Assembly (NCBI GenBank): GCA_012522575.1 | Contig: JAAYKE010000086.1 | Location: forward strand, 1 to 39,062 | Direction: 5' to 3' | Length of the DNA: 39,062 bases | DNA from: Armatimonadota bacterium | GTDB lineage: Bacteria; Armatimonadota; UBA5829 | In this document: in pieces, positions 1 through 39,062 of the stretch | Layout: each line of letters opens with the position of its first letter | Position numbering within the stretch: the stretch's first letter is position 1 | Notes under the pieces: model-generated | The model's database searches: none | Told to the model about the DNA's origin: nothing | The model's input: the letters and a program-made list of their open reading frames with translations, nothing else | Program-made: the position numbers and the translations under genes

Positions 1-141
1 ACGCCAATATCTATAATTCTCAAATCACTAGGCTCGCTGCCTAAAGACAACTGGAGCAAAAACTAAACGGATGCGCAACTGGAGAAAAAGGTCAAGCCAA
101 ATCTCCACAACTATTTGACACCGTCACCGTCGATTTCGGCA

Positions 142-171
142 TTGACATGAGTCTGATTTATATGATATATT
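142..171 (+). promoter_or_regulatory. Promoter of the original tRNA-Glu gene
   Basis: A TTGACA box at 142-147 is followed, 18 bases on, by TATATT at 166-171. The expected transcription start is about 178, some 30 bases before the tRNA 5' end at 211. Because the element is inserted just downstream, this promoter now reads through the chimeric tRNA remnant towards the integrase at 449. The rest of bases 1-196 shows nothing else I can call. Confidence 0.6.
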
Positions 172-196
172 AGGATTCGTGCTCAGCGGAGCGCAC

Positions 197-254
197 ATTC
201 AAAAACGCGTGGCCCCGTCGTCTAGTGGTCAAGGATGCATGGTTCTCAGCCATG
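197..254 (+). repeat. Left attachment repeat (58 bp)
   Basis: Identical to 8162-8219. It spans 14 bases of tRNA leader plus the tRNA-Glu 5' half, and identity ends after the anticodon stem. The anticodon arm itself (CATGG, 7-base loop, CCATG) is an inverted repeat, as expected of a tyrosine-recombinase core site. Confidence 0.85.
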
Positions 255-281
255 CCCTCTGCCAATTGAGCTACCGGGGAA
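211..281 (+). pseudogene. Chimeric tRNA remnant (tRNA-Glu 5' half + antisense tRNA 5' half)
   Basis: Bases 211-254 are the 5' half of tRNA-Glu through the anticodon stem. Bases 256-281 are not its 3' half. Read on the minus strand they look like the acceptor and D arm of another tRNA (TCCCCGGTAGCTCAATTGGC...), of the kind found in tRNA-Asn genes. The two 5' halves are therefore joined head to head at the anticodon stem. No proper T arm or acceptor closes in either direction, so a functional tRNA is unlikely. Confidence 0.7.
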
Positions 282-322
282 CAGAAGCGCAGGTTTTGAG
301 CGTGAATTGACTGACTTGGCAT

Positions 323-404
323 AAACCAAGTGAGCCTGAATATCTGTCGCAATTCGTCTAACCAAGTGAGCTTGATTTTCATTTTGCAACCTCACTTGAT
401 TGGT
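323..404. repeat. Candidate integrase arm-type sites, left end
   Basis: Two direct copies of AACCAAGTGAGC(C/T)TGA lie at 323-339 and 359-375, and a diverged inverted copy containing CAAGTGAG lies at 390-404. The same word occurs twice at the other end of the element (8006-8022 inverted, 8059-8076 direct). Repeats on both sides of a tyrosine-recombinase core site are typical arm-type binding sites; the role is inferred. Confidence 0.55.
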
Positions 405-448
405 AAAAGCCTATTCCATTGTCCTGACCACACAAAGGGGAAATGACA

Positions 449-1411
449 ATGGGACAAGTTGTAAGACTACACAACACACGCACCCCGGCAGATGACTTCG
501 ATACAGCGCGGATAGTATTCGAGTCATACTGCCAGAGCAAGAACCTCTCCGCAAACACCGTGCTATACTACGCCTATCGACTTCAGAGCTTCGGCAGCTT
601 TCTATCATCGAGCCAGAACAGTTGTTCGCCTGCAGATGTTACGCCTGCCGTTATCCGGGACTTCCTGCTGTTCGAGCGCGAACACTCATCAGCGTCAACG
701 GCTAATCATGCGCTGTGCACTCTGCGCGTCTTCTTCAAGTTCCTGCGCGGAGAAGGATACCTCGAAACAAACCCTACCGAGCCAATATCAAAGATGAAAA
801 CCCGCAAGCCCGTCATAGAGACCTTCAGCGGCGATGAGGTGGCGGCCATACTCGATACCTGCGACAAGGGCTTCTGCGGGACACGAGACAGGGCGATACT
901 CCTAATCCTGCTTGATTGCGGGCTTCGGGCGTCCGAGCTATGCGGCTTGAAAATCGATGACGTGGATTGGACAGAGCAGACATTCATCGTTGTCGGCAAG
1001 GGCAATAAAGAGCGCAAAGTTCCTTTCGGCCAAGGCGTCCGGCAGGCTCTATCGAGCTACATCAGCAAGATAGGCAATACCGATGTCAATGCGCTGTTCG
1101 TCACTCACGACGGAGAGCCGATGAACCGCTACAGGTTGCGCGAAGTCGTCCGCATTCGATGAAGACGCGCGGGCGTTACCGGGTTGCGCTGTTCACCTCA
1201 CACACTCCGCCACACCTGCGCGGTATCGTATCTGCGGGCGGGCGGCGATACATTCACCCTCCAAAAGCTCTTAGGACATTCCTCACAGGAGATGACCCGG
1301 CGATATTGCGAAAGTCTTCAGGCCGAAGATGTCCAGGCCAAGCATAAGCAATTCTCCCCGGTGGACAATCTCAAGAGCATTCAGACTACCAGAAAGCGGC
1401 GGCTTCGATGA
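449..1411 (+). pseudogene. int: Tyrosine recombinase/integrase interrupted by an in-frame TGA
   Basis: A tyrosine recombinase of about 320 codons with a SAM-like core-binding N-domain (SANTVLYYAYRLQSF region) and a catalytic domain. The catalytic set is readable: Arg in RASELCGL, Lys in VGKGNKERK, HTLRH, LGHSS and the nucleophile Tyr in TRRYCE. The reading frame is broken at 1160-1162 by TGA, and the same frame continues at once (RRAGVTGLRCSPHTLRH), so this is a single nonsense codon, not a frameshift. The stop separates the active-site Arg and Lys from the HxxR, His and Tyr, so the short product cannot be active. ATG 449 is preferred over ATG 443 because AAAGGGG lies only 2 bases before the latter. 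It sits next to the left attachment repeat, as integrases do. TGA is an ordinary stop elsewhere in the window, so recoding is unlikely. Confidence 0.85.
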
Positions 1412-1458
1412 CCGCCTCCGCCACACCAACAAACAGCCATATCGCAAGGAGGGCAACA

Positions 1459-1695
1459 ATGAAAGCCAGATTTATACTCGATAACGAGATTTACGAATTG
1501 ACCTTGAGCAATGAGCACTCGGCAGCCAGTTACGGGCAGCCGGTGGCAGTCACATCGGAGGGGACGGCGATAGATGCGTTCTCTTGGGCGTTTTACGAAG
1601 TGGTTGACGCTACTGACGATGAACTGGACGCATTCGCGGTGGCGGGCTATGTGTGCAGCCGGTTCGCGCAGGACGCGGAAACGGAGGTGGGTTGA
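1459..1695 (+). CDS. Small hypothetical protein, 78 aa
   Basis: No family recognised. ATG 1459 has a strong ribosome site (AAGGAGGG, 5 bases upstream). An upstream ATG at 1408 overlaps the integrase stop (ATGA) but has no such site, so I chose 1459. The protein is acidic and begins MKARFILDNEIYELTL, looking like a small soluble alpha/beta protein. It ends in TGATG with the next gene, so the two are translationally coupled cargo genes of the element. Confidence 0.6.
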   Translation: MKARFILDNEIYELTLSNEHSAASYGQPVAVTSEGTAIDAFSWAFYEVVDATDDELDAFAVAGYVCSRFAQDAETEVG

Positions 1696-1898
1696 TGGCG
1701 GCACGGGCTGAAGCGGTTCTGTGGCAGTGCAGCGGTTGCGGCGAAACATTGCACGGGCTGATGACTGATGACGGCTTTATCAGTGATAAAGAACTACTTG
1801 AACAACCGGCAGACATGCGGGCGGAGGGCTGTTATCTCTGCGCTTGCCCGGCTGGTGAAGTGGTCGGCCATGACGATGAACTTGCGGGCGATAGTTAG
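1695..1898 (+). CDS. Small cysteine-rich hypothetical protein, 67 aa
   Basis: Starts in the TGATG overlap with the preceding gene; GGAGGTGG lies 4 bases before ATG 1695. It contains two cysteine pairs (CSGC near residue 12 and CYLC near residue 50, followed by CAC), which suggests a small zinc ribbon or zinc finger. No family is recognised. An accessory regulator or inhibitor would fit a satellite element, but nothing in the sequence proves this. Confidence 0.55.
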   Translation: MAARAEAVLWQCSGCGETLHGLMTDDGFISDKELLEQPADMRAEGCYLCACPAGEVVGHDDELAGDS

Positions 1899-1978
1899 GC
1901 ATTGCTATTCGGCAAACGCCAAAGCGACGCCACAGGCACAGGCGCAGGACGCCAACACAGAGAACAACAGCCTGCCGT

Positions 1979-3043
1979 TTATGGGTTGTCCCCGGGACGG
2001 CGGGCACATGTCTGTTTCAAAAGACTTTTCCTTGCCCGATTGAACGCCGTGCTCATATCTTGGCCGTTGTCATACTGCCAACTTTCTTTTGTGTCAGTGT
2101 GCTCATTCCACAGGCGGCATAGGTCATTCCATTTATGGCCGGGATTGTCGCAGACAAACATTATTAGCCGGGCAAGTTTTTCTGTCATTGCCTGCGGACG
2201 TTTCGGAGGTTTTCCGGGCAGTCGTTGATATACTTCTGCAACATTCGACGCTGTAAACCAACTCGGTATACTCAGAACAACCGGCGGAATCAAACCGGAC
2301 GGCGAAACCCCATATTGGCAATCAATGCCAAGGTAGGGAATGCGGCCTGTCAAAACGAAAATTACAGATTCTGCCTCACTCCAGTTGTAACAACCGGACA
2401 ATTTTTCAGCCAACTTCTTCAGGCGGCCAAGAAGCCCGGTGGGACTTATTGTTGTGTGTTGAACGTATTTGTCGCTTTCATCTGCATAGGGCAATAGTAG
2501 TTTTCCATACTCCACCCCGTGAGTCTGCGCGTTACTGAGAAGGGCTAAGCCAAGTTCTTGGCGATTGTGATTGGCGGCAAGCTGAGCTTTCATCAGCCTC
2601 TTTACGGTATCGCTATCGACGAAAAAGCTAACCTTGCGCAGAACGGGTTCCTTATCGCGTAGATTCGTTACCCACTTGGAAACATCTCCGCCTACAATCA
2701 GCTTATCGCCAAGAGCTTCACGGCGAAACTCTTTGACGTCCTCTCTTTCTCCGGCCTGTCGTGCCACTAATGCCGATATAGCGCGTGTCCGCCAGGTCAT
2801 GGGCGTTGTGTCTGAGTGATGGGTTCGGATTCGGTCTTTAGCGCGACTAGAGCCAAATCTTTTCTTAAGCCTTTTCGCCGCGTCTACTATATCCTGGAAT
2901 GATTCATCCCTTAAGTCAGAATCCCCCGAGTGGTCAAAGTAAGCCTCAACCAAGCCTTGGTCACATATTTCCTGCCAGACTTCATCCGGGACAGAGACTA
3001 TCTTCTCTACTGCCTCCCGTAACTCTTGCTCAGAATTATACAT
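1979..3043 (-). CDS. Hypothetical protein, possible element regulator, 354 aa
   Basis: I do not recognise the family. ATG at 3043 is preferred over upstream starts because GGAGG lies 6 bases before it. The protein is mixed alpha/beta. Its last ~60 residues (MTEKLARLIMFVCDNPGHKW onwards) resemble a winged-helix fold, with predicted helices and a basic end. It is transcribed divergently from the excisionase-like gene at 3123, and the shared interval has opposed promoter boxes and a 10-bp palindrome. That layout is typical of a satellite or phage repressor/excisionase switch, so a regulatory role is inferred. A defence or cargo role remains possible. Confidence 0.6.
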   Translation of the reverse strand: MYNSEQELREAVEKIVSVPDEVWQEICDQGLVEAYFDHSGDSDLRDESFQDIVDAAKRLKKRFGSSRAKDRIRTHHSDTTPMTWRTRAISALVARQAGEREDVKEFRREALGDKLIVGGDVSKWVTNLRDKEPVLRKVSFFVDSDTVKRLMKAQLAANHNRQELGLALLSNAQTHGVEYGKLLLPYADESDKYVQHTTISPTGLLGRLKKLAEKLSGCYNWSEAESVIFVLTGRIPYLGIDCQYGVSPSGLIPPVVLSIPSWFTASNVAEVYQRLPGKPPKRPQAMTEKLARLIMFVCDNPGHKWNDLCRLWNEHTDTKESWQYDNGQDMSTAFNRARKSLLKQTCARRPGDNP

Positions 3044-3067
3044 AGTCAGCCTCCACATTGTATGTTC

Positions 3068-3100
3068 TATAATAATACCAGACTGCGCAGTTCGGCGCAA
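3068..3100. promoter_or_regulatory. Divergent promoters and palindromic operator
   Basis: On the minus strand, TTGCGC (3095-3100), a 17-base spacer and an extended -10 TGGTATTAT (3072-3080) point to the gene starting at 3043. On the plus strand, TATAAT (3068-3073) can serve the gene at 3123, though no clear -35 is seen. The perfect palindrome ACTGCGCAGT (3082-3091) lies in the spacer of the minus promoter, a natural repressor site. The repressor's identity is not shown. Confidence 0.5.
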
Positions 3101-3122
3101 ATTAAACTACAGGAGTTTACCG

Positions 3123-3332
3123 ATGAACGAAGTGAAACAAGCAACTATCTCAGTCAATGAGGCCGCAAAGCTGATTGGTTGCGGCAGAATCACGGCATAC
3201 CAGATGGCGAAATCCGGCAGAATGCCCGTGATTAGGTTTGGGAACCGGCCAAATCTAAGGGTGCCAGTCGATGCGCTTATGAAGTGGCTGAATGATGAGG
3301 CCATGAGCAACGTCAAAGAGGAGGCAGCATAA
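3123..3332 (+). CDS. Excisionase-like helix-turn-helix protein, 69 aa
   Basis: A MerR/excisionase-type winged helix (HTH_17-like). TISVNEAAKLIGCGRITAYQ forms the helix-turn-helix, followed by the wing PVIRFGNRPNLRVPVDALMKWL. These proteins bind DNA as recombination directionality factors or small transcriptional regulators. CAGGAG lies 7 bases before ATG 3123. It is divergent from the gene at 3043 and overlaps the next gene by one base (TAATG). Given an integrase at the element end, a role in excision or in switching on the replication genes downstream is likely, but Xis and regulator cannot be told apart from sequence alone. Confidence 0.75.
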   Translation: MNEVKQATISVNEAAKLIGCGRITAYQMAKSGRMPVIRFGNRPNLRVPVDALMKWLNDEAMSNVKEEAA

Positions 3333-3772
3333 TGCGTCACATGAATAAAAGCGGAACCGTCATGCCTGGAAGCGAGGGCGGTTCCGCAACGAAATCCCCA
3401 CACAATGGGGTTCAATCACATTATACAACATTGATGGCTTACGACGGTAGGCGTCAATTCTTCGCAGGAAAATGGTGCAATGCCGAAGGGCTGTTCCTCA
3501 AGCGAGTCGAGCCTAAGCACATCCTGCGACAACCTCCGGCCATAGCAATTCAGGGCGGCGTTATCCTGAAGCTGAAAGGCATGGAGTGCAGACTGATTCG
3601 CGTTGAGGTCTCGGACGGGCGAATATACGAGGTCTCTTTTGCGGACTTCCTCAAGCACGGCTTCATATTAGACCGTGGTTTCGGCAAGCAGATGGCATTG
3701 TCTCTGGACAAATGGACAGACCCCAACAAGCCAGAGCTTCAAAGCTCACTCTTTGGGGGTGAATTGCGATGA
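3332..3772 (+). CDS. Hypothetical protein upstream of the primase, 146 aa
   Basis: No family recognised. The ATG at 3332 overlaps the previous stop, and a second Met lies three residues in. The C-terminal two thirds are rich in beta-strand residues (AIAIQGGVILKLKG, RIYEVSFADFLKHGF). It overlaps the primase by four bases (ATGA), so the 3123-6075 genes form one translation-coupled replication operon. A helper for replication, such as an origin- or primase-binding protein, is plausible from position only. Confidence 0.6.
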   Translation: MRHMNKSGTVMPGSEGGSATKSPHNGVQSHYTTLMAYDGRRQFFAGKWCNAEGLFLKRVEPKHILRQPPAIAIQGGVILKLKGMECRLIRVEVSDGRIYEVSFADFLKHGFILDRGFGKQMALSLDKWTDPNKPELQSSLFGGELR

Positions 3773-6075
3773 CAATACAAGAGTTCTTGCTGCTTCTTGA
3801 GCCTTATGGCTTGAAAAAGGCCGGGGATGGCTGGATGTGCAAAAGCCCGGCGCGTCCCGAAGAAAAAACCGCGTCACTGTCTATCGACGAGGGCGATGAC
3901 GGCAGAATATTGCTATGCGACTTCGGCGATAAAGGCAACTCTAAAAAAATTGTCGAGATACTCGGACTTAAATGGTCTGACTTAAACGGCAAACCCCGCG
4001 AGTTCCCCAACAACGGTCAATGCAAGTCGCGTGCTGATGTCGCTGCCAAAAACGGCGGCAAACGCAGGGAAGCTGAGTATATCTACGAAAACGCTGAAGG
4101 CAAAAAGATATACAAGGTCATACGATACGCAGATAAGTCTTTTAGCCAATCCAGGTTCGTAAAAGAACCCGACAAGGCCGGATGGTTTCCCGGCATGAAG
4201 GGCATTAAGCGCGTCCTCTACCACTTGCCGCAAGTCATATCTGCGGTCAAGTCGGGCGCAACAATCTACGTCACTGAGGGCGAAAAGGATGTCCACACAC
4301 TCGAAGAGTGGGGATTGGCCGACACTACATTTCCCGGCGGCGCGGAAAGTATCTATTGGAAACCTGCCATTGTCAAACCGCTAAAGGGCGCGGATGTTGT
4401 CATACTGCCAGATAATGACGACGCGGGCAGAGGTTATCGCGATGCGGCGGGCAACATACTTTCCGACAGAGCCGAGAGCGTTCGGGTGCTTGACTTGCCA
4501 GGGCTAAAAGAAAAGGGCGATGTCACAGACTGGAAAAACGCGGGCGGAACCCTTGAGCAATTTTTGGGGTTGGTGGAAACGACGGCTGAGGAGTTCGAGC
4601 CGGTCGAAGTCGCCAAGGTTGCGGGTGGCGCGGACAACTACACAGATGAAGGGTTGTTCTTACTTGCTCCCGACGAATTGCCGATGACAGAACTTGGCAA
4701 TGCCAACAGGTTGAATATGCAGTCGGGCGATAATATGCGCTATATTGTCGGGCGCGGTTGGGTTACGTGGTGCAAAACACACTGGATGCCAGACAAAACC
4801 GGCGAGGTGGCGCGGCTTGCGCAGAGCGTAGTTCGAAATATGCACTCAATGCCCGGCGAGACGGATGACGATGGCTACAGAAAAGCCATTTTGAGTCACA
4901 TCAAGGCTTCAGAGCGGGAGCGCGGCCTAGGTGCGATGATAAAGCTGCTGCAGACGCAAGATGGAATCTCTGTCATGCCCGGTGACGCAGACGCAAACAA
5001 ATACCTACTTAACTGCCTTGATGTAACCGTAGACCTGAGAACCGGGGAGCCGAGAGAGCACAATCGCGAGGACCTAATCACGAAGATATGCAAGGCCGCC
5101 TATGACCCACAGGCCAAGGCCGGTCGGTGGCTGCAATTTCTCGATGAGGTTTTTGGTGGCGATAAAGAGCTTGTCGACTACGCGCAACGACTATGCGGAT
5201 ACGCGCTCACGGGTGATACCAAAGAACAATGTCTATTCCTACTGGTGGGAAAAGGGAGCAATGGCAAGAGTGTTTTCCTGCGGACGCTAATGACGCTGCT
5301 TGGCGATTATTCGGCCAATACTCCGTTTCATACTTTCCTTGAGAAGCGAGATGAGAATACCTGCGACTTGGCGGTATTGCCCGGCGCGAGGCTGGTTATC
5401 GCTTCGGAGGGTGAATCTCGAAACGCATTCAGTGAGAGCCGCATAAAACAAGTCACAGGCCAAGACCCCATATCAGCGCGGCATTTATACAAAGAGTTCT
5501 TCACGTTCATTCCTGAGTTCAAGCTGTTCTTCGCAACAAATGACGTCCCGCGTATCAAGTCACAGAACTACGCTATGCGGCGCAGGATACATCTGCTGCC
5601 GTTCCGACAACGATTCTACTACGAGCACGAGGGCAAAGAGCCTGTTCGCGATGAGCGACTATATGAGCGATTAATCAACGAACTGGACGGCATATTGGCA
5701 TGGGCGGTCGAAGGGTGCTTGAAGTGGCAGGCCGACGGACTTGGCATGCCCAAGGCTATTCGCGAAGAAGTCGATGCACTTTTCGAGGCAATGGACGTTT
5801 TGGGCGAGTTCATCGAAGAATGTTGTGAGCTACATCCCGGATACGAAGAAGATGTCAAAGCCCTTTGGTCGGCTTATCTTAGTCACTGCCAAGGCGCAAG
5901 AATGGAGCCGACGTTCAAACGGTCGAAAGAGTTCTCACAAGCATTGGTTCAACACGATGGCATTGACCGGAAACGGACTAAAACCGGGCGGAAACTGTCT
6001 GGTATTCGACTGAAGCAGAATCGCCAAGAAGTTCTACTTGAAGACGAGAGCGCAGACCAAAACCCGTGGAAATGA
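3769..6075 (+). CDS. P4-type primase-helicase, 768 aa
   Basis: Replication protein of phage and satellite type. The N-terminus (1-70) matches the CHC2 primase region in layout, but the zinc ligands are lost: MCKSPARPEEK stands where the relative at 31024 has KCPAHDDK, and LLCDFGDKG where it has LLHCHAGC. A TOPRIM domain follows (VTEGEKD around residue 170, LPDNDDAGRG near 215). The D5_N-type region precedes an SF3 helicase with Walker A GKGSNGKS (about 494-501) and the C-terminal FFATNDVPRI and RRRIHLLPF motifs. It should prime and unwind the element's own origin, which lies immediately downstream. Length is normal for P4 alpha-like proteins (~780 aa). It is clearly homologous to the protein at 31024-33444. 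Confidence 0.92.
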   Translation: MTIQEFLLLLEPYGLKKAGDGWMCKSPARPEEKTASLSIDEGDDGRILLCDFGDKGNSKKIVEILGLKWSDLNGKPREFPNNGQCKSRADVAAKNGGKRREAEYIYENAEGKKIYKVIRYADKSFSQSRFVKEPDKAGWFPGMKGIKRVLYHLPQVISAVKSGATIYVTEGEKDVHTLEEWGLADTTFPGGAESIYWKPAIVKPLKGADVVILPDNDDAGRGYRDAAGNILSDRAESVRVLDLPGLKEKGDVTDWKNAGGTLEQFLGLVETTAEEFEPVEVAKVAGGADNYTDEGLFLLAPDELPMTELGNANRLNMQSGDNMRYIVGRGWVTWCKTHWMPDKTGEVARLAQSVVRNMHSMPGETDDDGYRKAILSHIKASERERGLGAMIKLLQTQDGISVMPGDADANKYLLNCLDVTVDLRTGEPREHNREDLITKICKAAYDPQAKAGRWLQFLDEVFGGDKELVDYAQRLCGYALTGDTKEQCLFLLVGKGSNGKSVFLRTLMTLLGDYSANTPFHTFLEKRDENTCDLAVLPGARLVIASEGESRNAFSESRIKQVTGQDPISARHLYKEFFTFIPEFKLFFATNDVPRIKSQNYAMRRRIHLLPFRQRFYYEHEGKEPVRDERLYERLINELDGILAWAVEGCLKWQADGLGMPKAIREEVDALFEAMDVLGEFIEECCELHPGYEEDVKALWSAYLSHCQGARMEPTFKRSKEFSQALVQHDGIDRKRTKTGRKLSGIRLKQNRQEVLLEDESADQNPWK

Positions 6076-6082
6076 TGCTGAT

Positions 6083-6330
6083 GCTACTGGTGACGCTAAT
6101 GACGCAAGAAACGGTAGTCGAAGGCTATTTTTGAGCGTGAAATCGGAAAAAGGTGACGCAATGACGCAAGAATGGCGTTTTGAAACTATTCACCATGCGC
6201 GCGCGCATGCGCATGCGTGCACGCATGCATGCGCACACGGCGGACTTTTCGGAAATACCCCGTTTTGCGTCATTGCGTCACCAGTAGCGGCATGTTTGAG
6301 CGTGAAACCGGGAAAATCGGTGACGCAAGG
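6083..6330. other. Candidate replication origin: iterons and Z-DNA-prone tract
   Basis: The word GGTGACGC(T)AATGACGCAAG occurs at 6089-6108 and 6152-6170, inverted at 6265-6282, and as a half copy (GGTGACGCAAG) at 6319-6329. TTGAGCGTGAAA(T/C)CGG precedes the second and fourth copies. At 6194-6239 there is a 46-base uninterrupted alternating pyrimidine-purine tract made of GC, GT and AT steps, which includes GCATGC words and can form Z-DNA or cruciforms. The position, directly after the P4-type primase-helicase gene, matches satellite origins. The sequence shows the repeats; their use as an origin is inferred. Confidence 0.65.
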
Positions 6331-6373
6331 TTTGTTACTCTATTCGTTTTGGCGGCCAATTCAGAGGTGATAA

Positions 6374-6622
6374 ATGGCAAACGAGCATAGCAAAATAGCG
6401 GCTTTTATTCTTTCACGGCTGTCCAGTCGGCCATTGCCGATAGACCTACATCCCGGCGCAAGAATAGTTGACGCGGAAATGTATGCGCTGTCTGAAGCGC
6501 GGGCTATAGCCAGTGACTCAGACCACTTACGCGGACTTGCATTAGGACGGTTGGAATTGTTGGGAATCAAGCCGGAGAACATACCCGGCTTGAGCGCGAT
6601 GCGCGAAACAGAAACGAGGTAA
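6374..6622 (+). CDS. Hypothetical protein, 82 aa
   Basis: No family recognised. GAGGTG lies 5 bases before ATG 6374. It is largely helical and mildly acidic, with a repeated Ala/Leu pattern (DAEMYALSEARAIA). It follows the candidate origin and precedes another small gene by five bases, so the two are probably co-transcribed element genes of unknown function. Confidence 0.5.
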   Translation: MANEHSKIAAFILSRLSSRPLPIDLHPGARIVDAEMYALSEARAIASDSDHLRGLALGRLELLGIKPENIPGLSAMRETETR

Positions 6623-6627
6623 ATACG

Positions 6628-7026
6628 ATGATTAAAATTATGCGCAACACTGGATACGATGTCGACGAGATGATAGACTACCTGCCCCAAAAGCTGCGAA
6701 ACATGGCGCGGTCGGCTGGAGGCTATAAGCGGAAGACGGACTGCAAGTATGGGTATTTACAGTATCACATACAACAGGTGATGGATTGCACGCTGCAGAT
6801 TATGTATTCGCTACCCCGTAGTTTGGGAGCAGGTAGGGAGATAGTATACCACAGAGACGACAAGCTAGAGCGGATAATTGGCGCACAAGAACGGCTGATA
6901 AACAGGGTAAACCTTTGGTTTATGAATGAACTTCAAGAGACGCTGAATGACGCTGCTGACTTGGAAGCATGGATGAAGTCGGACACAGGACCTTCCACAT
7001 ACCGAGGGTGGCGAAAGTTCGACTGA
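6628..7026 (+). CDS. Hypothetical protein, 132 aa
   Basis: No family recognised. It is a basic, helix-rich protein with many aromatic residues (KYGYLQYHIQQVMDCTLQIMY) and a charged C-terminal half. It starts five bases after the previous gene. Its location between the replication genes and the TerS-like gene is where satellites carry packaging or capsid-interference genes, but nothing in the sequence specifies that. Confidence 0.5.
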   Translation: MIKIMRNTGYDVDEMIDYLPQKLRNMARSAGGYKRKTDCKYGYLQYHIQQVMDCTLQIMYSLPRSLGAGREIVYHRDDKLERIIGAQERLINRVNLWFMNELQETLNDAADLEAWMKSDTGPSTYRGWRKFD

Positions 7027-7041
7027 CAATAATTGACAGTG

Positions 7042-7095
7042 GCGGGATTATACTACTTTCGGCGGTTGACGCTGCCCAAACCGGTATAATCCCGC
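7042..7095. repeat. Inverted repeat with 12-bp perfect arms
   Basis: GCGGGATTATAC (7042-7053) and GTATAATCCCGC (7084-7095) are exact reverse complements, 30 bases apart. The inner pair CGGTT (7063-7067) and AACCG (7079-7083) can extend the right arm past a bulge. Each arm carries a TATAAT word reading outwards. It could be a paired operator or a structured site for replication or packaging; there is no U-run for a terminator. Confidence 0.5.
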
Positions 7096-7207
7096 AAACG
7101 CGCAGGAATGCCCTTAGCTTGCGTTTTAGGGCGTTGAGGTATCAAAATGGCTATTGACTCAACTTTGAGACCATAGGCCGACAGTGGGATTGCTGGTAGG
7201 GAAACGC

Positions 7208-7216
7208 TGGTATAAT
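7208..7216 (+). promoter_or_regulatory. Extended -10 promoter
   Basis: TGGTATAAT fits an extended -10 element; no good -35 is seen. The transcription start would fall near 7223, leaving a very short leader that still contains the GGGAGG ribosome site for ATG 7240. Confidence 0.45.
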
Positions 7217-7239
7217 TTACGATGATGGGAGGTGTAGCA

Positions 7240-7662
7240 ATGGCACGGACAGGACGGCCAAAAATAGAGGTCGATTGGGAAGAACTGCACGAGCACATGG
7301 AGGCACATTCCCCGATAGAGGAACTTGCGGCGATAGTCGGATGCGACGTAAAGACTTTGAACAGCGCATGCCGCAGGGATAACAACACGATTTTATCCCG
7401 ATATATTGAGCGTAGAAAGCGTATCGGCAAAGCCAGATTGCGATTGCGGCGGGCGCAAAAAGCATGGGAAGGCGATAGTGAGCGACTCATAGAATGGTTG
7501 AGCAAACAATGGTTTGGTGAAACCGATAAGCCTTCAGACAACATACGCGCAGAACTGCTTGCCAGACAGTTGGAACTTATGAACGATGACAAGCACAGCG
7601 AATATGCGGGCATACAGCTTTTACTTGCCGCACTAGACGCGGGAACCGGAGGCGGGGAATAA
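7240..7662 (+). CDS. Small terminase-subunit-like HTH protein, 140 aa
   Basis: The opening MARTGRPKIEVDWEELHEHM and the following helix-turn-helix (SPIEELAAIVGCDVKTLNSA) are the pattern seen in phage small terminase-like DNA-binding proteins; the rest is basic and helical. ATG 7240 is chosen because GGGAGG lies 6 bases upstream; ATG 7222 has no ribosome site and falls at the expected transcript start. It is the last gene before the right attachment repeat. Satellites such as PICIs carry their own TerS near one end to redirect a helper phage's packaging, which would fit. It could instead be a plain regulator. Confidence 0.6.
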   Translation: MARTGRPKIEVDWEELHEHMEAHSPIEELAAIVGCDVKTLNSACRRDNNTILSRYIERRKRIGKARLRLRRAQKAWEGDSERLIEWLSKQWFGETDKPSDNIRAELLARQLELMNDDKHSEYAGIQLLLAALDAGTGGGE

Positions 7663-7754
7663 TAAATCTCAGGCGATGGAATGCAGTTTATCACAGGACG
7701 CCAATTTATTTAACAATACCCCATGACTCTTTTTTTTGCGCAGAGCCTTTTTTA

Positions 7755-7848
7755 TATCGACTATCGGCCAATGATAATCGACTAATTGCCCAAACGACGC
7801 CACAGGATTCGATTCCTGCGCGGTTAGGCGCAAAATCGACTACTTGCC
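7755..7848 (+). repeat. Three spaced ATCGACTA repeats
   Basis: ATCGACTA-like units occur at 7755-7769 (TATCGACTATCGGCC), 7775-7790 (TAATCGACTAATTGCC) and 7833-7848 (AAATCGACTACTTGCC). They lie between the TerS-like gene and the right attachment site. They could be protein-binding sites for packaging or recombination. The 7663-8001 stretch holds no gene I can support. Confidence 0.4.
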
Positions 7849-8001
7849 TTTTGGGAATCACAGGCGCAGGATTGTTGAGATAGCTATACTCTGTGGCGGT
7901 TCTATGGCGTTTCAAGAGGGACGAATGCCTGACCGGTGGCGTTAGCGCAGATAATCAGAGCTACCTTCATTCGGACGGGCATATACCGGGCAAAAAATGC
8001 A

Positions 8002-8076
8002 TTGACAGGCTCACTTGGTTAGACTATACTAGATGAAACAGGACAGTACGGAATAGCACTAACCAAGTGAGCTTGA
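8002..8076 (+). promoter_or_regulatory. Promoter near right end with integrase arm-type repeats
   Basis: TTGACA (8002-8007), 17 bases, TATACT (8025-8030) is a near-consensus sigma70 promoter reading towards the restored tRNA-Glu. Its spacer is an inverted copy of the CTAACCAAGTGAGCCTG repeat (8006-8022), and a direct copy lies at 8059-8076. In the integrated state it can transcribe the tRNA; in a circular form it would read across the attachment site into the integrase gene. Binding of integrase to the repeat inside the promoter could shut it off. Confidence 0.6.
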
Positions 8077-8161
8077 GCAGTATTCGGGCAGTATTTTTGG
8101 GGTTGTGTTCAGCGGTTATCAGGCCATAAATACCCTGTTTCACGCTCAGAATAGCACCAAT

Positions 8162-8219
8162 ATTCAAAAACGCGTGGCCCCGTCGTCTAGTGGTCAAGGA
8201 TGCATGGTTCTCAGCCATG
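8162..8219 (+). repeat. Right attachment repeat (58 bp)
   Basis: Perfect copy of 197-254. Here the tRNA-Glu 5' half supplied by the element is joined to the chromosomal 3' half, so the gene is rebuilt on integration. Confidence 0.85.
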
Positions 8220-8252
8220 AGATCGAGGGTTCGAATCCCTTCGGGGCTACCA
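8176..8252 (+). tRNA. tRNA-Glu (CTC anticodon)
   Basis: A full cloverleaf can be drawn: acceptor GGCCCCG/CGGGGCT (first pair G-U), D arm, anticodon stem CATGG/CCATG with loop TTCTCAG (anticodon CTC), T arm AGGGTTCGAATCCCT, discriminator A and an encoded CCA (8250-8252). The 5' half belongs to the inserted element and the 3' half to the chromosome. A terminator follows at 8289. Confidence 0.95.
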
Positions 8253-8288
8253 AGCATTAAAATTGAAAAGCTCTCTTTGCGAAATTGA

Positions 8289-8314
8289 CCCTGTCGGGTT
8301 TCCGGCGGGGTTTT
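8289..8314 (+). terminator. Intrinsic terminator after tRNA-Glu
   Basis: CCCTGTCGG and CCGGCGGGG pair over nine positions (two G-U) around a GTTT loop, followed at once by TTTT. Confidence 0.7.
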
Positions 8315-8438
8315 CGCGTCTTTACGAGCGTAAAACCGGCTTTCACCCGGTGTTATCCGAACCGAATCTCGTGACCGGGCTTTGCCCCGAAAACCCACAT
8401 TTCGAGACATTTTCTCTCTGTTTGGCGGGTTTTCTCTA

Positions 8439-8475
8439 AATCACGTGACCGGGGGGTTGGCCCGGTCACGTGATT
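8439..8475. repeat. Perfect 15-bp stem-loop downstream of the defence operon
   Basis: AATCACGTGACCGGG and CCCGGTCACGTGATT flank a 7-base loop. It lies 75-110 bases past the end of the minus-strand operon. Neither side has a clear U-run, so it may be a 3'-end-protecting or factor-assisted terminator structure, or a mobile-element end. Confidence 0.5.
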
Positions 8476-8548
8476 CCCACCGATAGCAGTCGAGGCACGC
8501 GCCAGGATAGTTCTAGCAACTACGGAGACAAATGATGAGCAGAGGCTG

Positions 8549-9541
8549 CTACTTGCCCTCATCTTCAGTCATGCGGCCAAAGACTTCCGAATGATGTGGA
8601 ACCGTCAGGCTATATCGATCTGGTAGGAAGTACCTCAACCATCTCATCAGAGTCTGCCAAGCTCGGTCTGCGTCGAATCCAGGCCGTTCAACCATCGATG
8701 CGATTGCGTCTCTGACTGCGCCGAAACGTTGCGGGGTGGCAACGAATGCATCGACCTTCCTGACGGCCGGTTGCTGAAGCAGAAGTGCACCAACGTAGGC
8801 TTCAAATGTTCCTCTCGGTAGTCCTGCCGGTATAGCTAGTACCGCAAGATCGTTGTTCGCGGCCTCTTGAGATGCAGACGAGAGACGATCAGTCTCACCA
8901 GCATACGCCAGGAACAACTCCTCGGGATTTCGCAGGCTCGGAAGCCAATATGGATCAGGCTGGAAAAGCGAACCGCATTGTTGATGAGCATCCAATGTAC
9001 CGATAGGCTCAGGTTGGCAGGTTGCTTGCCAGACCTGCACCGAGATTGCCTCTACGATCTCGATCATCTGCTCGTAGATGCTATTGTCTATCTCGGCAGA
9101 CACCGCGAATACATGCGGCTCAAACCCGGTCACGGCAGAGTCGTCAAAGGGCAAGGTAGCCAGTAGTTCGAGATTAGGTTGGGCAGCCCATCCTAACGCG
9201 GCTGCAGTAATGTTCGCTGAACCGACAAGGCAGTGGTCGTCCGAGCGGTAGTACTTAGCGTGCAGATTGGCGCAGAGCCATAGCGAGGAGTTTCCGCGTT
9301 CTTTCAACAGTGGCCACACATCCAGATCGCTAACACCAATCACGATTTCGTCTGGACGCCAGCGGGTTATACATCGGAGCACAACTTGGCTTGGTATCGA
9401 CTCCACTACTCGGCTTAGCGCGTCGACTTTTATAAATGGCGCGCAGAGCACCACCTCGGTGGAACTCTGCGCACACAGCTTGATCAGTTGTGTTCCTGGT
9501 GCAGTATCGGGAAATCCTGTCTCTTGCACAGCATTACTCAT
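8549..9541 (-). CDS. PLD-family nuclease-like protein, 330 aa
   Basis: One HKD motif is present: H-A-K at residues 94-96, an Asp at 101 or 102, then GSAN at 107-110. This is the phospholipase-D superfamily active site, used by several restriction endonucleases and helicase-linked nucleases. With a single HKD the enzyme would need to dimerise. The C-terminal half is not recognised and may bind DNA or partner proteins. The start overlaps the GHKL gene by 8 bases, and it is the last gene of the operon. Its most likely role is the nuclease effector of the system. Confidence 0.8.
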   Translation of the reverse strand: MSNAVQETGFPDTAPGTQLIKLCAQSSTEVVLCAPFIKVDALSRVVESIPSQVVLRCITRWRPDEIVIGVSDLDVWPLLKERGNSSLWLCANLHAKYYRSDDHCLVGSANITAAALGWAAQPNLELLATLPFDDSAVTGFEPHVFAVSAEIDNSIYEQMIEIVEAISVQVWQATCQPEPIGTLDAHQQCGSLFQPDPYWLPSLRNPEELFLAYAGETDRLSSASQEAANNDLAVLAIPAGLPRGTFEAYVGALLLQQPAVRKVDAFVATPQRFGAVRDAIASMVERPGFDADRAWQTLMRWLRYFLPDRYSLTVPHHSEVFGRMTEDEGK

Positions 9542-11348
9542 CCTGCGCGAGGAAGTTCCGGGCTACTCGGCCCCAGTCGGTCCTTGTATCCTGTGCATTT
9601 TCCTTGCGAACTCCATCAGGCAACTCATCCTCATATCTAGCCCAGGCAGTTAGGAGCAGTTTCAAGCCATCCGAGGCATTTGACAGGCGGGCACTCAATG
9701 TCGGAGCGTCTTGCCCTTCCGTCTGTTCCTCAAGCACCTCCACTAAGTTATCATAGGCAGGATGCTCAGTGTTAAGCGTGATGATGATAGCACCACCACG
9801 GGGCTTCACAGAGAAAAACGCAGCGGTTTCTAGGGGTGCCTTCGCAAACAGGTATTTCAAGTTGTCAGAAATGGTAGTTGCCGCCAGTTCATCAGCGGCG
9901 CTTTCCGAAACCCCCTCTTCTTTTAGAGTCTCCTCAATAATGCCTCTTCGTTCGTCCGGAGGAAGCTGCTCATCCGCGTCGCTTTCGCCATGGTAGCCTT
10001 GTTGTTGTCGCTCTCGTGTTTTGATCGTTGCTGTCGCCTCCGGAGTCGGGCGCTCGTGCCTCTGAGTCCCGCGTGTGCCGCGTGTCTGCGCTTTGATAAG
10101 CCCACGCAATACATTGAGCTGGGTGCCTATCTTATGCACCACATCGATCAGAGGTGCCCTTGGATCACCATCTTCCTTGAGTTCACAACGAACCTCATTG
10201 ATTGTTCTGCCCCCTGTCGCCAGTGACTCCAAGTCCAAAGCGGCGACGTCAGAGAAGTTTCGGGCGAACTGCTTGTTGTTGGTGACACCAAACAGCTCAT
10301 CAAGTTCTGGTGGAAATTCGATCTCGACGCCCCACCAGCGTTCGCGCGGGTCGTACTGGATGACCAGGCTTTGGTCAAGCTCTAATTCCCTATCGGCCCG
10401 GACTATCGAAACACCTACATTGCGCTTCGCGTGCTTTCCGTAGGAGGAGCTGCCTGCCAGGTCTGCATTGCGTGCGTTTTCTTTTGCGTACGAGAACCTG
10501 ATCTTGATGTCGTGCTTTTCGCCACGGAAATCTACCGTGAACGTAGCTTCATAGTCCTCGCCCATGGGTTTGAACATAGGATCGTGGTCGAACGGTGCTG
10601 GACACGACGTTTCGGCCATGAGATATCCGGGATCATTCGGGCGAGCTAGTTTGTCGGTTGCTATACTCGCTGGGTTCTCAATGTCGAATGAGACGAAACG
10701 AATCTGCACCTTGCCGTTGTCCAAGAACTTCCGGTACATCCGCCCGATGAGAAACTCCGAGTTCTCTATGATAGCAGTGGCAGAACGCCACATGAGCCTG
10801 TCCAGATTGGACCACACAACGAGCGTGCCGGAGTCGCCGAAGGCTGATCCCACCTGCCTCCACATCTGAGGGATTTCTTTGGGCGCTGGATCAGGAACCG
10901 TGCTTCTCTGCCCGTTCTTCACCTCAACGATGTCTAGGTAGGTGTGAATAGCATTCTCAACGCCATCCTGCCACGTCCACACATCGACTCTCTTGCACTG
11001 AGAGATTGACGAAGCCGGGAGCCCCATGCCGAACCGACCAATGCCTGATCGGTCAGCACGTTCGAGATGTGTGCCATTGCCGAACTGGAGCGCCATCCTC
11101 AGAACCTCTGCAGTCATCCCTTTGCCGTTGTCGAGGACAGCAAGTTGCTCTACCCGCTTCCGCCGACGTTCCTCAAGCTGTACTTCCTTCTCGGCACACA
11201 GTAGCTCGACCACTGCTGCACCGGCCTCTATCGAGTTGTCCATCAGTTCAGCAATAGCATAGGCGGTATTCTTGTAACCATTGTCTCTCATCGCTTCAAT
11301 GGCCAGATGAGCTGGCACATAAGGATGATCGTTTACTGCGTTCTCCAT
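9534..11348 (-). CDS. GHKL ATPase, MORC/Hsp90-like, 604 aa
   Basis: The Bergerat ATP-binding fold is clear: N box AELMDNS around residues 33-39, G1 box DNGKGM at 73-78, and G2 box GIGRFGMGLPASS at 102-114. A transducer (S5-like) region follows with a conserved-looking NNKQFARNF segment. The C-terminal third is charged and probably flexible. MORC-like GHKL proteins close around DNA on ATP binding, and related proteins are known in bacterial restriction-type operons together with SF2 helicases and nucleases. That is the context here: helicase upstream (16-base overlap) and PLD nuclease downstream (8-base overlap). It may act as a clamp or conformational switch between the two. Confidence 0.85.
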   Translation of the reverse strand: MENAVNDHPYVPAHLAIEAMRDNGYKNTAYAIAELMDNSIEAGAAVVELLCAEKEVQLEERRRKRVEQLAVLDNGKGMTAEVLRMALQFGNGTHLERADRSGIGRFGMGLPASSISQCKRVDVWTWQDGVENAIHTYLDIVEVKNGQRSTVPDPAPKEIPQMWRQVGSAFGDSGTLVVWSNLDRLMWRSATAIIENSEFLIGRMYRKFLDNGKVQIRFVSFDIENPASIATDKLARPNDPGYLMAETSCPAPFDHDPMFKPMGEDYEATFTVDFRGEKHDIKIRFSYAKENARNADLAGSSSYGKHAKRNVGVSIVRADRELELDQSLVIQYDPRERWWGVEIEFPPELDELFGVTNNKQFARNFSDVAALDLESLATGGRTINEVRCELKEDGDPRAPLIDVVHKIGTQLNVLRGLIKAQTRGTRGTQRHERPTPEATATIKTRERQQQGYHGESDADEQLPPDERRGIIEETLKEEGVSESAADELAATTISDNLKYLFAKAPLETAAFFSVKPRGGAIIITLNTEHPAYDNLVEVLEEQTEGQDAPTLSARLSNASDGLKLLLTAWARYEDELPDGVRKENAQDTRTDWGRVARNFLAQDE

Positions 11349-12952
11349 ACATCCTCCCAGTTGCGGAATGCCTGGGCAACTGCGCCAAACCCTGGCAGTT
11401 CCTGATCTACAATAGTGACTACTTCAGCATCAACATTCCCCCCGGCTCGGGGGCCACGGATTGCCCTGCCTACCATTTGGCTATATAGGACAAGTGAAAG
11501 CGTTGGTCGAGCGATTACCGCCGCGCTGGTCTTAGGAGCATCAAAGCCTGTCGTAAGCACACCGTAGTTGCACAGGACTTTGGTTTCAGGGGAATCGTCC
11601 TTGAAATCTTCAATGATACGTGCTCTTTCAGCCGAAGGGGTTGCTCCAGTCAGCGAATATGCCTGTATTCCTCGCGCCCGCAGGGCGCAAGCGATGGTCT
11701 TCGAATGCTGAACGGAAGCCGCAAAGAGTATGGTGCGGCGATGCCTTCTAACCAGGTCTTCCACTTCCTGAACAATGCGCAAGTTACGCTGGTCGTTTTC
11801 ACCAAGCTTTTCCAACACACGAATGGGAATATCCAGTTCTTCCTCTATTCGGCGCAGGTCGGCATCAGTTATGCGCAAGCCGCTGTTAGCGAGTAACGGC
11901 CGGAACGTCACTCGTGCAATGTAGCCTTCCGAAACTAGATAATCGAGCGGGTTATCGTAGCCAGGAACACTCAACGCAACTTTCTGACGTACAAAGAAAT
12001 CCGCCAAGCTCTGATCTGCGTTGATGTCGGACCACGTCCGACCTGGTGTGGCGGTTAGTCCGAGAATGGAAGTTCTTTCGCCCATGACGAAAAGCGCGCT
12101 CAGTATCAGTTTGTACGTCTCAGCGACAGCTTGATGAGCCTCATCCATTACCACCAAGGTACACCGTCTACCGAGCGCGCTGATGAAGTCGATGCCGTTG
12201 TCTCCCCTTATTGTGCTGTAGACCTTCGACAAGCCAGCGATCACAATACCATCGGATACTCCTTGGAGGTCGAGGCTGTGCGAACCCCAGAAGCGGCGGA
12301 GCTTGATATCTCGGTTGCCCAAGGAACGCCATGCACGAGCGAACTCTTCCGCAGCCTGCTCACAGAGTTCCTCTGTGTGCGCGAGCCAGACTACCAACGT
12401 GGGTTCGTTCGAGCGGAGATGATCCGCAATGACATTCATTGACGTCCGAGTTTTGCCGGAGCCCGTGGGCATATGAAGAAGCACGCGGCGTGGTTCCCGT
12501 GACAGGTAGCTTGCCACTTCATTTGCGGCCCGACGCTGATGCTCAAAAAGCGGGTAATCGACCGAGCACTCTTGAGTGTTGTCGGGAATGATTCGCTTAT
12601 CAATCGCTGGCGGATAGAGCTCAAAGAAGCCGAACAGCACACCTTCCTTCTCAGAGCCTCGCGGAAATCGCGATTGCCTCAGCTTCGCATATACGTCTCC
12701 ATCATTCCCTATCCCGATTGCCTGGGCAAGAGTTCGCGCCTCACCGTCTCGGAGCAGATCAAGAAGCAGGGTCCTACTATCGGTGTCGAGCAACAACCCC
12801 TCAGGGCCACGCAAACCAAGAAGCAACTCCCGCAAGCGTGTGGGAGTTGCCAATGTCCTATCTAAGAGCATTATCAAGCGGAGAGCGGCGCTACCAAGCA
12901 AGGTCTGTAGCGTCTCATCATCCGCTCGTGAGAGCAGATTGTTGAACTCCAT
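11333..12952 (-). CDS. DEAH-box SF2 helicase, 539 aa
   Basis: Walker A is MPTGSGKT (161-168), Walker B is DEAH (270-273), motif III-like is LTATPGR, and motif VI is QMVGRAIRG (near the C-terminus). The RecA-like domains are of the type I/III restriction-helicase and UvrB-like group. The ~130-residue N-terminal extension is helical and unrecognised. It should translocate on or remodel duplex DNA. It overlaps the GHKL gene by 16 bases and lies 28 bases after the PAPS-reductase-like gene, in the same operon, so it is probably the motor of the restriction or sensing arm. Confidence 0.9.
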   Translation of the reverse strand: MEFNNLLSRADDETLQTLLGSAALRLIMLLDRTLATPTRLRELLLGLRGPEGLLLDTDSRTLLLDLLRDGEARTLAQAIGIGNDGDVYAKLRQSRFPRGSEKEGVLFGFFELYPPAIDKRIIPDNTQECSVDYPLFEHQRRAANEVASYLSREPRRVLLHMPTGSGKTRTSMNVIADHLRSNEPTLVVWLAHTEELCEQAAEEFARAWRSLGNRDIKLRRFWGSHSLDLQGVSDGIVIAGLSKVYSTIRGDNGIDFISALGRRCTLVVMDEAHQAVAETYKLILSALFVMGERTSILGLTATPGRTWSDINADQSLADFFVRQKVALSVPGYDNPLDYLVSEGYIARVTFRPLLANSGLRITDADLRRIEEELDIPIRVLEKLGENDQRNLRIVQEVEDLVRRHRRTILFAASVQHSKTIACALRARGIQAYSLTGATPSAERARIIEDFKDDSPETKVLCNYGVLTTGFDAPKTSAAVIARPTLSLVLYSQMVGRAIRGPRAGGNVDAEVVTIVDQELPGFGAVAQAFRNWEDVWRTQ

Positions 12953-12980
12953 TAGTCATCCTGTATCTGACGATCTCCTA

Positions 12981-13775
12981 CTACAAAGTGCAAACCAAAC
13001 ACGGTCTCTCCCAGCTATCATCCTCGAAGATTTCGGCTAAGCGGCGGTCAGTAGGGATCTGCCTTTCCGTCCTTCTGGCGTATTCGGCCTTTATCGCTTC
13101 AATTCTCTCGGACCGGGATAGTTCTTCCAAACTCTCATTGTCGCACCAAGTAAATCTTCTACCAGTGGCGTTGTCGACCTTTTCGTATTGACTGGCCAAC
13201 TCGAACAGGTCAGGGTGATGTTCCAAAAGACCTACCCATTCAATCTTTTGCTGGAAGAAGCAGAAATAGCAGCCCGAGCGCGATCTCCAAGTGCGGTACT
13301 GCGGCAGACCGATCCCGGATTCCTCAAGAATGCGAACTACATCGGTATAGCAAAGGCCAGCTTCCTTGAACGGAAAGACAGGCTTGATGTTGGGCTTGGT
13401 TGAGATGTAGCCCTCCCTATCCTCGTCAGCCCGAATCCCCACATAACTGATGACAGATGAGTCTCCTACATACCGCTCGAACGGCTCAAGCTTCAGATGC
13501 CTGGTACACCAGCGCATCTGTGAAGATGGCAGATAGCCACGGAATATGTTGAGCCAGTGATCGAATCCTCGCCCGTCTCTTAGAGTGAGTATCGGCCTTC
13601 CGAGCACTCCCTCCAGACGAGCAAGGTAGTCGTATGTCTCCGGGAGTTCCTTCTCAGTGTCACAGAATACGTACTCCATCTGGGGTACTCGGTCCCGCAT
13701 GTAGATAGCAAGCGCCGCACTATCTTTGCCACCGGAAACACACAATATATGGCGTATTTTATCGATTTCCATCAT
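12981..13775 (-). CDS. PAPS-reductase-family protein, DndC-like, 264 aa
   Basis: An ATP-pyrophosphatase PP-loop, SGGKDS (residues 14-19), opens an adenine-nucleotide alpha-hydrolase fold. Cysteines lie at Cys90 (MRWCTRH), Cys169/Cys172 (GCYFC) and Cys259/Cys262 (CLVC), enough to hold an iron-sulfur cluster or zinc. This is the family that includes DndC/SspD (DNA phosphorothioation) and BrxP of BREX type 4, rather than assimilatory CysH. ATG 13775 is preferred because GAGG lies 7 bases upstream; ATG 13787 would also work. It overlaps the ATPase gene by 17 bases. No DndD, DndE or cysteine desulfurase is encoded nearby, so the chemistry is uncertain: it could modify DNA with sulfur or another group using a host sulfur donor. 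Confidence 0.85.
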   Translation of the reverse strand: MMEIDKIRHILCVSGGKDSAALAIYMRDRVPQMEYVFCDTEKELPETYDYLARLEGVLGRPILTLRDGRGFDHWLNIFRGYLPSSQMRWCTRHLKLEPFERYVGDSSVISYVGIRADEDREGYISTKPNIKPVFPFKEAGLCYTDVVRILEESGIGLPQYRTWRSRSGCYFCFFQQKIEWVGLLEHHPDLFELASQYEKVDNATGRRFTWCDNESLEELSRSERIEAIKAEYARRTERQIPTDRRLAEIFEDDSWERPCLVCTL

Positions 13776-16700
13776 GCGAGGCCTCATTTCGCGACTGCTC
13801 GTCAGCAGATTCGGTACCTAATAATATCACTCGCCGGGCTGCTTCGGCAACTGCCGCTAACAGAATCTGAGTGTCCATCTCAGTCGAGTATTTGCCGATG
13901 ATCTCATCCGCGGCACGTTCCGCTTCATCCTTGTCTTTCTCCGACAGTCTCACGACTCGCCGGACAGGTTCGTCATGTTTGGTGTCTATCGTGACCAGAT
14001 AGCCCGCTTCGCTGTCCTGTAGACTAGATTTCAGATCGACGAGTGTCTCCGCAGACCTGACCTTAGCTGAGAATTGCGCGACGAGTTTGGTGAACAAATC
14101 CTCGTCTGCTCTGCTCCAACGGTTTGGCGGCTGGCCGACGATACCTGCAGCAATCGACTCCAAATACTCGTCATCAGGTAGAATGGTGTCGACAGCACGG
14201 TTCATCAGTGTGCGCAATCCCGTATCTGTCACCAGTCCCGAAAGCAGTGTAGCTCTTTGAGGGATGACGTCTCTCCAGTCTTCTTGAGTCTTCGGGATAT
14301 CGAATATCCGAAACACATCGGTCTTGATGCGACTGAGCAGATCTGAATAGCATGTCATTAGCGCGTTGAATGCCTCGTTGAGTACATCGAAGAACTTGGC
14401 TACGCGTCTCTCATCACACTTGGAAGAATGAACCTCGAATGGGCGGCATCCTAACGCCTCCGGAAGCTCGATGAAGAGTAACCGCTCGGGACTTTTCGCC
14501 CTAAGAATGGCGTCCCTGGCTTTCACGGAGTTGTCAGGCAGGTTCCGAGTTATCTCGACATATTTGTTCAGTGAGGACATTCCCGCGTAGATTGAACGTA
14601 TGACGGGCAGCAGAGCGCTATCAACGTTGAAGCCTTTGGCGAAACGCTCGACCACCACCGCACGCTCGCCTTCTACAACAAAACGCAGTACGGAGAAGTT
14701 CCCAGGGTTGCGCATCAAGCGTTCCATTACCGGAAGAGTCACCTCCGGCACGAATGTGCCGTCCTCATATAGCGCCATGGTTGCTGCGTATGCATGAAGG
14801 CAAGCATAAAACAGAACCGGCACAAATCCATCGGCGACACCGAATGGTGGCCCGCACAACTCTGAGAACAGATCTGCCAGTGGTTTGGGTTGCAGCGATT
14901 CAGAGCAGGATGCTTCAAGAATGTGGTTCCAAGCTTTTTGCAGCCCTGGATCGTCATCGCTCGGACTTGCGAACCCCCACTCCCCACGATCACTCTGCCG
15001 GTGTATCTTGCTTTGCCTGAGAACTGACTCGTAGATGCTTCGCTCAGGGGGATAGCCATTGAGACCAAGTCCGTCCTCCTGACTATGCAGGAGCATTGCC
15101 TCGATAAGGTTTCGGCGTGCCGCCGCTGCTGCTGAGGATAGATAGCGGCGGTTGATCAGTTCGTTCTGGACCGTAGGGGCGTATGGGTAAATCTCGTCAG
15201 TAGCTGAGGATACAAGTTCTGCAAGCTCTTTGCTTGACTTCGTTTCTTGCCTCTGGCCTTTCCAGTAGACGGCAGCATGTCCCGAACCCGGGGTGAACAA
15301 CCTGTTCCATTCCGACCGAAATGCAATGCTTGCCTCAAGCCGTCGCTCTTCAAGTTCTTGACGTGCCACACGGTCTCCCGTGAGACCAGGCGTGTTGTTC
15401 TTCACCCATTCGAGCGCAGCCACGTCGCGGGCTGATTCCGCAAGCTGATCTGTCTCTCGTGTGACCATCACGATTGTCGAATTGTCGATATTGGCTTTCA
15501 GTAAGTCCTGGACCGCGCCGTGCTGTTCTTCGTTCTCCCCTAAGCAACAGATTATATGTCCGTCGGCTTCGTCTTTAGCAGATAAGGCTGCTTGCATATC
15601 TTCGGATGAAGCCGGAATGACGGAGAATAGCCTCAGCATCCGTTTTATGTATGAATGCTTCCGGGCAACGAGTGGCGGGGCAGGGCAAAGTTCCTTTGCG
15701 ACCAACAGAGAAACGGACTGCGTAGGCAAGGTCTGATATGCCGCAGTCAGACGTTCTCCAATGTCAATATCGCTGCCTTCGTACAACCTGAAAGCATTAC
15801 GGAACCGGCGATATACGGTAAGCCTTCGTGCTTCCAGTGATTTCAGCACTTCCCTTAGCTGCTCTGCACTGAGTCCTGGCGATTTCAGGGCTAGTTCCAG
15901 CACCTCGTGCGAGGCAGGCAATCGTGATGCGTCGCCGACCAGGTTGAGCAGGCTAATAGTCTTGAGAGTACGGACCTCAGACTCTGTTGCGTCGCCTAAG
16001 CGTGCAAGTCCGTCCTCTGCTTCCGCCCATGCTCGCGCGATCTGTGGAGTCGGAGCGCCACCGATCAAGGTATGGCACGCGTAGTCATAGATGTGCGGTA
16101 GTCGAACGAAAGGAGGATCATCGACGTTGAACTCTTGGTTCCGCACCCAACGTGGTAATGAGAAAGGCTCATCAGCCGACAAGAAAGAGAACAGTGATCG
16201 CTCGTTCTGTCCGAACCGCTTGAATAGCGAAGGGAGCAGGAGCACCGTAGTAGGATGCAGTGGGTAGCAGGATGCACAGAGCTTCTCAAAGTCTTCCTCT
16301 GATCCTCTCGGAGCAAGTACCGAGCAGTCACGGGCGGCTTGTCGCACGTTCTCGATAGGTAGGGATGCCGACTCTTCTTTTCCGTTCATCGCGGCAGCCA
16401 CTAATTGGAGCGCATCTAGTCCGTCCAAGGCACACGGGACGTCAAAGAACCGCTGCTGCACCTTGGCCCATTCTTTCTGGTGACGGCGGCCTAGACGAGA
16501 AGCATACTGCGAAAACTGCTGGTGAAGGATAGTAATGAACCACAGGGGACTATCATAGCTGCGGGAAGCCGCTTCTGCCAGTTCTTGAAGCACCTGAACA
16601 TCACTTTCGTCGGGATTCAGTGCCGCATGCTCAAGCAGTTTGCCAAGCTCATCGACTATGATAATCAGTCCTTGAGCTTGTTCGTGTTCCTTGGCCAACT

Positions 16701-17229
16701 TGGCCAGATCCTCAAAAAGCGCAACTACTTGCCGCGTACTTGGATCAGAAGCAACCAGAGCAGCTTCGTGCTGACGCGACAGTGCTTCAAGCAGGGCTTC
16801 TCGCCCCGACATCTCCAGAGATCGCTCTAGACTACGTACAAGGCAAGCCGACAGGTTTTCACGTCCGCCGGTTGCTAGGACTGTCACGTACCCCTCACCA
16901 TCCGAGGGCAGTAGGTTATCCGCAATCGGCCCTAAGTCTTGACGAGCTTTCGCTCGAAGTCCATTGTTCTGTTCCTTTTCCAACAGCTTGGCAAAGAACA
17001 GGGCAAGAGCGGACTTGCCGGACCCGTATGGCCCCGATATGCATTGCGCCCGGTAGGACGGATCGTTGACTCCACGACTGAGCAATGAGAGAGCGGCAAG
17101 CGTACCGCGCGTCACCAAGTAGCCGTCTGCAGCATCCCTACTGTGGAAATCCCTTTCCAGATTGACCGACCGTAGGAAGCGAGGACGAAGCGATACCATC
17201 TCGGCTAAAGGAGTCCTACTTGCGTTCAT
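13759..17229 (-). CDS. Large P-loop ATPase, BrxC/PglY-like, 1156 aa
   Basis: Walker A is GPYGSGKS at residues 66-73 and Walker B is IIIVDE at 189-194, followed by a HQQF-type sensor segment (WFITILHQQFSQYASR). About 900 residues of helical, unrecognised sequence follow. Size and N-terminal layout resemble the large ATPases of BREX (BrxC/PglY) and related ATPases of defence operons, but I cannot confirm the subfamily by eye. The start overlaps the DUF4007 gene by 14 bases and its end overlaps the PAPS-reductase-like gene, so the three are translated together. It may be the platform on which the sulfur-transfer-type enzyme acts on DNA. Confidence 0.8.
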   Translation of the reverse strand: MNASRTPLAEMVSLRPRFLRSVNLERDFHSRDAADGYLVTRGTLAALSLLSRGVNDPSYRAQCISGPYGSGKSALALFFAKLLEKEQNNGLRAKARQDLGPIADNLLPSDGEGYVTVLATGGRENLSACLVRSLERSLEMSGREALLEALSRQHEAALVASDPSTRQVVALFEDLAKLAKEHEQAQGLIIIVDELGKLLEHAALNPDESDVQVLQELAEAASRSYDSPLWFITILHQQFSQYASRLGRRHQKEWAKVQQRFFDVPCALDGLDALQLVAAAMNGKEESASLPIENVRQAARDCSVLAPRGSEEDFEKLCASCYPLHPTTVLLLPSLFKRFGQNERSLFSFLSADEPFSLPRWVRNQEFNVDDPPFVRLPHIYDYACHTLIGGAPTPQIARAWAEAEDGLARLGDATESEVRTLKTISLLNLVGDASRLPASHEVLELALKSPGLSAEQLREVLKSLEARRLTVYRRFRNAFRLYEGSDIDIGERLTAAYQTLPTQSVSLLVAKELCPAPPLVARKHSYIKRMLRLFSVIPASSEDMQAALSAKDEADGHIICCLGENEEQHGAVQDLLKANIDNSTIVMVTRETDQLAESARDVAALEWVKNNTPGLTGDRVARQELEERRLEASIAFRSEWNRLFTPGSGHAAVYWKGQRQETKSSKELAELVSSATDEIYPYAPTVQNELINRRYLSSAAAAARRNLIEAMLLHSQEDGLGLNGYPPERSIYESVLRQSKIHRQSDRGEWGFASPSDDDPGLQKAWNHILEASCSESLQPKPLADLFSELCGPPFGVADGFVPVLFYACLHAYAATMALYEDGTFVPEVTLPVMERLMRNPGNFSVLRFVVEGERAVVVERFAKGFNVDSALLPVIRSIYAGMSSLNKYVEITRNLPDNSVKARDAILRAKSPERLLFIELPEALGCRPFEVHSSKCDERRVAKFFDVLNEAFNALMTCYSDLLSRIKTDVFRIFDIPKTQEDWRDVIPQRATLLSGLVTDTGLRTLMNRAVDTILPDDEYLESIAAGIVGQPPNRWSRADEDLFTKLVAQFSAKVRSAETLVDLKSSLQDSEAGYLVTIDTKHDEPVRRVVRLSEKDKDEAERAADEIIGKYSTEMDTQILLAAVAEAARRVILLGTESADEQSRNEASHDGNR

Positions 17230-18160
17230 AGTAAGCCTCCAGGAACTTCATTGGTTCGAGAGACGAATCGCTCTCTTTCACGATGCTCCGAGTCAGCGGT
17301 GTATCCACAAATCTAAGTGCGCCATCGCTAACCAGTTGGAGCTGATCCAGATAGCAGAGCACCGAATCTTCGTCCAGCTTGAAAGTCAAAGCGGGGCTAC
17401 CTTCCGATGTCATAACCTCGCGGACTTCCAACGTATCTCTGTCACCGGCTGTCGTCTTCCAGAACTCGATGAGCGCATATGCGAAGATTGCCGTAGGCAG
17501 TGAGTGTTTAGGACCTACTCGAAAACGAAGCCTATCACCATCCGGTTCTTGAAGGAGGAGTCCCAGCGTAGTAAGAGGACAGCCTATTGGGTCCTCACCG
17601 GCGACCGAGACGTCCTTGCGCTGAACGTAGGTATGTACAAAGCAATCGACATCTCGCTTCAGCGTCGAATCTGAGGCATCTCCCCATCCAAGCATCTGAA
17701 GGTGTCTGGTTAACGCTTCAACCATTGCTGCTCTGGTAAATGCATACTCGTAGAACCGATTGAATGCCCAATACCACGTGGCTGCGCGTGCATCGGTACT
17801 AGTGAGATTCCAGTGAAGGAGCCATAGGGTAGCGTCATCCTCTAGGTAAGGGTCCCATCCGCCTTCAGCTAGGAGTCTGAGGCCGAGGTCGCTAGGCATG
17901 AGACGTCTTCCACGAGTCTTGTCTTCTTCGAACGCCATCCGTGTAGCAAGGCACCAATGGCGAATAGATCGCACCATATTCCTGCCGACTCCCAACAGCA
18001 CGATGGCGTCGTCGCGTTGGAAGAGGTCAGGCTTGCCTATGAGATTATCCACGCCCTTCTTCAGCCACGAATAGCGGAACGCAAATGTTTCGTGACCAGC
18101 AAAGGACTTCTGAAACGGTATAGGCAGCCTATCGCTGCTAAGAAGCTGAATCGCCGACAT
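17216..18160 (-). CDS. DUF4007 family protein, 314 aa
   Basis: The N-terminal FQKSFAGHETFAFRYSWLKK is the hallmark opening of DUF4007 (SF-HETF--R-GWLKK pattern). The rest is helical with many Trp residues. DUF4007 genes are typically found beside PAPS-reductase-family genes in defence-type loci; their molecular role is not settled. Helical winged-helix-like organisation suggests DNA or partner binding. It starts 30 bases after the HTH gene and overlaps the ATPase gene by 14 bases. Confidence 0.8.
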   Translation of the reverse strand: MSAIQLLSSDRLPIPFQKSFAGHETFAFRYSWLKKGVDNLIGKPDLFQRDDAIVLLGVGRNMVRSIRHWCLATRMAFEEDKTRGRRLMPSDLGLRLLAEGGWDPYLEDDATLWLLHWNLTSTDARAATWYWAFNRFYEYAFTRAAMVEALTRHLQMLGWGDASDSTLKRDVDCFVHTYVQRKDVSVAGEDPIGCPLTTLGLLLQEPDGDRLRFRVGPKHSLPTAIFAYALIEFWKTTAGDRDTLEVREVMTSEGSPALTFKLDEDSVLCYLDQLQLVSDGALRFVDTPLTRSIVKESDSSLEPMKFLEAYYERK

Positions 18161-18190
18161 ACTTGTTCTCCAACAACATCAGGAAGAAGA

Positions 18191-18436
18191 TCACGAACCA
18201 GAGCTTGAACGGCACGAAACAGCTTGTGCTGAAGACTCCTCGTCGGACGACGAAAGTGCATTTCCCCACGCATCGTTGGCGAACACCCATTCGTCTACTT
18301 CGCTCTTCCTGAATTTCCAAAGACGACCGAGTTTGTGCGCAGGCATGCTCTTGCGAACGATCCACTTGTATACCGTATCCCGCTTCACGCCGAGGTAATT
18401 GGCTATCTCATCGACTGAGAACCAACGATCTTCCAT
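18191..18436 (-). CDS. Excisionase-type helix-turn-helix protein, 81 aa
   Basis: FSVDEIANYLGVKRDTVYKW is a MerR/excisionase-like HTH, followed by the wing PAHKLGRLWKFRKSEVDEWV. ATG 18436 is chosen because AAGGAGA lies 8 bases upstream. A short low-complexity Ser-rich tail ends the protein. It is the first gene of the seven-gene defence operon, and a palindromic site lies between its promoter and start, so it is probably the operon's own regulator. An excisionase role is less likely because no integrase is in the operon. Confidence 0.75.
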   Translation of the reverse strand: MEDRWFSVDEIANYLGVKRDTVYKWIVRKSMPAHKLGRLWKFRKSEVDEWVFANDAWGNALSSSDEESSAQAVSCRSSSGS

Positions 18437-18482
18437 TGCTGCGTCTCCTTGAGCGCACAATCAGCCGCCGAATCAGAGTATG

Positions 18483-18558
18483 AACTGGAGGAATGTCGCA
18501 ATACGTCTCCAGTTGAACACCAATACGCATAGTATAGCAGATTGGCGCATATTGTCAA
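18483..18558 (-). promoter_or_regulatory. Promoter and operator of the defence operon
   Basis: On the minus strand TTGACA (18553-18558), 16 bases, TATACT (18531-18536) is a near-consensus promoter. An inverted repeat with 8-bp arms, AACTGGAG (18483-18490) and CTCCAGTT (18507-18514), lies in the leader between the promoter and ATG 18436. It is a natural site for autorepression by the HTH protein. No other promoter is seen in the operon, whose genes overlap or lie within 30 bases. Bases 18559-18766 show nothing else. Confidence 0.6.
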
Positions 18559-18766
18559 GTGGGCTAAACGACCTGATATATTGGAACGCAGATTGACTGA
18601 TTCGGACTAATTGGACAAGTCGTCAGAGTCTGCTAACGATGCGAAGATAACCACTGGTGATACATCGCCCATAAACCTCAGCAGGTTGGTTTCGCAGGCA
18701 TTTCAGTCCCGAGCTTAGTCTGGGAATACAGCCGGACCGCGGATTCGGTAGCAAGGCGAGTTCCCA

Positions 18767-19180
18767 CTAACCCGAATTTGGGAGAAGAACCTTTTTCTGC
18801 TCTTCCCACAGCATCGGCATCGGCTTACGCAAGCGTTCGAGAGATAATCCCTCCGGCTCCCTTCCTTCTAGGATCACCTCCACCATATCGGGGGCGAGCA
18901 GCGTCAACCGAAGCACGCGCGCCATGCAGTAGCGGTTCACCTTGAGATCACGTGCCATCTCTGCTATCGAACCGTACCTTCCGTCGTCCAGCAGCTTCTT
19001 CCAGCGATGTGCGCGGGATATGGCGATAACCAGCGCCTTGTGGTAATCGGGACGGGAGTCCGGGCTATTATCGACACCGTCCGGCACGATTATCTCCTTT
19101 CGGCCGGAGCGCTTCCTGAACGTCATCGGGACGTGAACCCGCATGCCCTGTTCGCTTTCTTCCAGTCTCACGCTGCTCAT
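18767..19180 (-). CDS. HTH companion protein of the serine recombinase, 137 aa
   Basis: Contains a ParB/KorB-like helix-turn-helix (SIAEMARDLKVNRYCMARVL) followed by the typical LRLTLLAPDMVEVILEGREP segment. This small family is often found directly after large serine recombinases and near DUF2924 proteins in prophage and element loci. Its function is unknown; a DNA-binding accessory or directionality factor is possible. It overlaps the recombinase gene by four bases. Confidence 0.7.
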   Translation of the reverse strand: MSSVRLEESEQGMRVHVPMTFRKRSGRKEIIVPDGVDNSPDSRPDYHKALVIAISRAHRWKKLLDDGRYGSIAEMARDLKVNRYCMARVLRLTLLAPDMVEVILEGREPEGLSLERLRKPMPMLWEEQKKVLLPNSG

Positions 19181-20754
19181 ACCGCGCAGACCTCCGTTTC
19201 ACCGTTTCGCAGTTCGGTCACCACGGAGTGAATGCCGTCCGCCCGAAGACGGATGTCGATGCCTTCCGATGTGACGACCACGCTTTCCACGAGCGACCGG
19301 AAGATACGGTGTTGTTCGGACGGGAAGAGTTCATCCCAGATGGGGTCGAGCTTACGGAGCGAATTGGCGACATCCTGCTCGGTGAGCGAGCGTGCCTGCA
19401 TATTGAGAATCTGCCCGCCTATGTCGGAGAGCTGCTGCCGCACATCATGGATATCGTCGTTGAGTTCGACGAACCTCTTGGATGGCGTATCGCCCGCAGC
19501 GTCGGATATGGCGAGTTCGCTGGCACTTGCCTTGAGTTCCACCAGGCGCATCTCCAGGGATGATTTCTCTTCCCGCAGGGTTTCAAGCTCCTGATCTTCC
19601 AATTCCTTTGCTGCTCGGAACGTCTTGGCAATCATCTCCGGCGAACGCAGGATGGCACGGAGTTGGTCTGTAACAGCCTTCTCTATCTCGCCCGCGGGGA
19701 CTGATCGCACGGGGCAGGACTCATAGCCATTCTTGATCGCACCATTGCAGGTGTAATATCTGTAGACCTTGCCCGCGCCTTTTTTCCTGGTCCATACACA
19801 GATCATCGATCTGTCGCAGTGAGCACAGCGGATGATGCCCCGCAGCAGAGCCTTGACCTCACGGGTCTCCTGATTTCTCTTTCTGGACGTACCCTGCGCG
19901 AAGATCCGCTGGACTTTCTCCCACGACAATTTCGAGATGATCGCCTCGTGTTCGCCGGGATAAGACTCGCCATTGTGAACGGTCTCACCGAGGTAAGTCC
20001 GGTTATTGAGGAGACGGTAGACGTGTGAGGTGTTCCACTGCCCGCCCTGATGGAAAGAGCCGTTTTTCGTGGTCCACGACTTAGTTGATATGCCTTCGGC
20101 ATTGATTTCTTTCGCTATTCCCAGACACGAGCCTGTTTCGGTGAACCGTTTGAAGACACGACGGACTATTCTGGCTTCTTCGGAGTTCACTATGAGCCTC
20201 TTTTTCTGGTAGTCCACATTGTAACCGAAGGTCGGAGTGCCACCGAGGTATTTACCTCTCTTCTTCGCAGCCGCTATCTTGTCGCGGACTCTCTCGGCAA
20301 TGATGGCTCTCTCAAACTCGGCGAAGCTCAGGAGTATGTTGAGCGTCAGACGGCCCATCGCGGTCGTGCTTGAGAACTGCTGGGTGATCGACACGAACGT
20401 GACGTTATGCCGGTCGAAGAACTCGGCCAGCTTCACGAAGTCCAGCAGCGACCTCGACAGTCTGTCGAGTTTATAGAAGACCACGCAATCAACCTTGCCA
20501 TGCTCGATGTCTCTCATGAGCTTCTGAAGCCCCGGGCGCTCAATAGTACCGCCTGAGAACCCGGGGTCGTCGTAATGCTCGGTGAGTGCGATCCAGCCTT
20601 CGTGTCTTTGGCTGGCGATATAGGCTTCACACGCCTCCCGCTGAGCGTGAAGCGAGTTGAACTCCTGCTCCAACCCCTTCTCAGTGCTTTTGCGCGTGTA
20701 GATGGCGCAGGAGACTTGTGGAGTGCTCGCTGTGCTCGTAATCCTATTCGTCAT
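19177..20754 (-). CDS. Large serine recombinase, 525 aa
   Basis: N-terminal resolvase domain with the catalytic Ser in AIYTRKSTEKG (about residue 23), the SGG and DRLSRS motifs, then the recombinase domain (GYNVDYQKKRLIVNSEEARI). A zinc ribbon follows (IIRCAHCDRSM ... YYTCNGAIKNGYESCPVRS), then a coiled coil (about residues 400-450). All four zinc cysteines are present. It should integrate or excise DNA between short attP/attB sites; no pair of sites could be identified. I start it at ATG 20754, which overlaps the preceding small resolvase gene by 11 bases; ATG 20793 would add 13 residues. Confidence 0.93.
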   Translation of the reverse strand: MTNRITSTASTPQVSCAIYTRKSTEKGLEQEFNSLHAQREACEAYIASQRHEGWIALTEHYDDPGFSGGTIERPGLQKLMRDIEHGKVDCVVFYKLDRLSRSLLDFVKLAEFFDRHNVTFVSITQQFSSTTAMGRLTLNILLSFAEFERAIIAERVRDKIAAAKKRGKYLGGTPTFGYNVDYQKKRLIVNSEEARIVRRVFKRFTETGSCLGIAKEINAEGISTKSWTTKNGSFHQGGQWNTSHVYRLLNNRTYLGETVHNGESYPGEHEAIISKLSWEKVQRIFAQGTSRKRNQETREVKALLRGIIRCAHCDRSMICVWTRKKGAGKVYRYYTCNGAIKNGYESCPVRSVPAGEIEKAVTDQLRAILRSPEMIAKTFRAAKELEDQELETLREEKSSLEMRLVELKASASELAISDAAGDTPSKRFVELNDDIHDVRQQLSDIGGQILNMQARSLTEQDVANSLRKLDPIWDELFPSEQHRIFRSLVESVVVTSEGIDIRLRADGIHSVVTELRNGETEVCAV

Positions 20755-21151
20755 ACGACACCCACACCAGTCTGAGGAGTCGAAGTCTTCCATGCACTAC
20801 CGGTTTGACAGTAACGAGTTGTACTCCGTTAAGTGCCAGTTCAGAAGAGACCGCCGCCATTATGGCAAACGACCGAGACAGTCGGTCGAGGCTTGATGTC
20901 ACCACACAGTCTATCTTGCCGTCCTGAACGTCGGAAAGGAGACGCTTCAGACCGGGCCTGTCGTTGGAGAGGCCGGACATTTCCGGATCGTCATATCGCT
21001 CTGGCACAAGAATCCACCCATTGCCCGCGTGATCTGCAATGAACGATTCTGCCGATTCGCGCTGGGCTTGCATCGCCGCCAACAATTCCGAGCCATCCTG
21101 TGTGGCGGTCCGAGTATATATCGCGCAGCGCACTATCCCATTGTGTGTCAT
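20744..21151 (-). CDS. Resolvase-domain-only protein lacking the catalytic serine, 135 aa
   Basis: A stand-alone N-terminal serine-recombinase domain. It aligns throughout with the first part of the downstream recombinase (CAIYTRTATQ with CAIYTRKSTE; RYDDPEMSG with HYDDPGFSG; SSLDRLSRS with YKLDRLSRS). The catalytic Ser is replaced by Ala (YTRTAT), so it cannot cleave DNA, yet the fold and DRLSRS arginines are kept. It may form mixed complexes with the active recombinase and adjust its direction or activity. GGGAGG lies 8 bases before ATG 21151; the start overlaps the DUF2924 stop (ATGA). It could instead be a decaying duplicate. Confidence 0.8.
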   Translation of the reverse strand: MTHNGIVRCAIYTRTATQDGSELLAAMQAQRESAESFIADHAGNGWILVPERYDDPEMSGLSNDRPGLKRLLSDVQDGKIDCVVTSSLDRLSRSFAIMAAVSSELALNGVQLVTVKPVVHGRLRLLRLVWVSYDE

Positions 21152-21630
21152 CTACCGTTCCTCCCTGCAAGTCCGAAGAACGCCCGCCCATTCCAGTGGG
21201 TGCCTGTTATCGCCTTGGCAATAGCTGAAAGCGACTTGTACTTACGTCCTTCGAATTCGAAGCCATTATGCAAGGCGGTAACCTCGTAACGCCTGCCGTT
21301 CCACTCCCTTATGAGCCTGCTGCCGATTACGGGCGCGTCTTTCAAGCGTCCGTCCCGGCGCTTCGACGACTTCACTGGCATACCGTTCTCATCATAGCCG
21401 TGACGTTTTAGGACATCGTCCATCCTGCGGTGTGCTTCCTCTGAAAGACCGCCGTATGCTATCTCCTGGATGCGGTATGCCAGCCGCTTCACAATGAACT
21501 GCCTGTTGTAGGCAGGTGGCTCGGAGCCGTAGAGTGTGCGCCAGAGCTGGACCAGTTCGTCGTAGCTCAGGTTCCGCAGATCCGCGATCTGTTTCAGGAC
21601 CGAATCGTTGGTCCTGGTTGTTGTCTTCAT
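21148..21630 (-). CDS. DUF2924 family protein, 160 aa
   Basis: N-terminal LRNLSYDELVQLWRTLYGSEPP and RQFIVKRLAYRIQE are the DUF2924 pattern. The C-terminal half (LIREWNGRRYEVTALHNGFEFEG...SLSAIAKAITGTHWNG) is the RAMA/ParB-linked segment usual in this family. DUF2924 genes sit beside serine recombinases in many phages and elements; the function is unknown. GGAGG lies 6 bases before ATG 21630. Confidence 0.85.
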   Translation of the reverse strand: MKTTTRTNDSVLKQIADLRNLSYDELVQLWRTLYGSEPPAYNRQFIVKRLAYRIQEIAYGGLSEEAHRRMDDVLKRHGYDENGMPVKSSKRRDGRLKDAPVIGSRLIREWNGRRYEVTALHNGFEFEGRKYKSLSAIAKAITGTHWNGRAFFGLAGRNGR

Positions 21631-21662
21631 TCATCGCCTCCAAAATGGCGCTTCCGAGGGGA

Positions 21663-22070
21663 TCATTGCCTGGCCCGTTTGGCGGCGCGCATCTGGGCGA
21701 GTGTCTGACCTTTGGTCCATTGCACATGAGGTCGATCCTTGAACTTCTTCCAGCCTCCACCCCACTCAAGGCCACAGCTTGCGGCGACCTTTCCGAAAAT
21801 GTCCCATGGGCCGTTCCACGTGACCTTGCCGTTGATGATAAATGCATAGTCGGCGGCAAGACCCCAGTTGTGCCAGGAGTAGCCGCCCCGCGCATTGGTT
21901 ACGATGCTTCCCGGAGCCGTGCGACCTTTGGCGTAGAGCTTGTTCTGTTCTTCCAGGGAGCGATAGCCGCAGGTCATCACGACCTTGATATCTTGCTTGG
22001 CTAACGCTTCCTCAAAGCGGTTCAGCTTCTTCACGAACTCCGGGTCGAGTCCTGCCTTTGATGCGCTCAT
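21663..22070 (-). CDS. Phage endolysin, M15 peptidase (VanY/Ply500-like), 135 aa
   Basis: A peptidase_M15-type L-alanyl-D-glutamate (or D,D-) endopeptidase fold. YRSLEEQNKLYAKGR opens the domain, S-x-H-N-W-G-L-A-A-D-Y supplies zinc-binding His and Asp, and RPHVQW supplies the last His. It should cut peptidoglycan peptides to release phage particles. ATG 22070 has GGGGAGGG directly upstream and is preferred over ATG 22106. No signal peptide is seen, so a holin would be needed; none is recognised nearby. It overlaps the upstream small ORF by four bases. Confidence 0.88.
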   Translation of the reverse strand: MSASKAGLDPEFVKKLNRFEEALAKQDIKVVMTCGYRSLEEQNKLYAKGRTAPGSIVTNARGGYSWHNWGLAADYAFIINGKVTWNGPWDIFGKVAASCGLEWGGGWKKFKDRPHVQWTKGQTLAQMRAAKRARQ

Positions 22071-22282
22071 CGGCCCTCCCCTTTCGGAAGCGGTTTGTTG
22101 TTCCAATGAACGCTCGTTTGGCCGAAAACATCAAGTCCCGGGTCGGAGAATGAGCGGTCTTTTTTGATCTGGTTCATCTCTCGTTTCCTCCCGCGTAGTA
22201 TTCCTGCGGCAAGTATCCCTGCCGTCTCGGTCATTCGTTCGTCGAAGGTCATCCAGTCGGGATTGGTGGCGGTCTGTGCCAT
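22067..22282 (-). CDS. Small hypothetical phage protein, 71 aa
   Basis: AAGGAGC lies 7 bases before ATG 22282. The stop overlaps the endolysin start. There is no transmembrane helix strong enough for a holin (a short ETAGILAAGILRG stretch only). Function unknown. Confidence 0.5.
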   Translation of the reverse strand: MAQTATNPDWMTFDERMTETAGILAAGILRGRKREMNQIKKDRSFSDPGLDVFGQTSVHWNNKPLPKGEGR

Positions 22283-22308
22283 TGGCTGAGCTCCTTTGCC
22301 TCTAATGG

Positions 22309-22926
22309 CTACATATGCGAAGACTTCGAGTTTCGACGAAACGACCTGCTCCCGCCGAGTCCGGCGCTTTCAAACACCTTTCGTATCAGCTTGACGCGGG
22401 AAGCTATTGTTGTGCGGGGAATGCCTGTTGATGCGCTTACTTCACCGGCGGTCTGGCTCATAAGCGCGAGGCATAATTCCTGAAGAACGGAAGGGAGGGT
22501 GGCAACAATGGTCTCCACGACCACTTTCAACTCAACCGCCTCGATATATCCGAGCGAGCGTTCGGACAAAGTAACGACATCGCCTTCGCCGATGATGTCG
22601 CCAAGTGTTGTACGCTCACCTTCCTCATCGGAACGAGGTTCGTCGAGAGAACAGTCCACGGCCCTGAAGTCTCTGCAGGCCGCGCGGCGCTCCCGGACGA
22701 GCATTTTCGTCCACAGATCAATAACACGGTTGGCAAACGTTGCCAGGCTGCTCCTGGCGGGGTCATGCCTCGATAAGGCCGAAAGCAGATGCAAGGCCAT
22801 GTCCTGTTCCAAGTCTTCCCTGTCTTCCGGCGTATGTCCATAGCTTCTGGACAGCATGTAAGCCCTGCCCTTGATGAGTTTCACCATTTCCGGGGTGAGT
22901 CCGGGGTAGTTTGTCGGGATACCCAT
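22309..22926 (-). CDS. Sigma-70-like RNA polymerase sigma factor, 205 aa
   Basis: Region 2 is recognisable (DREDLEQDMALHLLSAL, then FANRVIDLWTKMLVRERRA). A region-4-like helix-turn-helix follows (QTAGEVSASTGIPRTTIASRVKLIRKVF). Small sigma factors of this type drive late or lysis genes in some phages. It is the first gene of the phage-derived set that includes the endolysin, so it may direct transcription of that block. GGGAGGCG lies a few bases before ATG 22926. Confidence 0.8.
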   Translation of the reverse strand: MGIPTNYPGLTPEMVKLIKGRAYMLSRSYGHTPEDREDLEQDMALHLLSALSRHDPARSSLATFANRVIDLWTKMLVRERRAACRDFRAVDCSLDEPRSDEEGERTTLGDIIGEGDVVTLSERSLGYIEAVELKVVVETIVATLPSVLQELCLALMSQTAGEVSASTGIPRTTIASRVKLIRKVFESAGLGGSRSFRRNSKSSHM

Positions 22927-22982
22927 ATCGCGCCTCCCTGGCCGAGGAGGCCGACGGGTATCGCCGAACCTGTAATGCGCAT
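22881..22982 (-). CDS. Possible 33-codon leader ORF overlapping the sigma gene
   Basis: AGGAGGTG lies 8 bases before ATG 22982, a better ribosome site than that of many genes here. The frame runs 33 codons and ends inside the sigma gene in another frame. It could couple translation to the sigma gene. Protein similarity is not recognised and it may be chance. Confidence 0.3.
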   Translation of the reverse strand: MRITGSAIPVGLLGQGGAIWVSRQTTPDSPRKW

Positions 22983-23053
22983 CTGTGTCGCACCTCCTGG
23001 TGATGCGCCTGCGCCGCGTGGATTTTCACGCAATGCAAACTCACCCGGAGATG

Positions 23054-23197
23054 GTCAAATTTGACTGAGGCAGGGCTGGAAGGCGCTCAGGAGTACGTGC
23101 TGAAGGGTAACCGGGGGCAACTTATGATCCTGGAGACTGTGGTTGCGGAAGTCAAAAAATTCTTTATGTCGGGATCTGGCCGCCAGTCAAATTTGAC
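23054..23197. promoter_or_regulatory. Pair of GTCAAATTTGAC palindromes
   Basis: The 12-bp perfect palindrome GTCAAATTTGAC occurs at 23054-23065 and 23186-23197, and the flanks (CAG on one side, CCG/CCA on the other) show the two copies are inverted relative to each other. They lie in the 310-base interval between the sigma gene and the 23237-24292 gene, upstream of the sigma gene. A dimeric repressor or terminator function is possible. Nothing else is supported in 22983-23236. Confidence 0.5.
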
Positions 23198-23236
23198 CGG
23201 CCCGCGGTGGAGAGACAAGAGAGGGATGGTGCTGTA

Positions 23237-24292
23237 TCAGTCGTCTTGAATCGGGATCAGGGTGAACTTAGCCTGCCAGTGACCGGTGGACTCGTCATAG
23301 ATAAACGGATCGTCGTTGATTCGGAAGAAGCCTCGGAGGTCAGATGAAAGCTCATATTTCCAACTCTTGTTCTTCTTTGCGTTTCCCATGTGGAAGTCGA
23401 TGGTGCCGTGGTTCTCGGCAATTTCATAGAGGAACTCCCACTGCTTCGACGGTCTGGATTCCCTGCGGTTTGCCATGCCCATTTCCGTGTAACTGAGTCT
23501 CTGACTCACCCCGGCGGCGTTGACGAACACTGTGTATCCGTCGATAAAGCGAATGGTGACATAGGCCCATGTGGTCCCTGGAGGTGTAGGGAAAAATGCC
23601 TTGCTCGGCTCGGGTTTCGGGACTACCTTGTCCGCGAATGCGAGGATATCGGCATTCCAGGAACCTGCGGCCGTTAGTCTGCCTTCGGAAACCAGTAGGC
23701 AGTCGGAAAGCGCAAGTGCAAGGATGTTTCGAGACGAGATCAAGGTCAATGCTCTGTCGGAGAGAAACGCCGGGGTCGCAGTAAAGAATATAAACGGGTC
23801 GCCGTACAAGGCTGCGACTGCATACAGGGATTCCTCAATTCTGGAAGTCGCAGGCATCAGTGCAAGAAAGACCGGAAATCGGAACGCCTCCAGCGGATAA
23901 TAGCAGCCAACTTCGTATACACCATGAGGAAGCGACAGCATCTGTGTCCGAGGGTCAAGGCCAAGAGCAAGGCATATCTGTCTGCACAGGCTGGACATGT
24001 CCGGCGTCATTATTGCCCGCTCGTGTCTCTCCACAAGGAATGGTGGACAATCCTGGAACTCGTCAACAAAAACCGCCTGCGCGCTGCCGTCTGTATATTC
24101 CACGATATCGTGATAGTGCATGCCCAAACGCTCATTTAAACACGGAACGACATCCGCACTCCTGCCGGTCGGCTTGAGCAGCCTCTCCACGATTGCATAT
24201 CCTTCGCCGGTCTTCAGTTTCCATTCGGTACGGGTAGCGCTCAGGTTCGGCAATGTCTCAAGAGTACGCCACAGCTTCACAAGCCTCGTCAT
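23237..24292 (-). CDS. Hypothetical protein with C-terminal DNA-binding-like domain, 351 aa
   Basis: The N-terminal ~230 residues are not recognised. The C-terminal ~110 (WAYVTIRFIDGYTVFVNAAG, then YTEMGMANRRESRPSKQWEF and LRGFFRINDDPFIYD) resemble a compact domain that recurs in uncharacterised bacterial proteins and may be a winged-helix-like module. It overlaps the upstream partner gene by 35 bases, so the two are co-translated. I cannot assign a function; an accessory or defence-type pair is possible from location. Confidence 0.6.
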   Translation of the reverse strand: MTRLVKLWRTLETLPNLSATRTEWKLKTGEGYAIVERLLKPTGRSADVVPCLNERLGMHYHDIVEYTDGSAQAVFVDEFQDCPPFLVERHERAIMTPDMSSLCRQICLALGLDPRTQMLSLPHGVYEVGCYYPLEAFRFPVFLALMPATSRIEESLYAVAALYGDPFIFFTATPAFLSDRALTLISSRNILALALSDCLLVSEGRLTAAGSWNADILAFADKVVPKPEPSKAFFPTPPGTTWAYVTIRFIDGYTVFVNAAGVSQRLSYTEMGMANRRESRPSKQWEFLYEIAENHGTIDFHMGNAKKNKSWKYELSSDLRGFFRINDDPFIYDESTGHWQAKFTLIPIQDD

Positions 24293-25388
24293 CGCTCAAA
24301 ACCTCCGGTTTTGAACCGTAATTCCGAATGAAGCCGCGCTCGCGCAGCCAACTGTCGAGGATCACCCCGTCACCATCCCTGCAACACTCGATGATATTCG
24401 GAATACGTATCCCTGTGCTCCGGGCGCGACTCTCCCCGACGAATTTCACGCTCAGGACAGCTTCCGTCACCAGCGCATCAGGCGAAGTTGTTCGCAGAAA
24501 ACCAGGGTCACCAAAAACGTCGGCAGAGTCGTAAGTGACACGGAGACCATATCCTCCGTCCAGTCTCACCTGAACACGCTTAAGCGTAATTTGTTGAAGA
24601 CCGGGAACATCATTGCAGTAAAGCGACTCCCGGCCATCAGTTATGAGCGGCTGTAAGGTGAAAAGCTGATATTCAGGGAAATATCCGTCGTCACCAAAGA
24701 AATGTCTGCCGAACGCAGCTCTGTAGAGATCACGAGTCGGTTTGCTGGAGGCTCCTATCCGGAGCCGTCCGCTTGTAAAGTCATATATCAGGGTGTCGAA
24801 CTTCTCCGGCTGAAAGAACACACAGGATGATTCACCTTTGTTTATTGCCGAAACCCGGGCATAGGGTGCGCCGTGCCTGATGATGTAACAACAGTCATTG
24901 TCACCTGGAAACGGGAATACCTTGCAGTGGCGGCCGCGTTTGCGCCGCTCGAACCAGTCATTCAGATCGCTTTCGAACACGGCAAGGACTTCACCGTCGA
25001 GTGGACTTGAGCCGCCTTCGCCATCCGCGGACTGATAGACGCGATATGCGCGGGGTTTCAGCTTGTACTGATTAGCGCAGGTCGTCTCGAACAACTTGCC
25101 GTTCATTATCCAGGATTGCACAGCAAGATCAGCGGGAGTTGGGTCGGGATCATCGAACGAGTATCCGGCTTCCTCATACGCCGCGAGCAGGATTTCCATC
25201 CCCTCCTGTGTGGCCATCTCGTTTACGTGATAGAGCGCATCGATCAGACGTTGTGGAGTATCGAGGTCGGGGTCAATGAGCACTCGAAGCAGGACATTGA
25301 AATCCTCCGACTTCATTTCCTCTCGTATCAGGGATAGATCGAACCCGCGCTGTTCAAAATACTCCCGATATGGCAGGAAGAAACTCAC
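24258..25388 (-). CDS. Hypothetical protein, 376 aa, probably 5'-frameshifted
   Basis: No family recognised. As read it begins with GTG 25388 inside the stop of a 23-codon ORF (GTGA). Loss of one C from the run at 25399-25401 would explain this: adding it back fuses the upstream frame (MATYDLKKFARAHILKAIA) to PKNLVSFFLPYREYF in one smooth protein of about 400 residues starting at ATG 25456. The protein is mixed alpha/beta with an acidic C-terminus and overlaps the gene at 24292. The pair is likely one functional unit of unknown role. Confidence 0.6.
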   Translation of the reverse strand: MSFFLPYREYFEQRGFDLSLIREEMKSEDFNVLLRVLIDPDLDTPQRLIDALYHVNEMATQEGMEILLAAYEEAGYSFDDPDPTPADLAVQSWIMNGKLFETTCANQYKLKPRAYRVYQSADGEGGSSPLDGEVLAVFESDLNDWFERRKRGRHCKVFPFPGDNDCCYIIRHGAPYARVSAINKGESSCVFFQPEKFDTLIYDFTSGRLRIGASSKPTRDLYRAAFGRHFFGDDGYFPEYQLFTLQPLITDGRESLYCNDVPGLQQITLKRVQVRLDGGYGLRVTYDSADVFGDPGFLRTTSPDALVTEAVLSVKFVGESRARSTGIRIPNIIECCRDGDGVILDSWLRERGFIRNYGSKPEVLSDDEACEAVAYS

Positions 25389-25456
25389 CAGGTTCTTCGG
25401 GCAATCGCTTTCAGGATGTGAGCACGAGCAAATTTCTTTAGATCGTATGTTGCCAT
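25385..25456 (-). other. 5' exon-like start of the 24258-25388 gene (23 codons, frameshifted)
   Basis: ATG 25456 with GGAAAGG upstream encodes MATYDLKKFARAHILKAIARRTW and stops at 25385-25387. It is probably the true amino terminus of the next gene, separated by a one-base deletion in a cytosine run. It could also be a real leader peptide coupled through the GTGA overlap. Confidence 0.5.
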
Positions 25457-25586
25457 TTCATACCTTTCCAGGCCGTGGCGGAAGTCAACCCGACATAAAT
25501 GCTACATAATGCCTTACCTCTCACTGCAATCACTCTTCCGACTATGCGCGCCTTACTCCAGAACAGCGCGCATCTACAATCGCTTG

Positions 25587-26186
25587 CTAATCAGTCTGCT
25601 TCGGTTTCCGGTATCCATCGAGGAAGTGCCTTACATACTGCTCGTAGTCGAATTCTGCGAAAATGCCCGCGACATCGCCCATCAGCACGTTGGCGTACAT
25701 CGGACCCAGGAACACTGCGGTGACCTCGTCACCCACGTCCGAAGTCAAGTCACCAGACTGCTGGTAATACCGGAAAAACGACGAGAGCCTGTCGAGAAAC
25801 TGTTGAATAGCTTCCGCCACATTTTGCCCCAGCATCTCCGGATGTCGGCCTAACTCCGGCAGGACGCGGATGAGGCGGTCTCGCTCGGCTGAGAGTTGCT
25901 CGTTCATGTAGCGGGCGAGTGAGCACAAATCTTCTTCGATATTGCCGGATAGCTCCGGTATGAGTTCCGTCACTCGTGCTGCTTCCTCTGCTATCGCGGC
26001 AGAGAACAGCTCGTCTTTTGACCGGAAATGGCGATAGAGAGTTACCTCGGTAACGCCTGCCACACGGGCAATCTCCCGAGCCGTCGATCCTTGGTAACCC
26101 TTTTCGGCTAATAGTCCCAAGCCTGCGGCAAGCAGATGCTCACGTGTGGAATCACGAGATTTTTGATTGCCTAGTTCACTGCACAT
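25587..26186 (-). CDS. TetR-family transcriptional regulator, 199 aa
   Basis: The N-terminal TetR helix-turn-helix is clear (REHLLAAGLGLLAEKGYQGS, then REIARVAGVTEVTLYRHFRSKDELF), and the helical C-terminal part is ligand-binding. AAAGGAA lies before ATG 26186. It follows tolC by 61 bases on the same strand. A TTAGT/ACTAA palindrome in the divergent tolC/radical-SAM promoter region is its likely operator. Such TetR proteins usually repress efflux operons until a drug or lipid-like ligand binds. Confidence 0.9.
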   Translation of the reverse strand: MCSELGNQKSRDSTREHLLAAGLGLLAEKGYQGSTAREIARVAGVTEVTLYRHFRSKDELFSAAIAEEAARVTELIPELSGNIEEDLCSLARYMNEQLSAERDRLIRVLPELGRHPEMLGQNVAEAIQQFLDRLSSFFRYYQQSGDLTSDVGDEVTAVFLGPMYANVLMGDVAGIFAEFDYEQYVRHFLDGYRKPKQTD

Positions 26187-26247
26187 TTCTCGTTCCTTTC
26201 AGGTTGTAGCCCCAAGCGATCCGATCAGACTGCCTGTGGTCGTTAGA

Positions 26248-27621
26248 CTATTTACTTATGTTATCACTTACTATCTTCCCATTTTCAACACCGCCCGTCA
26301 AGCACTGCAACTGCCGGGCTTCGGGCTGAGTGGACGTGGCACGCTCCAGTTCTGCAACTGCAACTGCGTAGTCATACAATGCCTGAACTGCGTTGAACCT
26401 GGCCTGTGTAAGCGCTGATTCCGCATCTGCAACTTCCACCAGGATCGTCACGCCGGAGTTGTACCGGTCGTTGGCAAGCCTCAGCGATTTCTCGGCAAGA
26501 CGCACGTTCTCAGCAGTTGTGCTGACCCGCTCGATTGCCTCCTGCAGGTTGACCGCCGCAGTCTGAACTTCAAGCGCCACTGCGAGCATGGTCTGCTCAA
26601 CTGCGTCCCGGGACTTGTCTACATCCGCGTATGCCTGATCTACCTTGGCCTTTGATATGCCGCCGTCCCAAATCGACATACTGAGGTTCACAAGCGCTGT
26701 CCAGGTAGAATGCCCTGTCGTGAAACCATAAGGTGGAGTGTTGTAACTTGCCTGCCCCGAAATCCCAAGCGACGGCCGGGTCGCGGTCCTCTGAAGTTTC
26801 GTGTTCTTAATGTTAAGCAGAACCGCTGTCTCCGCGTTCTTGACCTCGGGACGGCGTTGATTCGCCTCTTCAGTGATCTTGGGAACATCCACATTGATGC
26901 TCTGAACCTGGATATCGGTATTAACCAGTTCGGTGGGTGTGCTGACGGGAATGCCCAGGATCCTGTTGAGAGATGACCGGGCAATCACCACGCGCGCATT
27001 TGCCTGGATCAGGACCTGGTTGAGATTCGCTACCTCGACTTCACCGCGCGTCACATCGAAATCCGGCGCGGTACCAGCGGCAAACTTTTCACGGGAATCC
27101 CGGAGTCGTTTGGCTGCTACGTCGACTGACGCCTGTGCCACATCCTGCTGGCCTTTGGCGCGTAGAACATCAAGGTATGCGCGCTTCACATCGAATATCA
27201 GCTTCTCCGAGACGCCCATGAGGTTCAGATAATCGATCTGATACTTATAGCGGGCGATATCGGAAACAAATCCAAGACCGCTTGATATGTCCAGAGGCAG
27301 ATAGACGCTTCCACTTATTGTTGTAGCCTGGTCCGGCACAAACGTGTAAGGAGGGAATTCAAATGTTGGCCCATTCCTGAAGTGTGTGACATCGCCGTTG
27401 AACTTGGGCATGTAGTTTGCCTTAGCTTCGGCCATGCCCCCAACGGACTTCTGAAGCTGATCCAGCGCCATTTTGACGTCCGGGCTTCGCCGGAATGCTA
27501 TCTCTAACGCCTGATCCAGTGTGATAGGCTTCTTTGCCTCGGTGTCTGCTGCCTCGGCTGCCCAACTCCATGCGGGCACGCACAAGATCAGGATTAGGAG
27601 TACGCGCGAAAGCATCCTCAT
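26248..27621 (-). CDS. TolC-family outer-membrane efflux protein, 457 aa
   Basis: A Sec signal peptide (MRMLSRVLLILILCVPAWSWA, cut after AWSWA-like site) precedes two OEP repeats. The first starts at ITLDQALEIAFRRSPDVKMA, the second near VPKITEEANQRRPEVKNAE, both with long coiled-coil helices. It forms the outer-membrane channel of type I secretion or RND/MFS efflux systems and indicates a diderm host. It is divergent from the radical-SAM gene. An HlyD/EmrA adaptor fragment lies beyond that gene, so a tripartite pump probably existed here. Confidence 0.92.
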   Translation of the reverse strand: MRMLSRVLLILILCVPAWSWAAEAADTEAKKPITLDQALEIAFRRSPDVKMALDQLQKSVGGMAEAKANYMPKFNGDVTHFRNGPTFEFPPYTFVPDQATTISGSVYLPLDISSGLGFVSDIARYKYQIDYLNLMGVSEKLIFDVKRAYLDVLRAKGQQDVAQASVDVAAKRLRDSREKFAAGTAPDFDVTRGEVEVANLNQVLIQANARVVIARSSLNRILGIPVSTPTELVNTDIQVQSINVDVPKITEEANQRRPEVKNAETAVLLNIKNTKLQRTATRPSLGISGQASYNTPPYGFTTGHSTWTALVNLSMSIWDGGISKAKVDQAYADVDKSRDAVEQTMLAVALEVQTAAVNLQEAIERVSTTAENVRLAEKSLRLANDRYNSGVTILVEVADAESALTQARFNAVQALYDYAVAVAELERATSTQPEARQLQCLTGGVENGKIVSDNISK

Positions 27622-27679
27622 AATGAAACGACCTCCCAGTTTTTTTGTTCTACTGCACTCAACAGTTCCTCAGAAAGGC

Positions 27680-27738
27680 TTGACATGTGGAATACAGAGT
27701 ATTATAGTTAGTGTATACTAACTGACATTCAGTGTCAA
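27680..27738. promoter_or_regulatory. Divergent promoters with TetR-type operator
   Basis: Plus strand: TTGACA (27680-27685), 17 bases, TATAGT (27703-27708), reading to the radical-SAM gene. Minus strand: TTGACA (27733-27738) with a weaker -10 (TACACT, 27710-27715), reading to tolC. The operator AGTTAGT-GTAT-ACTAACT (27706-27723) has perfect 7-bp arms and overlaps the -10 boxes of both, so one repressor can close both directions. The neighbouring TetR protein is the obvious candidate. Confidence 0.65.
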
Positions 27739-27831
27739 GCCCCGTGCAGCGTGATGTGCTTGTATGCCAGACAAGGTGGCTCACCGGTATGAACACACCG
27801 ACATGGGGCGGGAAAGTAAGGAGGATTACCG

Positions 27832-29361
27832 ATGTTAAGTTGCCGTAGATTTGCCGCCAGATATATCGGTATCCTGCTGATCCGGATGCTCCCAATCCTT
27901 CAATCCCGGAGCATGCTGGAGGCAGGCTTTTTGGCATTTACCGGGATTGCACTCAACATTCCGACAGCTCGGCATCACAAGGTTCAAATCGAACAATTGC
28001 GGGAAGCCATCAAGAATGGACACCCCGCACTTGACCTGATCCGCAGGCTGGTCACCCAGCTTCATCCGAGGTTTCTATCGTCCCTCTACACCAACCTATG
28101 GATGCCCGTCTGGTTGAATGATCCTGTCCGGACTCAGTTCGAGGAGCGGGAAGGCTTCACACCGCCGTCGCTTGTGGTAATCTCACCGCTCAAAGAATGT
28201 AACCTGCAATGCGAGGGCTGCTATGCCAGCGCGGAGACTAAAGCAAGCGAACGGCTGGACTTTGACACAATGGACCGCATAATCACCGAACTCAAATCGT
28301 ACGGCACTTCTCTGATCGTCATCTCGGGCGGAGAACCGACGCATCCATCAGTATGGCCCATGCTCACGGACATTTGCCGTAAGCACAGCGATATTGCTTT
28401 CATGATGTACACCAACGGCACGCTTATCGATGATCGCAAGGTACATGACCTAATGGAACTTGGCAATCTCTCCCCGGCTATCAGCATAGAAGGCTGGCGA
28501 GAAGAGACAGATAACCGGCGTGGGGCTGGAGTCTACGATAAAGTCATGTCCGCAATGGATAGACTGCGCGAGGCCGGAGTGCTCTTCGGCTTCTCGCTTA
28601 CTTATACGACCAAGAACTTCGGGTCGGCGACCAGTTCCGAGTTTATCGACCACCTTATCAGCAAGGGATGCCTGTACGGATGGTACTTTATGTACGTTCC
28701 CGTCGGCAAAGACCCTGACCTCGATCTTCTGGTAAGTCCGAGTCAGAGGAACTGTATCCGCCGGTTCACCTGGGATATGCTTCGAAACAAAGGACTTTTC
28801 ATCGCGGACTTCTGGAACTCAGGGCCGATGTCCCTTGGATGCCTGGCGGGAGGTCGGTATCTGCATATCAACAACCGCGGCGATATCGAGCCGTGCGTCT
28901 TCTTCAAGTTCACCTCACACAATATCCGGGATTGCCGCTTAATCGACGCTCTCCGCTCCCCTCTCTTCGCACAGATTCGTGAGGGACAAACCAGGCAGCA
29001 CAATCCCCTGGCACCGTGCCAGTTCATGGACCACCCGCATGACGGCATGCGGGCTTTCCGAACGCCGGGGGTAAGGGCGAGTGAGGAAGGCGGCGAGACC
29101 ATGTTTTCCCCAGAGACATTCTCGTTGCTCGAACGCTGGTCTGAGGATTACGCGATGTACGCGGACCTGGCTTGGGCAAGCGGCGATTACTCATGGTTCC
29201 AGCATGTATACCAGGCGCTACGATGGGAGCAGCCAGGGGCATGCCCTTGCAGCGATTGTTCAGAGGGTCCTGATAAAACAAATTCACAGAATTGGTGTGA
29301 GGCACACCAGTATAAAGCAGGAGGCAAGCGTGAATCAGCACACACATACAGACGATCTTAA
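27832..29361 (+). CDS. Radical SAM protein, 509 aa
   Basis: The [4Fe-4S]-SAM motif CNLQCEGCYA lies around residue 124, followed by the SAM-binding GGEPT motif and a (beta/alpha) barrel. A C-terminal auxiliary cysteine region follows (GCLAGGRYLHINNRGDIEPCVFF), similar to SPASM/twitch domains. A final CPCSDC may bind another cluster. The ~100-residue N-terminal part is helical and may touch the membrane (hydrophobic IGILLIRMLPIL). AAGGAGG lies 7 bases before ATG 27832. It shares a control region with tolC and overlaps the adaptor gene by 32 bases, so it belongs to this efflux-linked transcription unit; the substrate is unknown. Confidence 0.88.
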   Translation: MLSCRRFAARYIGILLIRMLPILQSRSMLEAGFLAFTGIALNIPTARHHKVQIEQLREAIKNGHPALDLIRRLVTQLHPRFLSSLYTNLWMPVWLNDPVRTQFEEREGFTPPSLVVISPLKECNLQCEGCYASAETKASERLDFDTMDRIITELKSYGTSLIVISGGEPTHPSVWPMLTDICRKHSDIAFMMYTNGTLIDDRKVHDLMELGNLSPAISIEGWREETDNRRGAGVYDKVMSAMDRLREAGVLFGFSLTYTTKNFGSATSSEFIDHLISKGCLYGWYFMYVPVGKDPDLDLLVSPSQRNCIRRFTWDMLRNKGLFIADFWNSGPMSLGCLAGGRYLHINNRGDIEPCVFFKFTSHNIRDCRLIDALRSPLFAQIREGQTRQHNPLAPCQFMDHPHDGMRAFRTPGVRASEEGGETMFSPETFSLLERWSEDYAMYADLAWASGDYSWFQHVYQALRWEQPGACPCSDCSEGPDKTNSQNWCEAHQYKAGGKRESAHTYRRS

Positions 29362-29734
29362 GAACGTCGAGACAGCAAACCATCCAACCCATGTCGTGAA
29401 ACCTGACTCCAAGGGCGCGCCCGTCAAAGCCGCGAAGTCAGCGCCAAAACCGATATGGTTACGGGTTCTTATAATTGCGGCGTTACTTTCCGCTGTAGTC
29501 GTGGGGGGAGTTGTCGGGCTACGTTATTGGCATTTCTCGACAACTCACGTCTCCACTGACAATGCCACTCTAATCGGGGATGTAGTTCAAATTGCCCCGC
29601 AGGTGAGCGGCACTGTCGAAAAGGTACTCGTCCGGGACAACCAATTATTCAGCCGACTGCCGGTTTCTTGTCGCCAAACCAGAGATACGGAGGATGGAAG
29701 AAGACTTGGCGCGAGTGTTCGCCGAAGGCGCTAA
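29330..29734 (+). pseudogene. Truncated HlyD/EmrA-family membrane-fusion adaptor
   Basis: GTG 29330 has AGGAGG five bases upstream. The product has a cytoplasmic tail, one membrane helix (VLIIAALLSAVVVGGVV), and the start of the adaptor fold (TDNATLIGDVVQIAPQVSGT, then VEKVLVRDNQL), where similarity ends near 29648. A full adaptor has ~350-400 residues; here only ~105 are native and ~28 out-of-context residues follow to the stop at 29734. It was the periplasmic adaptor partner of the TolC protein in this cluster. Confidence 0.8.
29640..29660. other. Recombination breakpoint between adaptor and recD2-like genes
   Basis: The adaptor reading frame loses its family pattern after VLVRDNQL at about 29648. 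From about 29652 a different frame reads ADCRFLVAKPEIRRMEEDLA, which is in phase with the RecD2-like gene. Neither gene has its missing part nearby. This marks a deletion, an insertion edge, or an assembly join. Confidence 0.65.
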
Positions 29735-31034
29735 GCCGAATCCACATTTCAAGGATGCGGACGGGATCGATAGCAAGGTCTCAGAAGTCGCGCCCAAGCT
29801 CAACTCGAAGCAGCATGCGGCGGTAGTTACCAGCGCGGGACACCTGATTTCGCTCATGTCGGGCGGGGCCGGATCAGGAAAGACATTCACCATCGATGCG
29901 TATACTCGGCTCTGTGAATCGCGCGGCCTCCGAGTCGTGCTTTGCGCCCCGACCGGCAAGGCCGCGAAGCGCATCGAGGAAGCCACTGGCCGGGAAGCAT
30001 CGACCATTCACAGGCTGCTCGGGTTCAACGGCAAGACCTGGTCGCGCAACTCGGAGAACCCAGTGTCCACCGATGTGCTAATCGTCGACGAGGTCTCGAT
30101 GGTGGATGTCATACTCGCCTGGCGTCTATTTCAGGCCGTTGACCTCAAACGCACTTCCGTGGTCCTTGTCGGCGACCACAACCAGCTTCCGCCGGTCGGC
30201 CCGGGCAACATACTGCGCGATCTCATAGACTCGCGCGCGCTGCCGACCACCATCCTCGACGACATCGTCCGCCAGGCCGGAGTCCTAAAGGAGAACAGCA
30301 TTGCTATTCTCAAAGGCGAAGTGAGGAAGACTCATAGACCGGATGTTGGCACGCGCGGCGCTTGGTATGTGGCCGACCAGTATACGGAGGCAGAGCGCGT
30401 TCAGAAGTTCGTTCTGGACCTCTTCGAGCACACTCTCCGGGAGAAGCTGGGCTTCGACATCCTGCGTGATGTCCAGGTGCTTACTCCCACCCACAAGGGC
30501 CCACTTGGAACGGCGGAACTCAACGGCCTGCTTCAGCGGCTCTTGCAGCGCAAGCTCTGGGACTACGATGTGCCGCCCGCTCAACCCGGCAGGCGTCCGA
30601 AGCTGCTAGTCAACGACAAGGTCATTCAGACCCGGAACAACTACGACCTCGGCGTCATGAACGGCGCGATGGGAATCGTTCGCAGCGTCGGTTTCGATGG
30701 GTCGCTCACAGTCGAGTTCGAGGACAGAACTGTCAACATCGAAGCCGGATCGCCGCATCGCAGCGATATTCAGCTTGCCTACGCTCTCACAATACACAAG
30801 TCCCAAGGCTCGGAGTTTCCCTGCTCGATAGTGATCGCCCATAAATCGCACTCGTTCATGCACAATCGGAACCTGCTCTATACCGGCGTCACGCGCGCTT
30901 CGCGGACAGCAATCATCGTAGGCGACCACTGGGGGATCGCCAACTGCGCAAAACGCGTAAAGGTCGATGCCAGGAAGACGTTCCTTTCGCTCATGCTGCC
31001 GTGTCTTTCCTCGGAGGTGAAGGTTGAATGTTAA
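29694..31034 (+). pseudogene. RecD2-like helicase, 5'-truncated
   Basis: The SF1B helicase motifs of RecD2 are readable: GGAGSGKT (residues ~57-64), TGKAAKR, VLIVDEVSMVD, LVGDHNQLPPVG, and the C-terminal SKGSE-like YALTIHKSQGSEF plus LLYTGVTRA. RecD2 proteins have ~700 residues; this one lacks the N-terminal ~250 (OB and helical region), which was lost at the breakpoint. In-frame coding continues upstream of ATG 29694 to about 29652, so that ATG is not the native start. It overlaps the primase gene by 11 bases, and belongs to the same phage-type replication block. Motor motifs are intact, but function is doubtful. Confidence 0.8.
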
Positions 31035-33444
31035 CGATGTAGTCGCCCACTTCATGGGCGCTAAGAGGACATCCAACGGCTGGCAAGCGAAGTGCCCCGC
31101 TCATGATGACAAAGTGGCGTCCCTGTCGATTCACCAGGAAGAGGACGGCAGAATTCTGCTGCACTGCCATGCCGGATGTGAACCTGATGTCGTTCTACGC
31201 GCAGTTGGGCTCAAGCTGTCCGACTTGTTCCAAGACACTGAGAGGTCGGTACAGCCAAGAGGTGGTCGTGGCGGGAGCAGGAAGAGGAAATCGGCTCCAT
31301 CCGATTCCATGATCGTCGCCGAATACGATTACCGAGATGAATCAGGAGCAATCCTTTTTCAGGTTGTCCGATTCGACCCAAAGGATTTTCGGTGCAGACG
31401 GCGTGTTGTGACTTCGACCAGTGCGGGTTGGACCTGGAACATGGACGGTGTCCGAAAGGTTGTCTACCGGCTGCCTGAAGTTATGGCGGCAACAGGTGGT
31501 GGAAATCCGGTATTCGTCGTAGAAGGCGAGAAAGATGTCCATACGCTTGAACGCCTCGGACTCGTCGGGACCTGTAACCCTGGTGGCGCGGGCAAGTGGA
31601 TAAAGGCATTCGCACCGTCTTTCCGAGAAGCCGATGTTGTCATCGTGACTGACAATGACCCGTCTGGCCGCGATCATGCTGAGACTGTCGCAAGGACGCT
31701 GAAGGGACATGCGAAGCGGATTCGAGTAGTCAGGCTGCCGGACCTGCCTCCCAAAGGCGATGTGACTGATTGGGTCGAGGCAGGGGGCACTATTGAAGAA
31801 CTTCTGAAGCTGGTCGATTCGGCGGCTGACTGGGAACCAGCCCCGGAAGTCGAGGTGACACTCGGCATTGACGGCGAGCCGCTCAATGACCTCGGCAACG
31901 CACGTCGGTTGGTGAAGAAGCATGGAGACTCCGTCCGGTTCTGCTACGATGCTGGCAAGTGGTATGACTGGGATGGCAGACGCTGGAGTCGAGATGAGAC
32001 AGGTGAAATCGTTCGCAGGGCCAAGGAAGTCGTTGATGTGATGTACGCTCAGGCTCTTGCCGCGAAGAAGAAAGCTGAATCCGAAGCAGATGACGAAGCC
32101 CTGGAAGCCGCCAAGACATTCGAGCGCCATGCTGTAACCTCCGGCAATCACCGGCGCATAATGGCGATGATCTCGCAGGCGGAATCGGAACCGGGTGTTC
32201 CCATACTTGCGAACGAACTGGACAAGGACAAATGGATCTTCAACTGCGCCAACGGTACGATTGATCTCGTCACCGGGCAACTCCGGTCGCACAACCGCTC
32301 TGATCTCATATCCAAAATAAGCCCGATTGCTTATGACCCAGGTGCAAAGTGTCCGACCTGGGCACGGTTCCTGCGTGAGGTATTCGAGGACGATCAGGAA
32401 CTGATACGGTTCGTCCATCTGGCTTCCGGTTACACGCTTACAGGCGACACGCGTGAGCAGGTCTTCTTCATACTCCACGGCTGCGGGTCGAACGGTAAAT
32501 CGACATTCATAATGGCACTGCGGGACATCTTCGGCGATTATGAGACCAAGACCTCGACCGACACGCTCATCGAGAAGAACTCCAACAACACAAACGACAT
32601 CGCGGCTCTCCGGGGATCGAGGTTCGTCAACGCTATAGAAACGAGCGCGGGAAAACGTCTGGCCGAAGCCCTGGTTAAGGAACTGACCGGGCAGGATGCC
32701 GTCAGCGCACGGTTCCTCTATCAGGAGTTCTTCACATTCATACCGGTGTTCAAGCTTTGGCTTGTGTGCAATCACGTGCCAGCAATTCAGGGACAGGACC
32801 ACGGTATCTGGCGGCGCATAAGGCTCGTGCCCTTCGACGTGCAGTTCAAAGAGTCAGAGGAATCCATCGGGCCATACAAAGACAAGTCGTTGCCGGAGAA
32901 GCTCAGAGCTGAATATGAGGGAATTCTTGCCTGGCTCGTGCGTGGGTGTCTCGACTGGCAGAGAGACGGGCTGCCGACAGCCAGAGCCGTCAGAGCGGCA
33001 ACGGGAAAACTCCAGCAGGATATGGATGTGCTCGGAGGGTTTCTCATCGAGTGCTGCGCATTCGAAAAACATGCCGAAGTCTCAGCTAAGGTATTATATT
33101 CGGCCTACTGCCAGTGGGCGGAAGGTAACCGGGAGAAACCTCTTTCACAGCGATGGTTCGGCCTGCGGCTTTCCGAACGCGGGACCTGCGAGCGCATACA
33201 TCGCAGAACTGGATGGTTCTGGATTGGCATACGCCTGGCGGAACAGTCTGAAGCTGTGACCCAAGTGACCGATGTGACGCAAGACCCCCGGAAGTTTCCT
33301 CCATGCGCGCGCGAGAATGGCGATATGGAAGGGTGTATTACACAGACATCCATGGAGCTTTTCCAGGAGATAGCGTCACATGGGTCTCAAGAGTCACACG
33401 ACACAAATGATAGTCTTGACTGGTCGAACGGGGTGGCGTTCTGA
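31024..33444 (+). CDS. P4-type primase-helicase, 806 aa
   Basis: CHC2 zinc-binding domain with all ligands (KCPAHDDK, then LLHCHAGC, residues ~23-57), a TOPRIM domain (VEGEKD near 169, VTDNDPSGRD near 210), the D5_N-type region, and an SF3 helicase (Walker A GCGSNGKST near 488; FFTFIPVFKLWLVCNHVP; RRIRLVPFDV). TTG 31024 is the start: GGAGG lies 6 bases upstream, and the frame overlaps the helicase gene. Its C-terminal coding end carries 9-base-spaced GTGAC repeats and a CATGCGCGCGCG tract (33254-33313) that match the candidate origin after the homologous gene at 3769. Likely phage replication initiator. Confidence 0.92.
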   Translation: MNVNDVVAHFMGAKRTSNGWQAKCPAHDDKVASLSIHQEEDGRILLHCHAGCEPDVVLRAVGLKLSDLFQDTERSVQPRGGRGGSRKRKSAPSDSMIVAEYDYRDESGAILFQVVRFDPKDFRCRRRVVTSTSAGWTWNMDGVRKVVYRLPEVMAATGGGNPVFVVEGEKDVHTLERLGLVGTCNPGGAGKWIKAFAPSFREADVVIVTDNDPSGRDHAETVARTLKGHAKRIRVVRLPDLPPKGDVTDWVEAGGTIEELLKLVDSAADWEPAPEVEVTLGIDGEPLNDLGNARRLVKKHGDSVRFCYDAGKWYDWDGRRWSRDETGEIVRRAKEVVDVMYAQALAAKKKAESEADDEALEAAKTFERHAVTSGNHRRIMAMISQAESEPGVPILANELDKDKWIFNCANGTIDLVTGQLRSHNRSDLISKISPIAYDPGAKCPTWARFLREVFEDDQELIRFVHLASGYTLTGDTREQVFFILHGCGSNGKSTFIMALRDIFGDYETKTSTDTLIEKNSNNTNDIAALRGSRFVNAIETSAGKRLAEALVKELTGQDAVSARFLYQEFFTFIPVFKLWLVCNHVPAIQGQDHGIWRRIRLVPFDVQFKESEESIGPYKDKSLPEKLRAEYEGILAWLVRGCLDWQRDGLPTARAVRAATGKLQQDMDVLGGFLIECCAFEKHAEVSAKVLYSAYCQWAEGNREKPLSQRWFGLRLSERGTCERIHRRTGWFWIGIRLAEQSEAVTQVTDVTQDPRKFPPCARENGDMEGCITQTSMELFQEIASHGSQESHDTNDSLDWSNGVAF
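33254..33313. repeat. GTGAC repeats and CG-alternating tract inside the primase 3' end
   Basis: GTGAC words at 33256, 33265 and 33274 have an exact 9-base period (the last is GTGACGCAAG), and CATGCGCGCGCG follows at 33302-33313. Inverted GCGTCAC and GAGTCAC lie at 33373 and 33391. The same words form the candidate origin at 6083-6330. This may be a compact origin embedded in coding sequence. Confidence 0.45.
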
Positions 33445-34361
33445 TGGGATACCTCGATACTCTCAATCGTGCTGGAATCAGAGCGAGCATTCGCCGGGGA
33501 GACACTCTGTGGCTCGATCCGCAGTATCTGGTTACATCGAAAATCGCCGAGATAGTGCGGTTGCACAAGGATGATCTACTTGCCGAGATTCGTCGTTGTG
33601 CGGCAGATACAGCAGATGATGCCGCAGAGATAGTCCCCAGCTACCGCTTCATGTGGGTAGCGACAGACCTTGATTCGTTCGAGGAATACGATCCCCGATT
33701 CGGTTATGAGTTGGACTGCGATCCGGTCTACCGGATGCTCGATGCGGCTTACTATGCCTGGCTCCGACATCGCATGGAGAACGCACGGAAGTCCCATGAG
33801 TCCGGTCGGTTGGACGACGGAGCATTTGAAGTTCTGAGAACCAGGTTCAACATTGTCCACGAATGGGCTGTCCTACACATCGGCGAGGATGCCCTTCGCC
33901 GGGCGATCCGGTCTACGAACGTCAAGACTTATGTTCCGCCGTCCGAGCAGATCTTCGCCGCTTATCGGAAGATATGGGACGACGCATGGAATGCTTGCGA
34001 GCAGCGTCGGGCTGCAGCGAGTCTTACCGGTCAGTCCGCCCAGGCACGCAGACTCCAGCACCTGCTCGATACCCAGGGCTATGCCTGTATACGGTCATCT
34101 GTCGTCGAGGATATCATTGTCTTCGTCCAAGACGATTCGGTCGCTGTTCCTGCCAAGTGGTCAGGTAAGGTTCAGTTCACGATTGATGAGCTGCGACTGA
34201 TGGCTGGCTCGTCACCTGAAGCAGTGAAGCAGGTTTACGAAGTCAAGCGGGTGTTCGGCGGAAAGGTCGTGCCTTCTGATGAACCAGGCAGCCGGTTATT
34301 CCCTGAGAGCACGCTCGGAATCACGACCTCGCAGCAGCTTGCGCTGGAGCATGCAGTGTGA
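33444..34361 (+). CDS. Hypothetical protein with TubC docking-like N-domain, 305 aa
   Basis: The first ~50 residues (MGYLDTLNRAGIRASIRRGD, then LWLDPQYLVTSKIAEIVRLHKDDLLAEIRR) match the small TubC N-terminal docking-type domain, often present in phage and element proteins near primases. The remaining 250 residues are not recognised. It starts in the TGATG overlap with the primase gene, so it is translated with it; a helper of replication that docks to a partner protein is possible. Confidence 0.6.
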   Translation: MGYLDTLNRAGIRASIRRGDTLWLDPQYLVTSKIAEIVRLHKDDLLAEIRRCAADTADDAAEIVPSYRFMWVATDLDSFEEYDPRFGYELDCDPVYRMLDAAYYAWLRHRMENARKSHESGRLDDGAFEVLRTRFNIVHEWAVLHIGEDALRRAIRSTNVKTYVPPSEQIFAAYRKIWDDAWNACEQRRAAASLTGQSAQARRLQHLLDTQGYACIRSSVVEDIIVFVQDDSVAVPAKWSGKVQFTIDELRLMAGSSPEAVKQVYEVKRVFGGKVVPSDEPGSRLFPESTLGITTSQQLALEHAV

Positions 34362-34392
34362 CGTTCGTTAAGACTAATTCGGCTGTAATCAT

Positions 34393-34539
34393 ATGCAAAA
34401 ACCCAGGTATTGGCGGCAGTTTTCGGCCAGGTTGCCTGCCAAATATCGGTCTGTAAGCCGGAAGTTGAGCGTAGAGACGGCGCGAAACGCCTTCTCCGCC
34501 CATCTCCGGTTCGCCGTAACAACTGGAACACATCAATGA
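34393..34539 (+). CDS. Possible 48-codon ORF coupled to the TerS-like gene
   Basis: Runs from ATG 34393 to a TGA that overlaps the next start (ATGA). It encodes a very basic, Arg-rich peptide. No clear ribosome site is visible, so this is tentative. Confidence 0.3.
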   Translation: MQKPRYWRQFSARLPAKYRSVSRKLSVETARNAFSAHLRFAVTTGTHQ

Positions 34540-35063
34540 GTGACAAAAAACGATATCAGGATCGAAAGCCGGAGATCGGCGTGCGGGATACCGAGGGCGC
34601 GGACCGCTGGCACAGAAACAGCGGCGCCAGGCGCGGCGGCGCTCCGGAGGGCAACACAAATGCTCTCAAGCACGGCATCTACGCGGACAGGTTTCTTACT
34701 CCCGAGGAGCGGCCCCTCTTCGACGCCATCATCACCCAACTGCACGAGGACTTTGTGTTCAATAAGAGCTCGGACTTCATGCAGGTGGAACTGGTGGCGG
34801 TCTACTTTCTCAAGCTCGGACGAGCACAGGAAGCGAACGATTGGGAGGCTGCGGAGAGGCTTGACCGGATGATCCGCTGCCATCTCAAGGACCTCAAGGC
34901 AACCAAGATTGCACGAGAGGGAGAGGAGCCGCGAGGACTTGAGACGACACCGGCGGAGTGGGCAAGTTCGCTCCTGAGCCGATGGGCGGAGTCACAGAAA
35001 CCCAAACGACAGCGCAAGCCGAAAAACGCGGAAATCATTTCGGATAACACGGCGGAGGACTGA
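34536..35063 (+). CDS. Phage terminase small-subunit-like protein, 175 aa
   Basis: The GGAPEGNTNALKHGIYADRF segment is the typical opening of a family of phage proteins encoded just before large terminases (G-AP-GN-NALKHG). The rest is helical, with a basic C-terminus. ATG 34536 is chosen over upstream starts because homology-like sequence begins there; the ribosome site is weak, so coupling to the ORF before is likely. The large terminase lies 1.5 kb downstream, after the reverse-oriented integrase pair. It should recognise phage DNA for packaging. Confidence 0.65.
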   Translation: MSDKKRYQDRKPEIGVRDTEGADRWHRNSGARRGGAPEGNTNALKHGIYADRFLTPEERPLFDAIITQLHEDFVFNKSSDFMQVELVAVYFLKLGRAQEANDWEAAERLDRMIRCHLKDLKATKIAREGEEPRGLETTPAEWASSLLSRWAESQKPKRQRKPKNAEIISDNTAED

Positions 35064-35191
35064 GGAGTGGCGGGTGTGTCACGCGTGAGTTTCGGAGGCT
35101 CGGAGCCAGCGATTTCGGATAAGACGTATTCTCCGAACTCGCTTCTTGCCGCACGCAATCCCGGAAAACAATGGCTGCCGGAAATGGAGAG

Positions 35192-35223
35192 CGGGGAAAG
35201 GTTGATGGATGTTCCTTTCCCCG
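35192..35223. repeat. 10-bp stem-loop between TerS-like gene and integrase
   Basis: CGGGGAAAGG (35192-35201) and CCTTTCCCCG (35214-35223) are exact complements around 12 bases. It lies between convergent genes (TerS-like on plus, integrase on minus). It may end transcription from either side; no long U-run is present. Confidence 0.5.
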
Positions 35224-35237
35224 GCAGCGCGTGCGAC

Positions 35238-36155
35238 TCAGAGGCGTTCGAGCGCATCCTCCAGAGCCTCGTTTGCGAGGTGCGTGTATATCTCGGTAGT
35301 GGAGACATCGCGGTGGATGAAGGCGTGCTTCACAAGGAGCAGATCGGAAGTGGCCGCATAGAGGTGAGTAGCGAATGTGTGGCGGAGACCGTGCGGAGAG
35401 ATCCGCTTGCCTATTCCCGCTCGTCTCAGCCATTGACTCAACCGGATTTCAATCTGCCTTGCGCACAGCCGTGTGCCGCGAGAGGAAATAAACAGAGCGG
35501 TACAGTTTCCGGCTGCGAGTTTCCTTCGCTCCTTGATATAGGCTCGAAGGGTTGTCCTGAGCGAGGTCTTGAGGAACTTGACCTGCGGGACACCTCCCTT
35601 TCCGATAATGTGCAGGTGCTTACAGTCGAGATCAACGTCGTCTATGTCGAGGTTCACCAACTCGGCCAGCCGAATGCCGGTGCCAAGGAACAACTCGAAG
35701 ATCACCCGGTCGCGTCGCGCCAGCGGATTTGTCCTGTCATAGAGTTCCTTGAGCAGTTTACGCTTCTCGGCTTCGGTAAGGAACTTCGGCGGTGTCCTTG
35801 ACAGGCGTTTTGTGACCACATGGCTTGCCGAGTTGGTATCAGCGAGTCCGGTCTCAGTAGCCCAGGCAAAGAAAGAACGGACAACGGCCTTCAGCCGATG
35901 TATTGTCGCGGTGGATTTTGGCGAGCCGTTTTCGGAGAACGCGACCGAAGGATCGGTGAGCGCGGCGTCTATCATCGCGGGCGTGATGCTGCCGACATCG
36001 ATAGCGGGCAGCACTCGAACGAAACAGCGAATGTCGCGCAGGTATGCGGAGATGGTATGCTCCGAGCGCCCCTGCGCCCGGAGCCTTACCGCGAAGTCGT
36101 CTATCGAGTGTTCAAGATTGTTAGTTGGCTGCAGCAGCCTGATCGGGTTCGGCAC
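35238..36155 (-). CDS. Tyrosine recombinase/integrase, 305 aa
   Basis: A SAM-like core-binding domain (EHSIDDFAVRLRAQGRSEHT and on) is followed by the catalytic domain: Arg in GIRLAELVNL, Lys in IGKGG, SPHGLRHTFA, His in FIHRDVS and nucleophile Tyr in TTEIYTH. All catalytic residues are present. GTG 36155 is the start because GGAGGTGG lies 6 bases upstream; longer starts would overlap the preceding gene. It is XerC/D-sized. It overlaps the preceding N-domain-like gene by ~35 bases and lies on the opposite strand between TerS-like and large-terminase genes, so it may be a later insertion into the phage block. Confidence 0.9.
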   Translation of the reverse strand: MPNPIRLLQPTNNLEHSIDDFAVRLRAQGRSEHTISAYLRDIRCFVRVLPAIDVGSITPAMIDAALTDPSVAFSENGSPKSTATIHRLKAVVRSFFAWATETGLADTNSASHVVTKRLSRTPPKFLTEAEKRKLLKELYDRTNPLARRDRVIFELFLGTGIRLAELVNLDIDDVDLDCKHLHIIGKGGVPQVKFLKTSLRTTLRAYIKERRKLAAGNCTALFISSRGTRLCARQIEIRLSQWLRRAGIGKRISPHGLRHTFATHLYAATSDLLLVKHAFIHRDVSTTEIYTHLANEALEDALERL

Positions 36156-36519
36156 TTTCCACCTCCGTCTGTTGTATCTTGAGGTCACGTCCGAGTGGAA
36201 CGTCTTTCGGCAGGGGGAGCCTGTCAATGTAGCCTTGCTCCTTCGCCCAGAAGAGAAACGTGCGGAACACGCGGACGGTCTTCTTGACTGTGATTTCAGA
36301 GCGATCCTTGTCGCCGTGCATCTTAAGGAGAGCATCCGACTTGAGAAAGCCCGCGACATGTGGGATCAGGATCGCCGACAGTTTCTTGTCGAGGCCGAAG
36401 TAAGCCTCGACCTATTCCAGATCTTTGTTGTAGGTATAGAGCGTGCGTTCGCTCTTGCCCTGGCCCTTGAGATACTCAAGGTGCTCCTGGATAGCTTCGT
36501 GAAGTGTCTTTTCTGTCAT
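36121..36519 (-). pseudogene. Stand-alone integrase N-domain gene with in-frame TAG
   Basis: ATG 36519 (GGAGGC upstream) starts a core-binding-domain-like protein (LHEAIQEHLEYLKGQGKSER). After KDLE a TAG at 36412-36414 stops the frame, and the same frame continues with VEAYFGLDKKLSAILIPHVA to a TAA at 36121-36123 (~131 codons plus the stop). CAG to TAG would be a one-base change (KDLEQVEAYFG). The protein lacks a catalytic domain, and the active integrase starts within its 3' end, so the two are translation-coupled. It may be an accessory subunit, a regulator, or a broken copy; amber read-through cannot be excluded. Confidence 0.65.
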
Positions 36520-36625
36520 TTCACTGCCTCCGAGATTGATGTTGTTCACATTCACGCTTGGACCGTGCCTGAAAGTCAAGGAGAATGTGATCAGCAATCG
36601 TCCGGGGATTTCGTTGGAGAAGGTC

Positions 36626-38152
36626 ATGGCAAAGTTCAGCACCAAAGAAAAGCGCATGGTGCAGATACTCTCAAGCCCGGTGCTTTGGGGACAACACTAC
36701 CTCAGAAACCGGGACGGTTCGCCTCGCGGCTATTGGTCTCACCAGGTTGAGGACCTGGAATGCAGCGACAGCAACATCATTCATCTCGATGGAAGAGATG
36801 TGGGGAAGTCGGTGTGCCTCACGACGGATGTGCTGCACTTCGTTTTTACAAACTACGGTGTCCAGGGACTTATCGCAGCCCCACACCAGGGACACCTCGA
36901 CACTCTCATCGAAGAGATAGAGTTCCAGTTGGACTCGAACCCCGACCTGACGGCAAGCGTTGGGATTACCAAATATGGCAAGCCTAAAATCCACAGGAAG
37001 CCGTACTTCCGGCTGGAGTTCACCAATGGCTCTATACTCTACTTCCGGCCTGCAGGAGCTTATGGCGATGCGTTCAGATCACTGCACGTCGAGAGGATAT
37101 GGGTCGACGAAGGGGCATGGCTAACCGAGAAAGCGTGGAAGGCGCTGAGGCAGTGCCTCAAGGCCGGAGGGACGCTCCGCATATACTCAACTCCCAACGG
37201 CTTGAGGGATACTACTTACTATCGCCTTACCAACTCAGGACAGTTCCGTGTGTTCCACTGGCCATCATGGCTCAATCCCGACTGGAGCGATGATCGCAAA
37301 CAGGAGTTGCTCGACTTCTACGGCGGACGTGATAGCGCGGGCTGGCAGCATGAGGTCGCCGGAGAACACGGTAAGCCGTCATACGGCGCGTTCAACATCG
37401 AGTGTCTGAACCTCTGCAGGCAGGAAGTAATCGACTACCGCAGGTTGATGATCCGGGGCGAGGACCTTTCGACCTGCGAGACCGAAGAGGACTCACTCGA
37501 CCGTCTGAAGATACTGCTGAATCTCATGCCTCAGACCGGCGCATACTGGATCGGCGGTGACCTGGGCTATACCAATGATCCGACCGAGATTGTCGTGTTC
37601 CGTGAGGACGAGTTCGGTGACAGGCAAGTGATGACTCTGGTCCTGCGCATTCACATGGAGCACGTATCCTACCCGCACATCGCCCAGGTGATATCGCTGC
37701 TGGAGCGTTACTTCACTCCGGTCGGTATAGGGATTGACAACGGCGGCAACGGTCTCGCGGTCGTCCAGGAACTGCTCACTCTCGACAAATACAAGCCGTT
37801 GCAGCTTCAGGGCAGGCTTCGCGGATATGACTTCGGCGGGATGACGACTCTGGCCGTACGGGATGACCGCGACGTCAGGAAGCGGACCAAAGAGCTTATG
37901 ACAACTCTCATCAACGGTGCGCTGCAGAGACGCCAGCTAGTCCTACCCGCCGACGATCTGGAGATAGAAGACCAGTTCACGACGCATACCTATACGCTTT
38001 CAAACGGCAACATCATTTACTCGAAGGGCAACGATCACATCGTTGACGCAGTGCGCTGCGCGATGCTTGCGCATGAGCAGGGCATTCTCGATGGGGTTCG
38101 GGAGGAGACCGTCTGCGTCGTGCCGGTTCTGACCGCTCCCATCTTCATCTGA
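36626..38152 (+). CDS. terL: Phage terminase large subunit, 508 aa
   Basis: The N-terminal packaging ATPase has a variant Walker A (HLDGRDVGKSVCL) and Walker B (ERIWVDEGAW). The C-terminal RNase-H-like nuclease has DLGYTNDP, GIDNGGNG and HIVDAVRCA, giving the three acidic metal-binding positions. GGAGAAGG lies before ATG 36626. The enzyme cuts concatemers and pumps DNA into procapsids. It is followed at once by a tiny ORF and the portal gene, the normal order of phage packaging modules. Confidence 0.9.
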   Translation: MAKFSTKEKRMVQILSSPVLWGQHYLRNRDGSPRGYWSHQVEDLECSDSNIIHLDGRDVGKSVCLTTDVLHFVFTNYGVQGLIAAPHQGHLDTLIEEIEFQLDSNPDLTASVGITKYGKPKIHRKPYFRLEFTNGSILYFRPAGAYGDAFRSLHVERIWVDEGAWLTEKAWKALRQCLKAGGTLRIYSTPNGLRDTTYYRLTNSGQFRVFHWPSWLNPDWSDDRKQELLDFYGGRDSAGWQHEVAGEHGKPSYGAFNIECLNLCRQEVIDYRRLMIRGEDLSTCETEEDSLDRLKILLNLMPQTGAYWIGGDLGYTNDPTEIVVFREDEFGDRQVMTLVLRIHMEHVSYPHIAQVISLLERYFTPVGIGIDNGGNGLAVVQELLTLDKYKPLQLQGRLRGYDFGGMTTLAVRDDRDVRKRTKELMTTLINGALQRRQLVLPADDLEIEDQFTTHTYTLSNGNIIYSKGNDHIVDAVRCAMLAHEQGILDGVREETVCVVPVLTAPIFI

Positions 38153-38256
38153 TGCGCCGTGCGGCGGTTCCTGCGGCTGATGTCGATGGACGCCTCATTT
38201 ATCGACCGGCAACGCACTCGCGCGACATTGGCGAGCGTGGCGCGAATAAACGCTAA
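38152..38256 (+). CDS. Tiny ORF between terminase and portal, 34 aa
   Basis: Starts in the TGATG overlap with the terminase stop and encodes a basic peptide ending at TAA 38254-38256. Its position is common for small phage ORFs of unknown function, but the sequence alone does not prove it is made. Confidence 0.35.
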   Translation: MRRAAVPAADVDGRLIYRPATHSRDIGERGANKR

Positions 38257-38280
38257 AGCTGACCATCTGGGAGGTTCGGA

Positions 38281-39062
38281 TTGGATAACTCAAATGCACA
38301 GGCTCAGAGCCTCTCCCCAGAGAGCAACTCATCATACGGCATAGTCATAGCTCCGCTCGCGAGCGCGGCCGCACTGGACTCGTCAGCGTTCTCTGGCATA
38401 AACGTCTGCGACGATGCGATACCAAATACATGGGAAGAGCGGGCAAAGAAAGCCTGGGAGTATTATGTCGAGGAGCCGCTCATCAAGAACTGTATCAACT
38501 CCTGGCGCACGTTCGCGGTCGGCGACGAGATAAAGATCACGAGCGATGATGACGAGGTCAAGTCCAAGGCGAACGAACTCGCCGACAGGCTCGGCATTTC
38601 GGAGTTCGTGAAAGACATGATCCTCCAACTCCTTGTCAAGGGCGACGCGGTCGGCTTCAAACGCTACTCCAAAGACGGCAAAGACATCGAGGAAGTCACC
38701 TGTGTGAACCCCATTTCCATCAAGGTCAAATATGCCCAGGGCCAACTCGTCGAAATCCAGCAGTTTCCCGAAGACAGCCCCACGGCTGGCGACGGGCTGA
38801 AGCTTCCGGTCGAGCAGACGCTGCATCTCAAGTGGGATGCGCCGTCGTTTTCGCCCAGGGGCAACTCACTCGTACTTCCGGCGTTTGAGTCCATCGAACT
38901 TCTGCGCGACTACCGGCGGGCAGAGAAGGCGATAGCCAAGCGGTGGACCACGCCGCTGCGGTTCATCAAGGTCGGCGGCGAGTTCGGACAGCGGATGATC
39001 ATGCCGGACCAGAAGATGCTTCACGATGTCCGCGATCTGATGAACAAGATGGACATGAAAAG
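38281..39062 (+). CDS. Phage portal protein, 5' part (runs off the window)
   Basis: TTG 38281 has GGGAGG six bases upstream and opens a frame of 260 codons that reaches the window edge without a stop. The product shows portal features: an acidic N-terminus, the WEYYVEEPLIKNCINSWRTF helix, LVKGDAVGFKRYSKDGKDIE (clip/wing beta region), and RRAEKAIAKRWTTPLRFIKV, typical of siphovirus-like portals of the HK97/SPP1 type. It would form the dodecameric ring through which terminase loads DNA. The missing 3' half must be sought past the window. Confidence 0.85.
   Translation, partial: MDNSNAQAQSLSPESNSSYGIVIAPLASAAALDSSAFSGINVCDDAIPNTWEERAKKAWEYYVEEPLIKNCINSWRTFAVGDEIKITSDDDEVKSKANELADRLGISEFVKDMILQLLVKGDAVGFKRYSKDGKDIEEVTCVNPISIKVKYAQGQLVEIQQFPEDSPTAGDGLKLPVEQTLHLKWDAPSFSPRGNSLVLPAFESIELLRDYRRAEKAIAKRWTTPLRFIKVGGEFGQRMIMPDQKMLHDVRDLMNKMDMK

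Follow-up and report, generated by a model that had tools for sequence, protein, structure and literature searches.

Does the short stretch behind a primase-helicase gene in an Armatimonadota bacterium serve as a replication origin and, if so, does the long alternating purine-pyrimidine run at its centre have a part in initiation? The window, by which we mean the whole 39,062-nucleotide stretch of DNA analysed, holds TGACGC iterons in tandem pairs within 248 bp (6083-6330) behind a P4-family (TIGR01613) primase-helicase gene, and the original prediction, made from the letters, took this for a candidate origin in which iterons and tract would aid initiator binding and unwinding. Overall, we believe that 6089-6326 is very probably an origin of P4-family type from which an integrated, satellite-like element of 7,965 bp replicates. 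The kind of origin is known, and its GC-rich alternating centre is a variant.

Anatomy of the site

The three full iteron copies, one of them inverted, and the half copy that had been described are all present, at 6089-6105, 6152-6167, 6267-6282 and 6319-6326, built from the units GGTGACGC and ATGACGC (Table 1); the 46-bp alternating tract is exact and uninterrupted, and the site does lie directly behind the primase-helicase gene, which ends at 6075, so that tandem iterons begin at 6089 immediately behind the presumed initiator gene. The site is intergenic in the window; in many relatives it falls within the 3' end of the primase gene. Pair 2 contains the dimer GGTGACGCAATGACGC at pitch 8, an exact inverted copy of which lies in pair 3, and the two pairs together form a perfect 18-bp inverted repeat whose arms stand 95 bp apart. 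A second arm pair, of 14 bp, joins 6083-6096 with 6275-6288.

Between the inverted arms, in a loop of 57% GC, lies the tract, whose 23 dinucleotides are nine CG, eight CA and six TG, with no TA, and which starts with a 16-bp perfect palindrome, CATGCGCGCGCGCATG. Long, alternating and rich in CG and CA/TG, it has the sequence properties by which a Z-DNA-forming element is recognized, and the original prediction saw in it a candidate for Z-DNA or cruciform structure. An AT-rich unwinding element, usual at such a centre although not shown to be obligatory, is absent from the tract and its loop. The iterons and the tract are not a product of chance, because in the whole 3.06-Mb genome the 16-bp dimer matches at its two places only and every match to a 24-base alternating pattern falls inside the tract, so that the dimer and alternating runs of at least 24 bp are confined to this site. 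GC skew has no turning point at 6083-6330.

Table 1. Coordinates of the features discussed (positions in the window)
Feature	Position	Strand	Basis or remark
Left 58-bp direct repeat, probable attL	197..254	+	100% identical to 8162-8219
Tyrosine integrase	443..1162	+	PF00589 E 2.8e-23; phrog_1
P4-family primase-helicase (D5_N, DUF5906, TIGR01613), presumed initiator	3769..6075	+	TIGR01613 279.3 bits
C-terminal winged-helix domain (predicted), residues about 684-754, presumed iteron reader	5818..6030	+	AlphaFold2
Iteron pair 1, GGTGACGC-T-AATGACGC, pitch 9	6089..6105	+	
25-bp direct repeat, copy 1, ahead of iteron pair 2	6127..6151	+	88% identical to 6292-6316
Iteron pair 2, left arm GGTGACGCAATGACGCAA	6152..6169	+	
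Alternating pyrimidine-purine tract, 46 bp, 70% GC, Z-DNA-prone by sequence	6194..6239	.	
Iteron pair 3, right arm, perfect inverted copy of pair 2	6265..6282	-	
25-bp direct repeat, copy 2, ahead of half iteron	6292..6316	+	
Single (half) iteron GGTGACGC	6319..6326	+	
Right 58-bp direct repeat, probable attR	8162..8219	+	overlaps tRNA-Glu(CTC) 8176-8252
Second P4-family primase-helicase, separate phage-like module with terminase genes	31024..33444	+	
Second-primase iterons GTGACCC-AA-GTGACCG-AT-GTGACGC, pitch 9, inside gene 3' end	33256..33280	+	
12-bp alternating tract CATGCGCGCGCG between second-site arms	33302..33313	.	
Inverted iteron GTGACGC, second site	33373..33379	-	

The element and its presumed initiator

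The primase-helicase gene and the repeats behind it lie within 7,965 bp that carry 58-bp direct repeats at both ends and sit at tRNA-Glu. We regard this as one integrated element because the repeats, their overlap with the tRNA gene and the integrase occur together, and by its gene content it is satellite-like or plasmid-like, since a search for structural phage genes found none and the other element genes tested matched no family beyond those of the integrase and the primase-helicase. The element apparently entered the 5' part of tRNA-Glu and restores the tRNA; integration at the 3' end is more usual. Elsewhere in the window, outside the element, are further recombinases and an Ssp-type DNA phosphorothioation defence cluster (8549-18160) with SspB (17216-18160), SspC (13759-17229) and SspD (12981-13787), a helicase (11333-12952), an MzaB-like protein and a PLD-like protein. 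The phage-like module at 29694-38152 encodes an exonuclease V/Dda-like helicase, the second P4-family primase, with iterons and an alternating tract of its own (Table 1), and small and large terminase genes; it is possibly the helper phage of the 8-kb element.

The presumed initiator scores above the curated TIGR01613 cut-off of 108.7 bits, and the initiators of pRN1, P4 and Sfi21 score at or above it. An AlphaFold2 model of its C-terminal 140 conserved residues, built with 19 relatives, predicts a winged helix (pLDDT 85). In Foldseek the best PDB match to this model is the RFX1 DNA-binding domain bound to an X-box (1dp7, probability 1.00, with a weak E-value of 1.4e-3), and the P4 origin-binding domain comes lower (1ka8, probability 0.84, with a weak E-value of 0.43); by sequence, the best relative of solved structure is 7ola (E 4.5e-6), an entry deposited under the name 'DNA primase', which we take to be SaPI5 Rep. 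From this predicted fold and from homologues, we infer that the C-terminal domain binds the iterons. RFX half-sites read GTNRCC, and GTCACC, in the reverse complement of the iteron, fits them, which we treat as a lead only.

The layout recurs behind homologous primases

Loci for comparison, designated here by L numbers, came from viral contigs, same-phylum genomes and annotated phages; a single-protein scan of the viral contigs gave two distant relatives only, and an alignment scan gave 80 loci. In each locus the final conserved glycine of the primase (G745 in the window protein) served as anchor, inverted repeats with 15 to 220 bp between their arms were scored, and the best one was taken per whole locus of roughly 4.5 kb. 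Within an enlarged set of 46 loci, whose members are under 60% identical to each other, 35 have their best inverted repeat no more than about 330 bp past the final conserved motif of the primase, against 3.8 expected. The zone behind the anchor takes 48 of 62 loci at a redundancy cut of 90% (4.2 expected), 27 of 37 at 70% (2.5 expected) and 15 of 23 at 50% (1.5 expected), and in 25 of the 29 scorable loci the arms are themselves tandem iterons at a pitch of 8, 9 or 10 bp. Together with the origins of pRN1, P4 (crr) and Sfi21, this recurrence lends support to the origin that had been proposed.

The iterons themselves vary widely among loci (TCTGACGGG, GTGACGACC, GTGAACGAT, TTAGACGA, TGTAGGGAG, GTTACTTTT, ACTACGTA and others). 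The original prediction had named a lack of conservation beside homologous primases as the result that would count against it, and what we find is conservation close by: of the five relatives whose DNA-binding domains come closest, L017 (45%), L026 (38%) and L007 (36%) share TGACGC with the window, with iterons identical in 8/8 bases, and L122 (39%) and L023 (38%) are without it, while more distant homologues retain the layout but have iterons of other sequence. Across 27 loci, iteron and DNA-binding domain showed no co-variation (Mantel rho 0.05, p 0.25). L017 (primase 50%) derives from an Armatimonadetes genome, and the window's host belongs to the same class by kinship; with L017 as query, the genome contigs returned L017's own sequence alone.

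Inspection of ten further annotated phages and satellites revealed the layout in Mycobacterium phage Ramen, Streptococcus phages Javan599 and Javan633, Ruminococcus phage NatCom_28274 and the streptococcal satellites Javan490 and Javan729; the structure is absent from Euratis, Dubu, DickRichards and KEN18, which have the same primase class, and likewise from Warda. An exact search of the viral contigs for TGACGCAATGACGCAA returned 50 stretches, most of which lack a matching primase or any clustering of iterons. Clear exceptions are L186, where iterons lie behind a homologue, and L159 (2270-2560), where a TGACGCAATGACGCAA iteron pair is inverted around a centre rich in TATATATA, behind an 833-aa protein whose similarity to primase-polymerases is weak and which has no TIGR01613 match. 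In L168 (1900-2210) a long simple array of the 8-bp units aatgacgt/aatgacgc reads like an expanded iteron array.

The alternating tract and alternative readings

At 46 bp, the window has the longest of the central tracts seen; others include CGTACACGCGCGCGCGCGTA in AcaML1, CATGTGCGCGCGCACATG in L133, GCGCGCGCGCGCGTA in L134 and ATATATATATA in L080. L023 has a 27-bp alternating tract, CGCGCGCGCGTGCGCGCGTGCGCGCGT, about 1.1 kb behind the primase anchor and away from its predicted origin. It might be argued that the site is an origin in which only the iterons and their spacing matter, the tract being a neutral spacer produced by slippage of CG/CA repeats, and we give this reading not far short of an even chance. 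Many relatives with good iteron arms, among them L017, L023, L026 and L053, lack a long alternating run between those arms, as it would lead one to expect, and the tract is sometimes lost between related origins, such as L028 and L120, which differ within it by 2 transitions and 10 transversions. Yet among 30 diverse origins with good arms the central run reaches at least the 95th percentile of equal-sized stretches of the same locus in 11, where 1.5 would be expected, and it also beats shuffles at 0.05 in 11; slippage by itself would not prefer this position across unrelated origins. The substitutions within the tract bear on the same point, with 18 transitions against 2 transversions in the 18 closest pairs less L028/L120 and a ratio of about 1:1 outside the tract, although with L028/L120 included the count becomes 20 against 12 (p 0.2; median p 5e-4 over random pairings). 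This count required the tract in one partner only; a first version (p 2.7e-4) required both partners to carry it, and was rejected as biased. The pattern is suggestive, not conclusive, of alternation having been maintained in one large phage lineage. As far as sequence comparison goes, the alternating tract recurs among P4-family-type origins but is optional, a role for it as a Z-type or direct unwinding aid is plausible, and the tract of the window probably serves as a deformable or Z-prone unwinding aid under negative supercoiling.

Readings that deny the site an origin built of iterons fare much worse. Iterons often act in copy control too, and operators typically take the form of inverted repeats about 18 bp long, so the repeats might be imagined as regulator operators for autorepression of the primase operon or for control of the downstream small genes; this is highly improbable, because the repeats lie behind rather than before the primase gene, and inside its 3' end in several relatives, because a search of the region for a promoter-like site found none, and because the homologous sites of pRN1, P4 and Sfi21 are origins. 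Hardly more probable is that the long inverted repeat functions by folding into a stem-loop or cruciform, the proposal made for pRN1, or serves as a transcript terminator or RNA, in place of double-stranded iterons. Single-strand folding of the region is indeed very stable (z -5.9), and changes that alter the stem-loop of pRN1 abolish its replication (PMC4234260). But a stem has no need of arms that each consist of units repeated in tandem every 8-10 bp, origin after origin, or of the further iterons that lie outside it at 6089-6105 and 6319-6326, and searches of the region revealed no terminator-like site and no Rfam family at gathering score.

We thus favour an iteron-based origin, since the layout recurs behind homologous primase-helicases and since proven or annotated origins (pRN1, P4 crr, Sfi21) occupy such sites. 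Consider how it might fire. The winged-helix tail of the element's own primase-helicase would bind the TGACGC iterons, and two SF3-type hexameric helicases would assemble head to head, one per arm, an arrangement suggested by adjacent iterons 8-9 bp apart and by inner pairs that run in opposite directions. The two hexamers would then melt the DNA between the arms, where the alternating tract lies in the very place that melting is expected, and the primase domain could start synthesis in both directions.

Comparison with known origins

In the archaeal plasmid pRN1 of Sulfolobus islandicus, an inverted repeat of 100 bp that lies 54 bp past the initiator gene forms the origin and suffices in cis; its authors read it as a stem-loop without iterons (PMC4234260). 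Like the window, pRN1 has a TIGR01613 initiator gene (orf904) directly upstream and perfect inverted arms, and these arms, TTATGTCCATAGTGTCCAACT, 21 bp long around a 58-bp loop, hold TGTCC twice at pitch 9, a tandem repeat TGTCCATAG-TGTCCAACT of the window's type; unlike the window, its initiator is a prim-pol rather than a TOPRIM-like primase, and its loop is 22% GC. In BPP-1, TTTGCCTCG tandem arms surround CATACGTGTACATG about 470 bp past the primase stop, and the pRN1 authors reportedly drew a stem-loop for the near-identical BIP-1. Phage P4 shares with the window a P4-family initiator (alpha) with a C-terminal winged helix and, just behind the alpha gene, a crr whose type I iterons, spaced at pitch 9, form inverted pairs; it differs in its iteron GGTGAACA, absent from the window site, in its two 120-bp crr copies and distant ori1, and in its AT-rich centre. 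The annotated origin of Streptococcus phage Sfi21 (34487-34784) is likewise a non-coding stretch behind a P4-family primase, with arms AGTTACTTAGTTAC inverted around a central tract, whereas its centre is AT-rich (11% GC) with a 9-bp ATATATATA run. In Acidithiobacillus phage AcaML1 (L014) the region behind the primase has iterons inverted around a 20-bp alternating tract, as in the window, but the iteron is another one, TCTGACGGG, and the region is not annotated as an origin in the stretch of the record covered.

Self-loading helicases of Gram-positive hosts are also comparable, in that the helicase gene or operon of SaPI Rep and SCCmec Cch2 is followed at once by iterons: Cch2 is a Primase_Cterm-type helicase whose C-terminal domain binds the iterons behind the operon and whose activity needs them, and SaPI Rep is described as binding iterons behind its own gene, apparently as two hexamers (PMC7581432). 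The Cch2 iterons differ (AAGTG), and there inverted repeats are dispensable for binding.

Taken together, these cases may point to one layout shared by P4-family origins of phages, satellites and an archaeal plasmid, of which a large GC-rich subset keeps an alternating centre, deformation or a B-to-Z transition replacing AT-richness for unwinding; we offer this generalization tentatively, as possible rather than probable, and, within the open papers that form our literature, the priority of the general layout is not certain. The layout nonetheless supplies a simple rule for locating origins next to initiators of a class that is very common in phages and satellites, also in elements known from metagenomes only, and it raises the question whether a GC-rich alternating tract can stand in for an AT-rich unwinding element. 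In this light, origins formerly described in different terms, the iterons of P4, the stem-loop of pRN1 and the non-coding region of Sfi21, are linked with one another and with the site in the window.
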